Positions 1 through 64,000 of a DNA stretch of 64,000 bases are shown here, in pieces. The stretch comes from a virus. The DNA is taken from the IMG/VR virus record IMGVR_UViG_3300043419_000448, positions 1 to 64,000 of that record, one strand, 5' to 3'. A model generated the notes under the pieces. The model was not told where the DNA came from and ran no database searches. It worked only from the letters and a program-made list of their open reading frames with translations. Both the position numbers and the translations under genes were made by a program. Within the stretch, counting starts at the first letter, position 1, and the number at the start of each line of letters is the position of its first letter.

Positions 1-165
1 TTTTGCAATACGGTGCAGTTCCCTATGCCCAGATAAAGTACCGTGGTCAGTGATGGCAATTGCTGGCATCCCTAACTCAACTGCACGGTCAACGTATTCT
101 TCTGGAGTAGCAATCCCATCAAATAATGAGAAGTGTGTATGGACATGTAAGCCGACGTAGTTCAT
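1..165 (-). CDS. dnaE: DNA polymerase III alpha subunit, N-terminal fragment (PHP domain)
   Basis: Only the first 55 codons are inside the window; the gene continues past the left edge. The peptide opens with the PHP-domain signature of bacterial C-family replicases: H7-V-H9-T-H11 followed by FSLFDG, then ITDHGTLSG with D40-H41. In the family the PHP domain binds metals and either proofreads or is structural, while the polymerase core lies further downstream and cannot be seen. The start codon lies one base beyond the stop of the ssDNA-binding protein gene, so the two are probably translationally coupled. The call rests on this short but highly diagnostic stretch. Confidence 0.88.
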   Translation of the reverse strand, partial: MNYVGLHVHTHFSLFDGIATPEEYVDRAVELGMPAIAITDHGTLSGHRELHRIAK

Positions 166-166
166 A

Positions 167-823
167 TTACCAATCAGCGTTGGTAGATGAAGTTACTGAA
201 GGGCCGTCAAAGCCCAAGTAAAACGCTTCTTGTTCAGCATATGGAATCTTTTTTAATGCTGACTCAAGTGGGTAAGGCTTAATGTCTCCCCAAGCAAATG
301 GCTCCTTGTCTGGAGCAGATGGAATAAGTGTGTAATTGGTTTCAGTTCCCTGACCATTACGCTTTAACTTCCATAGTACGTTTGAGATGCTTCCTGTTTC
401 AAGAGCATACTCACGAATTGTGTTGAATGAAGATTGCTTGCTGATACCCATTGACCAGATTGCAACATATGGCGCTTCGATACCATCATCAACTAGTACA
501 TTGCAATAGAAGCGAAGACGGCCACGCCATCCTGCCTTTGGATCTTTACGGTGCATTTCTTCTGCCCAGTCACGACCCTCTGTGTCCATTGTGTCTACAG
601 CCTTGCGCTTGTAGTCCTTTGGGTTTACGTGTTCCTTTACAACTAGTGCAAGTCCACGCTCTTCATTATAGTTTGCAGAATCTTCATCAAGTTCTTCAAT
701 GAAACGAATCTTAACTGATTGGCCGTCTGCAAGTTTTAGCCACTTGACCTTTGGTCCGTCATTTTCGTACTTTGGCTTGTCGAGCAGGGCATTAATGTTC
801 TTGAGTCCCTTTACTACGCTCAT
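167..823 (-). CDS. Probable single-stranded DNA-binding protein
   Basis: This protein of 218 residues has a start supported by a good Shine-Dalgarno (AAAGGAGA) 5 nt before the ATG. The sequence alternates basic and acidic patches and has a central beta-rich part (around residues 100-170, including RLRFYCNVLV) that would suit an OB fold, and a Ser/Thr/Asn-rich C-terminus. It lies between primase and the replicative DNA polymerase, the usual place for a phage ssDNA-binding protein that coats the template and contacts the replisome. There is no single diagnostic motif, so the assignment rests on context plus general resemblance to phage SSB-like proteins. A recombination mediator is the main alternative. 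Confidence 0.55.
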   Translation of the reverse strand: MSVVKGLKNINALLDKPKYENDGPKVKWLKLADGQSVKIRFIEELDEDSANYNEERGLALVVKEHVNPKDYKRKAVDTMDTEGRDWAEEMHRKDPKAGWRGRLRFYCNVLVDDGIEAPYVAIWSMGISKQSSFNTIREYALETGSISNVLWKLKRNGQGTETNYTLIPSAPDKEPFAWGDIKPYPLESALKKIPYAEQEAFYLGFDGPSVTSSTNADW

Positions 824-847
824 ATTATTTCTCCTTTGGTTGTTATA

Positions 848-1792
848 TTAGTTTAGCATAAGTGATATGGATTTGTCAAACTGGAACTCTAAATCTCTGA
901 GTTCTTCATCTGACATGTCTCCAATATCTTTATACTGATTTTTTAGTTTAATAACGGATACACGAGAAGAAAGTTTTTCAACTATTCTATCTTTCATGTT
1001 TCCTCCTGCTTCATCGTTATCTGCAACAACAATAATGTTATTGAAGTACTTCTGAAGCAATTCTATTTGTGTATTTGAAACGTTGGCACCAAGAGTAGCA
1101 ACCGCAGGCAAGCCTACTTGATCAAGCCTGATTGCATCAAATGATGACTCCACTACGTATACTCTATCAGATTTCTTGACTCTGTGCAAGTTAAATAGAG
1201 TCTTGCTCTTTGGAAGCCCTGGAGTATTCTTAAAGTCTTTTCCCTCAACAGATCTTCCAACAAAGCCAATAGGGATTCCATCTGGACTGTGGACTGGAAC
1301 TGTTACCATATCTTGCTTATCAGAATAACCTAAAGAGAATTTCATCCAAGACTCCATCTCTATGTGTCTTGACCTAAAATAATTCTTTGGTCTATCCATT
1401 GATACTAGGTTTCCGTATAGTCTTTTTAAAATGTTGGTATCAAATTGTTTAAACTCTTCTTCAACTATAAGACTTCTATTGATATCGTCAACTAGGTTAG
1501 TCAACTTTTCTTTAGACTTAATGTATCTTGCTGCCTCAAAGTATGTTCTTCCAGATGTATGCATCACTAATTCTATTAGGTCTGCAGTTTTCTGACAAGA
1601 GAAACAAAAGAACAATCCATTTAGTTTGTGAACTTCCCCTGCTGGGGTTCTATGGTTATTGTGAAATGGGCAAAAGATTAGATAGTTATCAGACAGGTCT
1701 GACTCTACCTCTATACCCGATCCTGTAAGGATTCTTTTGACTTGGTCTGCGGTATAAAGATTGGATTCGTTCCGTCTATACCTGCTATCCAT
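848..1792 (-). CDS. dnaG: DnaG-type DNA primase
   Basis: This protein of 314 residues synthesises RNA primers at the fork. The N-terminal zinc-binding module is complete (C41-x2-H44 and C63-x2-C66, a CHC2 finger). A core region follows, then a Toprim fold with the catalytic glutamate in VVESSFDA (about residue 212) and the acidic motif VADNDEAG (about 258). At 314 residues it is about half the length of bacterial DnaG and lacks an obvious helicase-binding C-terminal domain. The start overlaps the upstream gene by 82 nt but has a good ribosome site (AGAGGAAA) and no better downstream Met. It lies between helicase and SSB, forming a replication operon. Confidence 0.9.
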   Translation of the reverse strand: MDSRYRRNESNLYTADQVKRILTGSGIEVESDLSDNYLIFCPFHNNHRTPAGEVHKLNGLFFCFSCQKTADLIELVMHTSGRTYFEAARYIKSKEKLTNLVDDINRSLIVEEEFKQFDTNILKRLYGNLVSMDRPKNYFRSRHIEMESWMKFSLGYSDKQDMVTVPVHSPDGIPIGFVGRSVEGKDFKNTPGLPKSKTLFNLHRVKKSDRVYVVESSFDAIRLDQVGLPAVATLGANVSNTQIELLQKYFNNIIVVADNDEAGGNMKDRIVEKLSSRVSVIKLKNQYKDIGDMSDEELRDLEFQFDKSISLMLN

Positions 1793-2064
1793 TCACTTTT
1801 CCTCTTCCCTGCGTAGACTGACTGTATTGATAATTCAAATTCGTAAAAGTTCTTAACACTATTATATCTTATTGTGAAGTCTGGGTCAAGATCAATTCTT
1901 GGCACATATCCACTTAGTTTCATTTCTGATACTAATAATCTTATATATTCTATTTTAAGCCTGCCGATAACAGAATCATCATGAATGACTCCGCTAAGGT
2001 AAAACCTTTTTATGGGTTTATGATGGTAAAACGTAGGTGGCAAGTTCTCCTTATTTTTTGACAT
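1711..2064 (-). CDS. Hypothetical protein between helicase and primase
   Basis: This protein has 117 residues and I do not recognise its family. It is mixed in charge, with aromatic beta-like segments (SVKNFYEFELSIQSVY) and a basic patch (YAGKRKSEW). There is no membrane segment or cysteine cluster. A TATAAT lies five nt before the ATG and there is no Shine-Dalgarno, so it may start a leaderless message. Its last 82 nt overlap the primase gene in another frame, which implies tight co-expression with replication genes. A role as a replication accessory factor would be inference from position only. Confidence 0.7.
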   Translation of the reverse strand: MSKNKENLPPTFYHHKPIKRFYLSGVIHDDSVIGRLKIEYIRLLVSEMKLSGYVPRIDLDPDFTIRYNSVKNFYEFELSIQSVYAGKRKSEWIAGIDGTNPIFIPQTKSKESLQDRV

Positions 2065-2076
2065 ATCATATTATAA

Positions 2077-3297
2077 CTACTTATCTTCAAAGTCTTTATA
2101 CCTATAATATCCCTTATCAAAGTCACACTGGACTAAGAAGTCTCCCATGAACCCGTTACGGTTCTTTCGGAATGCACACTCAATGATATCACTGTTGGTC
2201 CCACGGCCCAAGGCAAGGACCCAGTCAGCATCGTAAGCAATCTGTCTAGACCATGCTGTTTGACCCAGCGTAGGTACCGTAGAGAGGTCGTTAACGTCAT
2301 CTGGTGTCGCTGATGAGATAGCAATAATAGGCACCTCTTCACCAATAGCCATGAGTTTAAGTTCTCGTGAAAGGTTCTTCATTCGTACCGTTTCATTGTC
2401 TGACTTCTGATTAGGAGCCATCAACTGTAGGTAGTCTACGATTACAAAGTCTGGCTTGTACTGATCAATCTTTCCACGAAGAACAGAAGGGTTGATCTCT
2501 CCACCACTATCATTTGATATGATGTGAAACTCTGGCTTACCCTGAAGGTTCTTTGCATGCCAGTCTTTCAGCATATCTATCTCAATTTCACCATTACTAA
2601 TTTTACGGTGTGACCAACGACCTTCACCCATAATTGTAAATACACGATTTCGAACTTCTGTCTCACTCATTTCAAGCGAGATTACCATTGGACTCTTGCC
2701 CTGCTTCCAAGCCTGGACTGCAAAGTATAGAGCAAGCCAAGACTTTCCAATTCCTGGATATGCAAGAAAAACTCCAAGTTGTCCTGGCATAATTCCAGAT
2801 GGTAGGTAGTTATCAAATCCTGGCAAACCTGTTTTGATTCCAGACAAACCAAGTGACTGCTGGACCTTAACATTTTCAAAATAAGCAATTGCAGATTCAA
2901 GATCTGTTACATCAATATCACGAATCGCAGAAGTGTTCTTCTTTAGTTCTGATGTCTTTGTAATAAGATCATTTAAAGCAACTGTTCCCTGATTATTTTG
3001 GACATTGCTTGCTGCTGATCTTAGGATATCTTTTAGGCTGTCATTTAGATACTCTCCTTGCAGTTCTTCAAGGTGATGCTTAGTTGCACCAACATTTGGA
3101 ACTGGCTCAAAATCTCTAAACTTTTCTGTAACTAATTCTGCTGGCGGAAGACTTGCATTATTTTCAAAGTATAGACGAATGAATTGCCAAATGTCTCCAT
3201 GAGTTCTAAGAAGGTTATCCATGTTAGCCTGTAGCAAAACATGCATCTGCTTATCTTGAAGTACTGCCGTAATCAACTTTGACTCTGTACTATTCAC
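2077..3297 (-). CDS. dnaB: DnaB-like replicative DNA helicase (SF4)
   Basis: This protein of 406 residues unwinds DNA at the phage fork and recruits primase. An N-terminal helical domain is followed by the RecA-like ATPase: Walker A AYPGIGKSW at about residue 182, a MVISLEMSE-type motif after it, Walker B FVIVDYLQLM at about 288, and a late basic segment FRKNRNG that should carry the arginine finger. The length is slightly short of bacterial DnaB. The start overlaps the preceding small gene by 8 nt, showing translational coupling. Primase, SSB and polymerase III follow on the same strand. Confidence 0.9.
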   Translation of the reverse strand: MNSTESKLITAVLQDKQMHVLLQANMDNLLRTHGDIWQFIRLYFENNASLPPAELVTEKFRDFEPVPNVGATKHHLEELQGEYLNDSLKDILRSAASNVQNNQGTVALNDLITKTSELKKNTSAIRDIDVTDLESAIAYFENVKVQQSLGLSGIKTGLPGFDNYLPSGIMPGQLGVFLAYPGIGKSWLALYFAVQAWKQGKSPMVISLEMSETEVRNRVFTIMGEGRWSHRKISNGEIEIDMLKDWHAKNLQGKPEFHIISNDSGGEINPSVLRGKIDQYKPDFVIVDYLQLMAPNQKSDNETVRMKNLSRELKLMAIGEEVPIIAISSATPDDVNDLSTVPTLGQTAWSRQIAYDADWVLALGRGTNSDIIECAFRKNRNGFMGDFLVQCDFDKGYYRYKDFEDK

Positions 3298-3598
3298 TTA
3301 GCCACTCCCTTGCCATTCGTCTGCGTTCTTCTCTTTCTGCGCTATCTTTTATTTTATCTCTTTGTGCCTGTAATATTTTTTCTGCATTGTATGCAAAGTA
3401 ATTCCAAGATGGACTCTCTGCGACTGAAAAGTAATACTCAAGTATATCGTAACATCCTGGTAAAGTGTAGGACTCAACTAGGGCATCTGAAGCCCATTGC
3501 TCTACATTTAAATTAAGGGATGGCTTTGATTCGTACCTTGCGGTATGATACTTGCTGTATCTTGAAAGCAAAGCCATACGGTCTTTGCGTTCAGCCAT
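3290..3598 (-). CDS. Small protein upstream of and coupled to the helicase; possible loader
   Basis: This protein of 102 residues is rich in Arg and Glu, has a helical C-terminus (AEREERRRMAREW) and an N-terminal basic start. Its stop codon overlaps the helicase start by 8 nt, and its start adjoins the gene before it at the same base. No family motif is recognised. A small helical protein immediately before a DnaB-like helicase could be a helicase loader or a primosome adaptor, but this is only positional inference; there is no Walker motif, so it is not a DnaC/DnaI-type ATPase. Confidence 0.7.
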   Translation of the reverse strand: MAERKDRMALLSRYSKYHTARYESKPSLNLNVEQWASDALVESYTLPGCYDILEYYFSVAESPSWNYFAYNAEKILQAQRDKIKDSAEREERRRMAREWLSE

Positions 3599-3858
3599 TA
3601 TGCTTCGGCAGCCTCTTCTTGTGCTTCCTTGATCTTGTCTGTAAGTTTATCTTCAACAAACTTGTAGACACGCTCAAAAGCCTGATCGATGTTCTCTCCA
3701 TTGCGCTTTGCATCAACAACACCAAGGTCTAGTCGTAGTGACTGAAAGTTGCCAAGGTTTAGTGTGTATCCAAGTGTTACAGATACCTTTGTCTCTTCGT
3801 TTTCCATTTTATACCCTTCGTTAAATAGATTCATTCCAGATTGGAATAAATCGCCCAT
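3598..3858 (-). CDS. Conserved small phage protein of unknown function
   Basis: I prefer the ATG at 3858, which gives 86 residues, because it has a strong ribosome site (TAGGAGAA) and follows a TGGTATACT promoter box at 3879-3887. A second ATG at 3807 with GAAGGG before it would give a protein of 69 residues starting MENEETKVSV. The core pattern VTLGYTLNLGNFQSLRLDLG followed by an acidic helical tail is of a kind I recall from many phage replication regions, without known function. The tail (KEAQEEAAEA) is strongly acidic. It may act with the replication proteins encoded just downstream. Confidence 0.75.
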   Translation of the reverse strand: MGDLFQSGMNLFNEGYKMENEETKVSVTLGYTLNLGNFQSLRLDLGVVDAKRNGENIDQAFERVYKFVEDKLTDKIKEAQEEAAEA

Positions 3859-4363
3859 CTTCTGTTCTCCTATATGTAAGTATACCATCGCCCATTCTTC
3901 GTGTCAACTCTTGCTTGCTGGGCGTAATATCATTAGTAATTAACTTATCTTTTCTTGGTCTACCAATATGGTATGAAGCAAGTATATCACGTATCTCTCT
4001 TACTTGCGATTCAGAGTAGTATGATCTTACCTGAAACCCTCTAGCCCCACCCTTTTGCGATCCCGTTGGAAATGGGATGACTCCCCGCTTCATTAAGTCT
4101 GGCATATATTTCTTATGACGATTAACTAATTCAGCAGTCTGGCCAACTGTATATGCTCGTTCTCTTTTATTTTTAAATTCATTAATTAAACAACTTTCGA
4201 TTTGATCTTTTGTAATATTATAAACAGACATTATCCCATTAGAATGATTATAGTGATGTATTCTAACAAGGTCTCCATTTAGAAACCAAACTTTTTTGTT
4301 ACCTGGTATTACAGGTGACTCATTGTATTTTTCGCTCTCAATAGTTCCTTTTTTAGTAACCAT
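3821..4363 (-). CDS. MerR/excisionase-like DNA-binding protein
   Basis: This protein has 180 residues and a clear ribosome site (GGAGGG just before the ATG). The middle (about residues 70-125) reads as a winged helix-turn-helix of the MerR/Xis kind: AYTVGQTAELVNRHKKYM, then a wing with GVIPFP and GARGFQVRSYYSESQV. Such proteins bind DNA sequence-specifically and regulate transcription or recombination. Its N-terminal third is unlike known regulators. The first 55 nt overlap the zinc-ribbon gene upstream. It might control early transcription of the replication block, whose own promoter begins inside its 3' end, but the target is not visible. Confidence 0.65.
   Translation of the reverse strand: MVTKKGTIESEKYNESPVIPGNKKVWFLNGDLVRIHHYNHSNGIMSVYNITKDQIESCLINEFKNKRERAYTVGQTAELVNRHKKYMPDLMKRGVIPFPTGSQKGGARGFQVRSYYSESQVREIRDILASYHIGRPRKDKLITNDITPSKQELTRRMGDGILTYRRTEDGRFIPIWNESI
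3879..3887 (-). promoter_or_regulatory. Extended -10 promoter TGGTATACT
   Basis: The minus strand reads TGGTATACT and is followed about 20 nt later by the ATG at 3858, with a Shine-Dalgarno between. The same nonamer or TGGTATAAT recurs before many genes in this window. It lies inside the 3' end of the MerR-like gene. No good -35 hexamer is seen, as expected for an extended -10 type. Confidence 0.55.
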
Positions 4364-4500
4364 TGTCCCTCCAAAGTGTGGCTAGGCGGATGGAAAAAAA
4401 ATCTTGAACCGCATGTCATACAATATACTTCTAGATGATTAATCTCAGTATACTGTCTATCTACAAATAATCTTCCTTTGCATTTATTACATGTCATCAT
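4309..4500 (-). CDS. Small zinc-ribbon protein
   Basis: This protein of 62-63 residues has two CxxC knuckles: CNKCKGRLF near the N-terminus and CMTCGSRF about 25 residues later, the spacing of a zinc ribbon. Two consecutive ATG codons open it; the first overlaps the previous stop as TAATG. The 3' end overlaps the MerR-like gene by 55 nt. Zinc ribbons of this size commonly bind nucleic acid or act as protein adaptors; nothing here distinguishes these roles. Confidence 0.65.
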   Translation of the reverse strand: MMTCNKCKGRLFVDRQYTEINHLEVYCMTCGSRFFFHPPSHTLEGQWLLKKELLRAKNTMSHL

Positions 4501-4943
4501 TAGTTTGGTATTCCAACTATGATGATGTTAATTCCAATAGTAGTATCTCCACCACTATTAAATTTAACCGTTCCTTCTAGTCTTGAAGTTGATATGCTAT
4601 TGATAGTTACAGAAACATCTTTTCCAGCATCTGTATTTCCAATGTTAATTGGTGTTGCTGTAACTACTGGGGCAAACTTAAAGTCTGTTCCAAAATCATA
4701 GAAGAATGGCTCTGTAGATCCTGCTGTTTTTGTTACGCTTGTTGTTACCTGCTTATACCCTCCGATTACACGAGCCTCTGATATCTTTACGCTTTGCTTT
4801 CCAGATACTGGTGTGTCGACTGTGACATACTTGTTTGTTGATGTAGATACCTGAGAAGATAGATCATTAATAGCCTTAACAATCTGATAAATATATGTTA
4901 CATCAAGGGGTTGCCCACGCTCTGGTACAGGTAATATTGCCAT
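4500..4943 (-). CDS. Probable virion/tail-tip protein
   Basis: This protein of 147 residues is rich in Thr, Ser, Val and Ile with alternating beta-strand patterns. An N-terminal stretch (PLDVTYIYQIVKAINDL) could form a trimerising helix before the beta domain, a common layout in phage receptor-binding or short fibre proteins. It ends the tail gene block. A TATAAT box six nt before the ATG and no Shine-Dalgarno suggest a leaderless message. No family is recognised. Confidence 0.65.
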   Translation of the reverse strand: MAILPVPERGQPLDVTYIYQIVKAINDLSSQVSTSTNKYVTVDTPVSGKQSVKISEARVIGGYKQVTTSVTKTAGSTEPFFYDFGTDFKFAPVVTATPINIGNTDAGKDVSVTINSISTSRLEGTVKFNSGGDTTIGINIIIVGIPN

Positions 4944-4949
4944 ACTACA

Positions 4950-4958
4950 ATTATACCA
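4950..4958 (-). promoter_or_regulatory. TGGTATAAT box, leaderless start
   Basis: TGGTATAAT on the minus strand ends six nt before the ATG at 4943, which lacks a Shine-Dalgarno sequence. A transcript starting about seven nt after the -10 box would begin at the start codon. The box overlaps the stop of the gene upstream. Confidence 0.6.
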
Positions 4959-5388
4959 GAGACCTAGTTGAGGATTCGAACACTTTAAGTGCTGTGCTAA
5001 TTGCTGGCTTTATAGATGCTAATTGGACTATCACTTTAACAGATTGAGGACTTCCAGTCTTCAAAAATGAAAAACTTGTTCCTGTTGTTATACCAATATG
5101 TACTGGCTCTGCAGAGTCATACTTGGCAAAAATATCATACTTCGTTTGCTCTGTTGGATTGGATGAGTTAGACCAGTTAACAAATATTGTATTTCCAACT
5201 ACCTCTATATCACCTGGCAGTTCTTTTACTGTTTGTGAATCTACCACTAAAAAAATTTGAGACCACGCTGACTTTCTATTTTTATCTTCAGCAACCATTC
5301 TGAATCGCACAACTCTTCCGTTGTCTTGTGTTACCTTGCCTAGTAATTCTTTTTTAATTACAACATTTTTAATTCCTGGATCTGCCAT
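4951..5388 (-). CDS. Minor tail protein, fibronectin-III-like
   Basis: This protein of 145 residues has short beta strands typical of an Fn3-like fold (VRFRMVAEDKNRKSAWSQIF, NTIFVNWSNS, KYDIFAKYD). Fn3-like modules are common on phage tail tips, where they bind surfaces or space other domains. The start adjoins the stop of the upstream tail gene at the same base, so it is cotranslated with the tail-tip operon. No catalytic motif is present. Confidence 0.6.
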   Translation of the reverse strand: MADPGIKNVVIKKELLGKVTQDNGRVVRFRMVAEDKNRKSAWSQIFLVVDSQTVKELPGDIEVVGNTIFVNWSNSSNPTEQTKYDIFAKYDSAEPVHIGITTGTSFSFLKTGSPQSVKVIVQLASIKPAISTALKVFESSTRSLV

Positions 5389-6755
5389 CAGAGCACATCC
5401 AATGCAAACCTGAACTCAATATAGTTTGTGGTGTTTGCTGATTTAATAACTGTTTTTGCTTGTGGTGTTCTCATTACTGAGTATCCAGTTAATCCATATA
5501 TAGAATTTGTTGATGTAACATTTTCAAGTCTAAAACCATCAAGACAAACATAAAAATCTTCTGTTGGCTCTGTGCTTCCATCTTTGACAACAGATGCGTA
5601 GATTCTTACAGTGTTGATCTCTGACCAAGAGAAGTCAGAACTCTTCTGCAACTCTTGAAGTTGTTTTGATACTACAAAGTATCTATTAGTTGCAAAGTTA
5701 TTATTTGTATCATCAACAACTGCTTCAAAGATTGCCCATTTTCCATTTTTAAAAGTTCCTGTTGAGGAAAACTCAACAATAATCCTAACAGACTTTGGCT
5801 GAGTTACTGAGTCTCCAATTCTGTTTACAACAGAAAATGCAAGTCTTAACTCGTCTGTTGGAGAGTTCTTGCTAAAGTCAACGGATGTATCACTTAGTTG
5901 TATAAAATTTGAAGGCTTGTTTGTTGCTATGTTTACTGCGTCAAGGTGCCCATTAGAATCTATAGATATTTTAGAATTGTTTCCAGATATAGCAAATATG
6001 TTATTTAAGAATCTGCATCGTTCATATCTATTAACTCTATTTGAGTTTGTAAAAATTTTGTTATCTGCGTTTGTTTGAAACACTGGATATACTTGACTAA
6101 TTATATTTGTCTCTACATCGTTAATCAAATATCCAGATGAAGAAAATGTTCCAGTCACTGCTGCTGGAGCGGTAACGGTAAATGTTGTTGAGGTAGGAGT
6201 TGTGGCAATTGCTATATCAGACAAGTTAAATACAGATGGGGATACACCTGAAATAGATATTCTAGTTCCAGAAGCAAGACCATACGCTGCATCAGTTGTG
6301 TATGTAATCGTAGTTCCAGAAGCAACTGCATTTGTTATTTTTACTACACGATCATCTAGAGGCTCATAGATTGATGGAATTTCTGCTCCTTGAGAAGAAT
6401 ATTTCCATGCCTCTGAATCAGAAAAAGAGTAGACAGTCTTACTGTCAAATGATCCTGCTGAAGGATTCGATGCACCAGAGAATAAACCAACCTCTGTAAT
6501 CTCATATCTTTCTTGTGTAGGGAGTTCTGCTGTTAATACAATCTTTGACACTCCAGATTCATCTACAAATCCCCTTGAAATAATTGGGACACGAAACATT
6601 TCAAAGTCAAGTGATTGCTTATCTGAGTAGTCAACTGCTGCACTGTCTACTGCAACAGGCTTAGGTCCACAGCCTACTGCAATATGGGAGGCATAAGATG
6701 CTGTTTGTCCTACCAGGTATTTGGCAAGAATATTTTTGCCTGTATTAGTTATCAT
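5388..6755 (-). CDS. Minor tail / baseplate-type protein
   Basis: This protein has 455 residues. The first 120 (ITNTGKNILAKYLVG, then ERYEITEVGLFSG) resemble the N-terminal region of phage tail-tip and tail-collar proteins that attach fibres. Residues about 135-200 contain a beta module with VASGTTITYTT and GVSPSVFNLS, the kind of repeat found in tail adhesins. The C-terminal half is a beta-sandwich-like region that may be a carbohydrate-binding or jelly-roll domain. It lies in the tail-tip operon with end-to-start overlaps on both sides. The exact role is inferred. Confidence 0.65.
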   Translation of the reverse strand: MITNTGKNILAKYLVGQTASYASHIAVGCGPKPVAVDSAAVDYSDKQSLDFEMFRVPIISRGFVDESGVSKIVLTAELPTQERYEITEVGLFSGASNPSAGSFDSKTVYSFSDSEAWKYSSQGAEIPSIYEPLDDRVVKITNAVASGTTITYTTDAAYGLASGTRISISGVSPSVFNLSDIAIATTPTSTTFTVTAPAAVTGTFSSSGYLINDVETNIISQVYPVFQTNADNKIFTNSNRVNRYERCRFLNNIFAISGNNSKISIDSNGHLDAVNIATNKPSNFIQLSDTSVDFSKNSPTDELRLAFSVVNRIGDSVTQPKSVRIIVEFSSTGTFKNGKWAIFEAVVDDTNNNFATNRYFVVSKQLQELQKSSDFSWSEINTVRIYASVVKDGSTEPTEDFYVCLDGFRLENVTSTNSIYGLTGYSVMRTPQAKTVIKSANTTNYIEFRFALDVL

Positions 6756-7300
6756 TAATTTCCTCCACTATATATTGTATCATCAAAAACTTCTCCACTT
6801 GTCAATATCTGAACCTCTGCCTGTTCGCCTTCTTTTACATTTATAAGATTAATTATTAAGTCTCCACTAATTGGATCAATATATACTGACTTGCAGTTTG
6901 GCACCTTTGTCCACTTAGTCTTGTCTGGCTCCCCCGCTTTTTCAATAAGGTCATACCCATTACCACACACTGGGAGCCTGTCTAATATAGAAATAGGGAG
7001 TGACTTAAAATATGAGTCTGAAGACTGTAGTCTTAAAATATTGTTTGGGTTATATTGCAAATACAAATCAGTTAAATTTTTAATAGGGTTATAAACTACC
7101 TTTTGTCCATTTACTAAGTCATGTCTAGATATAGTTGCTAGTTCCTGACCTCCTATATCTTCAAATATAAGATCAGTCATTATCTCAATAGACATGACCT
7201 CATCACCCTTAATAATAAGATCTGGTGTTGCAATTTTTACGCTATTATTAGTTGACGAAGACTGTGGGTCTGGAAGATTTGCTGTTGCACTTGTTGACAT
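6755..7300 (-). CDS. Tail-tip associated protein, unknown family
   Basis: This protein has 181 residues, with a Ser/Thr/Asn-rich leader of about 20 residues followed by a compact domain containing two cysteines (LPVCGNGYD and VPNCKSVYID). It shares single-base stop/start junctions with the neighbouring tail genes, so it is part of the same translational unit. No enzymatic motif is seen. A structural role at the tail tip is inferred from position. Confidence 0.6.
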   Translation of the reverse strand: MSTSATANLPDPQSSSTNNSVKIATPDLIIKGDEVMSIEIMTDLIFEDIGGQELATISRHDLVNGQKVVYNPIKNLTDLYLQYNPNNILRLQSSDSYFKSLPISILDRLPVCGNGYDLIEKAGEPDKTKWTKVPNCKSVYIDPISGDLIINLINVKEGEQAEVQILTSGEVFDDTIYSGGN

Positions 7301-10300
7301 TAAACTACCTCACTTAAAAATACTGTCATGCTTGGTCCATCTGAACTCTTTGAATAGTCTATATTATATACTACAAACCTTGTTGAAGGAGAAGATGCCA
7401 TGTTTATTCCATTTTCTTCATAGTCAAGCGTAACAATATCTCCTAGTTGAATTGTTGGGATTGCAAATATCTGCACACCAACAGAAATTCTTGGCTTTGT
7501 TATTTTTTCAACTAACCATTTCATTAGACTGGTTGCTTCATCGTACGACTGAATATATGGAGTACTTAGAGAAAAATCTTTCTTACCGTAAGTCATGCGA
7601 CTTAACTTTATATCTTGATAGTCTTGCTTAAACTTATAAGGGTTTGATATTAATTTATCAGAAACAAATTGAGGGTTAGAGGTTGTGGTGTTTTTATTAA
7701 AATAATCATCAACACTTAGCCTATTGTCAGACTGCTGTGTAAATGTTACACCTTGCACTCTTAGATAGTTTCCAGTAGTCTCATCTAAACTGATTGCTGT
7801 ATCTGTTGAGTTGAAGATAATAAACTCTGCCCCATACGATCCCGCTCTAAATCCAGAAACAACGTATCCCTTAATCTTATTAAATGTAGGGGATATCTTT
7901 GCTGTAAGCGCTGGAAAAGCCTTGTCATATTTAAAATTAAATATTGCTGCTTCTCTCATAATGCTTCCAAACTCTTCAAAATATATGTTGTACTTTGGTG
8001 CTTCAGATGCTCCTATGCCAGAAAGATATGTGTCCTGGATCAATCCGCTAAGGGCATACTTTCTAAATGACTCATTTGCATCGATATCAGAATCTCCAAA
8101 AACAGAATTTACTGGAGCGCCCAAAGAGAAGGTTGTGTTTTGTGAATAGTTGTTGCAAAGTGCATAAACATTTTCAAACATTATTCTAGACGACCCTCTT
8201 GAAAATAGCGCTAGGTTTGAATAAACTGGAAGCGGATCAAGGTCATCTACAGTTTTAATTAGTTTACCATTTAGATATAAATAAAACCTTCTTAACTTTC
8301 CAATATCCTCATACTCTGCTGCAAGGTCATAGACAGTTGAATTTTCTTCTGCAACAATTCTTGCTTGACCAGTAAACTTTCCATCGTCTACAGTAATTTC
8401 TCCAAGACCTTCCCAAAGTTTAATTGGGATAGCCTTGCCACCTTCTGATTTAATCTTATAAAAGAAAACATTGCTAACGCTTTGTCTTTCATCTTTAGAT
8501 AAATTGCCTAGGCCCAGTGCTGCTATTTCAAAATAGTACCCAACGTTTGTTGTTGGATTTAGCATGAATGAAAGACCTCCAGAGCCTCCAGAGACATTTA
8601 TATTTTTATCTGGTGTGCTCCCATTAACAACATACATAGTAGTAGACCCGTTAGATGTCTGGCCTCTATCTTCATTGTTTTCTATTTTACCAACAATTCT
8701 CATTCTGGTTCCAAAGTGCTTATACTTTTTTTCTTCTAGTGACTTAGAAACATAAGAAATAAAGTCTCTTGGCTTTTCTTTTGTTGTAAAGTTTGGTCCA
8801 GTTAGAGAAAGAGCAGATGACTGAAGCGTTCCTGTTGGGACAGGATTTGCTGTACTAACTTCTCCTGTAAAAGAAGTTGACATAAAGTTTTTAATAATAC
8901 CACTTCTAGAAGAAGTCTTTGCTAGAGCGTCAGATGAAACTCCAGACTCTGTTAACTTGCCAGCCGATGCAACCGTTGTTGTTGGTAACGTTAAATTCTT
9001 TTCAAATAGGTATTGAGATGACATAGAGCATCCCTTAACATTGTCATCAGATTTCCAGTAGTCAGATATTCCAGCACTATGTGCTACAACAGTAGTTCCA
9101 AACTGACCACGACCATGCTTTTGAACTGGTCCATTTTGAAGTTTTACAACACCATCTTTTTCAAAATACTTTGGCTCAGAATATATTCTAACTAGTCCTG
9201 TTGGATATATCTTACCATTAAAAGGAAGTTTGGCAAAATAATTTTGATAGTCTTCAGTTGATGTTATCCATACGTTGCCGAACCCAGAAACATTATATTG
9301 AACTGCATCATACTTGATCACTTCTCCCTGAGAATAAAAGTATCCATTGTATCTTGTGATCCAGTATGCTGCTTCGCCAAGACTAAAGGTATTGTTTATC
9401 ATAACGTTGTTCTTTACTTCTGGAACGGCTGCAGATAGGTTTGACGTAAGGGGAATAGCGCTAAGGACATATGATGACTGAGTGCCAACCTCATTATTAA
9501 TAGACTTTGTGTTTTGAGTTCCAGCAACCTCCCAGAGGAGGACTGGCTTATAGGTATAGTACCTCTCATCATCGACAAGGCTTGCCTGTCTAAGAGATCC
9601 GATAGATCTTTGAATGTATCGTGTACTATAGTTAATTACGCCATCATTGTATGCCGCATTTTCTTGAGTTGATACAGAAATAACATTTGCCAACTTAGGC
9701 TTATTTGTTTTGTTTGCTATCTTTCCATCTTGCACAAAATCTTTTGTCCCACTTAAGGCAAAGGTTGTAGGTCTTTCTGATATGCTTGGCATAATATAAT
9801 TCTTGCTCATCATTACAAAATTATTATACTCGTCAAAGAACATTGCTGTCTGAGTTGAAACAGCCAAGTCTTGAAGCACTTGAGCAACGCTAGTATCTGG
9901 ACCAACAAAGAAGTACGGAATAATTATTTCTTTTTCATTAGCAACTCTTTTAAATGTATAGTTAGAAAATCCAATATGGTCTAGCAACAACGATACTGCA
10001 GAACTAACAGAAACTTCTGTCATTAAAATCTCAGGAGCAGTTATTGATTCAAGGTACCAATACAGGTCTCTCAAATTTATTGATACCTGCTTTGTCATTA
10101 AGTCTTGCTTTGGAAATGAGTCAGAGTATAATGTTTTAATTGGAACATAGTAATCCCACCCATCTACATCAACTATAACCTCATAGAACTTAAACTGAAC
10201 ATGTCTTGCAATATATTTTGCAATAATGCTTGTAGAGTTATTTGGATTAAATGCTTGATCATGATCAAAAATTGTTATGCTTCCATTTGACGCTATGAGT

Positions 10301-11589
10301 TGTCCAACTGGCAAACCAGATATTCCTAGGTCTGAAGCGCTTTTGTTTACAGAGTATTCTAGAGTTTTGTCAGAAACATTTAAAACAAGTCTTGGAGATA
10401 TTTCTATAAGATCAAATGTAGAGTCTTTTTTGTTCATAGTCTCTACTACAATTCTAATTCCACTAAGGTAATCAAACTCTCTGAACTGTTTCTTACCATC
10501 TAGAGTTTTAATAAAAACATCTGGAGATGTTGCATCTATTACAAAGTTTGTTAGTCTATCTACAGTCTCATCCTGAATGTACCAACCATACTTTGGATTA
10601 ACTTCAACATACTTTATGCCGTCCCAAATATGGTAGACACCAGTGTCGTTACTATTGGCTTTGATAAGGTAGGCATAGCCAATAACAGACTGCTCTGGAA
10701 GCAGATCTTTGCTAGTGTATGTTTCTGCTAATACAAAACTTGATCTCCACTCTTCTGGAATAATTAGTCCGTAAGCAATTTCCACATACCCATCACTCTT
10801 GATTACTGATGAACCATCTCTCCTTCTAATTGATGGATCGAAAGATATTATATTTTCCCAGTTGCCATCTTTTAAAAACTGTATCTTCCACTTGCTAGGA
10901 GTTTTTTGATTTAGTTCTCCGTAGAAAGGATCTACATATGAACCAGTTGGTGATGAGAATGGTCCTAGGTTTTCTGTTCCTGTATGTGTTTGCATTTTAA
11001 CTACAACACGATTTGCTGGAATCTTTTCTTTATAAACAACAAAAGGAACTGCATCCTCTATAGAGTACTGAGATCCACGAACATTTGAAGCAATGCCGTA
11101 CTCTTCTCCAGACTCTGTTCTGTAAGATGTCCAATACTTAAACTTGTCATTTTTATCTGGCATATAGTATCTAGGTCTATCTGCCATAACTAGGTTAGGG
11201 TGATGCAGTTTTCCATTTTCAAAAAACACTGCCTTATTTATTCCAGACCTAGGACGGAACTGGCCAAAACATTCTTCTAGTGAGTAAAGTGTTTGTAATT
11301 TTTCTTTTTTACTTAACAAGGTTGTAGGGATATCGTCGTTGTCAAATGTTCCATCAATAACAACATCTGCGTCTGTTGCTCCTGTATAAAAGTTTCCTGC
11401 ATCATTAACATCAAAACTTGTTGGCAAAGAAGAATATACAGACGTTGTTTGTGTTGGTCTATATCGATAGTTTCCTATTTGCTTTATGTTTGTAGGAATA
11501 TTCATATTCCATTCAGCAGTTATGATTGACTTATTTCTTATTGTTGGAGATGTCTCTAAGAAATTTTGTAAGTCTTTGTCCTCAAACAT
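7300..11589 (-). CDS. Large tail-tip protein (central baseplate/minor tail protein)
   Basis: This protein has 1429 residues. Its place two genes after the tape measure, following a distal-tail-like gene, matches the Tal-like or central tail-tip protein that forms the hub and carries host-facing domains. The N-terminal 600 residues are beta-rich with segments recalling tail-hub domains (LDHIGFSNYTFKRV, VAQVLQDLAVSTQTAMFFDE). A concanavalin/LamG-like sandwich appears around residues 1000-1140 (FTGQARIVAEENSTVYDLAA, RRFYLYLNGKLIKTV), which may bind glycans. No peptidoglycan hydrolase motif is evident. Confidence 0.7.
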   Translation of the reverse strand: MFEDKDLQNFLETSPTIRNKSIITAEWNMNIPTNIKQIGNYRYRPTQTTSVYSSLPTSFDVNDAGNFYTGATDADVVIDGTFDNDDIPTTLLSKKEKLQTLYSLEECFGQFRPRSGINKAVFFENGKLHHPNLVMADRPRYYMPDKNDKFKYWTSYRTESGEEYGIASNVRGSQYSIEDAVPFVVYKEKIPANRVVVKMQTHTGTENLGPFSSPTGSYVDPFYGELNQKTPSKWKIQFLKDGNWENIISFDPSIRRRDGSSVIKSDGYVEIAYGLIIPEEWRSSFVLAETYTSKDLLPEQSVIGYAYLIKANSNDTGVYHIWDGIKYVEVNPKYGWYIQDETVDRLTNFVIDATSPDVFIKTLDGKKQFREFDYLSGIRIVVETMNKKDSTFDLIEISPRLVLNVSDKTLEYSVNKSASDLGISGLPVGQLIASNGSITIFDHDQAFNPNNSTSIIAKYIARHVQFKFYEVIVDVDGWDYYVPIKTLYSDSFPKQDLMTKQVSINLRDLYWYLESITAPEILMTEVSVSSAVSLLLDHIGFSNYTFKRVANEKEIIIPYFFVGPDTSVAQVLQDLAVSTQTAMFFDEYNNFVMMSKNYIMPSISERPTTFALSGTKDFVQDGKIANKTNKPKLANVISVSTQENAAYNDGVINYSTRYIQRSIGSLRQASLVDDERYYTYKPVLLWEVAGTQNTKSINNEVGTQSSYVLSAIPLTSNLSAAVPEVKNNVMINNTFSLGEAAYWITRYNGYFYSQGEVIKYDAVQYNVSGFGNVWITSTEDYQNYFAKLPFNGKIYPTGLVRIYSEPKYFEKDGVVKLQNGPVQKHGRGQFGTTVVAHSAGISDYWKSDDNVKGCSMSSQYLFEKNLTLPTTTVASAGKLTESGVSSDALAKTSSRSGIIKNFMSTSFTGEVSTANPVPTGTLQSSALSLTGPNFTTKEKPRDFISYVSKSLEEKKYKHFGTRMRIVGKIENNEDRGQTSNGSTTMYVVNGSTPDKNINVSGGSGGLSFMLNPTTNVGYYFEIAALGLGNLSKDERQSVSNVFFYKIKSEGGKAIPIKLWEGLGEITVDDGKFTGQARIVAEENSTVYDLAAEYEDIGKLRRFYLYLNGKLIKTVDDLDPLPVYSNLALFSRGSSRIMFENVYALCNNYSQNTTFSLGAPVNSVFGDSDIDANESFRKYALSGLIQDTYLSGIGASEAPKYNIYFEEFGSIMREAAIFNFKYDKAFPALTAKISPTFNKIKGYVVSGFRAGSYGAEFIIFNSTDTAISLDETTGNYLRVQGVTFTQQSDNRLSVDDYFNKNTTTSNPQFVSDKLISNPYKFKQDYQDIKLSRMTYGKKDFSLSTPYIQSYDEATSLMKWLVEKITKPRISVGVQIFAIPTIQLGDIVTLDYEENGINMASSPSTRFVVYNIDYSKSSDGPSMTVFLSEVV

Positions 11590-12221
11590 TATACCTCTTC
11601 CAAGGTAACTGAGACGTTCCAGTAATCAAAATTGGTGCCTCTTTTTTCTACAGAGTATGAAAAACTTGATATAAACATTTCTACTATCTGGTTATACTCG
11701 CCCAGGTGATTGTATGGAGCATCAGTACCTTTAAAATTTCCTTTTTTGTCATATGATAGGAAAACCCAGAAAGAACCCTTGTGTCCTTCATACCACTCTA
11801 GCATGTCTGCTCCACCTGCACCACCATCTGTTGTGTATGACTTGTGAGGGGATCTTCCAGTTGTTGTATTAAAGTCTGGGATGTTAGCATGAGATCTTGA
11901 CGGAATCATGTTCCAACTAGTACTTATCTTAATCTTATCTGCTGTGTGATATGATCTCATTCGTCCATTGATCATTCTCTCCCGCTTTTCAATACGCTCA
12001 TCTGAAAAGTCTAATGGGCTTCTATTGTCATCTGTAAGCATTAAGAACTGATCTATTAATCCTGGATCTTCTTCATTTGAAGTATCTGCGCCAACCTCAA
12101 AACCGTAAGGGATGTGTAAACTGTTTATGAGAGTTCCAGAATTTTCAGACCAGAGCATACCGCTAGGCCTTCTATACTTCTTACGACTTTGCATGTAGGT
12201 GAATCTTGGATCATCGACCAT
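11589..12221 (-). CDS. Distal tail-like minor tail protein
   Basis: This protein has 210 residues and lies directly after the tape-measure gene, with an 11 nt overlap at its start and a one-base junction with the next gene. This is where siphoviruses encode the distal tail protein that joins tube and tip. Segments such as HKGSFWVFLSYDKKGNF and a beta-rich C-terminus (DYWNVSVTLEEV) fit a structural virion protein. No family motif is recognised. Confidence 0.6.
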   Translation of the reverse strand: MVDDPRFTYMQSRKKYRRPSGMLWSENSGTLINSLHIPYGFEVGADTSNEEDPGLIDQFLMLTDDNRSPLDFSDERIEKRERMINGRMRSYHTADKIKISTSWNMIPSRSHANIPDFNTTTGRSPHKSYTTDGGAGGADMLEWYEGHKGSFWVFLSYDKKGNFKGTDAPYNHLGEYNQIVEMFISSFSYSVEKRGTNFDYWNVSVTLEEV

Positions 12222-15200
12222 TTATGTTTACCCCCCTTACTCTTCTGTCATCAACTTGCTTAATTGTCGACATTACTGCCTGTGCAATTTCATTTGGATT
12301 AGCATTTGTCTTTGCATTAACAGTTAATGTATATGTATTATTATACACTGCCCCGCTAGTTGCATCCCCACTATTAATCTTTTTAAGGTTATCTACGCCG
12401 TATGAATCAACTGCATACTTACTCATTACAAATTCTCCTGGAGTTAGCATTGCTGGAACTGTATCTGTTCCTCTTGCAAACCCACCTTCAGCAAAATACT
12501 TTGGAACCATTCCGCCAGAACTCAAGTATCCAAGTGCTTGCTTTCTTGCTGAAACAATCTGTGCAGATGTTAGAGGAGTGCTTGGGGCAACTGCTGCTAA
12601 GTTTTTCATCAATGAGACGGTTGCTGCTTCGGCAGCATCAGTATTTCCTGCCTTCTGCATTGACTGAATTGCTGGGATTGCTGTGTTTAATATTGTTGAT
12701 CTTGCTGCTGATACTGCAGTAGGATTATTTGCAGCCTTTGCTGCAGCCTCTGCTGCTGCCTTCTCTGCTGCTTCTCTTGCTGACTTCTGTTCTGCAGTTT
12801 CTCCAGTAGAAGCAGGAACAACATATGCTCCTGCAGTTGGATCATTTCCAATTGTCTTCTGATCCTTGTAGCCCTGAATTAATTTGCCCTGAGTGCTTAT
12901 TGCGAGTTGCATAGACTCTACAAACTTTGCACTTGAAATCATTGCAAGGTCTACTTGATTCTTAATTGCTTCCCATGCATCCTTAGTTTTGCCAAGTACT
13001 GTAATTCCTTCGATATCCTTATCTAGTTGAATCTGTCTTAGGCGAATGAACTCTTGTGCTGGCTCAATCTTATCTTCTTCAATCTTAAAAATTTCATCTT
13101 GTAGTTTCTTAATATCTGCTTCAAGTTCTTGTCTGGTTCTGTATGTTTTTGTAACAGGGTCGTAGGCTTTTACTCCAGATAACTCAAACTGTCTAGATTG
13201 CTCGATGGCATCCTTTTGTTTTGTTACTGCTTCTGCTGCCTGCTGCGCTCTCATATCTTGCGCTGCTCGTGCTGCTGCTGCGATGTCTCCTGATGTCAAG
13301 GCTTCTGCTAATGTTAGTTGTCCCTTTTGCTGGTTAGAAATAGCAGCGTTTGCTTTTTCTACTTCATCTAAAGCCTTTATTCTTTCATCGTACTTCTGAT
13401 TAATCTTTTCTTCTTGATCTGCCACAGCCCTTAGTGCTGCTTCTTTATCATCAATCTTATACTGGGCTGCTGCGATTTCGTTTTGAGCATCTTCAATTAT
13501 CTGAGCATTACCCTTTGTGTCCAACTTGAACTTAATTTGAAGTGCTTGCTCTTGGACATCAAATGATTCCATAGCGTTGCCAAACCCTTCATTAAATAGG
13601 TCTGACATGAATTCAACAGTATTCTTTAACTGATTTAGTCTTTCATTAAAATCATTTACAAGTTTGTTAAGTTCGTTTTGTGCACTAACAATAAGTTCTT
13701 TATCTGCTCCGCTATTAATTCTCTTCTGAACAAGTGCTTCTTGTGTAGCAATAGCGCTTTCCATGGCCTTTAGATTTTCATCGGAACCAATGGCAACTGC
13801 TGTCTCTGTGCTATATTTTGCTCTTAGTCTATTTTGCTGAGTAACATCTTTCTTAAACTGTGCAATATCAGTCTTAACTCCAGAAACGGCTGCTGCCTTT
13901 TCTTGTGCTGCAGTTAGTGCCTTATACTTTGTAACTAATGACTTTAGTGTCTTATCGTTTACTCCATTAGCAATTGCCTGAGCAATAGTCTTGTCTGTTA
14001 TTAAATCATACGCATTTGCTACTGGAACCCCAAGTCCCGCTATTCTATCAAATGCTCTAGTCTGATTATCAAGAGCCTTAGACTCTTCCTCCATGCTAGA
14101 GTTCCAATCACCCATAGCAATTGAGTTCATGGCCTCCTGAATATTCTTAGCATCTCTCTTAAGTCCAATGATGTTGCCCTTATTATCAAACTTAAATAGT
14201 GAGTTCTTTCTCTTCTCGTATTCCTTTGGATCCATACCTACGATCATTTCAATAAAGTCTTGGCTACCACCTAGTTTTCTAATGTCGTTCTCTATACCGC
14301 TGAACACATCGATGGTCTTGCTGCCACCAAAGAGGCCATCTAAAGCCTTGCGAGAGGCGCTCCAGCCCTCTGTGACCTTGATCTGGTTCTTTCTTACGTC
14401 CCTAAGTTTCTTCACTAAGTCGTCAAGAGGAGATGCTTCTACCTTTGCCTTTTCTGTAGTTCCACCGCCTGTTGCTGGTGCATTAGTGTTTACTTGAACA
14501 TTATCTGTTACAGCCTTATTTCCTTGAGATTCTATATACTTCTGTACAATATAAGACTTGCTACCCTTTATGTTCTGGTTTTCTTTGCGCCATGCCTTGA
14601 AGTCTTCGCTTTCAAGAATCTTAGCCTCTGGAACATTTATTAGTGTAGAAATTGTTGTTGTATACACCTTTTGCTGATCTTCTGTCAATGTGTTGAAGTA
14701 TGCCTCATCAAATGCTGCAGTCCCCTTAACCTCTGGCATAATTTCATAAACAAGTTTTGCTGTAAGATCTTTGCTTCCTTCAATACTATCAAGCATTTTA
14801 TTTAATTTTTCGTATGCTTCTTTGTTCTTTGGGTCTGTATAGTAACTGACCATAACTGCAGATGGAATTACTGTGTTAAGGTTATTCAACTTGATAATAT
14901 TTTTTGTAAAATCAAGTGCGTCAGATTCTTTTTCAAATGCCTCTACTCTTGTAATAAATTGTGTTTGAACTTTCTTATCAACAACATCGTCTGAGCCAAG
15001 AATATTCTGCGCTGCAACACCAATAGATTCAGATGTTGCTCCACTAAACTTTGTGATAATATTCATCATCTTTGGAGCAATGTCTTTATTCTCTGCTGCT
15101 AGACCAAGTAGGGTTCTGAATACTGCTGGAGGGATATCTCCACTTGCCATCTTTGCTTGAATTAGATACTCTTGACCGCTATCAATTAAACCATCACTTC

Positions 15201-18200
15201 TTAAGTTTTTGGCTTGTTCATTAACAACATCTACATATGCTAATTGATTTGGGTCATTTTTATATCTTGCAGTGGTTGCTTTTTTCATTCCACCCATCAT
15301 TGCTTCTTGAAGACCACCAGCATTATTATACTGAGAAACAATGTCTCCCTGTAGTTTACCCTGAACAGTAGTTAGTTTATCTCGTTCTTTAATATATTTT
15401 GTTTGCATTTCATTGGCTTCATTAATCTTGCCTTGTAATCTTAACTCTTCTATTTTCTTCTGATAGTACATATCAAAAGAATCAAGCATCTGCTTGTTTT
15501 GTTCTAATGCAATCTTTGAGTCTACCGCTGCTGCTGCGCCAAGAGTACCTGCTTGCTTTGCAAATTTCTTTGATGCAAAGAATGCACCGATTCCTCCTAC
15601 TGCTGCACCAATACCTGCTCCAATTGTTGCTCCAATTCCTGCCGTAATAACAGCAAGTGGTCCGCCGACGGCACCTAGAGCGCCTCCAATCATTCCGCCA
15701 ATTCCTGCACCTGCTGCTGCGCCACCGAGTGCTGATGCACCGATACCAGCAACCTGCATAGTCTTTTGCCCAGCAAGTTTTGTTATTGGTCCGCCTAAAC
15801 CTCCACCACCATTTTTTGCATTATCTGCAGTTGCTTTCATGTTTTTAGAATTTTGAGCAATCATATCAATTCTTACCTGAAGAGGATTCTTGTCAAGATT
15901 TTCACCATTTGGACCAAGCAGTGACTCCATCTGAGCAATTACTTTAAGACCAATAGACATATCTCCAGCCTGTCTTGCTGCATTCATTGCTAGACTCTTT
16001 GCTTGCCCCATATCTATAGCACCAGACATTATAGATGCTGTTAGTTGTCCACTTAGATCTTTTGCTGCTATATTACCTTTACCTGCAGCATTTTGTTCTG
16101 AAATTCTTTTTGTAAGCGCTTTTCCTTCTTCTGTTTGGATAAATGCTTCTCCATATGAAGTCTTTCCAGTTGCTGGGCCAAGCATTTGGAAGGAGTTTCT
16201 TCTTCTCATATCCATCTGCTCTGATGCTGTAACCTTACCGCTAAACTTTGCAATACTATCTATTGCAGATGTGGAACCCTTAAACTTTTCTCCTTCTTCT
16301 AAAACCTTATTTGCTGCTTTATCAAATGCCATTCTTAATGCAACAAATGATCCAACAGTTGCTGTAAGTCCAATAGCAAGTGCTGCTGCAGGGCTCTTCA
16401 ACATTGGAGCAATCATAGACAAGCCCATTAACGGCATCATTAACTGTTGAGAAATCTCTCCGACTTTTCCTCCAGCCATAGAGCCAATCATTGTTGCTCC
16501 TGAAGCAATTCCTAGTGCACCACCAACACCCATTCCTGGTTTCTTTCCTGCATCTATTCTTGCCTGTGTTTTGGCTGCTCTTTTCTCTCCATATGCTTGA
16601 ATTCTTCCACGAGGACTTCTTGCATATGCATCTGCCTGTGCTTTGGCTGCTGCTCTTTCAGAAATTATTTGCTGACGATATGCTGCCTTTTCTGCAATAG
16701 CACTTCTCTTTGCTCGTAATTGCTCTTGGCGACGAAGCGACTTTGCATCAGCATCAATAGGGCCTGTGCCGTACAGTCTAGTCTTAGACGCTGCTATCTT
16801 TGCCTGAGTTCTTGCCTCTGCTCTTTGACGCTTTTCTTGTTGACGGCGAAGGGACTTTGCTTCTGCATCTACTGGACCCATGCCATATAACATAGTCCTT
16901 GAGGCTGCTGCTGCAGACTGAGAAAGTGTTGTTCCAATATTTGCACCAACTGCTTTTGCTTCTGCTACTGATCCTCTTGCTCCATCAATTATTGCTGTTG
17001 AAACTGAAGACATTGATTCTGGAGCATCTGCAAATCCAGGTCTAATAACTTTACCAACTCTAACTCTCTTAGGCTTTTGAACGACTCTCTGGTTTTCTTT
17101 AGGCTCTTCCATGACTCGTGTATCTTTTGGACTTCCAGAAGACGACTTAACATTTGCAGGTTTTCTCTTTGTTTTTGGCTTTGTTAGTTTTCCAGTCTTC
17201 TTATCCTCAAGCATTTCATCTGGCTTAACAACAATAGATGAATGAAGTTTGTGTATCTTCTTCCAGTCAACTTTGAGTCCTGCCTCAAGCCTATCGACCA
17301 TTGCCTTGTATACTGGCTTTTCTTCAGGAGACAAATCAAAACTTGCTACCGTCTTCTTTAGTTTTGGAAGAACCCTATTGATCTCAGCCTTCATTGCCTT
17401 ATCGTATTCTTCTGCACTCATTCCCTTTGCAATCTGGAATGTTTCTTCAGCAAAGAACTTTTTACGTCCCTTTACTGGCTGGTCTATACCAAGGTTTATT
17501 CTTGCTTGCTCTTCCATTGATGGAAGGTTTGCTGCAAAGTCTCTCTTACCAGAAGCAGTTCCAAACACTCCTGCTGGTCCAACATCTGCAAGTATGTTTC
17601 CAGAAAGGTTTCCTCTTCCTAGGTCTTTGTCTGCACGAAGTGCTGCAGCAACATTTTGCTTAATGTACTCTTCTTTAGTAAACTTGTTTGACATCTTTGA
17701 TGGATCAAACTTTGGATCAAATGCAGACTCAAGAGCAAACATCTTCTTGCCAGTTATTGGGTCTTCAATGATTCTTAACTTTTGGTCTGGAGCATCTAGT
17801 CCATGAACATCTCTAGCAATCTGTGTTGCTCTCTGTTCTGCTAGTGCTGATCTTTCGTCAATCATTGGCTTTACATATACTTTTTTACCATCCGCTGTTT
17901 CATAAACTCCAGAAGCGTCTCTTGCTGCTATATTGCTAAATCCGCCTCCAGTTGCTAAATGTTTTGCATAGGTAGTTATTGGTCTACCCTTGATTTCTTC
18001 TGGGCCCAGACCATCTAGAACACGTCGTGCTGCTTCAAGAACTTTCTTCTTTGCTTGTCCACCAATTTTAACTGAGCCTGAAGATCCATCAGATCTACCT
18101 GTCTGCCACTTCTCTCCGTCTAGAACTCCACTGTTAAATCCTTTTCGTATTGGATAAGGAGGCTTTGTACTTACTTCTGGTCTTTCAAATGCAACGATAT

Positions 18201-21039
18201 TTCCATTAGCATCTCTTCGTACAGAAACTGGATAGTTTGGATGGTTATCTGCAAGTCTTTGAACTGCAGTTATAATTGTCTTTTGTCCAGTTGCCTCTAC
18301 AGCCTTAAGTAGTTGAGCAGGAGTTGCTGGAGTCTTATCGTACTTTACCTTTGGAGTACTATATCCTCCAACACCTGCTGCAGACATGATTCTTTCTACT
18401 GCTGGAGTAAACTTAGGATCTCTTGCAAGTCCACCAATGATACCTGTTTTTAGATTTCCCATTCGTGAGTAGATTGTCTTGTCGCCAATTTTGTATCCAT
18501 CTGGCAAATCCTTTAATGAAAGAAGAAGATTCTTTCGTATTCTATTTGTTACCTTGGCAGCATCATCTGCACCCATATTGAGTGGAGGAGACATCAGTCT
18601 TGTTGTCATTGTTTCTACTGCATAGGCCTTTTTAATTGCTCTTTCATATTCTCTTACATCTAACTGATTGTTTGTAAGTGCTTTGTGAATATCTTCTGGA
18701 ATGTCAAACCCTAAACCACCGTATACGTTCGCCTTTGGAACCTGTCTTGCTGAAAGACTTCTTCTCTTGCTTTCAAATTCATCAGGAAGGTCCTCAACAT
18801 TGACAATGCGCTTATCCATTGCATGTGCAAAAACACTTGTAGGCTTCTTTCTTTTACCAACAGGAGTTACTTCTTCAGTTCCGCTGTTGAATCCTTGAAT
18901 ACTTCCATTTACCATCGCTCCAATTATTGGACGCATCGCTGGGTTCTGTGCAACCTGTGCTGGGATAACTGCTTCACCAGGGGTAAGCATTGCTGGTACA
19001 GTATCTCTATTACCTATTCCTGGAACTTCTGTTGTCCCTGTTGAATACTTCTTTATTCCCTTGGCTCCTGCGCCACCTCTAACTGGACCAGTGAATCCTG
19101 CCTGTGCTGCAATTGCTCTCTTGTATGCATTAGCAAGTGCATTAACGGCAGTTGCTTCAGATGTAAATGTTTGGTTAAGTTTTGTATGAACCTGATCAAG
19201 TGATGCTGCAACAGCAGAGGCTTCTAGTTGCTCTTTAGTTAGGTAGGATGTTTGCTCTCCCAAAACTTTGCTAGAGTTTCCAGTTCTATTGTACATAGAC
19301 TTCATGCTTGCAAATAGTTTAATTATATTAGCAACAGCGTTAGCAATCAAACCAAATGTCATAAGAAGAACTGGACCAATACCTGCTACAGCAACTGTGA
19401 AGATTGTTAAAAACTTCTTGCTTCCATCTCCTAGGTTGTTAAACTTCTCAAGTATCTTTCCAACAAACTCAACAATTGGAGTTAATGCCTTTAGGAACTG
19501 CTCTCCAACTGGAGCAATAGCCATCTTTAAGTCTTCCATAGATTTCTTGAACTTGTATGTTGTTGTGTTCTGAATCTTATCTAATTCTCGCTGTGATAGG
19601 ATTGCAAGTTCTTCTGTTGTTGCTTTTGTAAGACCAAGAACTCTCTGTGCTTGTGTGCCCTGCGCTGTTACGTTTTGAAATAGTGTTGAGAGTCTTGAGA
19701 ACTGGAACTTACCGAATAGTTGCTCAATTGCACGAGCACGGTTAAGTGGATCAAGTGTATCAAGCGCTTGAGCAAAGCCAACTACTGTACCCTTGATATC
19801 TCCCTTGTTTGCTTCAACAATTCCTCTAATATTAACACCAAGACCTGCAAGCATCTTGCTTGCTTTTTCTGATGGATTAATTAAAGAGGCAAGACCAGAC
19901 TTAAGAGCGTTGGCACCTTCTGAAGCATTAATTCCACCTTCCTTCATTGCTGTAAGGAAGAATGCTAAATCTTCTACGTCTCCGCCAAGTTGCTGAACAA
20001 CTGGACCAGCCTTTGGAATTGCAATAGTCAAATCTTCAATAGATACAACAGTCTGGTTTTCTACTGCGTTAAGGAAGTCAATCTTGTTTGCTAAATCTTC
20101 TGTTGCAACACCAAAAGCATTAGTTACAGAAATAGTTGTCTCTAAAGCCTGCGCTTGCTCTACGCCACCAAGGACTGCAAGACGAGTAGCCTGTGCAACC
20201 TGTGCAGTTAGTTCTGCACCCATCTTACCCATTGCTGCTGCATCGGCAGCCATCTTCATGGTGTCTTCTATTGCAACGCCGTACTTTGTATATTCTTTTG
20301 CAAGTGTCTGGATCTGCTTGACCATTGCATCAGTCTCTTCTTGCGTTGTAAACATTTCTCCGTATACTCGCTTGAATCGGATGGCCTGCTCTTCAAGTTT
20401 CATGAATGTCTTAGCAGCAGTTGTTCCAAGCATTGCTAAAGGAACAGTAAAACCAACCATCAACTGACGGCCTGCCCACTGAGTATTCTTACCGAAGTTT
20501 AGAAGGTTTGTCGAACCTTGCTTTAAAAGTTGATTAAGTAGTTGCTGTCTTTGTGCAGCGATGGCAGTCTGTGTGCCAAGATTTTTCATGTCAAGGGTTA
20601 GAGGTCTTACCGCAATACCCTGAAGTGCTCCATTTGCTCCACGACCCAACTTAATGTACTGGGTCTGAATGTCCTTTACACGCTCTCGTGCAACCTTGTT
20701 GATTGTTTCAAATTCACTCTTAAATAATCTACCAAACGTTTTTGTTGCAGCGCCAGTATATCTAAAATATTCTCGTGATGTTAGTTTATTTCTTTCTAGC
20801 GAGTCAGTGAACTGCTCTGTACTCGTTGTAACCTTTCGCATAGATGCTTGGAACTGTCCAGTTGCATTTATGCTGTTCATCAAGTTCTGTGCTTGATTTG
20901 CTGCTACCGCTGATGCTGCGGTACCAGACTTTGCCATCTGGGTGTGGAAGGCTGATATCTGACGTTGCAGAAGTTTTAGACTTGCTAAAGCATCTGACGT
21001 ATCAATATTTACATGAATATTGGATTCAATATCAGCCAT
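12211..21039 (-). CDS. Tape-measure protein
   Basis: This protein of 2942 residues sets tail length and is likely ejected with the DNA; at about 1.5 angstrom per residue it implies a tail near 0.4 micrometre. The N-terminus is coiled coil, then a TP901-type core (about 180-520: QLMVGFTVPLAMLGTTAAKT, GGINASEGANALKSGLASL), a hydrophobic segment near 550-580, and a Gly/Ala-rich hydrophobic stretch near 1750-1850. A short motif DTVPAMLTPGE occurs twice, near residue 690 and near 2865. An inserted globular region spans about 1050-1280 (KVYVKPMIDERSALAEQRA, LSGNILADVGPAG) and vaguely recalls kinase-like folds. The C-terminal third is again coiled coil. Confidence 0.93.
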   Translation of the reverse strand: MADIESNIHVNIDTSDALASLKLLQRQISAFHTQMAKSGTAASAVAANQAQNLMNSINATGQFQASMRKVTTSTEQFTDSLERNKLTSREYFRYTGAATKTFGRLFKSEFETINKVARERVKDIQTQYIKLGRGANGALQGIAVRPLTLDMKNLGTQTAIAAQRQQLLNQLLKQGSTNLLNFGKNTQWAGRQLMVGFTVPLAMLGTTAAKTFMKLEEQAIRFKRVYGEMFTTQEETDAMVKQIQTLAKEYTKYGVAIEDTMKMAADAAAMGKMGAELTAQVAQATRLAVLGGVEQAQALETTISVTNAFGVATEDLANKIDFLNAVENQTVVSIEDLTIAIPKAGPVVQQLGGDVEDLAFFLTAMKEGGINASEGANALKSGLASLINPSEKASKMLAGLGVNIRGIVEANKGDIKGTVVGFAQALDTLDPLNRARAIEQLFGKFQFSRLSTLFQNVTAQGTQAQRVLGLTKATTEELAILSQRELDKIQNTTTYKFKKSMEDLKMAIAPVGEQFLKALTPIVEFVGKILEKFNNLGDGSKKFLTIFTVAVAGIGPVLLMTFGLIANAVANIIKLFASMKSMYNRTGNSSKVLGEQTSYLTKEQLEASAVAASLDQVHTKLNQTFTSEATAVNALANAYKRAIAAQAGFTGPVRGGAGAKGIKKYSTGTTEVPGIGNRDTVPAMLTPGEAVIPAQVAQNPAMRPIIGAMVNGSIQGFNSGTEEVTPVGKRKKPTSVFAHAMDKRIVNVEDLPDEFESKRRSLSARQVPKANVYGGLGFDIPEDIHKALTNNQLDVREYERAIKKAYAVETMTTRLMSPPLNMGADDAAKVTNRIRKNLLLSLKDLPDGYKIGDKTIYSRMGNLKTGIIGGLARDPKFTPAVERIMSAAGVGGYSTPKVKYDKTPATPAQLLKAVEATGQKTIITAVQRLADNHPNYPVSVRRDANGNIVAFERPEVSTKPPYPIRKGFNSGVLDGEKWQTGRSDGSSGSVKIGGQAKKKVLEAARRVLDGLGPEEIKGRPITTYAKHLATGGGFSNIAARDASGVYETADGKKVYVKPMIDERSALAEQRATQIARDVHGLDAPDQKLRIIEDPITGKKMFALESAFDPKFDPSKMSNKFTKEEYIKQNVAAALRADKDLGRGNLSGNILADVGPAGVFGTASGKRDFAANLPSMEEQARINLGIDQPVKGRKKFFAEETFQIAKGMSAEEYDKAMKAEINRVLPKLKKTVASFDLSPEEKPVYKAMVDRLEAGLKVDWKKIHKLHSSIVVKPDEMLEDKKTGKLTKPKTKRKPANVKSSSGSPKDTRVMEEPKENQRVVQKPKRVRVGKVIRPGFADAPESMSSVSTAIIDGARGSVAEAKAVGANIGTTLSQSAAAASRTMLYGMGPVDAEAKSLRRQQEKRQRAEARTQAKIAASKTRLYGTGPIDADAKSLRRQEQLRAKRSAIAEKAAYRQQIISERAAAKAQADAYARSPRGRIQAYGEKRAAKTQARIDAGKKPGMGVGGALGIASGATMIGSMAGGKVGEISQQLMMPLMGLSMIAPMLKSPAAALAIGLTATVGSFVALRMAFDKAANKVLEEGEKFKGSTSAIDSIAKFSGKVTASEQMDMRRRNSFQMLGPATGKTSYGEAFIQTEEGKALTKRISEQNAAGKGNIAAKDLSGQLTASIMSGAIDMGQAKSLAMNAARQAGDMSIGLKVIAQMESLLGPNGENLDKNPLQVRIDMIAQNSKNMKATADNAKNGGGGLGGPITKLAGQKTMQVAGIGASALGGAAAGAGIGGMIGGALGAVGGPLAVITAGIGATIGAGIGAAVGGIGAFFASKKFAKQAGTLGAAAAVDSKIALEQNKQMLDSFDMYYQKKIEELRLQGKINEANEMQTKYIKERDKLTTVQGKLQGDIVSQYNNAGGLQEAMMGGMKKATTARYKNDPNQLAYVDVVNEQAKNLRSDGLIDSGQEYLIQAKMASGDIPPAVFRTLLGLAAENKDIAPKMMNIITKFSGATSESIGVAAQNILGSDDVVDKKVQTQFITRVEAFEKESDALDFTKNIIKLNNLNTVIPSAVMVSYYTDPKNKEAYEKLNKMLDSIEGSKDLTAKLVYEIMPEVKGTAAFDEAYFNTLTEDQQKVYTTTISTLINVPEAKILESEDFKAWRKENQNIKGSKSYIVQKYIESQGNKAVTDNVQVNTNAPATGGGTTEKAKVEASPLDDLVKKLRDVRKNQIKVTEGWSASRKALDGLFGGSKTIDVFSGIENDIRKLGGSQDFIEMIVGMDPKEYEKRKNSLFKFDNKGNIIGLKRDAKNIQEAMNSIAMGDWNSSMEEESKALDNQTRAFDRIAGLGVPVANAYDLITDKTIAQAIANGVNDKTLKSLVTKYKALTAAQEKAAAVSGVKTDIAQFKKDVTQQNRLRAKYSTETAVAIGSDENLKAMESAIATQEALVQKRINSGADKELIVSAQNELNKLVNDFNERLNQLKNTVEFMSDLFNEGFGNAMESFDVQEQALQIKFKLDTKGNAQIIEDAQNEIAAAQYKIDDKEAALRAVADQEEKINQKYDERIKALDEVEKANAAISNQQKGQLTLAEALTSGDIAAAARAAQDMRAQQAAEAVTKQKDAIEQSRQFELSGVKAYDPVTKTYRTRQELEADIKKLQDEIFKIEEDKIEPAQEFIRLRQIQLDKDIEGITVLGKTKDAWEAIKNQVDLAMISSAKFVESMQLAISTQGKLIQGYKDQKTIGNDPTAGAYVVPASTGETAEQKSAREAAEKAAAEAAAKAANNPTAVSAARSTILNTAIPAIQSMQKAGNTDAAEAATVSLMKNLAAVAPSTPLTSAQIVSARKQALGYLSSGGMVPKYFAEGGFARGTDTVPAMLTPGEFVMSKYAVDSYGVDNLKKINSGDATSGAVYNNTYTLTVNAKTNANPNEIAQAVMSTIKQVDDRRVRGVNINGR

Positions 21040-21056
21040 CCATCAACACCTCTTAT

Positions 21057-21383
21057 TTAATTATTTACAAGGTTACCGATAAGGGATGCATCAGAAAGTT
21101 TAATTCCTGAAGCCTCTTCGACGATCTTGTATACAGTTGGAAGATCTAGATTTTCTTCTAGGGCTTCCTTGTCTTCTGCCAATTCTGGCTTGTATTGCTG
21201 CATTGCAATTTGTACACAGTCCATGAGTAGATCCATTGACTTTTCATTATCTTCTGCGACCTTAGCGATGTCTTCAAACTTCTTCATAAAAGGGCGAAGT
21301 AGAGAGATCTTGAGTGGTCTTACCTTGACCTTAGTACCATCAATCAGTGTTACGGTCTTTTCTTCTGTAGTGGCTGCTGCCAT
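21057..21383 (-). CDS. Tail assembly chaperone, short form
   Basis: This protein has 108 residues and a very good ribosome site (AAGGAGGA) before the ATG. It precedes the tape-measure gene by 15 nt, the standard place of tail assembly chaperones. It is a clear paralogue of the upstream gene: both carry a beta N-terminus, a helix with MQQY, then NLDLPT(V/I)Y and a GIK motif. In lambda-like phages short and long chaperones come from one gene by frameshifting; here the short one has its own gene and TGGTATAAT promoter. The role is inferred from position and paralogy. Confidence 0.75.
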   Translation of the reverse strand: MAAATTEEKTVTLIDGTKVKVRPLKISLLRPFMKKFEDIAKVAEDNEKSMDLLMDCVQIAMQQYKPELAEDKEALEENLDLPTVYKIVEEASGIKLSDASLIGNLVNN

Positions 21384-21410
21384 TTTATTCCTCCTTATAA
21401 GGTTAAGTTA

Positions 21411-21419
21411 ATTATACCA
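21411..21419 (-). promoter_or_regulatory. TGGTATAAT promoter of the short chaperone gene
   Basis: TGGTATAAT on the minus strand lies 28 nt before the ATG at 21383 in the short gap between the two chaperone genes. A Shine-Dalgarno sequence lies between the box and the start. Confidence 0.55.
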
Positions 21420-21439
21420 TAGCGGAGGCTATTTTTTTA

Positions 21440-22120
21440 CTAATCGTAAACTTCGTAATCAAGGCCCATTCCGATTCCAAAACCAGCCTTTTCTGCATTC
21501 ATTCCCTGTAAAGCAAGAATGTCACTTCCGTCTGTTGTCTTTCCTTTACTAAACACTCTTGCCTTCATGTCTTCCCACTCATTACCGCTACCGCTATTTT
21601 TATCTAAATCTACACCCTGCATAGCAGCAGAAAACTTTTTATCACTATAGTCTAGTTCTCTTTTTATCTGTAATGTTGCTGTCAATTCTTGCATAGACAT
21701 TGATGACTCAAGTTGATCGTAGTCTTTCCATATACCAAGAAGGAAAACCTCTGATTCTAGTTTTGCTAGGTCTAAAGTATCCCAAGAAGAACCGCTTTCA
21801 ACTGCTTGATCTTTAACAGCATCATCTGACTTCTGGTTAATTTTGATTCCTGCTGCTACATCAATTATGTCATAGATGGTTGGCAAATCTAGATTATCTT
21901 CTAGATCTTCAATAGTTTTAATTGATGGACAGTACTGTTGCATAGCAACTAATGCACATTGAGCAAGCACTGCTATTGACTCATCATCAGTTTGCGCTTC
22001 TTTGATAGTCTCAAAAGTTTCAAGAAACTCTCTCAAGTATTTTATTTTTAGTGGTGCAGCAACAATAACCCTGTCATCTACCAAGGATATTTTCTTTGTA
22101 TCATATATTTTTGTTGCCAT
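21440..22120 (-). CDS. Tail assembly chaperone, long form
   Basis: I choose the ATG at 22120 (226 residues, starting MATKIYDTKK) because a TGGTATACT box ends six nt upstream; a longer reading from a TTG would run through that box and the terminator. Residues 1-110 are paralogous to the short chaperone (QYCPSIKTIEDLEDNLDLPT, IIDVAAGIKI). The remaining 115 residues (LDLAKLESEVFLLGIWKDYD, LTATLQIKRELDYSDKKF) would correspond to the T domain of a G-T fusion that recruits tail-tube subunits to the tape measure. No slippery site is needed because the full-length form is encoded directly. Confidence 0.75.
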   Translation of the reverse strand: MATKIYDTKKISLVDDRVIVAAPLKIKYLREFLETFETIKEAQTDDESIAVLAQCALVAMQQYCPSIKTIEDLEDNLDLPTIYDIIDVAAGIKINQKSDDAVKDQAVESGSSWDTLDLAKLESEVFLLGIWKDYDQLESSMSMQELTATLQIKRELDYSDKKFSAAMQGVDLDKNSGSGNEWEDMKARVFSKGKTTDGSDILALQGMNAEKAGFGIGMGLDYEVYD

Positions 22121-22126
22121 GATATA

Positions 22127-22135
22127 AGTATACCA
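22127..22135 (-). promoter_or_regulatory. TGGTATACT box, leaderless start of long chaperone
   Basis: TGGTATACT ends six nt before the ATG at 22120, which has no Shine-Dalgarno. It sits just after the terminator of the tail-tube gene, so transcription restarts here. Confidence 0.6.
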
Positions 22136-22142
22136 AACAGAA

Positions 22143-22168
22143 AGGCCCAACCCCGAAGGATTGAGCCT
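22143..22168 (-). terminator. Rho-independent terminator after the tail-tube gene
   Basis: On the minus strand an 11-bp stem (two G-U pairs) closes a UUCG tetraloop and is followed by a T-rich stretch (TTTCTGTTT). It begins 17 nt after the stop of the major tail protein gene. This would end most of the tail-tube message and keep the chaperone level lower. Confidence 0.8.
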
Positions 22169-22184
22169 CTCATATTAAGTTGTA

Positions 22185-22841
22185 TTATGCTGCCAATGAG
22201 CGGTCTACGATCTTACCGTAAGACGCATTGTCATTTGGAAGAAGACGGAATGAAACTTCAAACATTGTTGCTTCATCACGCTTTGCAGATACTGTTACGT
22301 TCTCAATTGAGAGTGCACGGTATGCTACATAGATTCTTTCCTTTGGATCTAGAGAAGAACCAGAACCTGGTCCTACTGCTACAAGACCACGCTCTAGTGG
22401 AACGTCGCCGATATCTCCAGCAGACATCTTCATTGACTGAAGTCCTGTTGAAGTTGTTAGATCTGTGTCACTTCCTGCAATTGCTACTAGAAGATTTTCT
22501 AGTGTTGCTTCTGCGAAAGATGTATTTAGATTAACTGTCATACCTTGCTTGAACAAACGAGCAACGTCGAGAAGTTGATCTACTGCTACATCACCAAAAT
22601 CTGGCTGGAATGCGAGTTCCAAACCATTTGATGTGTATCCTATGTTTGTGTACGCTTCATCAGATGACAAAGTTTCCTTATAGGATGTTGCGGATGCTGT
22701 AAGAACTGGAAGATCTGATGCTGCTTGAGTATCAGTAATCTTGTTAGTTGCTGAATCGTATCCGATTGGGCCTGCATCATGAGTAAAGAGTGCTGCTGCA
22801 CCTACGATGATGTTACTACTTGAACCACGGCTGTATGCCAT
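22185..22841 (-). CDS. Major tail protein (tail tube)
   Basis: The ATG at 22841 is favoured by AGAGGTGAG five to six nt upstream, giving 218 residues. The composition is Ala/Ser/Thr/Gly-rich with beta-strand patterns, ending in a well-ordered segment (NVTVSAKRDEATMFEVSFRL) typical of siphovirus tube proteins of the lambda gpV type. Strong ribosome site, its own TATAAT upstream and a strong terminator downstream all point to high expression. It lies between the tail terminator and chaperone genes, which is the canonical place. Only one tube gene and no sheath are seen, arguing for a non-contractile tail. Confidence 0.85.
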   Translation of the reverse strand: MAYSRGSSSNIIVGAAALFTHDAGPIGYDSATNKITDTQAASDLPVLTASATSYKETLSSDEAYTNIGYTSNGLELAFQPDFGDVAVDQLLDVARLFKQGMTVNLNTSFAEATLENLLVAIAGSDTDLTTSTGLQSMKMSAGDIGDVPLERGLVAVGPGSGSSLDPKERIYVAYRALSIENVTVSAKRDEATMFEVSFRLLPNDNASYGKIVDRSLAA

Positions 22842-22890
22842 ATTTCTCACCTCTTTCATTTTATTAAAAGGGGGTTGTTTCCTCACCTTA

Positions 22891-22898
22891 ATTATACA
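22891..22898 (-). promoter_or_regulatory. TATAAT promoter of the tail-tube gene
   Basis: TGTATAAT on the minus strand lies in the short gap before the major tail protein gene, about 50 nt before its ATG. The leader carries a Shine-Dalgarno. No good -35 is seen. Confidence 0.45.
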
Positions 22899-22907
22899 GG
22901 CTTTTTA

Positions 22908-23420
22908 TTATGGATTTACTGGGTGCCAGTCGTAATCTATGATTATCTTATTACCAGCATAAGTACGGGCTGTACCAAAGTCAACGATATCTCTTGTTTC
23001 TTCAAGTTGGTATATCTTAAAGTTATGAAAGAAAAGTGGCTTAGAGTCTGCGTTCCATGCGGAAGCATTTGCTGCTGCCCAGTCATTTATGTCTTTTGCT
23101 GAGTCATCACCGTTATCTAATAAATCACTTACCTGCTGCTGAGTAATTACCATGTTTCTCTGAGCGTTATCACCAACAGAGTAGAAATAATAAAGAAGTT
23201 GTTCACACTTAATGTATGGGAATGGCACTCTTCTCATTTTAAACATTCTATCGTAAACACCGAACACTCCAGTGCTTTGTGGAAATGTTTCAGTTAGAGA
23301 GTCTATCTCGGTTGGCAGGGTTGGGAAAAAGTATGTAATCTGGCCCTGTGTGCCAAAGTCCATCTTAGAATTAAGGTAAGCATTAATAATTGTTGGAGGG
23401 TGGTGGATTACTGCAGTCAT
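22908..23420 (-). CDS. Tail terminator / tail completion protein
   Basis: This protein of 170 residues lies immediately upstream of the tail-tube gene and downstream of a neck protein, the normal place of the tail terminator that caps the tube and joins it to the head. It has an N-terminal helix region (PTIINAYLNSKM) and alternating strands with a final strand NKIIIDYDWHPVNP. The start adjoins the preceding stop at one base. The function is inferred from synteny. Confidence 0.6.
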   Translation of the reverse strand: MTAVIHHPPTIINAYLNSKMDFGTQGQITYFFPTLPTEIDSLTETFPQSTGVFGVYDRMFKMRRVPFPYIKCEQLLYYFYSVGDNAQRNMVITQQQVSDLLDNGDDSAKDINDWAAANASAWNADSKPLFFHNFKIYQLEETRDIVDFGTARTYAGNKIIIDYDWHPVNP

Positions 23421-24094
23421 TATGCACCCATCCCTGCATTAGCAATCCATCTGTATCCAGTGGAGATTCCCTTTGCCTTACCTGATCTTTTCCCTGCTGG
23501 CATATTCTTCTTGTATGCTATTGGGTTTTCTAGATACTTTGCTACACCGCTTGTTCTTAAAAATGCTTGTGAGAAGTATTTATTAAAGAACATATCAAAT
23601 GCTTTTTCAAAACCACCCTCGACATCGTTTCCTCCAGGATTTAATACTTCAACTGGACCTCTAGTAAAAATTGTTTCTCCTCCATCTTCAAAAGCCAAGA
23701 CCTGTGCAACCTTGGGTCTTATTGTAACTGGAATACCTTCTTCCATAATTCTTGCTTTGTTGTAGAATGGAGTTCTAGACCCATTCTTAATTGATGTTGA
23801 TTGGCTAAAAGATGATCTAAAAGATAATCCTAGATTGCTTGTTGTATAAGATATGTCATAAAGTCTTGCGTCTGGGCTTCCTGTTTGATGCCACTCATAC
23901 ACATGGTGTAGCATCTCTGGGTTTACTCTTGCATTTGAGTCTATGAATTCTTTCATTAACTCTACCGTTTCCATTCCCAAAGTTTTTAAGAATGCAGTTT
24001 TGCCTTTGTGAACACCCTCTAGAAAACCTATAGAGTAGTTAACAATATTATTCATTTCTTTTTTAAACTGGTTTGAGTTAAAGGCTGCTATCAT
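23420..24094 (-). CDS. HK97 gp10-like neck/tail-joining protein
   Basis: This protein of 224 residues begins with an amphipathic helix (FKKEMNNIVNYSIGFLEGVH) and contains the line KTLGMETVELMKEFIDSNAR and a DISYTTSNLGLSFRS strand pattern that recall phage HK97 gp10-type proteins. These act at the head-tail joint or the neck. ATGA-type overlaps connect it to its neighbours. Its C-terminus is basic and Gly-rich (MPAGKRSGKAKG). Confidence 0.6.
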   Translation of the reverse strand: MIAAFNSNQFKKEMNNIVNYSIGFLEGVHKGKTAFLKTLGMETVELMKEFIDSNARVNPEMLHHVYEWHQTGSPDARLYDISYTTSNLGLSFRSSFSQSTSIKNGSRTPFYNKARIMEEGIPVTIRPKVAQVLAFEDGGETIFTRGPVEVLNPGGNDVEGGFEKAFDMFFNKYFSQAFLRTSGVAKYLENPIAYKKNMPAGKRSGKAKGISTGYRWIANAGMGA

Positions 24095-24540
24095 ACATCA
24101 CCTGCTTGATTTTCTGATCTTCTGATAACTAACTTGTAAGACTCAACTACTCCAAATGGCCCAGTGAAAGGCTCGTATGTCGCTATCTCAAATAGGGTTC
24201 CCTTGCCAGATCTAGGGCCAGAAGTTTCCATGTAGATAAGATTTCCTTCTTGATCTTTGATATCAGATATTAGGATATTAGTTAAAGCATTTTTGCTGTC
24301 CAGAAGTGAGATTCTAATGTCAGACTTAATTCTTCCTACCAAAATAGTATTCTGCGTTATGTTTACATTTGGCTTTACTTCTTCTTTGAATGCTGAACCG
24401 CCTGAAGAAAAACTACAAGCAAAAACTCTATCTAAAACCCACTTCTTTTTTATTGCCCCAAAGTCACCCTGCTCAACTATAGGATGGTATACAGAGGCCT
24501 GCATAGGAAACATGAAGTCTGGACTTTCGCAAACTGTCAT
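24091..24540 (-). CDS. Head-closure (stopper) protein
   Basis: This protein of 149 residues lies between the connector adaptor and the gp10-like protein, where siphoviruses encode the head-closure or stopper protein. It is beta-rich (TQNTILVGRIKSDIRISLL, VVESYKLVIRRSEN) with two early cysteines. It overlaps the next gene by 4 nt and joins the previous at one base. The assignment is by synteny, not by a recognised motif. Confidence 0.55.
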   Translation of the reverse strand: MTVCESPDFMFPMQASVYHPIVEQGDFGAIKKKWVLDRVFACSFSSGGSAFKEEVKPNVNITQNTILVGRIKSDIRISLLDSKNALTNILISDIKDQEGNLIYMETSGPRSGKGTLFEIATYEPFTGPFGVVESYKLVIRRSENQAGDV

Positions 24541-25436
24541 TATAGTACCCCAATTTTTGTAATAGACTTAGCATACTTTGAGAGTATCTTGTCTACAATT
24601 ATGTTTCCTGTTCCTTCGAAAAGACCCTTATCAAACTGAATTCTATACTGATCTGTGTTATAAGAAGAAATAAATCTCTTGTAGTAATCTAATTTTCCAC
24701 ACTCTAAATCATGAACAAGCATCTCTGTTGCTCTAACAATATCTGATGGAACTGTTGTGTATCCACATTCAACTGTAACTAAATAGTCCCATGTCTTGCC
24801 AAAGCCTCTGTACACAAACTGTGGATCTAGAGAGTCTGAGGCTGCTGCTGGCAATACAAGAGGAGAAGATTCTGCACGATTAATGTTGTCAGAAGACTTT
24901 TCAATGATTGCTGTCTTGTCTGATGATACCTCATACTGTCTATCTTCTACCAACTTGTTGTTTTCATATACCGACAAAACTTTTTTAACATCATCCCAAA
25001 TTGGAAGATAGTCTGATCCAGTTCCTGTAAAATGCAAAACCTTTTTCTTATAATAAAAACCTTCTGGAATTACAGAGTCAATAACTGCTCTTGCAATTTC
25101 TTCATTAGTTGCATACTCTAAAACATCTGAAGCAGTTGTTGCTTTAGTGTTTGGATCAACATATGGTCTTACGACTTCGTAGGTTTCATCCTGAAGTTCT
25201 AATTCTTCTTCTGTTCCAAGATCTGCAATAATCTCAACTCTATAAGAGGAGTCATACTTTCCTGATAGGATAGTCTGTATTGTTTGACCTGAACTAATAT
25301 TTGTAAGTGTTGAAGTTGATACTGAAAGGTCCGCCATATCTGTTACGTTAACAGTTATATCTGATGACGTGACTCCCGCAGGAACCACAAAGCCAACAGT
25401 TATATCTGAATATGGCGAAACTCTCAATATCTCCAT
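24540..25436 (-). CDS. Head-tail connector (adaptor) protein
   Basis: This protein has 298 residues. The N-terminal 100 form a beta domain (ILRVSPYSDITVGFVVPAG). The C-terminal half contains the helical region expected of a connector adaptor that docks to the portal (VPSDIVRATEMLVHDLECGK followed by a basic stretch). It follows the capsid genes and precedes the stopper gene. Fused N-terminal beta domains are unusual for adaptors, which are normally about 100-150 residues, so this one is long. Confidence 0.55.
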   Translation of the reverse strand: MEILRVSPYSDITVGFVVPAGVTSSDITVNVTDMADLSVSTSTLTNISSGQTIQTILSGKYDSSYRVEIIADLGTEEELELQDETYEVVRPYVDPNTKATTASDVLEYATNEEIARAVIDSVIPEGFYYKKKVLHFTGTGSDYLPIWDDVKKVLSVYENNKLVEDRQYEVSSDKTAIIEKSSDNINRAESSPLVLPAAASDSLDPQFVYRGFGKTWDYLVTVECGYTTVPSDIVRATEMLVHDLECGKLDYYKRFISSYNTDQYRIQFDKGLFEGTGNIIVDKILSKYAKSITKIGVL

Positions 25437-25442
25437 CTTTAA

Positions 25443-25880
25443 TTATCCAAAAGCCTTCTGGACTTCTTCTGGTGAAGCAATGCGAATATGCCCACGAGTA
25501 AGCCACTTTTCTGCCTGTGCCTTTGTAACAATGTTGTAACCCTTAGAAATTGATCCAACCTCTTCCCAACGAACGCTCTTTGTTGAGTGAAGTGCAACCT
25601 TTTCTCCTAGGTCAGAACCTGCATTGCTGATCTTCTTTTTTGGACCATCTGCTGCCAATGATGAAATAGCGCCTGTTCTTGAAAATCCTAGTGCCTGAAC
25701 TGGTTCTTCTGCTGCAGGTGCTTCGACAACTGGTGCCTCAACTTCTGGTGCTTCTACAACTGGCTCTGCTACTGGTTCTACAACTGGCTCTGCTGGTGTC
25801 TCTACCGCTGGGGCTTCGACAACTACTGGCTCTTCTACATGATCTGCTGAAGAATTATTATTGTGATTATTGTTTTCCAT
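25443..25880 (-). CDS. Pro/Glu/Val/Ala-rich protein next to the capsid gene
   Basis: This protein of 145 residues starts with Asn/His (MENNNHNNNSSADH), continues with about 45 residues of EAP/VEP-type repeats, and ends in a compact domain (SVRWEEVGSISKGYNIVTKA, then QAEKWLTRGHIRIASPEEV). The ribosome site is excellent (AAGGAGG) and a TATAAT box precedes it after the capsid terminator, so expression is probably high. It could be a capsid decoration protein or a head-completion factor with a flexible spacer. The acidic low-complexity repeat is chemically unlike its neighbours. Confidence 0.65.
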   Translation of the reverse strand: MENNNHNNNSSADHVEEPVVVEAPAVETPAEPVVEPVAEPVVEAPEVEAPVVEAPAAEEPVQALGFSRTGAISSLAADGPKKKISNAGSDLGEKVALHSTKSVRWEEVGSISKGYNIVTKAQAEKWLTRGHIRIASPEEVQKAFG

Positions 25881-25898
25881 TGTATCCTCCTTGTTTGT

Positions 25899-25907
25899 AT
25901 TATATCA
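25899..25907 (-). promoter_or_regulatory. TGATATAAT promoter after the capsid terminator
   Basis: TGATATAAT on the minus strand lies between the capsid terminator and the ATG at 25880, with AAGGAGG in the short leader. It allows connector genes to be transcribed independently of the capsid message. Confidence 0.5.
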
Positions 25908-25919
25908 TTAAAGTATTAA

Positions 25920-25949
25920 GGGGGACAGGAGAGTGAACTCCCGCCCCCC
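25920..25949 (-). terminator. Terminator after the major capsid gene
   Basis: The minus strand forms a 12-bp G+C-rich stem (two G-U pairs) with a six-base loop, starting 22 nt after the capsid stop, followed by TTAATACTTT. It would end or stabilise the abundant capsid message. Confidence 0.75.
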
Positions 25950-25970
25950 ATTAAAGGTACTATCTACAGA

Positions 25971-27104
25971 TTATGAATCTGAAGCAGCGTCAGCGAATGC
26001 AATTGCATCCTCTTCTTCCCACTGAATACCAAAGCGGACGAATACTGTGTACTCAATTGTGTCCTTCTTTGCTACGTATTCACGGTTTACAGTGATGTCA
26101 CGCTGGAATCCCCATACACGGTTTGCAGGGAATGTCAAGTCGATATAGCCTGCTGGGTAGTAAGGAACTTCCTGAACTTCGATTCCGAGAACACGAGTTG
26201 TACGTGCTCCACCGAATGTCTGTCCGATACCATCAAGGTATGACTGACGGTTTGCCTGTGTTGATCCTGGGACCTGTCCAGCAAACGCTTCTGCAACTGC
26301 ATCAGCAAGTGTACCGTTGTTCTTAACGATTCCACCGAATGCATCTGTACCTGCGTAGAACTTAAGATTGTTCTTAAGTGCACGGTACTTACGTGGCATT
26401 GCGTTGATGATGCCCTGCATTACATCAGGTGTCCAAGCATTATCTGCTACGGTCACTACTGACTCATGTGCATCTCCGTTTGTCTTTACCTTGTTGATAA
26501 AGCCTGGCATGATTGACAAGAATGCTCCTGTTGAACCATCGCCATTGATAGCGAGATCTTCGATATCATTTGCGAAAGCGTTGGTCATCAAGCGTACCAA
26601 GTGATCTTCTAGAGCGTCACCTTCTACACCATCTTCCAATGATTCTGCTGTTACTTCCCAATCAAGACGAATCTTCTTGGTAGTAAGTTCGACCTTAGAG
26701 AATGTTGCACCTGTGTTTGTGTATGATCCAACTGCTTGCGCTGCTGCACGAATTACACGCTCACCGACGTTTACCTTCTCAAGTTCCATAGAATTAGCCT
26801 TCATTGTTACACGACGGCCATCCTTTGCTAATACTGTTGCATCCCAAACATAGTCGATAAAACGACGTGCCTGCTCAGGGCGCAAAATTCCAGAAGCCGC
26901 TGAACCACTAGGGTTAACAGCGTTTGCTCCGCTTGTAGATCCAAGAGTTGCTGTTGGAATGTTACCAAGTGTATCTGCACCTGGGTTTGTTACTCCACCA
27001 ATTCCACCTGATGCGAAAGCACCTTGACCCTGGTAAAGTCCTGGTGCAGTTCCACCTAGATCTCCACTAGCGCCTGGCTGGTTTTTGATTATTTCTTCTG
27101 ACAT
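25971..27104 (-). CDS. Major capsid protein (HK97 fold)
   Basis: I take the ATG at 27104 (377 residues) because AGGAGGT lies just before it; an earlier ATG at 27131 that overlaps the protease stop lacks such a site. The N-terminal 70 residues are Gly/Ala/Ser-rich and disordered-looking. The fold core follows (RRFIDYVWDATVLAKDGRR, LTTKKIRLDWEVTAESLEDG, AFANDIEDLAINGDG), matching HK97-type capsid proteins with their long helix and P-domain. It follows the protease/scaffold gene, as expected, and precedes a strong terminator. Confidence 0.92.
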   Translation of the reverse strand: MSEEIIKNQPGASGDLGGTAPGLYQGQGAFASGGIGGVTNPGADTLGNIPTATLGSTSGANAVNPSGSAASGILRPEQARRFIDYVWDATVLAKDGRRVTMKANSMELEKVNVGERVIRAAAQAVGSYTNTGATFSKVELTTKKIRLDWEVTAESLEDGVEGDALEDHLVRLMTNAFANDIEDLAINGDGSTGAFLSIMPGFINKVKTNGDAHESVVTVADNAWTPDVMQGIINAMPRKYRALKNNLKFYAGTDAFGGIVKNNGTLADAVAEAFAGQVPGSTQANRQSYLDGIGQTFGGARTTRVLGIEVQEVPYYPAGYIDLTFPANRVWGFQRDITVNREYVAKKDTIEYTVFVRFGIQWEEEDAIAFADAASDS

Positions 27105-27127
27105 ATTGTCACCTCCTAGTGATTTGT

Positions 27128-27706
27128 TCATTTGAATAGATCGGCTGTTTTGAGGAAACTACCGCCCCATAGGGATTTTTCAACCATCTCAGGTTGAGAC
27201 TGAAAGATATCGCCGATATCTCCAGACTTTCGGAATGCGGTTTCTGCTTCCACAGCGTCTACTCGTTTTCCAAATTCATTAAATTCACCTGAAACTGCTG
27301 CAATATCTTTTGCAACTGCTGCGAATGAATCTTTTACTGTATCAACATCTACCTTTGAAGACTTAAGAAGTTCTACTTCTGCTTGCAAAGATTTGACTGT
27401 TGAGATTAGATCGCTAAAGGCTGATGTTAGATTATTCTTGATTTCTGCAACTGCTTCTGCAATTACATCATCTGACTTAGATACATCTGTATCTGCTTCT
27501 GCTACCTTTTCAACTGCGTCAGCAACTGGTGCTTCTTCAGTGATCTCTACAACTGCTTCGTCTGACTTAGCAACATCTGTTGCTTCTGTCTCTTCTGCCT
27601 TTGTAACTTCTTCGGTAACTTCTGCAATTACTGCATCTGCCTCTGGAGCGACCACAACGTCTTCAACTACATCTGTCTTTTCAACTTGTGTCTTTGATTT
27701 TGTCAT
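27128..27706 (-). CDS. Nested scaffold protein, internal in-frame start
   Basis: At codon 254 of the protease gene the sequence AAGGAGGT lies seven nt before an in-frame ATG. Translation from it gives a scaffold of 192 residues beginning MTKSKTQVEKTDVVEDV, without the protease. This is the lambda C/Nu3 type of arrangement, which raises scaffold over protease. The ribosome site is as strong as any in the window and codes for the unremarkable peptide INKEVSP, so its conservation is unlikely to be due to coding needs. Confidence 0.7.
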   Translation of the reverse strand: MTKSKTQVEKTDVVEDVVVAPEADAVIAEVTEEVTKAEETEATDVAKSDEAVVEITEEAPVADAVEKVAEADTDVSKSDDVIAEAVAEIKNNLTSAFSDLISTVKSLQAEVELLKSSKVDVDTVKDSFAAVAKDIAAVSGEFNEFGKRVDAVEAETAFRKSGDIGDIFQSQPEMVEKSLWGGSFLKTADLFK

Positions 27707-28465
27707 AGGACTTACCTCCTTGTTAATCTTAGAAGTATTAATGCCTTTAGCACTATCAACTAAGAATTTTATCATGTTTGTTTTTTCATTATCCGTTTTT
27801 TCAACGAAACCTATATTTGCCATTTGCTCTCCAGTTGCTGGGCTAACTTCAGATTCATTTTCTGAAACCATTACCAAACCAGATTCCTTATCGTAAAAAA
27901 CATTTTCTAGAACTGTTTCATCAGCCTTGATAACATCTACGCCATCAACCTTTTCAACAGATACAATATTTGCAAACTGATTTGCTGGGGAATCTACAAG
28001 ACTCAACTCAATCAAATCATATTGCTTAATAATTCTAATTGCTTTGTCTGACTTCTCGTCAAACCCATCATCCCACTTGTTCATTCTTCCGCCGATAGAA
28101 AAACCTGTTAGAGTTCCATCAAGAACTTTCTCCCAAGTATCTTGTGCACCCTTTGAAACATATGCAGAAACAAAAACACCATTATAAAACTTCTTTGATT
28201 CTGGATCAAAGTACTTATCTGCTTTAAATGATACCATCTTGCCTACTGCTAATGGCTGATGCATTTCTCTAATGTTCCCACGGAATTTTGCAAATGCATC
28301 CATTGATGCTTCTGCTGTTACAATGTCGTCCTGCTTATCAACATTATCTAAAGATGCAAAACCAGAAACGATACGGCGCTCTTTGTCTACTTTAGTAAGA
28401 GGCATCGAGAGACGCAGATTGTTGCCATCGGTATCCCAATGGGCCTTGGATATATTGCTCACCAT
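27128..28465 (-). CDS. Prohead protease fused to scaffold
   Basis: This protein has 445 residues. The N-terminal 200 resemble the XkdF/HK97-type prohead protease (RRIVSGFASLDNVDKQDDIV, VSAYVSKGAQDTWEKV, then FSIGGRMNKWDDGF). The C-terminal 190 residues are acidic and coiled-coil (Glu/Val/Ala-rich), ending near the capsid start, and look like the scaffold. In relatives the scaffold is removed by the protease before DNA packaging. The gene ends in an ATGA junction with an alternative capsid start. A strong internal ribosome site suggests that the scaffold part is also made alone. Confidence 0.85.
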   Translation of the reverse strand: MVSNISKAHWDTDGNNLRLSMPLTKVDKERRIVSGFASLDNVDKQDDIVTAEASMDAFAKFRGNIREMHQPLAVGKMVSFKADKYFDPESKKFYNGVFVSAYVSKGAQDTWEKVLDGTLTGFSIGGRMNKWDDGFDEKSDKAIRIIKQYDLIELSLVDSPANQFANIVSVEKVDGVDVIKADETVLENVFYDKESGLVMVSENESEVSPATGEQMANIGFVEKTDNEKTNMIKFLVDSAKGINTSKINKEVSPMTKSKTQVEKTDVVEDVVVAPEADAVIAEVTEEVTKAEETEATDVAKSDEAVVEITEEAPVADAVEKVAEADTDVSKSDDVIAEAVAEIKNNLTSAFSDLISTVKSLQAEVELLKSSKVDVDTVKDSFAAVAKDIAAVSGEFNEFGKRVDAVEAETAFRKSGDIGDIFQSQPEMVEKSLWGGSFLKTADLFK

Positions 28466-28505
28466 TATATTATAAACCCCCTTTTATACACATATCACAA
28501 TGTGG

Positions 28506-28519
28506 ACATATCGGACATT
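28506..28519 (-). promoter_or_regulatory. Copy of 14-bp operator-like motif AATGTCCGATATGT
   Basis: The minus strand reads AATGTCCGATATGT at the portal stop codon, about 40 nt upstream of the protease start. It matches 13 of 14 bases of a copy at 61630-61643 and 12 of 14 of one at 61583-61596. It could bind a phage regulator controlling head-gene expression; no regulator has been linked to it. Confidence 0.35.
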
Positions 28520-30110
28520 AAGGAGTTTTTCTTCCCTCTCCCTTTGGGTTTCTTCCAGCAACTGTTGAGGTGCTGTCTGAATTGTTGTTTGTTCTTTCTG
28601 AATCTCTAGCCCTTGTTGTATTTGCTTCGGCTGCTGCTGCTGGCTTTAGGTCTAGTACTTCATCGCCACCATCACGCTGAGGCATGTCCAAAAGAACTCT
28701 TGCCTCATTTGGAGTCATAATCTGATTCTTAACATATCTCTCAAGAATTTGAGACTGTGCTATTTCATCAGTTAGGGTTAATTCATTGAAAACAAACTCA
28801 AGAATATCTGTCTTTTCACGAACAATCTTGTTGATCATTTTTTCAAGTTGTCTTTGTGCTGGTCTTGCTACCTGCTCCTTAAAGGTGCGATCCTGTGCAA
28901 GTGCTGCTGCAATAGAACCAGAATCGCCACCTCCAAGTTTAGATAGTGGCACTTGATGTGCTACCAGGATGTCATCACGGTTTTGTTTACGATACTCTTT
29001 AAAAGAGCCGTCTTGTATTCCGTCTTCGATGGGATCCATCTTGAACTCTACCTTATTGTTTTCGCTATCACCTGGAAGTGGAATATATAGCGTTCTGTGA
29101 GACTGCCCTCTGAGACTTGTTTGCAAGAATCTAAACATCTTGTCTTCTGCATCTCCAGAAAGTTTCGCACCCTTTAATGTTACAACGTATCGTGGAACTG
29201 CTTTGTTTGCAAAATAGTCAATGTTATATTGTGAAGCAAGAGAGTCTCCATGCAGTGAGTTAATTGCAGACATAATGTCTGGTACTCCATAGAATGTATT
29301 TAAAGGTGAGTATTGCTTAAAGTGAATAATCTCGTTTGGTCTAGCATCTGTTGTAAGTGGATTTTGATTTTTTGCTCCAAAGTTACGGAAGTAAACAATC
29401 TTATTTCCAATGATCTGAACGTAGCCGTCTTTAATTCTTCTAACACGCATTGTTGTTGATGGGATATGCCCTACATACCCAATCTCTCCACGAGTAGTGC
29501 GACCTATTTCTAGGTATCCATTTCCAGTAGATTGAAGGTCTGTGTAAACCTTTTCCATAGTCGCAGTAAATGAATCATCATCATTTAAAGACTCTAGCCA
29601 ATCACGCATTTCAATCTTTGCTCTTTCAATTCTTTTTCTTGCCTTCTGTGTGGCACTATTATCTTCTGAAGATTCAAGTCTCATCATTGTTCTTTGAGAA
29701 ACCTTAAACTCATAGCCAAGACCAACGATGTTCTCTACCTTGGCATCAATTGCTGCGTGGTTTGCAAAAGATGTGTCATAGTAGTTTGCTAATTCATACA
29801 GGTTCCATGGAGGAGTAATTACATCAAACATTCCATAACCATTTACATATACTAGCCCTGGATTTATTTCTTTTGACTGTGCTCCATCAATACCGCTTTT
29901 TCCAGCAAGGGCTGCTGTTGTGTATTGGTTAGTTGGCTCAACCATCTTTGTTGATGATCTGCTTATTCTTCTTTTAAAGTTTGCCTCTAGTCCGTCAAGA
30001 GATTTTAGAGTATCCCAGTTACCATTAAATGGATCAGACTTTGAGAAGGTATCATCTTTTTTTATTGCATCATCAATTCGTGCATTAATTTCGTATTCGT
30101 TGTCTTCCAT
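28518..30110 (-). CDS. Portal protein
   Basis: This protein of 530 residues forms the dodecameric DNA gate of the head. It carries the usual signs of phage portals: an N-terminal region leading to YYDTSFANHAAIDAKVENIV, a stem and clip with EIIHFKQYSPLNTFYGVPDI, and the C-terminal helical crown (FKEQVARPAQRQLEKMINKI, then FNELTLTDEIAQSQILERYV). The end is low-complexity. GAGGAG supports the start. The protease/scaffold gene follows. No terminase gene precedes it in this window, so packaging enzymes must be encoded elsewhere. Confidence 0.9.
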   Translation of the reverse strand: MEDNEYEINARIDDAIKKDDTFSKSDPFNGNWDTLKSLDGLEANFKRRISRSSTKMVEPTNQYTTAALAGKSGIDGAQSKEINPGLVYVNGYGMFDVITPPWNLYELANYYDTSFANHAAIDAKVENIVGLGYEFKVSQRTMMRLESSEDNSATQKARKRIERAKIEMRDWLESLNDDDSFTATMEKVYTDLQSTGNGYLEIGRTTRGEIGYVGHIPSTTMRVRRIKDGYVQIIGNKIVYFRNFGAKNQNPLTTDARPNEIIHFKQYSPLNTFYGVPDIMSAINSLHGDSLASQYNIDYFANKAVPRYVVTLKGAKLSGDAEDKMFRFLQTSLRGQSHRTLYIPLPGDSENNKVEFKMDPIEDGIQDGSFKEYRKQNRDDILVAHQVPLSKLGGGDSGSIAAALAQDRTFKEQVARPAQRQLEKMINKIVREKTDILEFVFNELTLTDEIAQSQILERYVKNQIMTPNEARVLLDMPQRDGGDEVLDLKPAAAAEANTTRARDSERTNNNSDSTSTVAGRNPKGEGRKTP

Positions 30111-30112
30111 GA

Positions 30113-30499
30113 CTACTCCTCATCACCATACTTGGCAATTGTATCTTTTGCTGCCTGGACAGCGCCAAGGTCATTTAGAGAAGGAATAAGGCCAGCCTTT
30201 AATCTATCAACCTGCTCAGAATATTCTTCTTCTGTTACTCTTGTCAATCCTGGAACAAACACGCATGTGCCATCTCCTGGATCTCCGTAATACATAGCAG
30301 TCTTTTTTAGTTCTGCAATTCTAGCAATATCATTTTTATCTGATGGAATATTCAGCACAGAGCCGTTGCCATCTGTGAACCATTTGCCATTAGCCTTCTT
30401 GTAAACGTAAAGACCCCAGTCATAATTCTTTTCAATTACCTGTCGTCTAACATTTTTTACAATTGGTTCACCAGTTTTTGGGTTTATTAAGGAATCCAT
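30113..30499 (-). CDS. Small protein preceding the portal gene
   Basis: This protein of 128 residues has an aromatic N-terminal half (NYDWGLYVYKKANGKWFTDG) and a helical acidic C-terminus. It lies 2 nt before the portal gene, so the two are coupled. A TGGTATACT box seven nt before the ATG and the lack of a Shine-Dalgarno point to a leaderless transcript that would start the head operon. Its function is unknown; a portal-associated or head-assembly role is inferred from position. Confidence 0.7.
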   Translation of the reverse strand: MDSLINPKTGEPIVKNVRRQVIEKNYDWGLYVYKKANGKWFTDGNGSVLNIPSDKNDIARIAELKKTAMYYGDPGDGTCVFVPGLTRVTEEEYSEQVDRLKAGLIPSLNDLGAVQAAKDTIAKYGDEE

Positions 30500-30506
30500 A
30501 ACTATA

Positions 30507-30515
30507 AGTATACCA
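30507..30515 (-). promoter_or_regulatory. TGGTATACT box at the start of the head operon
   Basis: TGGTATACT ends seven nt before the ATG at 30499 and lies in the 18-nt gap after the LamG-like gene. There is no Shine-Dalgarno, as at the other leaderless starts. Confidence 0.6.
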
Positions 30516-30517
30516 CA

Positions 30518-33500
30518 TTAGGCAGGATCAACTACAGTTTGGTTCCAGTTGATGTCCGAATATGCGGTATATTTGTAGTTTCCAAAACGCAATAGGCTGT
30601 CATCCTCTACAATTATCTTGTTTGTTCCCGTGTAACTCTTATAAACCTCTGATGGATTAACTCCATAGTAACTAGTTTCTGATAAAACTAGTACCTTATT
30701 CCAGTTTAATGAGCCAGTATTCCAGAATTTCCAGTCCAATTCACTTGAATTCAAAACCTTAACTCTAAACCAAGGTCTCTCAGATACATTCTGAACCTCT
30801 TGTAGGTTGGTTGACTGATAGAATGATATGTTATTAAATAGGAGTGGGCCTGTTAATCTAATTGCCCCCTCAAAATACGAGAAGTCTAGGCTATCTGCAA
30901 AATTTATCCCCAGGAATCCCCAGTCTTGCAAAGTTATAACTGGCTCTTTTACAATCTTTCCATTCCAATAAAAACCAATACCGTTTTGAACTAGTCCTGT
31001 CTTTGTGTCTATTGCATATATCTTTGCTCTTCTTCCACTTGGGTCACAGGCAACCAAGTAGAACTTTATGTAAGACCCCTTGCTTTCAATCTCAAAAATT
31101 TCTGTTGGCGCATATGGGAAATAGTCTCCGTCAAACCTAACAGCAAGTTGCATTGCAATAACTTTAAATCCGTCTGACCTGCTTGAGTTTACAGGGATCA
31201 TAAGACCTCTATTAATAAGTGGATCGTACTTACCTCTTAATTGTATTCCGCTTGTTTTTGTTAAATACAGATATGGAGATGATGAGTCATAAATTGAGAA
31301 TGGGTTATTCTTTTTGAAGTCATAGTATATTCCAGATTTGGTATAGGGATAGATTGGAGTTCCAAATCTTGTCCCTATTGGGCTTGCGTCAGACTCGTTT
31401 AACGCTTGAGATGCATAGGACATCTTTTTAATGCTGACATTGTTTACTGATGAATTCTTTACATTAATATCTATATGTGTAACTATTGATAAGTCATTAA
31501 AGTCTACACCTGAAGGAGGATATATTATCATGCTGTCTACTACTTCATACTTTGTTCTCATCCAATCAGATCCTGGAACCAAAACGCCATCTCTCGATGG
31601 CCTTTCTACCTTAACAAAATATTCAGATGTAGCATTTGCCCCAAGTTCTGTATATTGAAATGTAACGTATGTCTTTACTAGTGATCCATCTGTATCGTAC
31701 TTGTAATCTTTTGCTACCTTGTTTTTTAAATCTTCATAATCATTATACCCAGTAAACAAGTAGTTATCTAGAGAATCATAATTTCTTTCAACAGGAAGGG
31801 CATACTGATTAGCAAGATCTGCATATGTCCAATCAACTGGCTCTGTTTCTATTGCAATTGTCTTTGTTGGAATAGGATAGTTAAAATTAAATTGAATAAA
31901 ATCAAGATCAAAATACTGATCTCCTCTCTTATCAAAAACCGATTCTGCAAAATATGTAAGAGGCAAGTTATCTTCCCAGTAGGCATTTGCTGATATTGCA
32001 AGAGTGTATTTGTCAAAGATTATGTCTGGAACTAGTGTGTAACTTGCGGTATGCTCGATCAAGAAATCTTCTTCCATTAGAACAACTCCACCGCCAGATA
32101 TTGCTCCTGGTGACGTATCAGTTAGCCCTCCAAAAGGTGGCTCAGATACTGTGTCAATGCCTCCATCAATATCTATTAACTGATTGCTTTGATAGGCAGC
32201 AAATAGATCTTCATTAAGTTTTGGAATTCCAATCTCATTAAACAAATTCTTTATTTTTTGAAAGTTATACTTTGTAGAAAGTCCAATGTTGTAAATCTTT
32301 CCAGTAAAAGTTGAGTTCTTTGTTCCAGTATCATCTTTATCTCCTCCAACATATAGTCTTAAGTCTGACAAAGAACCAAAGAAGTTTGATACTGGATTTC
32401 CAAATATTTCTACAAATCTAGGAATATTTACTCCAACCTCAATAAACTCATTGGCATCCAATACCTGAGATTCATAAAGAACTTCGGTCTTCTTGTTTGC
32501 ATAAATAACATATCTTAGTTTGTTATTAGCAACCTCTATTTTAAAGTAGTCCGATGTATTTTCTTTTTCAATTTTAAAAAGAATTTGAGACTGAGAGACA
32601 ACACCCTTTAACTGGAAGCATCCGTAAAACGCTGAGATTGGAGTGCTAAGAACATCAAAGTTTTTAAAGAATAGATACCCCTTTACTGCGTCCCAAGAAG
32701 ATGCTGTTGGTCTAAATGTAAAGTAGTCTCTTTGATCATACAAAAAATTTTCAGAATTTGAAACAGAGTTGGCAGTTTTATTATCTGCAAACAATTCAGA
32801 CTCTGTTTTTGAAGATAAAATGGTTTCTGGAAGTGGATTAGAAACTACAGACAAAGCCTTATTTGTAGTGACAATATTGTCGCTAAACCCCTGATTCCAT
32901 GATCCAGTTTTTGGATAAGAATAATTTGCTGTATAGTCTGCAAAGGAGTAGTCAATAGTAACAGATGTTCCGCTATAAGAAGTATTGATATTTTCTGGTA
33001 TTTCAACTCCTTGGCCAAAGACAAACCTTCTTTTTGCAACTGCCGATGGAACTAGGTATGGATAAATTCCAACGCAGTCTATATCGATTGGAGATATGTC
33101 ATCGTATGCATAGAATCCAATCCAGTCTTGACTTTTACCGCCAACAAATTCTGATGGAAGGCTTGCTAATTCTTGAGAATATGGAAGGGATATAACTTCT
33201 TCTCCATTAATTAAAACGGATGCAATATCCGTTCCAACTTTTAGATGAACTAGCATTGGTCTAGTCCATTCTCCTACATAGTTTGTCTTATACTCATTCC
33301 CAACCTTTAGACCTATTGATGGTCCATCTACATAAATTCCATCTGTAGAACCTATAGGGCCAATAATTCTTTTTCTGCCGTTTGTATAAGAGTTTATCCT
33401 TAGCCAGGTTTCGAGTGTATATTGCTTAAACTGGCCTGAATCATTTAACATTCCTACACCAGGAACTATTAGTGATGGCTGACCATTATTTGCAACTAAT

Positions 33501-34270
33501 GTTGTGTGCCCAGAAGTTCCGTAAACCAAAGGTATGCCAGAATTCTTTGCCCTAATCATATTGTCAGAGACAAGATAATATGCATCTAACTCTTGAAGAC
33601 CATAGCATTTAGCAACAATACCCTTATAGGGGGCTAGTGAAATTGATGATGGAATATCTATAACATTTGTTCCAAGTGACGTAGAAGCAAACTCTTCTGA
33701 CCACTGACCCAGGGTTATTCCATTTACCCTAAATATGTGAGTTGCCTCTTCATCTCCAACAAAGTTAATCTTAAAGACTATCTTTATGCCAGTATCTTCT
33801 GGCGGTGTGTCAAATGTTTCAGAAATAAATAGCCAGTTATTGTTTACAACAGTATCAAAATTTTTGAGATGTCTTACCTCTGTACCACTTGTTTGATCTC
33901 TATATTGATACCCTATTGAAAATCCAGATATATAAGAACTTTCAGAATAAAAATATCCACTAACAGAAAATGTTTTTAAATCTTCATTGAGTTGATCTAT
34001 ATTTATAATCTCTGGACTAATAGCAGTAATAGATGCTGTTTTATCTAAGATAGTATTTGCAGTAATCTTGCCAACATAACTATCAGGAAAAGGCTCTCCT
34101 GCAGACTCTAAATATGTAGAAGCAGTTCCTCCATAGATTGTCCAAGAAGAAAGGTTTCTTTGCTGCTCAGATATCAGAGATATATAATCTGCTCCATCAT
34201 CAAGAGCCCACAATCCAGTAGGGTGTTCTGCAAACACCTTTTCTGCATATAGGTTTGATGGAGTAGACAT
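30518..34270 (-). CDS. Large LamG/concanavalin-like virion protein
   Basis: This protein has 1250 residues and several beta-sandwich regions typical of LamG/concanavalin folds: YTLETWLRINSYTNGRKRII with VHLKVGTDIASVLINGEEVI at about 290-390, and a similar unit near 550-650. Such domains bind glycans and are common in virion surface proteins. It lies alone between the nucleotide-metabolism genes and the head operon, unlike most LamG tail proteins, which lie next to the tape measure. It may be a head or tail appendage. A TGGTAAAAT box nine nt upstream suggests its own promoter. Confidence 0.7.
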   Translation of the reverse strand: MSTPSNLYAEKVFAEHPTGLWALDDGADYISLISEQQRNLSSWTIYGGTASTYLESAGEPFPDSYVGKITANTILDKTASITAISPEIINIDQLNEDLKTFSVSGYFYSESSYISGFSIGYQYRDQTSGTEVRHLKNFDTVVNNNWLFISETFDTPPEDTGIKIVFKINFVGDEEATHIFRVNGITLGQWSEEFASTSLGTNVIDIPSSISLAPYKGIVAKCYGLQELDAYYLVSDNMIRAKNSGIPLVYGTSGHTTLVANNGQPSLIVPGVGMLNDSGQFKQYTLETWLRINSYTNGRKRIIGPIGSTDGIYVDGPSIGLKVGNEYKTNYVGEWTRPMLVHLKVGTDIASVLINGEEVISLPYSQELASLPSEFVGGKSQDWIGFYAYDDISPIDIDCVGIYPYLVPSAVAKRRFVFGQGVEIPENINTSYSGTSVTIDYSFADYTANYSYPKTGSWNQGFSDNIVTTNKALSVVSNPLPETILSSKTESELFADNKTANSVSNSENFLYDQRDYFTFRPTASSWDAVKGYLFFKNFDVLSTPISAFYGCFQLKGVVSQSQILFKIEKENTSDYFKIEVANNKLRYVIYANKKTEVLYESQVLDANEFIEVGVNIPRFVEIFGNPVSNFFGSLSDLRLYVGGDKDDTGTKNSTFTGKIYNIGLSTKYNFQKIKNLFNEIGIPKLNEDLFAAYQSNQLIDIDGGIDTVSEPPFGGLTDTSPGAISGGGVVLMEEDFLIEHTASYTLVPDIIFDKYTLAISANAYWEDNLPLTYFAESVFDKRGDQYFDLDFIQFNFNYPIPTKTIAIETEPVDWTYADLANQYALPVERNYDSLDNYLFTGYNDYEDLKNKVAKDYKYDTDGSLVKTYVTFQYTELGANATSEYFVKVERPSRDGVLVPGSDWMRTKYEVVDSMIIYPPSGVDFNDLSIVTHIDINVKNSSVNNVSIKKMSYASQALNESDASPIGTRFGTPIYPYTKSGIYYDFKKNNPFSIYDSSSPYLYLTKTSGIQLRGKYDPLINRGLMIPVNSSRSDGFKVIAMQLAVRFDGDYFPYAPTEIFEIESKGSYIKFYLVACDPSGRRAKIYAIDTKTGLVQNGIGFYWNGKIVKEPVITLQDWGFLGINFADSLDFSYFEGAIRLTGPLLFNNISFYQSTNLQEVQNVSERPWFRVKVLNSSELDWKFWNTGSLNWNKVLVLSETSYYGVNPSEVYKSYTGTNKIIVEDDSLLRFGNYKYTAYSDINWNQTVVDPA

Positions 34271-34279
34271 TATAGGTCT

Positions 34280-34288
34280 ATTTTACCA
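34280..34288 (-). promoter_or_regulatory. TGGTAAAAT -10-like box
   Basis: TGGTAAAAT on the minus strand ends nine nt before the ATG at 34270. It is a weaker variant of the recurrent TGGTATAAT element, in the gap after the ribonucleotide reductase gene. Confidence 0.4.
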
Positions 34289-34295
34289 CAGAAGA

Positions 34296-36329
34296 CTACT
34301 TGTTTATTTTAATTTCGCAATAGTCTGTTGTGCAGTATGCTTCACCTTGTGCTTCAAGATTATCAACACCATCATAAATAGCACCAAAGTCAATATGCTT
34401 CAACTTGCCAATGTATGACTCATATTGGTCTTCAGTAATCTGAGTGTATGGCTGTTGAGGATAAACTGTGTTTCCCATTGGAAGGAAAGATACTGCCTTT
34501 AGTTGTCCCTCGTACATGTGAAGTGCTGGAACAACGTGCTTTGATTCTGTTTCCTTATCAAATGAAAGTGTTACAGAAACACCATTATCTGACCAGTACT
34601 TTTGAGCAGTTGCTGCAAGTGCAATCTTTTCAAATAGTGTTACATCCTTTTCAGATCTTGGATGACCTGATTTGATTGGGAAGTAGACTACTGATGTATT
34701 TGCTGACACTACGTCATCTTCAATTGTGTACCCCGCTGCTTTGAACAAATGCATCATTGGATCTGTGTTACCAAATCTAACTGCACGAAGGAAGAAGTTT
34801 CCTCCAGGTCCCCAGTGAACTCCAGGAGTTGCACCAGAAAGAATTGAAACAGATCCTGATGGCTTAACTGTTGTTACACGAATTGATTCACGAACACAAA
34901 GCCATTCTGAATACTGGTGGTCATAGTGACGGATCTTGTTGTATCCTTCATCCATCCACTCACGAACAACTGGCAAACCCTTTTGATCTGCAAATGATGC
35001 AATACCTGTAAGTGATGTACCAATGCGACGGTTACGTTGCATGATGCCATTTGTTTGTGGCCAGTGTGTTGGAACAAGTGTTACAGTCTTTCCATATAGG
35101 TATGCAAACTTAAGGGTACGCAGGAAGTCCTCCTTAGATTCATGGCGATTCAAGTGCACTTCTACAAGTGTACATAGTTCGTATGATTCCAATGGCTGCT
35201 CCGCACATGGGTTAAATCCCATCACACGATAATCCTTACCGTCTGGCGCATCCTTTAGTCGTCCATAATTACGAGCAACATCAAGCCAGATAAAACCTGG
35301 CTCTCCATTCTCTGTAACTAAATCTACATAATCTTCGTACTTAGTTCCTACCTCTGCTGAGATAGAGTTATTTGACATCCAAGCCCAGCCTGGATTTTCT
35401 TGATCAAATGAGTTACGCTCTGGGAACATTTCTGAATTCTTTAGATTCATGAATGTTTCATCCCCTGCATTTCCCAAAGCAAGTGTTGCTGATCTACGAA
35501 CATTGCCTGAAACAACACATGTTCCAATAAGGTTTACCAAGTCTACGATGGCACGAGAATCTAGTGTTTCTCCGCCTCTGGAGCCGATTACACGGTCTAT
35601 CTGGTCATGCAACTTGATAAGAGGTGCAGGTCCTGATGCAACGCCTCCAAAGCCCTTAATGGCTGCTCCAAGAGGTCTGATCAAATCATAGTTAAACTTC
35701 TGAATACTCTGGTTTGGTCTTAGATAAGAGTTGATCAGAAGTCTGACTGACTCTACCCATCCCTCACGAGTGTCTGGGATTTCAAATATCTGTTCTGGTT
35801 CTGATGGGGAGTAGATTGCAAAATTCTTATCCTGTCCTACAGTGTCAAACCCTACACCGATTCCAAGCATAAGAGCATCCATAACCCAGGCAAACAACGC
35901 TCCTGGATCATTCTTGTCAAGATCCTTTGTAGATACCATCGCACAGTTTTGTAGTGCTGCTGAGTTCTTCTTCTCCATGGTCATCGGAGTTCCAAATGCC
36001 CACATACCTCTTCCTGGTGGTGTCCACTTTAATTCAAACATTCTTTGGAATGCTTCCTGTGCTGACTTCTGAGCCTTGTAGTCATTCCATGGGAGACGAT
36101 TCTCTTTAGCATGGTTCTTCTGTACTGAATACATACCCTCGATTACACGACGACACACCTCATGCCAACGCTCTTTAGTTCCATCCTCCTTCATACGAGA
36201 ATAAGTACGAATAAAGGTAATTTCTCCTAAAGAGTTTTCTGCTGCATCTTTAAAACCAAATGGGCTTGGAGCAGAAGTATACTTTTCTACAAAATCCTCT
36301 GGAAGTCTAAAACTAAAAAAATCTGACAT
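34296..36329 (-). CDS. nrdJ: Adenosylcobalamin-dependent ribonucleotide reductase (class II, monomeric)
   Basis: This protein of 677 residues reduces ribonucleotides to deoxyribonucleotides for phage DNA synthesis without oxygen or a small subunit. The key residues are present: C129 in NCAMV, C375 and E377 in FNPCAEQPL (thiyl radical site and acid), C386 eleven residues later as the second redox cysteine, and the C-terminal shuttle pair C666-x4-C671. This is the RTPR type known from Lactobacillus and many phages. The length is near the family's usual 700-740. It has a good ribosome site and a TATACT promoter upstream. Confidence 0.95.
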   Translation of the reverse strand: MSDFFSFRLPEDFVEKYTSAPSPFGFKDAAENSLGEITFIRTYSRMKEDGTKERWHEVCRRVIEGMYSVQKNHAKENRLPWNDYKAQKSAQEAFQRMFELKWTPPGRGMWAFGTPMTMEKKNSAALQNCAMVSTKDLDKNDPGALFAWVMDALMLGIGVGFDTVGQDKNFAIYSPSEPEQIFEIPDTREGWVESVRLLINSYLRPNQSIQKFNYDLIRPLGAAIKGFGGVASGPAPLIKLHDQIDRVIGSRGGETLDSRAIVDLVNLIGTCVVSGNVRRSATLALGNAGDETFMNLKNSEMFPERNSFDQENPGWAWMSNNSISAEVGTKYEDYVDLVTENGEPGFIWLDVARNYGRLKDAPDGKDYRVMGFNPCAEQPLESYELCTLVEVHLNRHESKEDFLRTLKFAYLYGKTVTLVPTHWPQTNGIMQRNRRIGTSLTGIASFADQKGLPVVREWMDEGYNKIRHYDHQYSEWLCVRESIRVTTVKPSGSVSILSGATPGVHWGPGGNFFLRAVRFGNTDPMMHLFKAAGYTIEDDVVSANTSVVYFPIKSGHPRSEKDVTLFEKIALAATAQKYWSDNGVSVTLSFDKETESKHVVPALHMYEGQLKAVSFLPMGNTVYPQQPYTQITEDQYESYIGKLKHIDFGAIYDGVDNLEAQGEAYCTTDYCEIKINK

Positions 36330-36362
36330 GTGTATCGTCCTTTCAAAAACGGAATAGTCTTA

Positions 36363-36390
36363 AGTATAGCAGAGTTTTTAAAAAAGTAAA
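36363..36390 (-). promoter_or_regulatory. Promoter of the ribonucleotide reductase gene, with hairpin
   Basis: TTTACT and TATACT are 16 nt apart on the minus strand, with TGC before the -10. A perfect 8-bp inverted repeat (36371-36378 and 36388-36395) overlaps the spacer and -35 region, and could be an operator or a weak stem-loop terminator of the upstream operon. There is no T-run, so I favour a regulatory site. Confidence 0.45.
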
Positions 36391-36417
36391 ACTCTCCCCT
36401 AAAGTTGTGGTTAAGAG

Positions 36418-37092
36418 TTAATATTTGCCACTAAATATATGATTTAACTCTATATGATTTATGTTAACATGCTTTGGTAATTCCGAAACCCAACGTATAC
36501 ATTCAGCCATATCTTCTGCAGTTAGAGCAGCAGATCTTTTCTCTTCTTGTGTATCAATAGTTCCTGGACATATTTCAGTAATCTTAATACCATACTCTGG
36601 AAACTCTAGTCTCATTGTATCAACAAGGGCCATCATACCTCTTTTAGCATTTGTATAATTACCGCCAGATCTATAGGAAAACTTTCCACCCAAAGAACTG
36701 ATGAATATTATTGTTGGCGATTCCGACTTCTTCATAGAGGGAACGAAAAGTTGAGATAAATACATAGGACCAGAAACATTTATGTCGTATGCTCTTCTGA
36801 AATTGTCCATAGTTTCATGAATTATGTGAGTTGGGCTTGCGCCTCCACCAGCATTATTTACCAAGAGGTCTATGGTTATTCCTTCATATTTTTCATAAAA
36901 CTTTTTAATTTGAGAAGAGTCTGTAATGTCCATTTGATAAACCTCTACATTATCAGACACAAGTTCAGATACTTTTGATAAGTCTCTTGAAACTGCTATA
37001 ACTTTATATCCATTCTCAGATAAAAGTTTTACAGTTGCTAATCCAACACCTTTGCTGGCACCAGTTACAATTGCTGTTTTTTGACTATCCAT
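36418..37092 (-). CDS. Short-chain dehydrogenase/reductase (SDR)
   Basis: This protein of 224 residues binds NAD(P)H and interconverts a hydroxyl and a carbonyl. The Rossmann motif is T10-G-A-S-K-G-V-G17, the structural motif is N79-N-A-G, and the catalytic set is S132/S133, Y146 and K150 (YTNAK). It is shorter than typical SDRs (about 250) but complete. It overlaps the FkbM-like gene by 8 nt. In a phage, an SDR beside a methyltransferase and near glycosyltransferase genes may make or trim a sugar; the substrate is not visible. Confidence 0.85.
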   Translation of the reverse strand: MDSQKTAIVTGASKGVGLATVKLLSENGYKVIAVSRDLSKVSELVSDNVEVYQMDITDSSQIKKFYEKYEGITIDLLVNNAGGGASPTHIIHETMDNFRRAYDINVSGPMYLSQLFVPSMKKSESPTIIFISSLGGKFSYRSGGNYTNAKRGMMALVDTMRLEFPEYGIKITEICPGTIDTQEEKRSAALTAEDMAECIRWVSELPKHVNINHIELNHIFSGKY

Positions 37093-37741
37093 TTAGAACT
37101 CTTTCCATGATATTGTGAAGATCATTAAAACCATTTTTACTATCTGGCTTGATCCTGCTCCAGACATCATCGGTATCTCCCTTGTGGATTAAATAATATC
37201 CAAACATTGATAAAATGTCCCTCTGCATCCTTTTGCTTTCTTCAAATGCATGGTGAATTCCTCCGCTATGCTCTATAGCAATAATATCAAATTTGTATCT
37301 GCTAAGTGGCAAGTTTAACAATGCTAATGTGTTTGCGTGGATTCCTGCATCTGAATCAATATCTATTGATAGAAAGTTTATTATATTTGGAAAATTGTTT
37401 TCTTTAAAATGCTTTTCCCAATTAACTCTTAGCGCATTATCATTAATGCATTTATTTTTTCTATTATCATTAAATAGTTCAGAATAGTATTTTGAAATTT
37501 CAATAGATATGCCATTCCAACCGTGCTCTTTTTCTAAGAAATATGTATTGCTTCCATCCTTAAAATGGTTAGCGCCAACCTCTACATAAAATCCATTTTT
37601 TAAATCATTATTAAACTTATAAGCAATGACTGCATGCATAGGCGTATCTTCATCATTTTTAAAATCATCAAGAGTCCACTCAGAACATTCATGCGAAATG
37701 CCTTTATAGTCTTGCTTTATGATTTTTTTTATTGAATTCAT
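37085..37741 (-). CDS. FkbM-family methyltransferase
   Basis: This protein of 218 residues is a SAM-dependent methyltransferase. The SAM-binding region FYVEVGANHFKDGSNTYFLE near residue 50 is characteristic of the FkbM family, followed by WNGISIEIS and the second acidic motif FLSIDIDSDAG. FkbM enzymes often methylate hydroxyl groups of sugars or secondary metabolites. It lies between the oxygenase array and the SDR and is probably cotranscribed with them, so it might methylate a sugar on a modified phage protein; that is inference. Confidence 0.75.
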   Translation of the reverse strand: MNSIKKIIKQDYKGISHECSEWTLDDFKNDEDTPMHAVIAYKFNNDLKNGFYVEVGANHFKDGSNTYFLEKEHGWNGISIEISKYYSELFNDNRKNKCINDNALRVNWEKHFKENNFPNIINFLSIDIDSDAGIHANTLALLNLPLSRYKFDIIAIEHSGGIHHAFEESKRMQRDILSMFGYYLIHKGDTDDVWSRIKPDSKNGFNDLHNIMERVLNG

Positions 37742-37747
37742 TAGGCT

Positions 37748-38470
37748 TTATGAACCAGTATTAAAGGCCATATCGTTGTGAATCCAATGACCTGGAACCA
37801 TGTACTTAATGCCACTCTTAACTCTATGAGCAGTATGGAAATATGGTGCAGATGATGGGAAGATAATTACGCTGTTTGCTTTTGGCTTTACTCCAAAGTC
37901 TATAGAGTTTTCCTTAACAGCAACATCGTAGTCTGGATCTACTGCAGGTGCCCCCGCTGTCCAGCCAGTACTACTTGTCCATCCTCCATCATAATCCTTT
38001 AGTTGAAAAGAAATCTCTCCTCCGTCATTGTCATCATTAAGATACATAACAAGGGAATACCTAAGAGTTTTATCTCCATCTAACTGATCAAAGTGTGAGC
38101 CCATATCAACATTGGTGTTGTACTTCTTTATATTAAAAGTAGGAAAAATATTAGGCTCATCATTATCTCCAAGAGACTTAGCATAGTCTTTTGATACCTT
38201 GTTAAAAGTATCTAAAACAGCATTATAGATATAAGCCATCTTTTCTTTTATTGGGTCATCGAAGCCACGAATTGCTGTTGCATCAAATGTCTTTGTGACT
38301 CCATAAATAAATGTTTTATCGTTTGATGATGTCCACAAGTTCCAATTGTTTATCTCTCCATCTGGAGAACCAAGTGCATCCAACTCATCAATAACGCTCA
38401 TGAACTTATCAAAGTCTTCAATTGCATCTGTGTAGTAGTAAGTCTTTGGGTCTAATATTTCTCTATTCAT
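37748..38470 (-). CDS. 2-oxoglutarate/Fe(II) oxygenase, P4H-like (array copy 1)
   Basis: This protein of 240 residues uses Fe(II), 2-oxoglutarate and oxygen, probably to hydroxylate a protein side chain. It keeps the iron ligands H126-x-D128 and H212 and the 2-oxoglutarate-binding K222. The core line LVMYLNDDNDGGEISFQLKD is shared with all its paralogues here. It differs in a 25-residue insertion after the core (GGWTSSTGWTAGAP). TAGGAGGA gives a strong start. It is the last oxygenase of the array before the FkbM gene. The substrate is unknown. Confidence 0.85.
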   Translation of the reverse strand: MNREILDPKTYYYTDAIEDFDKFMSVIDELDALGSPDGEINNWNLWTSSNDKTFIYGVTKTFDATAIRGFDDPIKEKMAYIYNAVLDTFNKVSKDYAKSLGDNDEPNIFPTFNIKKYNTNVDMGSHFDQLDGDKTLRYSLVMYLNDDNDGGEISFQLKDYDGGWTSSTGWTAGAPAVDPDYDVAVKENSIDFGVKPKANSVIIFPSSAPYFHTAHRVKSGIKYMVPGHWIHNDMAFNTGS

Positions 38471-38479
38471 TATATCCTC

Positions 38480-39139
38480 CTAGTACCTATTCTTTTCATA
38501 GTGATCTTTTTCTTTTATAAAGCCAACTACGACATATCTTATTGGTCCGTCTTGTACATGTCTTACTCCATGTTCGTGCTTTTCATCCCCTGGGAAAAAT
38601 AGCATGTCTCCTGGTTTTGGCTTCAATGATATATCAAGGTTTGGGAAAAATAATTCTCCTCCTTCATACTCATCATTTATATAAACTATTGTCGCATATC
38701 TTATTGAAGGGTCTGTATGCTGATCTGTGTGCGCTTTTAATTCAACCCCTGGCTGCATTCTTTGAATTGTTGCCAATCCGCTAAGGATTAGAGATGGGTC
38801 TGAATTATTTACCATGCTCTGAAGTCGTTCATAGAATACATGCTGCTCTTTATGATGCTGAATATTTAAATTTTTATCTACCCAGTTTTGAGTAATTTCA
38901 AACTTGCCTTCAGCAACAAGGTTATCAACATCTTCTCTTCCAAATTTTTGCAGGCAAAACTTTTTTAAGTTACTCATATATTCTACTTCCCAGTCAGCCT
39001 GAGATGCATTTAATATTACCCCAAAAACAAAGTCTAAATCTTCTTTTGTTAGAAAATCTTTAACCCAAAGTATCTCGTTTGTGATTTCTTCAAATACAAA
39101 GTTTTTGTCTATAAGTTCTTTTTTAAATGCATCAAGCAT
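38480..39139 (-). CDS. 2-oxoglutarate/Fe(II) oxygenase, P4H-like (array copy 2)
   Basis: I prefer the ATG at 39139 (219 residues): GAGG lies seven nt upstream and the overlap with the preceding stop is only 8 nt. An earlier ATG at 39172 would overlap by 41 nt. The iron ligands are H137-x-D139 and H190, and R201 should hold 2-oxoglutarate. A second HxD (H141, D143) follows directly. The core VYINDEYEGGELFFP is typical. The long N-terminal helical region is specific to this copy and may recognise the substrate. Confidence 0.85.
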   Translation of the reverse strand: MLDAFKKELIDKNFVFEEITNEILWVKDFLTKEDLDFVFGVILNASQADWEVEYMSNLKKFCLQKFGREDVDNLVAEGKFEITQNWVDKNLNIQHHKEQHVFYERLQSMVNNSDPSLILSGLATIQRMQPGVELKAHTDQHTDPSIRYATIVYINDEYEGGELFFPNLDISLKPKPGDMLFFPGDEKHEHGVRHVQDGPIRYVVVGFIKEKDHYEKNRY

Positions 39140-39887
39140 CTGGAACCTCGTCCGACTTATATCTATTTCCATCTTTATCTATCTTCCAGCCCTGCTTAAG
39201 CAAATCTTGCCATTCGGCTCTTTCAATTTCTTGCTTTGCTCTGGTCTCTTTCATCTCTGCAGCCCATGCATCTCTCAATTCTTGCGAGTAAGCATCTTCT
39301 GGTCTGTCATCCCAAAACGATCCGATTGTATATCTAACACCGCTTGTGATCATAGAGACCTCATGCATGTTATTAAATCCCCCATCAAATACAGCAAGCA
39401 TTCCAACCTTTGGCTGTATCTCTAAGTCTTGGTCTGGAAATTTAAGAAGACCACCTTCAAAGTCATCATTCAAATACAAAAATCCTGCATATCTACTTCT
39501 TGTAAATGCTCCAGAGTTACCTTCTGCATCTGTATTATCTGAGTGCTTTCTTGCATATGCTCCTGGCTCCCACTTTTGTGTATGGTACCCAATTTGGTGT
39601 ACTGTCTCTGGGTCAAGATCGTGAACACTTGCAATTGCATTAATTATTCCCTGCTTAATTTCTGAAAAGATGTTAGGGCTTAGTTCTTCATTTATAACAT
39701 GCTCATCATTGTCTTCTGGCAAAACTGATGAGTATGACTCATAAAAAGATATTGGCATCCATGTAATAGTACCAACTTCTACATGCTTATCTAGGACCTT
39801 CACAAGTTTTGCAGATGTTTCTGCATCCAGGAAGTTCTCATAGACAACTATATCTTTAGTAAGTCGGTTCTTGTTTTCTAGGTTCAT
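39132..39887 (-). CDS. 2-oxoglutarate/Fe(II) oxygenase, P4H-like (array copy 3)
   Basis: This protein of 251 residues has iron ligands H115-x-D117 and H175 and the 2-oxoglutarate anchor R185 in SGVRY. The core reads FLYLNDDFEGGLLKFP. A charged C-terminal helix of about 55 residues (AAEMKETRAKQEIERAEW) extends beyond the catalytic domain and could contact a partner. It overlaps the previous oxygenase gene as ATGA and the next by 8 nt, so these are translated in series. All catalytic positions are intact. Confidence 0.87.
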   Translation of the reverse strand: MNLENKNRLTKDIVVYENFLDAETSAKLVKVLDKHVEVGTITWMPISFYESYSSVLPEDNDEHVINEELSPNIFSEIKQGIINAIASVHDLDPETVHQIGYHTQKWEPGAYARKHSDNTDAEGNSGAFTRSRYAGFLYLNDDFEGGLLKFPDQDLEIQPKVGMLAVFDGGFNNMHEVSMITSGVRYTIGSFWDDRPEDAYSQELRDAWAAEMKETRAKQEIERAEWQDLLKQGWKIDKDGNRYKSDEVPDA

Positions 39888-40756
39888 CTTAGTCTCACTC
39901 CATTTTTGATTTCGGCTCTTTGTGGATACTTGTCTCTAAATGCTTTTTCTAGTTCTGGCTGCATAGATGCCCAAACATCTTTTCCAAATTCTTTTTCTTT
40001 TTCATACCATTCGTCTGTTCCCTTTTGGTATTTTTGCCAGTACATTCTTGATAAAAACTTATTCTTATTATATGAAGGCATTACTCCATGAAGGTATGGC
40101 TTACCCTCTTCTGTTAAATAGTCTGGATGACCTGATGGGAAAACTAATAGATCTCCTGCTTCTGGCTTATACTTTACAAGTTTATCTCCCATAACAAAGT
40201 CAACTTCTCCACCCTCGTAATCATCATTGAAGTAGATTGTGCATGTTATTATAAATTTATATCCTGGAGCATCTGCTTGCTCTGGCATGTAGTCTGAGTG
40301 ATATCTCATTCCATGTTTTTCTGTTTCGCTACTTGTATGGTACTTTCCTATTGTTCCACCAGTCCATCTCCAGGTGTTAATTGTATTTCCATTATCGTCT
40401 AAGCATGTTTCATTCAGATCGACATCAACATTATATCTCTTAATATAGTCTGCAGTCACTAGGTGAAAGTTTTCCATCATTTCTAAAACAAAATTCTTTT
40501 GGTCTTCCTGAGTTTCTGTTTTTGCATCTACATCTTCTAGGATTCCATTTCTATATGACATAGAAAAATTTGGAATGATTGGGTTTAGGTAATCTCCAAA
40601 AATAGACCACTGCGTCCAAGGACTAAAAAGCCTGTCTTCTGTTTCAACAAGAGAATCTGTCAAAACTTTATAAGACTTTGAGACATCCTTAAACATATTC
40701 TTATACACAAGAATGTTAGGGTATATCTCAATTGCTTCTAGTGCTTTATCTGTCAT
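39884..40756 (-). CDS. 2-oxoglutarate/Fe(II) oxygenase, P4H-like (array copy 4)
   Basis: At 290 residues this is the longest of the array. The ligands are H153-x-D155 and H223, with K233 or R237 as the 2-oxoglutarate contact. The core reads TIYFNDDYEGGEVDF. The final motif departs from the SG-x-R/K-Y pattern of the others (SYNKNKFLSRMYW), so cofactor or substrate binding may differ. The C-terminus is basic and helical. The gene overlaps neighbours on both sides with ATGA junctions. Confidence 0.82.
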   Translation of the reverse strand: MTDKALEAIEIYPNILVYKNMFKDVSKSYKVLTDSLVETEDRLFSPWTQWSIFGDYLNPIIPNFSMSYRNGILEDVDAKTETQEDQKNFVLEMMENFHLVTADYIKRYNVDVDLNETCLDDNGNTINTWRWTGGTIGKYHTSSETEKHGMRYHSDYMPEQADAPGYKFIITCTIYFNDDYEGGEVDFVMGDKLVKYKPEAGDLLVFPSGHPDYLTEEGKPYLHGVMPSYNKNKFLSRMYWQKYQKGTDEWYEKEKEFGKDVWASMQPELEKAFRDKYPQRAEIKNGVRLR

Positions 40757-41439
40757 GGCTGTCTTTCCCCTGTATGCTTTGTTATTTCCCAGAAGAATGG
40801 ACAGGTATATCTTACACCGCTCTTAATTTCAGTTACTCCATGGATATAGTTTTTATCCCCTGGGAAAAAATACGCTGCACCCTTCTTAGGCTTAAACTGT
40901 ACCCCCTGTAGAGGGAAATACAACTCTCCACCCTCGTAGTCATCATTCAAATAGAATAAACTAGACAAGTCATAGTTTGGAAAATCATTTGGAGTTCCAG
41001 CATCTGGACCTTCATGAAGTTCTTTGTCTGCATGAGGCTTTTGAAATTGTCCTGGAAGCCACTTAACAATAGTAGTTCCAGTTGGAATAACCTCTACCTT
41101 GTAGAACTCTTCTACAATTGGCTTTAGTCTTTGAAAAAGCCCTGCAACAATTGGAGATATCTGAGGATCGTTTTTATCTAAGGTTGGTTGAGTTGCAACT
41201 CGATCCTTCCAGTAGTCTGAGTCATAAGTAACAGTTCCATTTTCATTTACATGACTTTCAGTTACATCCCAGACTGTTAAAGACTTTGCAGCCTTTTCTA
41301 AGAAATCTATTTCTTCTTGTGTCATAAAGTTCTCTAGTTCAACAATCATATCCTTGCCATCTCCAAACCAGCCAGATGGTGTTATAGACGGTGTTCTTTT
41401 TACTACTGTGTACGAATCTTTGTTTTGTTCCATGCTCAT
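40753..41439 (-). CDS. 2-oxoglutarate/Fe(II) oxygenase, P4H-like (array copy 5)
   Basis: This protein of 228 residues carries H136-x-D138, H200 and R210 in SGVRY, with core FYLNDDYEGGELYFP. It is among the closest to canonical prolyl 4-hydroxylase catalytic domains. Translation could start at either of two Met codons (residue 1 or 3). It overlaps the stop of the DUF6065-like gene by 4 nt. The N-terminus (RTPSITPSGWFGDGKDM) is specific to this copy. Confidence 0.87.
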   Translation of the reverse strand: MSMEQNKDSYTVVKRTPSITPSGWFGDGKDMIVELENFMTQEEIDFLEKAAKSLTVWDVTESHVNENGTVTYDSDYWKDRVATQPTLDKNDPQISPIVAGLFQRLKPIVEEFYKVEVIPTGTTIVKWLPGQFQKPHADKELHEGPDAGTPNDFPNYDLSSLFYLNDDYEGGELYFPLQGVQFKPKKGAAYFFPGDKNYIHGVTEIKSGVRYTCPFFWEITKHTGERQP

Positions 41440-42152
41440 AGTATATCACCATTAAGATTATTCTTTACTGAAAGTTTTAGGGCCTTTACTTCATGGCTTC
41501 CCAAAGACTCCTGCTTTTCATTGACTGCATTTCTATACCAGTCTGTCCAGTTACCAGATGCATTTATCACTTGTGCAGCCTCCCCATACGCTATGTTTGC
41601 CTGTTCTCTTTGTCTACCAGGATCTTTGTACTCAACAATGTTTATCTCTGTATTGTTTAAACTTGTTAGAGATATTGGAAGGATTGTGGCAATTGGTGTT
41701 CCAGCCTTTATAACAACTCTTTTATTCGGGGCCTTTGCTCTAATTGCTAGAGGAAGAGGATTATCGTAAAAAGAGGTGCTTATTAAAGATGACATAGTCT
41801 CAAACTCATCACTAAAATAGTTTACTGGTGTAAACGTAAATATGCTAACATCCTGATCTGTTCTAAATACAAGTCCAGTATTTAAACTAATAGAAGATTG
41901 CCCTCTACCAGAGTAAGAGCCTTCTGGACTAAAAATTGTAACATGATCCTGTGTTTGATCATTTATTCCATCCCAAAGAAACTCTATATCTTCTGTACAT
42001 GAGAGACTGTACCCAACTACGTTTGCCTGTGTGACTGGGAAGCATCGGTAGGCATGGTTCTCTGCTGTAGCATCCATCCAATCTCTTTTAATTGACATTG
42101 GAGCAATTTCAAAGATGCTGCCTGGAGCCTTTTCTACTGATATATTGTACAT
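41436..42152 (-). CDS. DUF6065-like protein within the oxygenase array
   Basis: This protein of 238 residues has no iron-binding HxD. Its N-terminal part (SIKRDWMDATAENHAYRCFP, then QANVVGYSLSC) matches, from memory, the DUF6065 pattern found in bacteria and phages next to 2-oxoglutarate oxygenases. A later stretch VVIKAGTPIATILPI is shared with the protein at 43558-44328 (LKAGTPFAQVFPF). A ribosome site GAGAGGG supports the start. Function is unknown; conserved association suggests a partner or substrate-presenting role. Confidence 0.65.
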   Translation of the reverse strand: MYNISVEKAPGSIFEIAPMSIKRDWMDATAENHAYRCFPVTQANVVGYSLSCTEDIEFLWDGINDQTQDHVTIFSPEGSYSGRGQSSISLNTGLVFRTDQDVSIFTFTPVNYFSDEFETMSSLISTSFYDNPLPLAIRAKAPNKRVVIKAGTPIATILPISLTSLNNTEINIVEYKDPGRQREQANIAYGEAAQVINASGNWTDWYRNAVNEKQESLGSHEVKALKLSVKNNLNGDIL

Positions 42153-42158
42153 TAAGGG

Positions 42159-42830
42159 TTATCCCTCTCGATACATTTCTGGAGTGTGAAACTTCTTATT
42201 ATAATCAAGCATAGTTACAATAGAATACTTGGTTCCTGAATGAACAGGCATAGCCTGATGAGGATACATGAAGTTTGATGGGAATATAAACAGATCTCCA
42301 GCCTCTGGCTTAACCTTTAGATTCTGAAGTCTAAAGTATAGTTCTCCACCTTCATAGTCGTCATTAACATATGCTACCAAAGAAACAGTACAGTTATAGG
42401 AGAATCCGTGGTCATGGTGCTCCATAAAGTGTTGTCCTGGTCCGTACTTAATAAAGTTAAATGCTTCCCAATACTGTAGTTTATTTATGTTATGCATTTT
42501 TGCATAATCCTCAACTGCTGGCAACTTTGCATCATAGATATCCTGCCATAGTGCCTGTAGATTTTGAGAAACCTCACTAGTATCATTTTCAATATCTGTT
42601 TTCTTAAACTTAAAGTCTACGCAATCTCTATAGTCTGGCATTAATTGCTGATATCCAACATATGCTGGATGCCAGTGATAGGGGATGCCTTCTGGGGACA
42701 AAGAGCCGTACTCAGCAACAGATCCAATGTTGCTTTCGAGTCTATTAATTACATCAAACTCTTTCTTGATAACTCCCTTGTAGCAAAAAATTCCATTACC
42801 TAGATCTTGTTTTTCTGTCCATGTTTCCAT
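42159..42830 (-). CDS. 2-oxoglutarate/Fe(II) oxygenase, P4H-like (array copy 6)
   Basis: This protein of 223 residues has H138-x-D140, H191 and K201 (SGTKYS), with core YVNDDYEGGELYF. It belongs with copies 7 and 10 in a closer subgroup that shares YRDCVDFKFKK-like segments, a WEAFNF-like line and a final K rather than R. Such similarity points to recent duplication. TAGGAGCA precedes the start, which overlaps the previous stop as TAATG. Confidence 0.87.
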   Translation of the reverse strand: METWTEKQDLGNGIFCYKGVIKKEFDVINRLESNIGSVAEYGSLSPEGIPYHWHPAYVGYQQLMPDYRDCVDFKFKKTDIENDTSEVSQNLQALWQDIYDAKLPAVEDYAKMHNINKLQYWEAFNFIKYGPGQHFMEHHDHGFSYNCTVSLVAYVNDDYEGGELYFRLQNLKVKPEAGDLFIFPSNFMYPHQAMPVHSGTKYSIVTMLDYNKKFHTPEMYREG

Positions 42831-43558
42831 TACATGCTCCTAACTTGTTGGTGACCTAATTCATTAATGTCTGTCATAATTACAACCGAATACTTTGTTC
42901 CTGACTTCATTGGCAAAGATGCATGCTCATAGATGTAGTTAGATGGGAAAACAGCAATGTCTCCTACTCGTGGCTTATAGACTAGGTTATCTAGTCTTGG
43001 GAACTTTATCTCCCCGCCTTCGTAATCATCGTTTATGTATATGACTGCTGATACCGTGCAATTGTATGCTGGACCATGGTCTGCATGAATATTAAAGTGT
43101 GTACCTTCCCCATCATATTTTACAAAGTTAAAGGCCTCATAATAAACAACATTAATGCCCCAATATGTAGCATAGTCGTCAATGCAGACCTTGAGTTTTT
43201 GATAAATTTCTTCATGAAGATCTAAGAGTTCTGAGTTATCTTTGTCTCTTGGACCTAGATTTTCTTGCTTGTACTTAAAGTCTACACAGTGTCTGGCTTT
43301 TTTAATTGTCTCAGTTGAGTTGGTTACTTTGGCTTCTGCCCAAGTATACTTCTTATCACCAGACAAATTTGATTCAAGAGTATTGATGTATCTGTTTGCA
43401 TCTTCTTGTGAGAATGTGTTGTGATAAACATGAAGCCCTAAGCCAAGATTCTCGGCAACAAACCCATTAGTTAATTCTTTTGGTGCAACTCTATTTGATG
43501 CAGTTTCTGATCTATCTTTTGTAAACCAAGGATTTGCATTTTCATCATATACTGTCAT
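42830..43558 (-). CDS. 2-oxoglutarate/Fe(II) oxygenase, P4H-like (array copy 7)
   Basis: This protein of 242 residues has H158-x-D160, H212 and K222, with core YINDDYEGGEIKFP. Segments such as HCVDFKYKQ and YYEAFNFVKY link it to copies 6 and 10. It carries an N-terminal extension of about 30 residues (NPWFTKDRSETASNRV). The start overlaps the preceding stop as TAATGA, so it is coupled to the DUF6065-like gene upstream. Confidence 0.87.
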   Translation of the reverse strand: MTVYDENANPWFTKDRSETASNRVAPKELTNGFVAENLGLGLHVYHNTFSQEDANRYINTLESNLSGDKKYTWAEAKVTNSTETIKKARHCVDFKYKQENLGPRDKDNSELLDLHEEIYQKLKVCIDDYATYWGINVVYYEAFNFVKYDGEGTHFNIHADHGPAYNCTVSAVIYINDDYEGGEIKFPRLDNLVYKPRVGDIAVFPSNYIYEHASLPMKSGTKYSVVIMTDINELGHQQVRSM

Positions 43559-44328
43559 TATTCATACTTCCTTCTGCTCCATACTGTATTTTTATAAACT
43601 CCGCCATCTGGGACTCTATAAATATCAGAATTCTTTCTATTGTTTGTCAACATGTTTATAGGATTCTCTATCACTATCTCTGATGACCAGTCTTCTCTTT
43701 TAAATGGAAAAACCTGTGCAAAAGGTGTTCCAGCCTTTAGAGTTCCTGACCAACCTTCTGCTATGAAGAATGGCAGAGATCCTGGATAATGAACCTTGTC
43801 TGTGTCAATTATACCAGAGGTGTTTAGGAATGGTAAGTCAAATCTATTAAATGGCTGAGTTATTAGTACGCTATATCCTGGTGGAGTTTTGATTGCCCAA
43901 TCATAAAACCAAGCAAAATGATTCTGATAGTATCCTCTTGGATGCTCAAACTGTTGCATTGGAGGTCTTGGTGTACAAAAATCTTGATACTGCTTATCTT
44001 GTATATTTACCGTCAAGGTTTTTTCATCTTTTTGTATAAACTCTATATCGCATGGAAGATTAAGTGAATAGCCTGTTCCTAAAATATCAAAGATTGCTGG
44101 ACATGCTTTCCATGTTGGCATCTTTCCATAGTCATCCGTAGTGCCTTCTTTTGGACGAGCACAAATCTCTCTTGGTCCTGCTTTATAGTATTCACCATTA
44201 GGAAGTTTTGCAAATCTATCTGCTTCTCTATACCAGTCTGGTATATGCTTAATTATTGGAGTTGGAACAGATGTGCTGTCCTTTTTAAGCCAAACTCTGT
44301 TGGACATAAAAGAAATTATATTATTCAT
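43558..44328 (-). CDS. Second DUF6065-like protein within the oxygenase array
   Basis: This protein of 256 residues is Pro- and aromatic-rich (HIPDWYREADRF, YDWAIKTPPGYSVLITQPFN) and lacks the oxygenase motifs. It shares with the 41436-42152 protein the pattern of a YSV or VSI strand, P-x-N, I-x-T and a terminal KAGTP-x-A segment, so I take the two as distant paralogues. The ribosome site is AAGGGG, and an excellent promoter precedes it (44347-44375). Function is unknown; it may be a companion of the oxygenases. Confidence 0.6.
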   Translation of the reverse strand: MNNIISFMSNRVWLKKDSTSVPTPIIKHIPDWYREADRFAKLPNGEYYKAGPREICARPKEGTTDDYGKMPTWKACPAIFDILGTGYSLNLPCDIEFIQKDEKTLTVNIQDKQYQDFCTPRPPMQQFEHPRGYYQNHFAWFYDWAIKTPPGYSVLITQPFNRFDLPFLNTSGIIDTDKVHYPGSLPFFIAEGWSGTLKAGTPFAQVFPFKREDWSSEIVIENPINMLTNNRKNSDIYRVPDGGVYKNTVWSRRKYE

Positions 44329-44346
44329 TTTTTCCCCTTTTAATAG

Positions 44347-44375
44347 AGTATATCATAGAAATCTTATCCTGTCAA
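44347..44375 (-). promoter_or_regulatory. Consensus sigma-70-type promoter inside the oxygenase array
   Basis: The minus strand reads TTGACA, a 17-nt spacer and TATACT. It lies in the 49-nt gap before the gene ending at 44328 and just after an oxygenase stop. This is the best -35/-10 pair I found in the window and should drive the downstream seven oxygenase genes and perhaps the FkbM and SDR genes. Confidence 0.75.
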
Positions 44376-44377
44376 TC

Positions 44378-45160
44378 TTATATATCAATAACTGGTTTAT
44401 GGTTATCGTCAACTACTAATCTATTTACCTTTTTATCAAAAGCAATCTTGCTAGACTTTGAAATGTTATTGGACCAGAAGGTAACATGAGTGTATCTTGT
44501 TCCATCAGTAACCTCTTTGATGCCGTGCATATTATCAATAGTTCCACTAAAGATTAGCATTGTTCCTTTTTTAGGCCGTATCTCAAAGCCATTGTGTTGT
44601 GGAAAGTATAGTTCTCCACCAGCGTAGTCATCATTTAGGTAGATGATAGAAGTAAACGCCTTATTGGTAAATAGTCTTTTATATTTCTCTATATTACGCT
44701 CTTCAAAAAAATATTTACATTCTTCTGGCACGGAGTCAAGATCTACAGAAGAAAGATCAAAATCTGGATCAATATGGTCTACATGAGGTTCCTGAAGATT
44801 TCCTTTTCTCCACCTTACTATCTCCCAAAGTTCGCTATGCAGGTCAAAGTCTGGATTAAAAAAATCAATGACTTCTTCATGCATTTCATACTGTAATGGA
44901 AGGACAACATCAAAAAAATCTTTTCTGCGTTCCATGCCCTGAAGGTACAGTTCATTAATATCAATCCTTCTATTGTTCCACTGCTTGCCTGCAGAAATAT
45001 ATTCTTCTTCATCTTTAAATATATAACTTTTTATAGAGTTATTAAAGTTGTCCCAAAGATCTTCTTTTTGAGCGTACTCAATAAGATAATCGCATGTTGC
45101 ATCATCTATAAAGTTTTCAACAACCCTAATCTTTGGAGAATCTAAATCTTTTTTATACAT
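44378..45160 (-). CDS. 2-oxoglutarate/Fe(II) oxygenase, P4H-like (array copy 8)
   Basis: This protein of 260 residues has H126-x-D128, H212 and R222 (TDGTRY), with core IYLNDDYAGGELYFP. It is unusual for a 40-residue insertion between the HxD and the core (DPDFDLSSVDLDSVPEECKY, then a basic helix), which may form a substrate cleft. The start overlaps the preceding gene by 8 nt and has GGTGAG as ribosome site. The C-terminal tail is basic and then acidic. Confidence 0.87.
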   Translation of the reverse strand: MYKKDLDSPKIRVVENFIDDATCDYLIEYAQKEDLWDNFNNSIKSYIFKDEEEYISAGKQWNNRRIDINELYLQGMERRKDFFDVVLPLQYEMHEEVIDFFNPDFDLHSELWEIVRWRKGNLQEPHVDHIDPDFDLSSVDLDSVPEECKYFFEERNIEKYKRLFTNKAFTSIIYLNDDYAGGELYFPQHNGFEIRPKKGTMLIFSGTIDNMHGIKEVTDGTRYTHVTFWSNNISKSSKIAFDKKVNRLVVDDNHKPVIDI

Positions 45161-45644
45161 ATCTCACCATATACTTTCCTATAAACCAGTTCTTATATTT
45201 CATATCTCTGTACTCTGTCCAGTATGTTGCTATAGCGTAGTTGCCAATAACTAATTCTGATATTTCTTGATCTCCCGAATTGTTTGTCAATACATATGTC
45301 CTACATTCATTCTTTAAGGGAGTGATAGTTTGGCATATTTGATCTTCGACAATAATGTCTGTATTAAATAGATTTCTATCTATTTTAATAAGTTGAATCT
45401 TATACGGAAAAACCTTGTTTGTATTATGAAACATATCAATAATCTGACCTTGTAAGATCACTCCAGTTTCTTCTACAACCCTGCCAACAAACTTCTGTAT
45501 TCTGTAGATTTGATCTGCACTTATAGCGTCTTCTGACCAATTTGGCTCATCATTAAATTTATTGAGTGGCAAAACCTTATCTAGTTTTTCATTAATATCT
45601 ACTAGGTCTGTTACGTTTGCTGGAGTAAAAATTGACCTAATCAC
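45153..45644 (-). CDS. Unidentified protein within the oxygenase array
   Basis: I start it at a GTG at 45644 that overlaps the previous stop as GTGA, giving 163 residues. A longer reading to 45779 is possible but would overlap the upstream oxygenase by 139 nt with an unnatural Arg-rich start. The protein is mixed alpha/beta (VEETGVILQGQIIDMF, YKIQLIKIDRNLF, ATYWTEYRDMKYKNWF). It has no HxD motif and no clear similarity to the DUF6065-like pair. Its function is unknown; linkage suggests a part in the same modification system. Confidence 0.6.
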   Translation of the reverse strand: MIRSIFTPANVTDLVDINEKLDKVLPLNKFNDEPNWSEDAISADQIYRIQKFVGRVVEETGVILQGQIIDMFHNTNKVFPYKIQLIKIDRNLFNTDIIVEDQICQTITPLKNECRTYVLTNNSGDQEISELVIGNYAIATYWTEYRDMKYKNWFIGKYMVRYV

Positions 45645-46186
45645 TTTAGCCAACTTGCTATAGAATACCTGTTCCCAGCCGTTACAGGCTTTACGCTGTG
45701 CGAATAGACATAGGATGATGGGAACACAACCATGTCTCCTTCTTCTGGCTTTAACTCTATGCCAAACTGAGGAAAACATAATTCTCCCCCAGAATAGTTA
45801 TCATTTAAATAATAAACAGTTGAAACTCTTCTGAAGTTTCCACCTCCATCATCCATATGATTCTCAAACTTTCCCCCTACCTCATACTTTAAAATTTTGT
45901 ATGGGTTGTGAGACTTTAAAGATATCCCGAATAATGACATATAGTCTTTTTCTACTGGGTCAAATGTTGCTCTGAAAATATCTGTAAACTCATTATCATT
46001 ATTAGTAGAGTATGGTACATCTATAGATAGAGTTATTCTAGAGTCATAGTCTGTCTTAAACTGATCATTGCTAATAATACTTTCTTTTGTTGCCCCGCTA
46101 AAGTCCAAATCTAAAATTCTGTCTTTGCATTCAAGTTTGATATTTTTATATAATCTTATGCCTAAAGCCAATTCTTTACTTTCCAT
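45641..46186 (-). CDS. 2-oxoglutarate/Fe(II) oxygenase, P4H-like (array copy 9)
   Basis: I choose the ATG at 46186 (181 residues), which has AGAGG upstream and overlaps the preceding gene by 11 nt. The ligands are H110-x-D112, H163 and R173 (AGNRYS), with core YYLNDNYSGGELCFP. It is the shortest of the array, with a reduced N-terminal region, but catalytic positions are intact. Next comes the unidentified protein started by a GTGA overlap. Confidence 0.85.
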   Translation of the reverse strand: MESKELALGIRLYKNIKLECKDRILDLDFSGATKESIISNDQFKTDYDSRITLSIDVPYSTNNDNEFTDIFRATFDPVEKDYMSLFGISLKSHNPYKILKYEVGGKFENHMDDGGGNFRRVSTVYYLNDNYSGGELCFPQFGIELKPEEGDMVVFPSSYVYSHSVKPVTAGNRYSIASWLK

Positions 46187-46844
46187 AATAAAACCTCTGT
46201 GTATGAAACTTATCACTATAGTCTAACATTGTAACAACTGAATACTTTATGCCTGTTGTCACTGGCAGCGCTCTATGCATAAACATAAAGTTTGATGGGA
46301 AAATTACTAGATCCCCTGCATCAGGCTTTATAGTTACATCTTGTAACTTAAAAAATATTTCTCCGCCTTCATAGTCATCGTTTAGGTATCCAACCAATGA
46401 GACTACAGACTTATAAGAAGCACCATCGTCTGCATGCATCTGAAAATGATTTCCTGGATAGTACTTTACTAAGTTTATAGACTCCCAATATTCTAAAGGT
46501 TCCATTGGGTACATTTTGCAATAATCTTGTACTGCAACATTCATAGTGTCAAACAGATACTGCCAAGAGTCTTTTACTATTTCAGACTTTTCATCTGTTC
46601 CAACTATTGTAGACTTTTTAAACTTAAAATCTAAACAGTCTCTATACTCAGGAACCTTTTGTCTATTGCCTACCATTGCAGGACTCCACTTATAATTACT
46701 ACCCTCAGATAAAACGCCCTCTAGTTTTTCTGCAATGTCATTACCTGACTTTATGATATTTTTATATAGAACTAGTCCAGGTGCTAGGACAACCTTGTCC
46801 AGATATGAGGCAGGGAGTATACCGTCGTTATTTTCGACTGACAT
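46176..46844 (-). CDS. 2-oxoglutarate/Fe(II) oxygenase, P4H-like (array copy 10)
   Basis: This protein of 222 residues has H137-x-D139, H190 and K200, with core GYLNDDYEGGEIFF. It is a close relative of copy 6: both have YRDC(V/L)DFKFKK, a WE line and the C-terminus DYxxKFHT. It is the first oxygenase read after the Hint fibre gene, with AGGGAG as ribosome site and a TGGTATACT box within the end of the fibre gene. This places the putative modifier directly behind its likely substrate. Confidence 0.88.
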   Translation of the reverse strand: MSVENNDGILPASYLDKVVLAPGLVLYKNIIKSGNDIAEKLEGVLSEGSNYKWSPAMVGNRQKVPEYRDCLDFKFKKSTIVGTDEKSEIVKDSWQYLFDTMNVAVQDYCKMYPMEPLEYWESINLVKYYPGNHFQMHADDGASYKSVVSLVGYLNDDYEGGEIFFKLQDVTIKPDAGDLVIFPSNFMFMHRALPVTTGIKYSVVTMLDYSDKFHTQRFYYGK

Positions 46845-46866
46845 ATACTCCCTACTCTCTACTAGA

Positions 46867-48180
46867 TTACTTGTTGTGTATTAGTATACCACTTACGAAG
46901 AACCAGTCGTACGGTTCGCAAGATAACTGGTAAACATTTACTACTTCGTCTGTGAAGTATTCGATGCTTGTTACTGGAACTTCAACCTTTTGACCAGTTG
47001 AGTCTACCACTATCAGGCTTTCTCCTACTTCGATGTAGTATGCTTCTTTAATCTTGTACTGATTGTTGACTGTCTTCACGAATACTGGCTGTGTGAAGGT
47101 GATTCTGATATCTGAGTTTCCATTGAAACAGATGATATCTGACTCTTCGACAACTTCCATTGCTGTGATTGTTGTCTCAACCAATGCTCCAGGAGTTAGA
47201 CTGTTTGCAGACCATGAGTACTTCTGCCAGTCTGGTTCTGAGGCATCTAATTCAGCAAGTGGTGCTGACCAGATTACATCGCCAACCTGAAGATTCTTTA
47301 CAGGAATCTGTCCATTAGGTGTATCGATCAATGTGTTCTCTTCAACACATGGTGGTCCAAACCAAGGAATGATTGGGGCGAACGATGGGAAGTAAGGTGG
47401 GAAGAACGGGAAGAATGGGAAGTAAGGGAAGAATGGTGGGAAGAACGGCCCAAACGCTGGTGGGAAGAATGGTGGGAAGAACGGGAAGTAAGGCGGGAAG
47501 AATGGTGGAAAGAATGGGAAGTAAGGGAAGAATGGTGGGAAGAATGGTGGGAAGAATGGTGGGAAGAACGGTGGGAAGAACGGTGGTGTAGTTGTAACTG
47601 ATGAAGATGCTGCAGAAGTTGCAGAATTTCCATTAGCATTTGTCGCATACACTGTATATGTCTGAGATGTTCCTCCTTCTTGAGCAACGCTTGTAGATGT
47701 TGCATTAAGAGTTGCACCCTTGCCATCTGATGATGCCCAGGTGTATGAAGTAATTGCAGATCCACCATTTGCTGGAGCAGACCAAGACAAGTTATCTTGA
47801 TTTACCTGTGTTGATACTGTTGGTGCTGATGGTGTTTCTGGCACTGTTGTAATTGTTACTGCAGAAGAAGCAGAAGACGCTACTGATGTTCCAGCAGCAT
47901 TTGATGCTCTTACTGTAAATGTTGTAGATGTGTCTGATGGAAGTCCAGTAATAACAATTGGAGAAGATGCTCCAGTTGCTGTCTGACCCGTACTTGCTGT
48001 TACTGTATAGGATGTAGCAGCAGGTGATAGTGCGGGTAGAGAGAACGAAACATTTGCTGCTCCATCGTTATAACCACGTCCAGTTCCTACGTTTGTTGCT
48101 GTAACACCTGTTGGTGCTAATGGCTCCAAGAAGTCATTTGACGCTTGGGACTTTCTACCTGATTTCTTACCTGCTGCCAT
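46867..48180 (-). CDS. Fibre with Fn3-like domains, Pro/Phe tract and C-terminal Hint domain
   Basis: This protein has 437 residues. Residues about 20-198 form two Fn3-like modules (APTGVTATNVGTGRGYND, SYTVTASTG; then PSAPTVSTQVNQDNLSW). Residues 199-277 are almost only Phe and Pro with a few Tyr (FFPPFFPP repeats). From C278 to the end, 160 residues form an intein-like Hint domain: CVEENTLIDTPNGQIPV with LQVGDVI, TFTQP where most Hint domains have TxxH, and the terminal HN before a last Lys. Hint domains can cleave at the Cys or pass the upstream part to a nucleophile. It precedes ten hydroxylase-like genes. Confidence 0.8.
   Translation of the reverse strand: MAAGKKSGRKSQASNDFLEPLAPTGVTATNVGTGRGYNDGAANVSFSLPALSPAATSYTVTASTGQTATGASSPIVITGLPSDTSTTFTVRASNAAGTSVASSASSAVTITTVPETPSAPTVSTQVNQDNLSWSAPANGGSAITSYTWASSDGKGATLNATSTSVAQEGGTSQTYTVYATNANGNSATSAASSSVTTTPPFFPPFFPPFFPPFFPPFFPYFPFFPPFFPPYFPFFPPFFPPAFGPFFPPFFPYFPFFPFFPPYFPSFAPIIPWFGPPCVEENTLIDTPNGQIPVKNLQVGDVIWSAPLAELDASEPDWQKYSWSANSLTPGALVETTITAMEVVEESDIICFNGNSDIRITFTQPVFVKTVNNQYKIKEAYYIEVGESLIVVDSTGQKVEVPVTSIEYFTDEVVNVYQLSCEPYDWFFVSGILIHNK
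46883..46891 (-). promoter_or_regulatory. TGGTATACT box before the oxygenase array
   Basis: TGGTATACT lies inside the last codons of the Hint fibre gene, 38 nt before the ATG at 46844. It would give the array a promoter of its own. The matching place in the second Hint gene has lost the box (TGGTATTTT). Confidence 0.45.
47336..47427. repeat. 92-nt near-identical block, copy 1
   Basis: This block matches 57140-57231 at 91 of 92 positions (one C/T difference at 47407). It encodes the end of the Pro/Phe tract and the first residues of the Hint domain. Flanking Hint sequence is clearly more diverged, so this is a local island of identity. Confidence 0.85.
47350..47586. repeat. 12-nt minisatellite encoding FFPP repeats
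   Basis: The plus strand repeats GGTGGGAAGAAT or close variants, coding on the minus strand for Phe-Phe-Pro-Pro units with Tyr or Gly substitutions, 79 residues in all. Such a tandem array may change copy number by slippage or recombination. Confidence 0.8.
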
Positions 48181-48212
48181 ATTGAATCTCCTATTTTCTT
48201 ATTGAATTTTTA

Positions 48213-49706
48213 TTACGCTGTTAGGTCGCCGTATACAACCCATGTGTTTTCTGCTCTCTTGAAAAGAGTTGCTGAAGACCACTGTGTTCTTAACTTTAAT
48301 CCTGGTGTAGCGTTAACAGTTACTGTTCCGCTTACTGGAGCAATAGTTACCTGTCCTGTTGAAGTCTGAAGAATATCAATAGATGTTCCTACTGGATATG
48401 CTACAGAAGCATTTGTTGGAATAGTAATTGTTGTTCCTGATGAAGAAGATACCTCGATAAGAGAATCCTTTTCAGAAACTGCTGAAAGTGTGTATGATGC
48501 TGTCTTCTGGATAACTGGTGTAGCAGAAGGAACCTTTCCAGCAAGTGCTGTTGTTACAGTTGCTGCATAGTTTGCGTCATCACCAAGTGCTGCTGCGAGT
48601 TCATCAAGAGTATTAAGTGCTCCTGGTGCTCCTGCGATCAAGGCATTTACCTGTGATGTAGCATCAGAGATTGCTTCTGACTTTGCTGTTGCAATTGCTG
48701 TAGCCTGTGCTGAAGATACTGGCTTGTTAGCATCTGATGTATTATCAACATTTCCAAGACCTAGCGTAGTCTTTGTTACTGCTGCAACGTCTGACAAGTA
48801 TGCAAGGTTTGCAGAGTCAGTAATTCCGTGAACATTTGTTGTATCTGAGTTATGTGTAGAAACTGCACCGTCTGCATATGTCTTGGTTGCAACTGTTGAG
48901 TCAATATCAAACTGTTCAGTAAGTGTGTTCCAGTTGATACCTTCACCAGCCTGTGCTGACATGTCTCCTGCTGCTGTAGAAATTGCTGCTGCAAGTTGGT
49001 CTGCTGTGACTAGGTCTGCAGTATCTGCAATTCCATGTACATCGATTGTTGCTGCATTGTGTGCTGAAACCTTAGTATCTGCTGAATCGTCTGCATACTC
49101 TGTAGTTGCAAGAAGTGCTGTATTAGCAATTCCGTGTACAGATGTTGTGTCTGAAGCGTGTGTAGATAGTGCACCATCTCGTGCTGTAACTTCTGCTGCA
49201 ATAGCATTAGTTAGTTCTTCATCTACATATGTTGTAGTTGCGAGAAGTGTTGTATCTGGGATACCGTGAACAGATGTTGTATCTGCTGCGTGTGTTGAAA
49301 TCTTAGTATCTGCTGCTGTTCCTGCATCCGCAACTGCCTGTGTCTTAGCAGTATCAAGTGCTGAAATTGTTGCAAGGTTTGCTGTGTTAGCAATACCGTG
49401 GACAGATGTTGTATCTGAAGAGTGTGCTGAAAGGTTACTAGCAACGCTTGTAAAGAATGTTGGGTCTTCTCCAATTGCGTCAGCCAATTCACCAAGGGTG
49501 TTGAGGAGGTCTGGTGCTCCGTCAATAATTGCTGTTAATTCTGCTGCATTAGCAAAATATGATAGGGCTGACCATGCTGATGATCCATTACCCATCTTGA
49601 ACTTACTTGTGTCGGTTTCAAATCCGATTTCACCTGCTGCGAGAATTGGGTTTGCAGCCGACCATTGTGCTGCAGTACCTCTGCGCTGTTGCATTCTTGT
49701 TGCCAT
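48213..49706 (-). CDS. Tail fibre with DTTxVHGI repeats
   Basis: This protein has 497 residues. The N-terminus (MATRMQQRRGTAAQWSAANP then AAGEIGFETDTSKFKMGNG) is the attachment-type head common to fibres and tropism determinants. Residues about 90-330 hold five copies of a unit HxxDTTxVHGIxDTxxLAT, probably a trimeric beta or coiled stalk. The C-terminal 95 residues (TASYTLSAVSEKDSLIEVSS, then SVAYPVGTSIDIL) are a small beta domain found again in the Thr-rich Hint fibre. It has a strong ribosome site (AAGGAG). Confidence 0.8.
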   Translation of the reverse strand: MATRMQQRRGTAAQWSAANPILAAGEIGFETDTSKFKMGNGSSAWSALSYFANAAELTAIIDGAPDLLNTLGELADAIGEDPTFFTSVASNLSAHSSDTTSVHGIANTANLATISALDTAKTQAVADAGTAADTKISTHAADTTSVHGIPDTTLLATTTYVDEELTNAIAAEVTARDGALSTHASDTTSVHGIANTALLATTEYADDSADTKVSAHNAATIDVHGIADTADLVTADQLAAAISTAAGDMSAQAGEGINWNTLTEQFDIDSTVATKTYADGAVSTHNSDTTNVHGITDSANLAYLSDVAAVTKTTLGLGNVDNTSDANKPVSSAQATAIATAKSEAISDATSQVNALIAGAPGALNTLDELAAALGDDANYAATVTTALAGKVPSATPVIQKTASYTLSAVSEKDSLIEVSSSSGTTITIPTNASVAYPVGTSIDILQTSTGQVTIAPVSGTVTVNATPGLKLRTQWSSATLFKRAENTWVVYGDLTA

Positions 49707-49749
49707 TTATGTAATCTCCTTATATGGGGGCTGCCCATTAACTTATCTT

Positions 49750-49758
49750 ATTATAACA
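49750..49758 (-). promoter_or_regulatory. TGTTATAAT promoter before the repeat fibre
   Basis: TGTTATAAT lies 43 nt before the ATG at 49706, in the 60-nt gap between fibre genes; the leader carries AAGGAG. Confidence 0.45.
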
Positions 49759-49766
49759 CCCAATTT

Positions 49767-50222
49767 TTAATTGAAGTTATCTACTACGCTACCGCCATCG
49801 AATACAACTGTCCAAACTGTTGTGTCTGGTCCACCTGCATCCAAACCTACACCCAGAGGGCTGTTGAATGATCCGCCTTCATAGAACTGAGATACTATGA
49901 AACCAGTTCCATCAATTGCGGTATCGTGAATGTGCTGTGGTAAGTTATTTGTATCATCAATAGTAGCCTGGGTATACCATGCTCCATTGTAATAGAAATT
50001 AACTCTATTGGTAGCAGTGTCTAACCACTGTGTCCCGTTTGTAGGTGAAGAGGGAGCAGTTGTGCCAACGGCCATTGATCCTGTTAGTGAATCTACATAC
50101 TCCTTAGTTGCTGCATGAGCACCAATAGTAGGTGTTCCTACTTCTACTGCCCCGCCGAATGTACCGCCGTTTGCTACGACTAGCCCATTCTTGACCTTGA
50201 AGTCTTTATTCTCTGTTGTCAT
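49767..50222 (-). CDS. Short tail fibre protein
   Basis: This protein of 151 residues starts with KDFKVKNGLVVANGGTF, a stalk-like motif also at the start of the next fibre (KNFKVKNGLVVE), which marks them as related. The middle contains TQWLDTATNRVNFYYNGAWY, a small beta module common in virion fibres. The end is Gly/Asp-rich (GVGLDAGGPDTTVWTVVFDG). AAGGGAG precedes the ATG. It is probably part of the adhesion apparatus. Confidence 0.7.
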   Translation of the reverse strand: MTTENKDFKVKNGLVVANGGTFGGAVEVGTPTIGAHAATKEYVDSLTGSMAVGTTAPSSPTNGTQWLDTATNRVNFYYNGAWYTQATIDDTNNLPQHIHDTAIDGTGFIVSQFYEGGSFNSPLGVGLDAGGPDTTVWTVVFDGGSVVDNFN

Positions 50223-50252
50223 TTATTGCTCCCTTTTCCCTACAAATTTTTA

Positions 50253-52538
50253 TTACTTAAGAAGTGTTCCAGTTACCTTAATTGTTGAATCATTTACTGG
50301 ATTAACTCTTATTCTAACATTTGACCCTGAGACATCTGCTGTAATAGTTCCTCTTGACCCATTTGTTCCAACGATTGCATATTCTGTAATTGCTACGTTA
50401 TCTGATGAATCAAGTGTTAGCAAGATTTCTGAAACTTCATTATCTGTTCCATTATCAATCTTGACAATTACCTTTGCTGCACGATAGTCACTCTTAGCCC
50501 ACTCGTATGCAGTTACTGCAACTGATCCAAGTGATGTTGACGATGCTGCAAACTGAGCAGACTCATCATTAATATTTAGTAGTGTAAAACCATTTCCACC
50601 AGTTGTCAGATTTTCAATCTGTCCATCAGTATATGTTGCTGCTGTTGTTTCTGCTGCACTCTGAGCATCTGCTGCTGCACCAACTGTATCCCAAAGACCT
50701 GTATTAGCAGTTACTGCTGCTGAACTAAAGTCTGAGATATCTTCTGAATTAAGACCAACTACAGAAATTACATCATTTGTAATATCGATGTTTGACCCTG
50801 GTGTTAAAGCATCCTGCTTGCCTGCTGCAACTGATTCAAGGTCAGAAATAATATCTGGGTTATCTTGAAGTGCTGAAGCCAATTCTTGAAGTGTATCAAG
50901 CATTTCTGGTGCTGCACCAACGAGGTTTGATACTGCTGTATCAGTGTAATCGTTAGCCTCACCCTTAGCAGTTGCAATTGCATTGTTACGGTCTGTAACT
51001 TCTGTGCTAATTGCTGTTGTAATTGCTGAGTTACGTGCTGTTACTTCAGTATTAATTGCTTGATCAATGGCGTTATTACGATCTGTAACTTCCCCTGAAA
51101 TTTCCTGATCTGTGTAAGACTTAGCATCATTTAGTGCATTGGTTGCCTTGGTTGATGCATCTGTTGCTGCTGCTGCAACGGCATCTGAATATGCTGCTGA
51201 TGCTGCTGAATCTGCTGCACCTGCTGGGTCATAATTAGATGCAAGACTGTCAGCATAACCTCTTGCTGAAGTGTCTGCTGCTGCTGCAGCGCCAAAACCA
51301 TCAAATACTCCATCGCCAGCATCGATTGCTCTTTGGTTTGTAAAGTAAAGGTTTGAGCCCTCTTCAATATCAGATGTTGTAAGATCATTGATAGCATCTC
51401 CAATAGTTCCACCAACTGCTGAGATTGCTCTTGCGTTTGTGAAGTATAGGTTTGTTGCTCCCTCTTCAATATCATCTGTATCAAGCGCATCTGCGTGAGC
51501 AATTGCTGCTGCTTCTGCTGCATTAGCCTTGCTTGTTGCGTCTGCTGATGCTGTAGCCTCTGCTGCAGCCTGTGCAGCGTTAGCCTTTGAAGTAGCATCT
51601 GATGCTGCTGCTGTTTGTGCTGCTGAAGCAGATCCTGCTGCATCATATGCTGCTGATGTTGCAGAAAGCGCTGCTGAGTTGAAATCTGAAATATCTGCTG
51701 CATCTAGTCCAGTTACAGAGATTGTTGATCCTGCAATGTCAATATTTGAGCCTGCAGTTAAAGTGTCTTGCTTTCCTGCTGCAATATCTTGAAGATCAGT
51801 AATAACATCTGGATTATCCTGAAGCGCTGCTGCTAACTCATTGAGTGTATCAAGAAGTGCTGGTGCACCGTTTACAAGATCTGCTACAGCCTGATCTGCG
51901 TGATCTTCTGCTGCCTGCTGTGCAATTCCAATTTCTGTACTTGTCTTGTATGCTGACCAAACTTTGTCTGTAGCATTTGAGGCATCGTTAATTTTGTTAT
52001 CTGTGTATATGTTAGCATTTGATTCTGCTGTTGAGGCTGCACCATATGCATCATATGTTGTGCCTAGGTTAAGATTTGTAATTGCTGTATCTGTATAAGA
52101 GTTAGCAGCAGTTTCTGCATCATCTGCATACCCCTGTGCGACAACTCCTGCTTCACTTTTAGCAGTTGCAATAGCATCATTACGGTTTGTAACTTCTGTG
52201 TTAATTGCATCTGAAACATTTGTTGTTGTTGCAAATCCATATGAACCAGTCAGGTCTGTCGCAATGCCTTCAATATCAACATTGAGGTTATCTCCGCTTG
52301 TGAAAACATAATCTCCTGCCATTTCTCCAGCAAGTGAGTTTTGATCAAGTGAGAGTACACCTGAACCATCTACTGAGAGGTTTCCTGTTACAGACTTTAC
52401 TAGTGTTTCCCCACCAATAAGGTTCAAGATGTATTGATCTGATGCGTTCTCTGTAAGAACTGTATTTCCACCGACTGTTGCGGTAGTTTCAACTACAAGG
52501 CCATTCTTGACCTTAAAATTTTTATTTACTGTTGCCAT
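50253..52538 (-). CDS. Long tail fibre, Ala-rich coiled-coil stalk
   Basis: This protein has 761 residues. The head KNFKVKNGLVVETTATVGGN is shared with the neighbouring short fibre. The middle is strongly Ala/Asp/Ser-rich with many aadAT repeats and heptad character, plus a twice-used block (LNELAAALQDNPDVITDLQD and LQELASALQDNPDIISDLES), evidence of internal duplication. The last 110 residues form a beta tip (VIVKIDNGTDNEVSEILLTL) related to the next protein. A long trimeric fibre is the natural reading. Confidence 0.75.
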   Translation of the reverse strand: MATVNKNFKVKNGLVVETTATVGGNTVLTENASDQYILNLIGGETLVKSVTGNLSVDGSGVLSLDQNSLAGEMAGDYVFTSGDNLNVDIEGIATDLTGSYGFATTTNVSDAINTEVTNRNDAIATAKSEAGVVAQGYADDAETAANSYTDTAITNLNLGTTYDAYGAASTAESNANIYTDNKINDASNATDKVWSAYKTSTEIGIAQQAAEDHADQAVADLVNGAPALLDTLNELAAALQDNPDVITDLQDIAAGKQDTLTAGSNIDIAGSTISVTGLDAADISDFNSAALSATSAAYDAAGSASAAQTAAASDATSKANAAQAAAEATASADATSKANAAEAAAIAHADALDTDDIEEGATNLYFTNARAISAVGGTIGDAINDLTTSDIEEGSNLYFTNQRAIDAGDGVFDGFGAAAAADTSARGYADSLASNYDPAGAADSAASAAYSDAVAAAATDASTKATNALNDAKSYTDQEISGEVTDRNNAIDQAINTEVTARNSAITTAISTEVTDRNNAIATAKGEANDYTDTAVSNLVGAAPEMLDTLQELASALQDNPDIISDLESVAAGKQDALTPGSNIDITNDVISVVGLNSEDISDFSSAAVTANTGLWDTVGAAADAQSAAETTAATYTDGQIENLTTGGNGFTLLNINDESAQFAASSTSLGSVAVTAYEWAKSDYRAAKVIVKIDNGTDNEVSEILLTLDSSDNVAITEYAIVGTNGSRGTITADVSGSNVRIRVNPVNDSTIKVTGTLLK

Positions 52539-52551
52539 TTTTTATATCTCC

Positions 52552-52998
52552 TTAAGCCTTAAGTCCAATTCGTGCGTAACGAACTGTTATAGGTGTAATA
52601 CCGCTTACTGGAGTGACTGTTAAGGCCACGGTATTTCCAGTGCGGGAGACATTAATGGTGCCAATATTCCCATCATTGTCGATAGTGCCGTATTCGGTAA
52701 CATTTATATTTGTACCGTCAACTAGGATTGTTAATTCAGTTGCATAGAACTTGTTGTCCCCTGCTGTAGTCTTTGATATTGAAACAATATACTTGACCAT
52801 GCGCCAAACTGTAGCATCAAAGTTATCAACAACAGTTACGTTCTCAATTCCATTGACTGTAGTTTCGTTATTACCAGCAGAGCCCAAATCTGTTGCCTGA
52901 GCAGTTGCGGTATCGATTAAATCTGCATAATTTTCTTGAGTAGGTCTGTCTCCTGTTTGGAAGAGGGACTTTACTCCTGGGATTGATATCTTTGCCAT
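52552..52998 (-). CDS. Small beta-domain virion protein related to the fibre tip
   Basis: This protein of 148 residues has a C-terminal 100 (MVKYIVSISKTTAGDNKFYA, TEYGTIDNDGNIGTINVSRT) that is alignable with the tip of the long fibre. The N-terminus (VKSLFQTGDRPTQENYADLI) resembles an anchoring segment of fibre proteins. A TATAAT box six nt before the ATG and no Shine-Dalgarno suggest leaderless translation. It is probably a fibre or baseplate component. Confidence 0.65.
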   Translation of the reverse strand: MAKISIPGVKSLFQTGDRPTQENYADLIDTATAQATDLGSAGNNETTVNGIENVTVVDNFDATVWRMVKYIVSISKTTAGDNKFYATELTILVDGTNINVTEYGTIDNDGNIGTINVSRTGNTVALTVTPVSGITPITVRYARIGLKA

Positions 52999-53004
52999 GT
53001 GGTA

Positions 53005-53013
53005 ATTATAACA
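53005..53013 (-). promoter_or_regulatory. TGTTATAAT box, leaderless start
   Basis: TGTTATAAT ends six nt before the ATG at 52998, which has no Shine-Dalgarno. Confidence 0.55.
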
Positions 53014-53030
53014 GCCTTTTAATAAGATTA

Positions 53031-53291
53031 TTAAAGAATGTAGTTAGAAAACCCAATAACCTGAATACCAATTCCTGGTGGGTTATTTTCTCTATATCCT
53101 TCAATTCCAATATTAGTTATTGTTAATCTAAATGGAAGAATGTCTGCTGGCCTAACAACTTTTGCATAGTCAACCGAAACAACACCGTTAGAAACGTACT
53201 CAATTCTTTCAAAATGAACAATGGGAGAAATTGTTACTGCTGATGCTAAAACACCTAAAGCAATACCTTCAGAAATCGTGGTTCTTGCCAT
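53031..53291 (-). CDS. Small virion-block protein, unknown
   Basis: This protein of 86 residues has an N-terminus with a mildly hydrophobic run (GIALGVLASAVTISPIV) and a beta C-terminus ending in NYIL. It starts 2 nt after the previous stop without a clear ribosome site, so it is probably coupled. The hydrophobic stretch is too short and polar for a confident membrane call. Its function is unknown. Confidence 0.6.
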   Translation of the reverse strand: MARTTISEGIALGVLASAVTISPIVHFERIEYVSNGVVSVDYAKVVRPADILPFRLTITNIGIEGYRENNPPGIGIQVIGFSNYIL

Positions 53292-53293
53292 AG

Positions 53294-53740
53294 TTACTGT
53301 GCTTGGTCTGTGATTTCGCCAAGCATGATCATTTCACCTTGACATACTGTCCAAACACGATCTCCATCAGTTAATTGAATATCAAAAACATCTCCTGTTA
53401 AAAGTTGTTTTGATTGAGTTGCGGATAAGGTTACTGTGAATTCTCCAGCATTATCAAAATCTGTTTTATCTGGCAAAACTGTAAATAGAAGATCGTCTCC
53501 AACATTGTCAGAATATCTTCTGAAGTCACCCTTTATGTTCCAACCAGTATCGTCACCAACAGCAGTTGTGTTGTAGTCTAATGGGTTTCCTAGATCATCT
53601 TCAACATAAATTCTAAAAGATGCGGTATCTCCAATAACAACAGTCCAGTTAATGAGTGGTGGCTTATTACCAATATTATAAGTCGCTGGAGCAGTTACTC
53701 CAGATATTGGGGTTTCGTTGGGGTTTCTATATGTAGCCAT
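53294..53740 (-). CDS. GDT-family baseplate/fibre-associated protein (copy 1)
   Basis: This protein of 148 residues contains INWTVVIGDTASFRIYVEDD followed by a turn DDLGNPLDYNTTAVG. The proteins at 59839-60270 and 61107-61487 have the same order: an aromatic, then GDT, FRI or LRV, then an acidic turn, so they form a three-member family. This pattern recalls the N-terminal beta domain of baseplate upper proteins. A TGATATAAT box ends six nt before the ATG. Confidence 0.65.
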   Translation of the reverse strand: MATYRNPNETPISGVTAPATYNIGNKPPLINWTVVIGDTASFRIYVEDDLGNPLDYNTTAVGDDTGWNIKGDFRRYSDNVGDDLLFTVLPDKTDFDNAGEFTVTLSATQSKQLLTGDVFDIQLTDGDRVWTVCQGEMIMLGEITDQAQ

Positions 53741-53746
53741 AGTTTT

Positions 53747-53755
53747 ATTATATCA
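53747..53755 (-). promoter_or_regulatory. TGATATAAT box, leaderless start
   Basis: TGATATAAT ends six nt before the ATG at 53740, and no Shine-Dalgarno is present. Confidence 0.55.
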
Positions 53756-54289
53756 CGACAATCCGTCCTTGAGTGCTCCCCAAGTACCGTTTCCTTTTGT
53801 TTGGACTATTATCAAACCAGTAGGACCTTGAACTGCAACTACTGCAACATATCTTCCTGGTCCAGTAGATGGTCTACCATTAACAAGGTTTCCATTTGAA
53901 TCAATATAAACCTTTGTTCCAGATGCTCCAAGAGAAGATGTATTCATTTGCAAAACACCAGAAACAACGATTACTCCATTTTCATTGTTTGCAATGGTTG
54001 ACTGTACTAGCCCAAGTATTGGTACATCTGGATTGTGGCTAACGCTTGATGGATTATATTTTGCTACCGTTGGAACTCCAGAAACGCTGCCGTTAATAAA
54101 AACGGGAGTTCCAGTAGGAAGAGAAACGCCTGATACATTTCTAACTGATGAAGAAACTCCAGTCATTCCAAGTGGAGGTAATATATTATTTAAAGCATCT
54201 ACTAGCAACTTAAAATCTCCATGCACGTTTACTGGGTCTGATGCAAGAGGATATGTCATGTTAGGATAGTTAGATGATGAGTTAGGCAT
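53753..54289 (-). CDS. Virion structural protein, beta-rich
   Basis: The ATG at 54289 is chosen because TGGTATAAT ends seven nt upstream; a longer reading would run through that promoter. The 178 residues contain alternating beta strands (VFINGSVSGVPTVAKYNPSS, VVSGVLQMNTSSLGASGTKV, YVAVVAVQGPTGLIIVQTKG). The pattern resembles capsid or fibre decoration proteins with a small beta-barrel. It is the first minus-strand gene after the divergent lysis gene. Confidence 0.65.
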   Translation of the reverse strand: MPNSSSNYPNMTYPLASDPVNVHGDFKLLVDALNNILPPLGMTGVSSSVRNVSGVSLPTGTPVFINGSVSGVPTVAKYNPSSVSHNPDVPILGLVQSTIANNENGVIVVSGVLQMNTSSLGASGTKVYIDSNGNLVNGRPSTGPGRYVAVVAVQGPTGLIIVQTKGNGTWGALKDGLS

Positions 54290-54296
54290 AATCTTT

Positions 54297-54305
54297 ATTA
54301 TACCA
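54297..54305 (-). promoter_or_regulatory. TGGTATAAT promoter, leaderless start
   Basis: TGGTATAAT ends seven nt before the ATG at 54289. It is back-to-back with the lysis-gene promoter on the other strand, so the 100-nt gap is a divergent promoter region. Confidence 0.6.
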
Positions 54306-54315
54306 CCCTCTAAAG

Positions 54316-54345
54316 TTGACTTTTGATAAAATTTTGTGTTATACT
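54316..54345 (+). promoter_or_regulatory. Plus-strand promoter of the lysis gene
   Basis: TTGACT, an 18-nt spacer and TATACT precede the lysozyme-like gene by about 50 nt. It is one of the few promoters here with a good -35 and gives the lysis gene its own control. Confidence 0.75.
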
Positions 54346-54370
54346 TGGTAGTAGACACCTACCAGGGTGT
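54346..54370 (+). promoter_or_regulatory. Leader with two mutually exclusive hairpins
   Basis: TGGTAG...CTACCA (54346-54351 with 54359-54364) and ACACC...GGTGT (54355-54359 with 54366-54370) share bases, so only one can form at a time. They lie in the 5' leader of the lysis gene, before its AAGGAGGA. The effect, if any, is unknown. Confidence 0.3.
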
Positions 54371-54393
54371 TATTGTTTTCTAAGGAGGAAACT

Positions 54394-54957
54394 ATGATTA
54401 AATTTATCGAAAGAAACAAAGAGATCATTAGCACACTCAGTATCGTGGCACTTGTCAGTGTATTTTCTAATACTGCCAATGCTGCAACGGATCTTAATAC
54501 AAAGAACAATCTTAGTCTTGAACAGGCTCAGACATCGGAAACTACCTCGAAAGAGGTTTTTTTGGTTTCTAAGGCAAAAAAGTTAGAGAGTTTTGAAAAT
54601 AAAACATCTCTTACAGATCTAGAACTAAAAGAACTGCTATCTCTAGTTGGCTTCAAGGGTAAAGACCTTGTTGTTGCTTGGGCGGTAGCAAAAAAGGAGT
54701 CTAATGGGCGACCATTGGCCTACAACGGCAACCATAAGACAGGTGACTCATCTTATGGAATGTTCCAAATCAATATGATTGACGACCTTGGTCCTGATCG
54801 TAGAACCAAGTTTGATATTGAGTCAAATGCTGAACTGTTCAATCCCGTAAAGAATGCAGAGATTGCATACTATATGACAAGCGGTGGTGATGATTGGTCT
54901 TCTTGGAAGGGCATAACTCCAAGAACAAAAATGTGGATGGCTAAATTCCCTAAGTAA
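54394..54957 (+). CDS. Secreted lysozyme/transglycosylase-like lysis protein
   Basis: The ATG at 54394 has AAGGAGGA five nt upstream and gives 187 residues. A signal peptide is clear: basic start (KFIERNKE), hydrophobic core (ISTLSIVALVSVFS) and a cleavage-like NANA-type end (TANAA). The C-terminal 110 residues match lysozyme-like SLT folds: AVAKKESNGRP supplies the catalytic Glu, then SSYGMFQIN. It should cleave peptidoglycan glycan strands in the envelope. It is alone on the plus strand with its own promoter and terminator, so its timing is separate from the virion operons. Confidence 0.85.
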   Translation: MIKFIERNKEIISTLSIVALVSVFSNTANAATDLNTKNNLSLEQAQTSETTSKEVFLVSKAKKLESFENKTSLTDLELKELLSLVGFKGKDLVVAWAVAKKESNGRPLAYNGNHKTGDSSYGMFQINMIDDLGPDRRTKFDIESNAELFNPVKNAEIAYYMTSGGDDWSSWKGITPRTKMWMAKFPK

Positions 54958-54963
54958 TATATC

Positions 54964-55007
54964 AAAAGGCACTCATTAGGTTTACAAAAATCTTTTGGGT
55001 GCCTTTT
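54964..55007. terminator. Bidirectional terminator between lysis and glycosyltransferase genes
   Basis: A 9-bp stem AAAAGGCAC/GTGCCTTTT, with a smaller CAAAA/TTTTG stem inside, lies just after the lysis stop and just after the convergent glycosyltransferase stop. A/T runs on both sides suit termination in both directions. Confidence 0.75.
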
Positions 55008-55010
55008 GCT

Positions 55011-55922
55011 TTAGCAATTTTCTATTAGTCTACCAGATAAGAAATTAACACCAGCAAACTCTTCATACTCTGACAAGGATCTTTCTGTTCCTAGATATCC
55101 GTCCCCTATCATTTCTTCTAGCAATATTCTGTAGACTAGACTCTGAGATTTAGCATTCATCTCATCAAACTCTTTTGGAAAATCATGCCAAAATATCTTT
55201 CTTCTATTAATGCTAGGCTTCTCATGATTATAGTAAAGGTGATAGAGATATTGCTTATCTGGAATCACTAGATCATACCCGTGAGTGTATGCTCTTACTG
55301 CCATAATTATCTCTTCTCCCCAAAATGCCATGTCTTTGTTTGGTGGCATAAAAGGTCCTACCGTAAAAAGTGAGCCAGCAGATATAGACCTTGTGAATAT
55401 ACTGCCTTCACTTGGCATTGCTGTCTGTGATGGAATTCTACGTAACTTAAAATCTTCTGGGTTTTGGTGAAAACTTATGATAGTCCTATAGTTGGGGTCA
55501 AATAAGTCTGTCTCTACGTCTGTAAATGTTTCGTCTGTATACCAGTAATTTGCTGGGTACATTGTTAATAGAGGTTTTTCAATTCCATTACTTTGATAAT
55601 TTAAAACTGAATTAATAGCAATTTCATCCCAATTCTCTACAAACCTTGAATGGGAGTCGCACTGAAAATAATAATCCTCATTATCATAAAACTGATGGGC
55701 AAGATATCTTCCAATTCCAACACCTACATTTTCTGGAGCCTTGCTTGTTATATATTTTATATTTGGAAGTTCTGGCAAAGATATTTCAGACTCTTCTATA
55801 TAGGATACATGAATTCCAAAATTTAACTTATGTTTGCCAGACGCTTGTTTTATTGCGTTTAAAATTGTTGGAGAAAGTTCTGGATCTCTATATGATGATA
55901 TCTGTATAAAGATGCTTGCCAT
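55011..55922 (-). CDS. GlcNAc-transferase of the Skp1-hydroxyproline (GT60) type
   Basis: This protein has 303 residues. The start IFIQISSYRDPELSPTI and the line from GVGIGRYLAH to FQCDSHSRFVENWDE are characteristic of the GlcNAc family (Pfam GlcNAc, CAZy GT60). D89-S90-H91 is the metal/UDP-sugar motif, and FWGEEI follows near residue 215. The founding member adds GlcNAc to hydroxyproline of Skp1 in Dictyostelium after a prolyl 4-hydroxylase. Here it is the last gene after a P4H-like enzyme and a Thr/Cys-rich fibre. The donor and acceptor are inferred. Confidence 0.8.
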   Translation of the reverse strand: MASIFIQISSYRDPELSPTILNAIKQASGKHKLNFGIHVSYIEESEISLPELPNIKYITSKAPENVGVGIGRYLAHQFYDNEDYYFQCDSHSRFVENWDEIAINSVLNYQSNGIEKPLLTMYPANYWYTDETFTDVETDLFDPNYRTIISFHQNPEDFKLRRIPSQTAMPSEGSIFTRSISAGSLFTVGPFMPPNKDMAFWGEEIIMAVRAYTHGYDLVIPDKQYLYHLYYNHEKPSINRRKIFWHDFPKEFDEMNAKSQSLVYRILLEEMIGDGYLGTERSLSEYEEFAGVNFLSGRLIENC

Positions 55923-55923
55923 A

Positions 55924-56169
55924 CTACCATTTACCTATTGGGCATTCTGCCTTTTCTATTTTTGTTTTTATAGCCATAAAGCAGCCACATTTTTTACACT
56001 GGTTTGTTAACTTAATTAGTTCTGGACAGGCTTGACAAATTGAAAACCTTTTATCTGATATAGACTCATCAACCCACTCAGTTTTTGGATTAATAATATC
56101 CATTGGGCTTACGGCAGACTTCTTATTATTTTCTATTATTTCTTTTATTTTATCTATTCTGCTTGACAT
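55924..56169 (-). CDS. Small Cys-rich zinc protein (DUF6171-like)
   Basis: The ATG at 56169 (81 residues) follows a TATAAT by six nt; a GTG at 56184 would overlap the upstream gene. The second half is a metal-binding knuckle: CQACPELIKLTNQCKKCGCF, followed by MAIKTKI and a final CPIGKW. I recall this layout from DUF6171 proteins common in phages. The six cysteines could bind one or two zinc ions. It stands between the hydroxylase and the glycosyltransferase genes, one nt from the latter, so it may be an adaptor of that pair. Confidence 0.7.
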   Translation of the reverse strand: MSSRIDKIKEIIENNKKSAVSPMDIINPKTEWVDESISDKRFSICQACPELIKLTNQCKKCGCFMAIKTKIEKAECPIGKW

Positions 56170-56175
56170 AATTAT

Positions 56176-56183
56176 ATTATACA
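56176..56183 (-). promoter_or_regulatory. TATAAT box before the zinc protein
   Basis: TGTATAAT ends six nt before the ATG at 56169. It overlaps the end of the hydroxylase gene and may support separate expression of the zinc protein and glycosyltransferase. Confidence 0.45.
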
Positions 56184-56665
56184 CTAACCCCTGGGGTTTT
56201 GGCTAAATCTGTCTTGCTAGTAATAAAGGATGTTAAAGTGTATCTATTTCCAGAAATTACATCTAAGACCTTATGAACCCTATCTCCTGGGTGGCAGATA
56301 AGCATCCCAACCTCTGGCTTAATCTTTGTGTTAGAGTCTGTGTACAGAAGTTCTCCTCCTTCAAAATTATCATTTAAATATATAACAACTCCATAATGGG
56401 TATTTGGTGAGCCAGAGTTATCTGAGTGCTCTTCCCAAAAAGAATCCTTGTCTGTTCTATGTATCATCCTGATCATTTGAACATATAGATTTTTATCAAA
56501 AAGTTCAGAAACTCTTTTATTTATATCTATCATTATCTTATGATTTTTTGATGGAAGTATATAGATTCCAGTATCTGCATGTTGTGGTCTCCAAGAGTTA
56601 GAAACTTCTGCCTCTTCTAAAAGAATCTGGCACTCTTCTCTTGTTAAAAAGTTTTTAATAATCAC
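56177..56665 (-). CDS. Compact prolyl-4-hydroxylase-like 2-oxoglutarate/Fe(II) oxygenase
   Basis: This protein of 162 residues is the smallest of the twelve and close to a bare catalytic domain. H80-x-D82, H131 and R141 (ISGNRY) are intact, and the core is IYLNDNFEGGELLY. Its start is a GTG 5 nt after the stop of the Thr-rich Hint fibre, so it appears to be translated with that fibre. The zinc protein and the hydroxyproline-type GlcNAc-transferase follow. By analogy to Skp1 it would make the hydroxyproline acceptor, but this has not been shown here. Confidence 0.87.
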   Translation of the reverse strand: MIIKNFLTREECQILLEEAEVSNSWRPQHADTGIYILPSKNHKIMIDINKRVSELFDKNLYVQMIRMIHRTDKDSFWEEHSDNSGSPNTHYGVVIYLNDNFEGGELLYTDSNTKIKPEVGMLICHPGDRVHKVLDVISGNRYTLTSFITSKTDLAKTPGVSV

Positions 56666-56670
56666 TGTAA

Positions 56671-59217
56671 CTACTTATTGTGAATTAAAATACCACTTAC
56701 AAAGAACCAGTCATAAGGCTCACAAGACAACTGGTAAACAGTTACAACTTCATCAGTGAAGTGTTCAATGCTTGTAACAGGAACTTCAACCTTTTCGCCT
56801 TCTGAGTTGATAACAATTAGGCTATCTCCAACAGCAACATAGTATGCTTCCTTAATCTTGTATTCTCCTTCTGGAGTCTTAACAAACATTGGCTGAGTAA
56901 ATGTTAGTCTAATGTCTGCATTACCGTTAAAGCAAATGATATCTGACTCTTCAACTGAATCAAGAGCAGTAATAGTTGTTTCAACTAAATCACCAGTTGT
57001 AAGACTTGATGATGTCCAAGCATACTTTTGCCAGTCTGGTTCTGAAGGATCGAGTTCTGTAATTGGTGCTGACCAAATTACGTCACCTACCTGAAGGTTC
57101 TTAACTGGGATTTGACCGTTAGGTGTGTCAACTAGAGTATTCTCTTCAACACATGGTGGTCCAAACCAAGGAATGATTGGGGCGAACGATGGGAAGTAAG
57201 GTGGGAAGAATGGGAAGAATGGGAAGTAAGGTGGCGCTGCGGTAGTTGCTTCTGTTGTAGTAACAGGTGCAGCCGTAGTTGTTGCAGCAGTAGTTGTTGC
57301 AGCAGTAGTTGTTGCAGGTGCAGCGGTAGTAGTTACTTCTGGGCATGTGTAAGACTCTGCTCCAGTACAAGGGTTTACATAGATAGGGACGCTTCTTCCA
57401 CAAGAAGATCTGTATTCGTTATAAGAAAATACTGGGGTACAATTTGATGCTGCTGTGGTTGTAGTTGTAGCAGCAGTTGTGGCAGCAGTAGTTGCTGCTG
57501 TTGTGGCAGCAGTTGTTGCTCCACCGCAACATGACCATCCATTAGGAACTGAGTATTGTGAAGAGTTACCTAGGTAAGTAAGTCCAAGTTCTTGACAAGT
57601 AATTGATACAGGGTTGGTAGACTGTCCTGGACATGCTGCTGTTGTAGAAGCAGTAGTTGAAGCGGTTGTTGCTGCTGTAGTTGATGCTGTTGTGGCAGCG
57701 GTAGTCGCTGCTGTAGTTGCAGCGGTAGTTACAGGAGCACATGCTGACGGAATTCCTAGAATTGCAATAATCTCTGAAGAAGTCAAAGATCCATTTGCGG
57801 TTATTCCTTCATTGCTGCTTAATCCAGAACCTGTTGGTGCTGTTCCATATCCTCCAGAATAGTTACCGCTAAATCCATTACATGTTACATAAATGTTATA
57901 ACTTATTGGGGCAGCAGTTGTTCCTGTTGTAGCAGTAGTTGCTCCGCCACAGCACTGCCATGTTGAAGGAACTGAGTATGTAGAAGAATTACCAAGATAC
58001 TCTAGCCCAAGTTCAGCACATGTTATTGATGCAGGGTTAGTAGCCTGACCTGGACATGAAGCAAGTGTTGCTGATGTTGTTCCAGAAGTTGTTGCCTCTG
58101 TTGTTCCAGAAGTTGTTCCACCTGTAGTTGGGGCAGTTGTTGAACAGTTAGGTGCTGTAGGATACGATGTTCCGTAGGCTACAGTAACGTTTGTTTCACC
58201 AGTTTGTGATTGTGTACAGAATGATGATAAAGCATCTCTAGCATTTGCTTCTGAAGAAACACTGCTTCCACGAATTATAGTTCCATCACAACATCCAATT
58301 GCATACCAACCACTAACTGGTGCTTGAGTTGCTTGGGTTGTTGCTTCAGTTGTAGCCTGTGTTGCTTGTGTTGTTCCCTGAGTTGTTGCTTGGGTTGTAG
58401 CCTGTGTCGTAGCAGCAGTTGTTGCTGCTGTTGTAGCAGCGGTAGTCGCAGCAGTTGTTGCTTCTGTTGTACCTGATGAAGAACCTTCATAGATATCTCC
58501 ATAAGCGATCCAATTATTTGTACCAACCTTCATTAAGGTGACTTGTCCATATTGAGAGTCAATAAAAAGTTGTGAGTTCTTGCTATTAACAGTTACTCCA
58601 GACGCTGGTTCAAAAGTTGTAACTCCTTCGCCAACCTCAAGCAAGTGATATTTATATCCAACTGGAATTGCTACTGAAGCATTTGATGGAACAGTTAAAG
58701 TCATTGTTGTTGGTGTTGAAAGAAGAACTGTTTTGTTTGCATCTTCAACAGATAAAGTAAAACTAGTAGATTTTGTAGTAACAGAACTGTCAATTTCAAA
58801 CTGTTCTGAAACTGTATTCCAAACAATTCCAAACCCTGCAAGAGATGACTGATCTACTACAGCGGTATCTACTCTATTATCTACATAAGATTTTGTGGCA
58901 AGAAGTGAAGTGTCTGCAATACCGTGAATGTTTGTAGTATCTGATTGGTGAGCAGCAAGTGCTGCTGTAGATGCAGTTTCGTGTGCAGCAAGTGCTGCTG
59001 TTGCAGCAGTGTCTGCATCAACTAAATTTTGAAGGTACTTTGCAATTGATGGGCTTACAAGATTAGCCTTGTTTGTGTTTGAGCCATCATACTCGTATGA
59101 TCCATAGTGATAAAGTCTAAGCGCTGCTTGAATATCTGCTGCATCTGATAAACCTGGCACTTTGGCATTGAAAAGTCCACTACCGTTGACGGTATTATCA
59201 ATATTTTCTGCTGCCAC
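56671..59217 (-). CDS. Modular fibre: Thr-rich linkers, Cys-rich modules, C-terminal Hint domain
   Basis: This protein of 848 residues starts at GTG with AGGGTGA upstream. Residues 1-240 resemble the repeat fibre (one DTTNIHGIADTSLLAT unit and the same beta domain). Then mucin-like TTAATT runs alternate with Cys-rich modules; two of these are paralogous, CPGQ-x-TNP...CCGGATT (coding about 57948-58063 and 57520-57635). A short FPFFPPYF tract leads to C689 and a Hint domain of 160 residues nearly the same as the other fibre, ending HNK. The Thr-rich runs look made for O-glycosylation, and the operon supplies a hydroxylase and a GlcNAc-transferase. Confidence 0.82.
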   Translation of the reverse strand: MAAENIDNTVNGSGLFNAKVPGLSDAADIQAALRLYHYGSYEYDGSNTNKANLVSPSIAKYLQNLVDADTAATAALAAHETASTAALAAHQSDTTNIHGIADTSLLATKSYVDNRVDTAVVDQSSLAGFGIVWNTVSEQFEIDSSVTTKSTSFTLSVEDANKTVLLSTPTTMTLTVPSNASVAIPVGYKYHLLEVGEGVTTFEPASGVTVNSKNSQLFIDSQYGQVTLMKVGTNNWIAYGDIYEGSSSGTTEATTAATTAATTAATTAATTQATTQATTQGTTQATQATTEATTQATQAPVSGWYAIGCCDGTIIRGSSVSSEANARDALSSFCTQSQTGETNVTVAYGTSYPTAPNCSTTAPTTGGTTSGTTEATTSGTTSATLASCPGQATNPASITCAELGLEYLGNSSTYSVPSTWQCCGGATTATTGTTAAPISYNIYVTCNGFSGNYSGGYGTAPTGSGLSSNEGITANGSLTSSEIIAILGIPSACAPVTTAATTAATTAATTASTTAATTASTTASTTAACPGQSTNPVSITCQELGLTYLGNSSQYSVPNGWSCCGGATTAATTAATTAATTAATTTTTAASNCTPVFSYNEYRSSCGRSVPIYVNPCTGAESYTCPEVTTTAAPATTTAATTTAATTTAAPVTTTEATTAAPPYFPFFPFFPPYFPSFAPIIPWFGPPCVEENTLVDTPNGQIPVKNLQVGDVIWSAPITELDPSEPDWQKYAWTSSSLTTGDLVETTITALDSVEESDIICFNGNADIRLTFTQPMFVKTPEGEYKIKEAYYVAVGDSLIVINSEGEKVEVPVTSIEHFTDEVVTVYQLSCEPYDWFFVSGILIHNK
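57140..57231. repeat. 92-nt near-identical block, copy 2
   Basis: This is the partner of 47336-47427, with a single difference at 57211. It spans the Hint junction including synonymous positions, while sequence beyond its left end differs at roughly a quarter of positions by eye. Confidence 0.85.
58316..58478. repeat. Thr-rich tandem repeats of the modular fibre
   Basis: Units of about 12 nt (GTAGTTGCTGCT-like on the plus strand) code for TTAA, TTQA and TTEA on the minus strand. Further runs lie at about 57233-57340, 57447-57520, 57633-57732 and 58070-58140. They form flexible linkers between Cys-rich modules. Confidence 0.75.
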
Positions 59218-59235
59218 TATAAATCACCCTTTTTC

Positions 59236-59244
59236 ATTATACCA
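59236..59244 (-). promoter_or_regulatory. TGGTATAAT promoter of the modification locus
   Basis: TGGTATAAT lies 18 nt before the GTG at 59217, with a short leader containing AGGGTGA. It could drive the fibre, hydroxylase, zinc protein and glycosyltransferase as one message. Confidence 0.55.
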
Positions 59245-59836
59245 CTGTAATAAAAAGATGAATCATTTTTTCACCAGACATAGGTGCCCAGGTTCCATCT
59301 TTATATTCTACTCCTTGTATTTCAAGTGGTAGGGCCAAAAAGCCCTGTGTAGTGATTAAGTCTTTAACTATTAGGTTTGTAGCAAGTGGTCCAGATAGGG
59401 ATGAAGAAGATATCGAGTATTGTATATTAAATCTTGAAGAACTTACAGTTCCTTCTTCTATGTCATATATATCTGTTACATTAATTGGAGGTATTGTAAT
59501 TTTTCCATTTACTGGAGTAAGAGGACCCTTTTTTTCTGAATAAAAATTTGTTTTTAAACTAACGATTGGCGTCCATTGAGGATTTCCACTTGGAGTTGCT
59601 ACATATTGAAAAACTGTCTTGTATGTTGGAGAACTTGGACTGTAATCAATAGCAATATCTAAAACTTGCTCTTCTTGAGTAATTGAGTTTGCAACAGTTG
59701 TATTTCTTGGATCTCCTTGAACACCAATAATTAAACTTCCACGATCTCCCGTTGGTCCAAAATCTAAATCAAGACTAATCGTTTCTGGTCCACCAAAAAC
59801 TGTAAGGTCGTCATTAGATAATAGGATGTCTGCCAA
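59237..59836 (-). CDS. Virion protein, unknown family
   Basis: This protein of 199 residues probably starts at a TTG with GGAG about nine nt upstream. It is beta-rich with a Ser-rich part (SISSSSLSGPLATNL) and a C-terminal strand EKMIHLFITVV. GPTGDRG near residue 30 is a short Gly-rich turn. It lies 2 nt after the preceding small virion gene. No motif identifies its role. Confidence 0.6.
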   Translation of the reverse strand: MADILLSNDDLTVFGGPETISLDLDFGPTGDRGSLIIGVQGDPRNTTVANSITQEEQVLDIAIDYSPSSPTYKTVFQYVATPSGNPQWTPIVSLKTNFYSEKKGPLTPVNGKITIPPINVTDIYDIEEGTVSSSRFNIQYSISSSSLSGPLATNLIVKDLITTQGFLALPLEIQGVEYKDGTWAPMSGEKMIHLFITVV

Positions 59837-59838
59837 TT

Positions 59839-60270
59839 TTATGCTCCAGTTACCTGATCAGTTATTGTTATTTTGCCAGTAAGAAGAGTATGTACTAAGG
59901 AATATTGACCAGTGCCTGCAGCACCTGCTGGTTTTACAACCTCAACGTCATAGACATATTCTGTTCCAGCAACAAGGGTAGTGGAGTCTGTTGGTCTAAT
60001 TGCACACTGAACAAAAGTGCCATCATCTGATATTCTTGCAAAACAATCAACTTGCTCTCCATCAGAACCTCTAACGTTGGCAATTGTAAACCTTGCACTA
60101 TCGTATGGAGCAACTGTATCAGTTACATCGTCTATTGTGCTAGATGTATTTGTGGCAATTTTATAAGATGAAAGTTCAAAAACAGTCCCATCATTTTTTT
60201 TAGGGTATATGCGAAATTCAAAGGTGTCACCCTTATAGTAATTAAAGTCATAGGTCGCTGGAAATGCCAT
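59839..60270 (-). CDS. GDT-family baseplate/fibre-associated protein (copy 2)
   Basis: The ATG at 60270 (143 residues) follows TGGTATAAT by six nt. The start FPATYDFNYYKGDTFEFRIY gives the GDT signature of the family, with a later strand pair (YVYDVEVVKPAGAAG). It shares layout with the proteins at 53294-53740 and 61107-61487, always near fibre genes. A structural role at the baseplate is inferred. Confidence 0.65.
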   Translation of the reverse strand: MAFPATYDFNYYKGDTFEFRIYPKKNDGTVFELSSYKIATNTSSTIDDVTDTVAPYDSARFTIANVRGSDGEQVDCFARISDDGTFVQCAIRPTDSTTLVAGTEYVYDVEVVKPAGAAGTGQYSLVHTLLTGKITITDQVTGA

Positions 60271-60276
60271 GGTTTT

Positions 60277-60285
60277 ATTATACCA
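60277..60285 (-). promoter_or_regulatory. TGGTATAAT box, leaderless start
   Basis: TGGTATAAT ends six nt before the ATG at 60270; it overlaps the 3' end of the collagen-like gene. Confidence 0.6.
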
Positions 60286-61000
60286 CGCTGACATATATAG
60301 AATTAAGAATTACGGATGCATCAAAGTCTGTTCTGATTTGAGGAATTGCCCCATTGGTCCACATAGACTTATCCTCTATAAAGATCTGCTGTGTGGCAGA
60401 TAGGTTATAAGTATTTTGATATTTGAGAGACCCTATAAATTGAACAAACTCTTTATCTTTCTTTGCAAAATAGGTTCTTAGCCAAACCTCTGTATTTGCT
60501 GTATATGTTGTTAGTTCAAAGTTGTATGTTATAAATACTTGTGCTCCCTCTTTTATACCGTGGAAGTTTAAGGCTCTTGCATTACTATTCCATAGACTTG
60601 TACAGTTTTTTGGAAGATACATTTCGTTTTGTGCTTTATCTTTTGTATCTAATATTAAAGTAACCCAGCCGTCATCTCCTTGAGATATTCCAAGTCTGGT
60701 CTGTTTATCGATAGTGTTGACATAGGATGCCCAACCTGCTTGCTGTCCTGAAGACGATAAAGAACTTGCTCCTGCTGGACCTCTTTCACCCTTTGGACCA
60801 CTTGGACCTTCTGGCCCTTGAGGACCTACAGATCCATCTCTTCCATCTTTGCCTTGCGGTCCTGGAGGACCTTCTGGTCCAGGAACTGGAATAAAGTTTA
60901 TTCCTGTATCTGATATTGGAGAGGTTTGTGCTTGCTCTACTTGTGCAGCATAGGAAGATTTTTTTGCACCTGGAAAGTCCATAGATTTAGAAGTAGCCAT
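60278..61000 (-). CDS. Fibre with a collagen-like Gly-X-Y tract
   Basis: This protein of 240 residues has twelve consecutive Gly-X-Y triplets at 41-76 (GPEGPPGPQGKDGRDG and so on), the pattern that forms a collagen triple helix. The N-terminus is short and polar. The C-terminal 160 residues are a beta domain (WVTLILDTKDKAQNEMYLPK, FITYNFELTTYTANTEVWLR) that may trimerise and bind a receptor. Collagen-like stalks are known in phage fibres, and proline in such repeats is the classic substrate of prolyl hydroxylases. A TGAGATAAT box precedes the ATG by six nt. Confidence 0.8.
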   Translation of the reverse strand: MATSKSMDFPGAKKSSYAAQVEQAQTSPISDTGINFIPVPGPEGPPGPQGKDGRDGSVGPQGPEGPSGPKGERGPAGASSLSSSGQQAGWASYVNTIDKQTRLGISQGDDGWVTLILDTKDKAQNEMYLPKNCTSLWNSNARALNFHGIKEGAQVFITYNFELTTYTANTEVWLRTYFAKKDKEFVQFIGSLKYQNTYNLSATQQIFIEDKSMWTNGAIPQIRTDFDASVILNSIYVSVV

Positions 61001-61006
61001 AAAAGC

Positions 61007-61015
61007 ATTATCTCA
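61007..61015 (-). promoter_or_regulatory. TGAGATAAT box before the collagen-like gene
   Basis: TGAGATAAT, a one-base variant of the recurrent element, ends six nt before the ATG at 61000. Confidence 0.45.
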
Positions 61016-61020
61016 CGTTT

Positions 61021-61107
61021 TTATTTATTTACTTTAAAGGTTTTATTTTTAATTTTAATTACTGCTGGAAGTTCTGGCCTTGGGGTTGTAACTTTTACTA
61101 CTGACAT
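61021..61107 (-). CDS. Small protein of 28 residues between fibre genes
   Basis: An ATG overlapping the stop of the preceding gene (TAATG) opens 28 codons, MSVVKVTTPRPELPAVIKIK continuing to VNK. It is basic, with two PxP-like turns, and fills the 106-nt gap exactly up to the promoter of the collagen-like gene. Translational coupling and fit make a real small gene plausible, but its size prevents a firm call. Confidence 0.45.
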   Translation of the reverse strand: MSVVKVTTPRPELPAVIKIKNKTFKVNK

Positions 61108-61487
61108 TATAGACTTCCTGTAATATCGCCAATAACAGAAATAGTTCCAATTAATGGTGTCCAGACTGTTGAATTATCTATTGTTACTTGTAGGTCAAAA
61201 GTTAATTCTGTAACTATTGTTTTATATCCAAGACCCCAGTTGGAAGTTAAAGAAGCAGGAGCCAGAATATCAACATAGCCATTTCCTGGGGTAACAGTTA
61301 ATTCATCAAGAACATCAGACTGAGGATCATATGAGGTAGCCTCAAACTCCCAATCAGATATATCAAAATATGTTACTTCGTCATCTTCTAAAAATTCAAC
61401 ACGTAGTGGAGAGGTATCGCCTCTAACAATTTGCCATTTAATTCTGGCTGGATCTGCTCCAAAAACTTCTGGTCCACATATAGTCAT
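61107..61487 (-). CDS. GDT-family baseplate/fibre-associated protein (copy 3)
   Basis: This protein of 126 residues contains IKWQIVRGDTSPLRVEFLED, the GDT pattern of the family, followed by strands typical of a small beta-sandwich (FDLQVTIDNSTVWTPLIGTI). It is probably paralogous to 53294-53740. A TGGTATAAT box ends eight nt before the ATG. It opens the fibre block after the holin region. Confidence 0.65.
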   Translation of the reverse strand: MTICGPEVFGADPARIKWQIVRGDTSPLRVEFLEDDEVTYFDISDWEFEATSYDPQSDVLDELTVTPGNGYVDILAPASLTSNWGLGYKTIVTELTFDLQVTIDNSTVWTPLIGTISVIGDITGSL

Positions 61488-61495
61488 AATACTTG

Positions 61496-61504
61496 ATTAT
61501 ACCA
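61496..61504 (-). promoter_or_regulatory. TGGTATAAT promoter of the right fibre block
   Basis: TGGTATAAT ends eight nt before the ATG at 61487 and comes directly after a terminator hairpin. Confidence 0.55.
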
Positions 61505-61514
61505 TAAAAAATGA

Positions 61515-61557
61515 CTAATACCAAGGTTGGTGGGTATAGGACAAACCAAGGTATTAG
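61515..61557 (-). terminator. Stem-loop with T-run
   Basis: CTAATACC and GGTATTAG pair with a smaller inner stem; on the minus strand the structure is followed by TCATTTTTT. Another TGGTATAAT box at 61568-61576 would start a transcript that meets this hairpin at once, so it might attenuate rather than only terminate. Confidence 0.55.
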
Positions 61558-61582
61558 CCAATAATAAATTATACCATAATAG

Positions 61583-61643
61583 ACAAAACGGACATTGATA
61601 TTAAAAGTTATCAAATTGTTATAATAGAGAATGTCCGATTTGT
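61583..61643. promoter_or_regulatory. Operator-like inverted repeat around a plus-strand promoter
   Basis: Arms at 61583-61596 and 61630-61643 (AATGTCCGATTTGT and its near complement, 13 of 14 bases) flank a plus-strand TTGATA-19-TGTTATAAT (about 61595-61625). A protein bound to the arms could block or bend this promoter. A third copy of the arm is at 28506-28519. Confidence 0.5.
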
Positions 61644-61698
61644 TACCATAAGTCTGTATTAGCCAGGTATTCGATAGTGTATACTTTAAATATATAAG

Positions 61699-61721
61699 AA
61701 AAAAGAACTATCTTTATAGTT
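61699..61721 (-). terminator. Terminator after the holin-like gene
   Basis: On the minus strand AACTAT-AAAG-ATAGTT is followed by CTTTTTTCTT. A second copy of AACTATCTTTATA at 61727-61739 allows an alternative stem, ATAGTTTT/AAAACTAT. The stem is A/T-rich, so it may be leaky. Confidence 0.6.
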
Positions 61722-61753
61722 TTAAAAACTATCTTTATATATAGTATATATAG

Positions 61754-62005
61754 TTACTTAGATTTAGCAATATACTCAATAAGAATATCATACATGTGAT
61801 CTAGTTTCCGATCCATTTCTTTTCTCTTGGCATCTGCTTCATTGGCACGGACTTCAAGCCTATTCATTTGGTCTTTGACACTTGATCCACCATTGGTTTT
61901 AAGTTCGCTGAGATAGTGTTTCACTAGCCACTTGATAGCAAAAGCGATTGATGATACAATTGTAAGTATTGCTACGATTAACGAAGCCCAGTCTTGGATT
62001 GTCAT
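61754..62005 (-). CDS. Holin-like membrane protein
   Basis: This protein of 83 residues has one strong membrane segment near the N-terminus (WASLIVAILTIVSSIAFAIK) and then a charged helical tail with heptads (VKDQMNRLEVRANEADAKRK). This layout suits a single-span phage holin or holin-like partner that permits access of the lysozyme to the wall, but a virion or regulatory membrane protein is possible. It is distant from the lysozyme gene by 7 kb. A TATAAT lies nine nt before the ATG. Confidence 0.6.
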   Translation of the reverse strand: MTIQDWASLIVAILTIVSSIAFAIKWLVKHYLSELKTNGGSSVKDQMNRLEVRANEADAKRKEMDRKLDHMYDILIEYIAKSK

Positions 62006-62037
62006 AACTAGTTTATTATAAGGGGTATTTTACAAAA

Positions 62038-62808
62038 ATGAAAACAGACATACTAGACACATTGCAGTATTCTAAGAATTTAATTATATCCCCCGACATG
62101 GATGGTTTTATGACCGCAAAATTATTAGAGCGTTTTAACGGTTCGAAAATAGTAGGTTCATATGATAAAAATATTTTATGTCTCGCCGATGGGATCAATC
62201 CAGAAGAATGTTTATTCGTCGATTGCGACATGAATCGACAAGAGTATGTTTCTCTTGGCAACCATATGCGACTCCTGGAAGATAATATGTCAGTCGAGTC
62301 GTTTAATCCAAATGTGCACTTTGGCGTTTCGACATATAGCGACAAGTTTCCTTTCGCAACCGCTTTTTTAATTTCGTTCGCAATAGAGGCTGATCTTTCC
62401 GAGCAAGACCTTATACGCATGGCTTTCGCTGATTCAACTCTCAAGAACATGGAGAAATACAGCGATAACATGCGAAACTGGTCAACACGGATGGAACATA
62501 CTGCAACAAAGTACATAATAGACAATTCGGACATTGCAAGAAAGAATGATGCACAAGCAAGGTTTGATTATGTTGATCAATCATTTACATCAAAAAGATA
62601 CGGCAAGGAACGATATCTGGATACCCTAAATAAGGCCCTAGAAGGGCAGGGGATGAAGTTTGAGCCACTAACTAGGGGTAACAAGTACATATGCGACAAA
62701 GTTGGTAAAGAAACCCTTATAAGGTATAATAGAGATATCATATCTTACGCAGAAATATTTACAGGAGAATATTCTGTTACTTACGACCAAGAAAAGGAAT
62801 GGACATGA
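62038..62808 (+). CDS. Unknown protein with a DHH-like SPDMDG motif
   Basis: This protein of 256 residues is the first of three plus-strand genes. Near the N-terminus LIISPDMDGFMTAKLLERF (D20, D22) recalls the first motif of DHH phosphoesterases, nucleases or nucleotide hydrolases. CLFVDCDMNRQEYV around residue 61 could be the second acidic motif. No DHH or DHHA1 triplet is seen, so the family is uncertain. AAGGGG lies 13 nt before the ATG. The end overlaps the next gene as ATGA. Confidence 0.6.
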   Translation: MKTDILDTLQYSKNLIISPDMDGFMTAKLLERFNGSKIVGSYDKNILCLADGINPEECLFVDCDMNRQEYVSLGNHMRLLEDNMSVESFNPNVHFGVSTYSDKFPFATAFLISFAIEADLSEQDLIRMAFADSTLKNMEKYSDNMRNWSTRMEHTATKYIIDNSDIARKNDAQARFDYVDQSFTSKRYGKERYLDTLNKALEGQGMKFEPLTRGNKYICDKVGKETLIRYNRDIISYAEIFTGEYSVTYDQEKEWT

Positions 62809-62990
62809 CAAAAGATGAATCAGTAGTATTGATGCTATCTAGCATTAATGAAGATAATAGAGAAATGTGTTTGAATAATGGCATGAGCGAAGCAGATACA
62901 GAGTCTCAGATTGCACAGAGCCAGCCAAGCCTACAACTTATTCTTAGCAATATGTATGACCGTATGAATGCTGCTGGAATAATTGCCTAA
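62805..62990 (+). CDS. Small acidic protein of the plus-strand island
   Basis: I start it at the ATG at 62805, which overlaps the previous stop as ATGA, giving 61 residues. It is acidic and helical (SSINEDNREMCLNNGMSEAD, IAQSQPSLQLILSNMYDRMN). There is no recognisable family. Coupling to the DHH-like gene suggests a linked function. Confidence 0.55.
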   Translation: MTKDESVVLMLSSINEDNREMCLNNGMSEADTESQIAQSQPSLQLILSNMYDRMNAAGIIA

Positions 62991-63186
62991 ATATTACTAT
63001 AGGCCAATTCTGGAGAAAGTCAAAGAAGCATATCTAGCCAATGCTCAAGTTGAGTATGAAACCAATGTAGATATTGAGGCAGATGTTGTTTTATTTATTG
63101 AAGCAGCCAGCGAAGAAGAGGCTCATAGCGCCAAAATTGGTTTTATAGATATTCGTATGTGGGAATTGTACCAAACCGAAGAATAA
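62983..63186 (+). CDS. Small protein at the end of the plus-strand island
   Basis: This protein of 67 residues is read from a TTG at 62983 that overlaps the previous stop by 8 nt; no ATG is available and the ribosome site is weak. It begins PKYYYRPILEKVKEAYL and is acidic in its second half. A few bases separate its stop from the convergent oxygenase stop at 63190. Its function is unknown. Confidence 0.45.
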   Translation: MPKYYYRPILEKVKEAYLANAQVEYETNVDIEADVVLFIEAASEEEAHSAKIGFIDIRMWELYQTEE

Positions 63187-63189
63187 GGT

Positions 63190-63882
63190 TTAGCGTTCTT
63201 TCCTTGGAAACAAGAAAGCAAACGATGTGGCAACATACTTTGTTCCGCTGACAATTGGAGTTGTTCCATGAGCAAACTCTTCAGTTGCGCCGTGAATTAC
63301 TAGATCGCCAGATTGTGGACGATAAGTTATATTCTTTTCTGGATAGTAAAGTTCTCCGCCTTCGAAGTTGTCGTTGATATACAATACCAAACCCCAATCA
63401 GATTCTATTGGGCAATATACGCTTGTATCTTGGTGTGGAGGAAATACATCACCAATTTCATATTTCATAATATTCATAATTGGAAGAGGACTATACAAAC
63501 CATCAAATAGTGGATTAAAGTCTATGTCAGAAATGCTAAGTCCTTTGCCGACAATATCAATAAGTCTGTTATCCATCATTTTAGGATTTGGGTTTGTTGC
63601 ATCGACTCTTAGCGTATTGCTTTTGTTTTCTTCCAAGAAAGCCATAACTTCTTTTACCTGATCTTGCGATATAAAATCGCTAATAACATATATGCCAGGA
63701 ATTACTTCTTCGAGTCTTGGATGCTTAGGTGTTGCTCGGATTTTATAATCCCAATCCTTTTTAAACTTTTCATTTATCTTAAGATGCGTGTTGTCGCAAA
63801 ATGGATATTTAGAAGAATAGCCACATATGCATCGTGTCTTATCTGTTTTTCTATATCCGCCTTCTACATCAAGATGTTCCAT
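63190..63882 (-). CDS. CDGSH iron-sulfur domain fused to a P4H-like oxygenase
   Basis: This protein has 230 residues. Residues 18-33 read CICGYSSKYPFCDNTH, the CDGSH-type C-x-C...C-D-x-T-H pattern (C18, C20, C29, H33) that binds a [2Fe-2S] cluster. The remainder is a 2-oxoglutarate/Fe(II) oxygenase with H150-x-D152, H205 and K215 and core LYINDNFEGGELYYP. The cluster could pass electrons to the iron centre or sense redox state. This is the twelfth oxygenase of the window, apart from the array and with its own neighbours. A start without clear ribosome site suggests coupling to the gene upstream. Confidence 0.82.
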   Translation of the reverse strand: MEHLDVEGGYRKTDKTRCICGYSSKYPFCDNTHLKINEKFKKDWDYKIRATPKHPRLEEVIPGIYVISDFISQDQVKEVMAFLEENKSNTLRVDATNPNPKMMDNRLIDIVGKGLSISDIDFNPLFDGLYSPLPIMNIMKYEIGDVFPPHQDTSVYCPIESDWGLVLYINDNFEGGELYYPEKNITYRPQSGDLVIHGATEEFAHGTTPIVSGTKYVATSFAFLFPRKER

Positions 63883-63884
63883 AG

Positions 63885-64000
63885 TTATGCCATGTTTCTT
63901 ATGAATTGGGCTATCTCATGTGATTCGTTATGATATTTACCGTGAAATTTTGACTCAACCTGAAGTGCAATATGGTTTCTAAGTTTTTGTTCTATCTGAA
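63885..64000 (-). CDS. C-terminal fragment of a gene entering from the right
   Basis: An open frame runs from the right edge to a TAA at 63885-63887 and gives 37 residues ending EIAQFIRNMA; a segment KFHGKYHNESHE is His-rich. The stop lies two nt before the start of the CDGSH/oxygenase gene, as expected for a coupled upstream gene. Too little is visible for identification. Confidence 0.45.
   Translation of the reverse strand, partial: QIEQKLRNHIALQVESKFHGKYHNESHEIAQFIRNMA

Follow-up and report, generated by a model that had tools for sequence, protein, structure and literature searches.

The bacteriophage analysed here probably sugar-coats its own fibre, because the gene for a fibre whose Thr repeats resemble those of animal and parasite mucins lies near a gene for the type of enzyme that glycosylates such repeats. 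We give slightly better than an even chance to the view that the whole operon makes and modifies a mucin-like fibre, with a GT60-type transferase predicted to act on the Thr tracts and a 2OG-Fe(II) oxygenase predicted to act separately on a Pro/Phe segment. Gene order, protein families, catalytic motifs, the predicted fold and the co-distribution of the genes were established directly. The source virus is a lake-type bacteriophage.

Organization of the fibre operon

A preliminary description had proposed a four-gene operon in the window, i.e., the whole 64,000-nucleotide stretch analysed. The four ORFs are indeed open on the minus strand at the coordinates listed below. The fibre and 2OG genes are spaced by 5 nt, and the zinc-protein (DUF6171) and transferase genes by 1 nt; the 2OG and zinc-protein genes overlap by 8 nt with a GTG start of the latter or leave a 7-nt gap with the start at ATG 56169, which is favoured by relatives, e.g., L106. 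The same gene order was found again in independent viral contigs (IMG/VR orthologs), and the operon is real by coordinates, spacing and recurrence.

37748..46844, minus strand: array with ten genes for 2OG-Fe(II) oxygenases, immediately downstream of the gene for the second Hint protein
46867..48180, minus strand: second virion protein; its C-terminus is likewise IIPWFGPPC-Hint, and it contains a long (PPFF)n tract
54963..55008, no strand assigned: terminator-like perfect 10-bp hairpin after the transferase gene (sequence reading)
55011..55922, minus strand: predicted GT60-type polypeptide HexNAc-transferase, 303 aa (PF11397, AlphaFold model)
55924..56184, minus strand: DUF6171 small Cys4 (zinc-finger-like) protein (PF19668; likely true start ATG 56169)
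56177..56665, minus strand: 2OG-Fe(II) oxygenase, prolyl-hydroxylase-like, 162 aa (PF13640)
56671..59217, minus strand: fibre/virion protein, 848 aa (ORF; IMG/VR orthologs; phrog_8780)
59237..59836, minus strand: conserved upstream virion gene UP, adjoining the fibre in every island examined
60278-61000, three genes upstream: collagen-like fibre gene with GPP/GPQ repeats (Pfam Collagen match)

The fibre protein

The N-terminus of the fibre matches tail/fibre PHROGs (phrog_8780, minor tail protein, E=3.7e-12); this domain is followed by Thr tracts with Cys-rich modules, a Pro/Phe segment and a C-terminal Hint-like domain. The tracts, the segment and the Hint-like domain had been overlooked in the preliminary description.

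58315..58488, minus strand: Thr tract 1, residues 244-301, 24 Thr, 1 Pro
58054..58170, minus strand: Thr tract 2, residues 350-388, 15 Thr
57622..57747, minus strand: Thr tract 3, residues 491-532, 16 Thr
57421..57534, minus strand: Thr tract 4, residues 562-599, 14 Thr
57223..57354, minus strand: Thr tract 5, residues 622-665, 18 Thr
57154..57234, minus strand: Pro/aromatic segment PPYFPFFPFFPPYFPSFAPIIPWFGPP, directly before the Hint Cys (sequence composition)
56671..57153, minus strand: intein-like (Hint) domain at the C-terminus, Cys689 through the terminal HNK (weak profile matches)

Together, the five tracts hold 87 Thr and 12 Pro in 221 residues. The fibre is mucin-like in that its Ser/Thr-rich tracts stand in tandem, with Cys modules in between and mixed codons; an origin of the tracts from a nucleotide-level repeat was rejected because all four Thr codons are used.

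The Pro/Phe segment reads PPYFPFF...IIPWFGPP, and every Hint protein found carries such a segment ending in IPWFGPPC before the Hint Cys. The fibre C-terminus matches Pfam Hint_2 below the cut-off (E=2e-4), and the profile of the domain matched an intein chain (6rpq, E=0.0025) and a BIL domain (2lwy, E=0.026) in the PDB. All copies have Cys1 (Cys689 in the fibre) and the C-terminal HN; aligned by eye, all copies also have TxxQ in place of the block-B TxxH, and a Lys followed by the stop after HN. Cleavage by the Hint domain is uncertain because of the Gln at the block-B His and the Lys beyond the terminal HN. No cultured relatives of UP or Hint were found.

The GT60-type transferase

The earlier assignment of the transferase to GT60 was confirmed by a search with the Pfam GlcNAc profile, which placed the protein in this family and not in another (PF11397, E=5.1e-37, 128.6 bits versus a cut-off of 21). 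Its DxH motif is D89-S-H91; D89 and H91, and likewise E203-E204 and H228, are invariant over 53 relatives. Pfam profile and DxH motif mark the transferase as a genuine GT60-type enzyme, the assignment being at the level of the family, in which Hyp-type and Thr-type enzymes are here taken together.

A sequence search against the PDB found no relative of the transferase, and therefore an AlphaFold model was built. The model from 53 diverse sequences reached pLDDT 92.6 and pTM 0.91; one from 19 close sequences was discarded (pLDDT 52). The predicted fold is GT-A and close to GT27: the top 46 PDB matches of the model were all polypeptide GalNAc-transferases, with GalNAc-T2 the best (best E 4e-9, top matches at about 1e-8). 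The GT27 polypeptide GalNAc-transferases are mucin-type initiators. The use of DxH instead of DxD is a feature specific to GT27 and GT60 (PMC7185993). The GT60 enzyme of T. cruzi glycosylates plain Thr of mucins (PMC9472816; PMC3769586), KPPTTTTTTTTKPP-type acceptors being used; this Thr-acting GT60 had been left out of the preliminary description.

Among cultured phages, only distant GT60 relatives were found, in Stenotrophomonas phages, where Thr-rich neighbours are missing. Beside bacterial GT60 relatives, Thr/Pro-rich neighbours are mostly absent.

The 2OG-Fe(II) oxygenases and the DUF6171 protein

The product of 56177..56665 is a complete 2OG-Fe(II) oxygenase by its match to PF13640 (E=2.1e-10) and its HxD...H...R residues (H80, D82, H131, R141), in agreement with the earlier P4H-like family call. 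Against the PDB it reaches E of about 1e-3 only, with enzymes of the PKHD and P4H types as neighbours. The PHROG names for 2OG proteins, 'DNA endonuclease (V)' and 'ferrochelatase', were dropped in favour of PF13640. The window holds eleven further 2OG-oxygenase genes outside the operon, likewise passed over earlier, and in every locus whose next gene is sequenced a 2OG gene starts 5-22 nt after the Hint gene.

The small Cys4 protein matches PF19668 (E=1.2e-7) and phrog_13558 (E=1e-16). Its gene is present in 48 of 49 islands, and because it is found with every cassette type the protein probably assists in modification. One fused protein connects DUF6171 and GT60 in the clustering of cassette genes.

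Co-distribution of enzymes and fibre types

Co-distribution was analysed in an unbiased sample of 39 distinct islands drawn via the upstream gene UP, of which only 6 have Thr tracts and 3 have Hint, and in a pooled sample of 49 islands, to which GT60 or Hint queries contributed some loci. The loci share ancestry with one another. Clusters of cassette genes were defined with two-way coverage. Fibres were classed as TT or PT, because a max-Thr threshold separated the two poorly and was discarded.

As judged by gene content, the fibre island is a cassette locus whose enzyme set varies with the fibre repeat type. GT60 genes occur in 6/6 Thr-tract islands of the 39-island sample (p=0.0038 for any GT60 and 3e-7 for the close type, the threshold for the latter carrying some circularity, as its profile was derived from loci of this kind) and in all 15 of the pooled sample. 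Window-type GT60 is found in every island with Thr-rich, Pro-poor (TTAA/TTTTAAP)n fibre tracts. High-Thr ORFs make up 27 of 809 in the sampled loci, all of them fibres (26 by fibre-domain match, 1 by position). The window-type 2OG gene is present in 7/7 Hint islands and 0/42 others of the pooled 49 (p=1e-8). On the anchor-protein tree, Thr tracts and GT60 switch together in 5/5 independent pairs, and window-type 2OG and Hint change jointly in 4/4, pair numbers that are too small for p<0.05. The (PT)n fibres are accompanied by divergent GT60s, sugar epimerases and 2OG enzymes of other types, and divergent GT60s also stand beside (PPPIIAT)n fibres with 2OG genes. That enzyme type follows fibre repeat type supports the earlier suggestion that the enzymes would target the phage's own fibre.

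Proposed explanation and its alternatives

In the explanation we prefer, both substrates, both activities, the donor sugar and the Hint processing are inferred. The transferase would be a GT-A polypeptide HexNAc-transferase whose DxH motif binds a metal ion and whose donor is UDP-HexNAc. By analogy with T. cruzi mucins and with GT27 on animal mucins, it may add alpha-linked HexNAc to Thr of the five tracts, TTAATTAATT, TTAATTAATTAA and TTTTAAPTTTT being candidate acceptor peptides. The 2OG-Fe(II) oxygenase is predicted to hydroxylate prolines in the Pro/Phe segment before the Hint-like domain, which probably cuts the fibre at or near Cys689, and the DUF6171 Cys4 protein is probably an accessory in modification. 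A wider and more tentative view, possible rather than probable, is that in a widespread family of actinophage-type viruses one interchangeable locus serves two eukaryote-like fibre classes: a mucin type, in which Thr tracts go with GT60, and a hydroxyproline-rich type, in which glycosyltransferases, sugar epimerases and prolyl hydroxylases accompany (PT)n, TPVAP or PPPIIAT repeats. The fibre of the window would then belong to the mucin type and end in a Pro/Phe stretch that is hydroxylated and processed by Hint.

The preliminary description had envisaged a two-step, Skp1-like path, in which prolines of the fibre are first hydroxylated by the 2OG enzyme and the resulting hydroxyproline receives GlcNAc from GT60. 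The two genes are adjacent, Gnt1 of Toxoplasma and Dictyostelium is a GT60 that requires hydroxyproline (PMC6939170), and sister loci L152, L147, L082, L083 and L116 bring Pro-rich repeats together with GT60 and more than one 2OG gene. However, the presence of 2OG and that of GT60 are not associated, either by Fisher test (p=0.55 in the pooled 49 islands, p=1 in the 39 unbiased ones) or by independent pairs on the anchor-protein tree. GT60 is present and a 2OG gene absent from the island in 9/15 Thr-tract islands; at one locus with GT60 and a Thr-tract fibre, no 2OG gene was found across the whole 52-kb record, and window-type 2OG occurs without GT60 in L040 and L038. By co-inheritance only, hydroxylase and GT60 are thus uncoupled in the 39 as in the 49 islands. 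The tracts also offer 87 Thr versus only 12 Pro. We regard the two-step path as unlikely at this locus; the 2OG enzyme appears to serve the Pro-rich part of the fibre and not to prepare sites for GT60. In sister loci where (PT)n or (PPPIIAT)n fibres occur with both 2OG and GT60, such a path may operate.

The enzymes might instead have host targets or, for serotype change or superinfection exclusion, alter glycans on the surface of the host, their adjacency to the fibre reflecting co-transcription only. Phage glycosyltransferases frequently modify host polymers or DNA, and a Stenotrophomonas phage GT60 relative lies in a glycan-type cluster with no Thr-rich neighbour. Nevertheless, the enzyme type shifts along with the fibre repeat type and the Hint domain, and the predicted fold is that of polypeptide transferases, which makes host targets quite unlikely. 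Other phage targets are quite improbable, too. Collagen is the classic P4H substrate, and the 2OG enzyme could act on the collagen-like fibre encoded at 60278-61000, with GT60 on another virion protein; yet the collagen-like gene occurs in islands both with and without the window-type 2OG gene, which follows Hint perfectly, and Thr tracts are confined to fibres among the sampled ORFs. The invariant IPWFGPPC junction and its perfect pairing, like that of Hint, with this 2OG gene would also fit hydroxylation of the segment or of the Hint active site that controls cleavage or cross-linking instead of serving structural decoration. The Hint catalytic set is, however, incomplete (the block-B His is absent) and the long (PPFF)n tracts of the second Hint protein suggest bulk modification, so that such control seems very improbable.

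If the preferred explanation is true, phages have evolved protein-glycosylation systems dedicated to their adhesins, with their own mucin-like tract and mucin-type transferase, and with enzyme sets and repeat chemistry co-varying at one locus. The finding raises the question of prokaryotic roots of GT60/GT27 mucin-type glycosylation and offers candidate substrates for many unexplained 2OG oxygenases in aquatic phages. To our knowledge, few cases of phage virion glycosylation are known, and hydroxyproline glycosylation, if confirmed in the sister loci, would be the first known among bacterial viruses. Searches of the open-access literature turned up no description of phage fibres that are mucin-like or carry glycosylated hydroxyproline.

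Comparison with known systems

T. cruzi TcOGNT (pp-alpha-GlcNAcT, CAZy GT60) belongs to the same family and is also a polypeptide transferase of the DxH type, which in T. cruzi depends on Mn; the acceptors in T. cruzi mucins are likewise pure Thr runs flanked by Pro/Ala/Lys. TcOGNT is a eukaryotic Golgi enzyme, whereas here the enzyme is phage-encoded, near its presumed acceptor, and its activity and donor are predicted. The Skp1 pathway of Dictyostelium and Toxoplasma (PhyA/P4HA and Gnt1) also combines a 2OG prolyl hydroxylase with a GT60, which here share one gene neighbourhood but are inherited independently, with a Thr-rich acceptor at hand and no Skp1-like target. GT27 enzymes (GalNAc-T2 etc.) give the best match to the modelled fold and share DxH and the mucin-type acceptors predicted for the phage enzyme, but the phage transferase is only 11-15% identical to them, is without the lectin domain and falls by Pfam into GT60, not GT27.

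As far as we know, Che8-type virion glycosylation relies on GT families other than GT60. Mycobacteriophage Che8 and its relatives glycosylate virion proteins with their own glycosyltransferases (Freeman et al. 2023, cited in PMC11256854 and PMC12619734); the likeness lies in actinophage-encoded enzymes with virion protein targets, but, in the accounts given there, the targets are capsid and tail-tube C-termini, and neither mucin-like tracts nor matched fibre-enzyme cassettes figure. The Hint-like domain shares the Cys start, the HN end and weak profile matches with inteins and BIL domains, and differs in the Gln for the block-B His, one Lys beyond HN and its location at a phage fibre end. Plant AGPs and extensins are hydroxyproline-rich glycoproteins. 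The fibre of the window is of another type, and hydroxyproline is a possibility in the sister loci, whose fibres resemble these plant proteins in their (TP)n, TPVAPTP and TPPSPTPP repeats, encoded beside 2OG enzymes and sugar genes.

The fibre operon and its products

The preliminary description of a four-gene operon is borne out: all genes lie on the minus strand, closely spaced, and a perfect 10-bp hairpin is present in the sequence at the operon's end.

56671-59217, minus strand: fibre, N-terminus matching PHROGs of tail fibres
56177-56665, minus strand: 2OG-Fe(II) oxygenase, 162 aa (Pfam profile PF13640, 2e-10)
55924-56184, minus strand: DUF6171 protein, 86 aa (Pfam profile, 1e-7), probably accessory
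55011-55922, minus strand: transferase matching Pfam GlcNAc (PF11397, CAZy GT60, E=5e-37), as first assigned

The three most informative features of the fibre are absent from the preliminary description: Thr tracts, a Pro/Phe segment of 27 residues and a Hint-like C-terminus. The five Thr tracts comprise 221 residues, with 87 Thr versus just 12 Pro, and all four Thr codons are in use. Hint/intein matches of the C-terminal domain are weak yet consistent. Cys1 and the terminal His-Asn are present; the reaction is nevertheless uncertain, because Gln replaces the block-B His and one Lys follows the Asn, and the fibre may undergo Hint processing. Every Hint protein found carries a Pro/Phe-rich segment, ending in IPWFGPPC, directly ahead of the Hint Cys.

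The AlphaFold model of the transferase, built from 53 natural relatives, is confident (pLDDT 92.6, pTM 0.91), and its best 46 structure matches are all GT27 polypeptide GalNAc-transferases, led by GalNAc-T2 (E=4e-9, TM ~0.6). The DxH metal motif (D89-S-H91), E203, E204 and H228 are invariant over the 53 relatives. The iron and 2OG ligands of the oxygenase are complete (H80, D82, H131, R141). Elsewhere, GT60 is fused with a DUF7164 domain (L028:7131-8915; L numbers denote related loci), and in many relatives (L016:6997-8001 and 23 more loci) a radical SAM/SPASM enzyme, of which the window has no gene, separates DUF6171 from GT60. DUF6171 is also encoded downstream of a fibre in the cultured cyanophages S-IOM18 (a Synechococcus phage, L209:7058-7934) and WH25-B (L207), followed by a ~200-aa protein with HND...H...R that looks 2OG-like by eye, gave no match to the local 2OG profile and is named 'DNA endonuclease V' in WH25-B. 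phrog_274, phrog_2297 and phrog_3531 match 2OG oxygenases here; their labels in PHROGs, 'DNA endonuclease (V)' and 'ferrochelatase', are probably misannotations.

Co-distribution of fibre types and enzymes

Three independent queries of IMG/VR supplied the relatives. They used GT60, the Hint domain or the fibre's upstream neighbour gene; the sample from this last query is blind to enzymes and to fibre repeat type. Between this upstream gene and a downstream cement-like gene lies a variable island of fibre and enzyme cassette. The 49 distinct pooled islands carry Thr-tract (15), Pro-Thr alternating (PT, 33) or neither (1) fibres. A close, window-type GT60 occurs in 15/15 Thr-tract islands; in the 33 PT islands GT60 is absent, or divergent in 11 (E 1e-17 to 1e-99). 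The window-type 2OG gene is found in all seven islands with a Hint-ended fibre and in 0/42 others, and GT60 and 2OG presence are not associated (p=0.55). L040 combines a Hint domain and 2OG, yet has a PT-type fibre and lacks GT60.

In the blind sample (39 distinct islands), Thr tracts are associated with close GT60 (p=3e-7), a class whose cut-off is partly circular; any GT60 is present in 6/6 Thr-tract islands versus 11/33 of the rest (p=0.0038). Window-type 2OG accompanies Hint in 3/3 versus 0/36 (p=1e-4), and any 2OG shows no association with any GT60 (p=1). On the upstream-protein tree, Thr tracts and close GT60 shift jointly in 5/5 independent pairs, Hint and window-type 2OG in 4/4, and 2OG versus GT60 in the same direction in 2.5 and the opposite in 3.0, all too few for formal significance. 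L023 has GT60 and a Thr-tract fibre with no PF13640 gene found in its whole 52-kb, possibly incomplete, record; the 118-kb record of L017 has eight.

Proposed substrates of the two enzymes

It had been proposed that the oxygenase hydroxylates prolines of the fibre, which GT60 then glycosylates. GT60 membership by itself leaves hydroxyproline versus threonine undecided, because Gnt1 requires hydroxyproline (PMC6939170) and TcOGNT1 forms GlcNAc-alpha-Thr on T. cruzi mucins (PMC9472816; assay peptide KPPTTTTTTTTKPP, PMC3769586). Our observations comprise gene content, motifs, predicted fold and co-distribution, and we infer Thr glycosylation by the window's GT60. A 2OG gene starts 5-6 or 22 nt past the Hint protein in every locus where the sequence extends into the next gene. 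In the simplest interpretation, the fibre-linked oxygenase, a putative Pro hydroxylase, would hydroxylate the Pro/Phe segment or control the Hint domain, rather than prepare GT60 acceptors. The hydroxyproline path is not the best reading of the window's fibre locus.

It may hold in other branches, since some PT-type and (PPPIIAT)n loci combine 2OG and GT60. PT-type repeats include (PT)n, TPVAPTPVAP and TPPSPTPP; beside 32/33 such fibres lies a different 2OG family (~203 aa) or a 190-aa family, and these islands additionally carry sugar epimerases and, in some, divergent GT60. The (PPPIIAT)n type has several 2OG genes and GT60 alongside. Downstream of the fibres L152:3108-3578 and L147:2767-3261, which consist purely of (PPPIIAT)n repeats, lie DUF6171, several 2OG genes and GT60; these loci are the best place to address hydroxyproline glycosylation. 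Extra enzymes in some GT60 loci are a radical SAM/SPASM enzyme, a GT2-like protein or an epimerase.

Genome context

The window covers 64,000 of the record's 64,742 bases. Its portal is 49% identical to those of Streptomyces phages of ~130 kb, and related contigs reach 113-119 kb; the source is therefore probably an incomplete genome from an actinophage-type virus. Among the cultured phages of the collection searched, none has a gene for the upstream anchor protein or for the Hint domain. A collagen-like (GPP/GPQ) fibre protein (60278-61000) is conserved upstream of the island. Twelve 2OG genes, including the fibre-linked one, lie in the window, whose features outside the fibre operon include:

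46867-48180: second Hint-bearing virion protein; it has fn3/PKD-like domains, ~70 residues of (PPFF)n and the IIPWFGPPC-Hint end that the fibre also has
37748-46844: array with ten 2OG-Fe(II) oxygenase genes, directly after that protein
41436-42152 and 43558-44328: two DUF6065-type genes interspersed in the array
63190-63882: further 2OG oxygenase gene, its product unusually fused at the N-terminus to a CDGSH-like iron-sulfur segment (match to PF09360 below cut-off)

The second Hint protein lacks a Thr tract, and GT60 is absent from its neighbourhood. Many IMG/VR contigs (L042, L045-L055) share this array arrangement.

Comparison with known systems

PT-type phage fibres resemble plant hydroxyproline-rich glycoproteins in look. 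Mycobacteriophages are already known to glycosylate their virions (Freeman et al. 2023, as cited in PMC11256854 and PMC12619734), so the window's system would be a variant of known phage virion glycosylation, and the substrate assignment of its fibre cassette is unusually testable.
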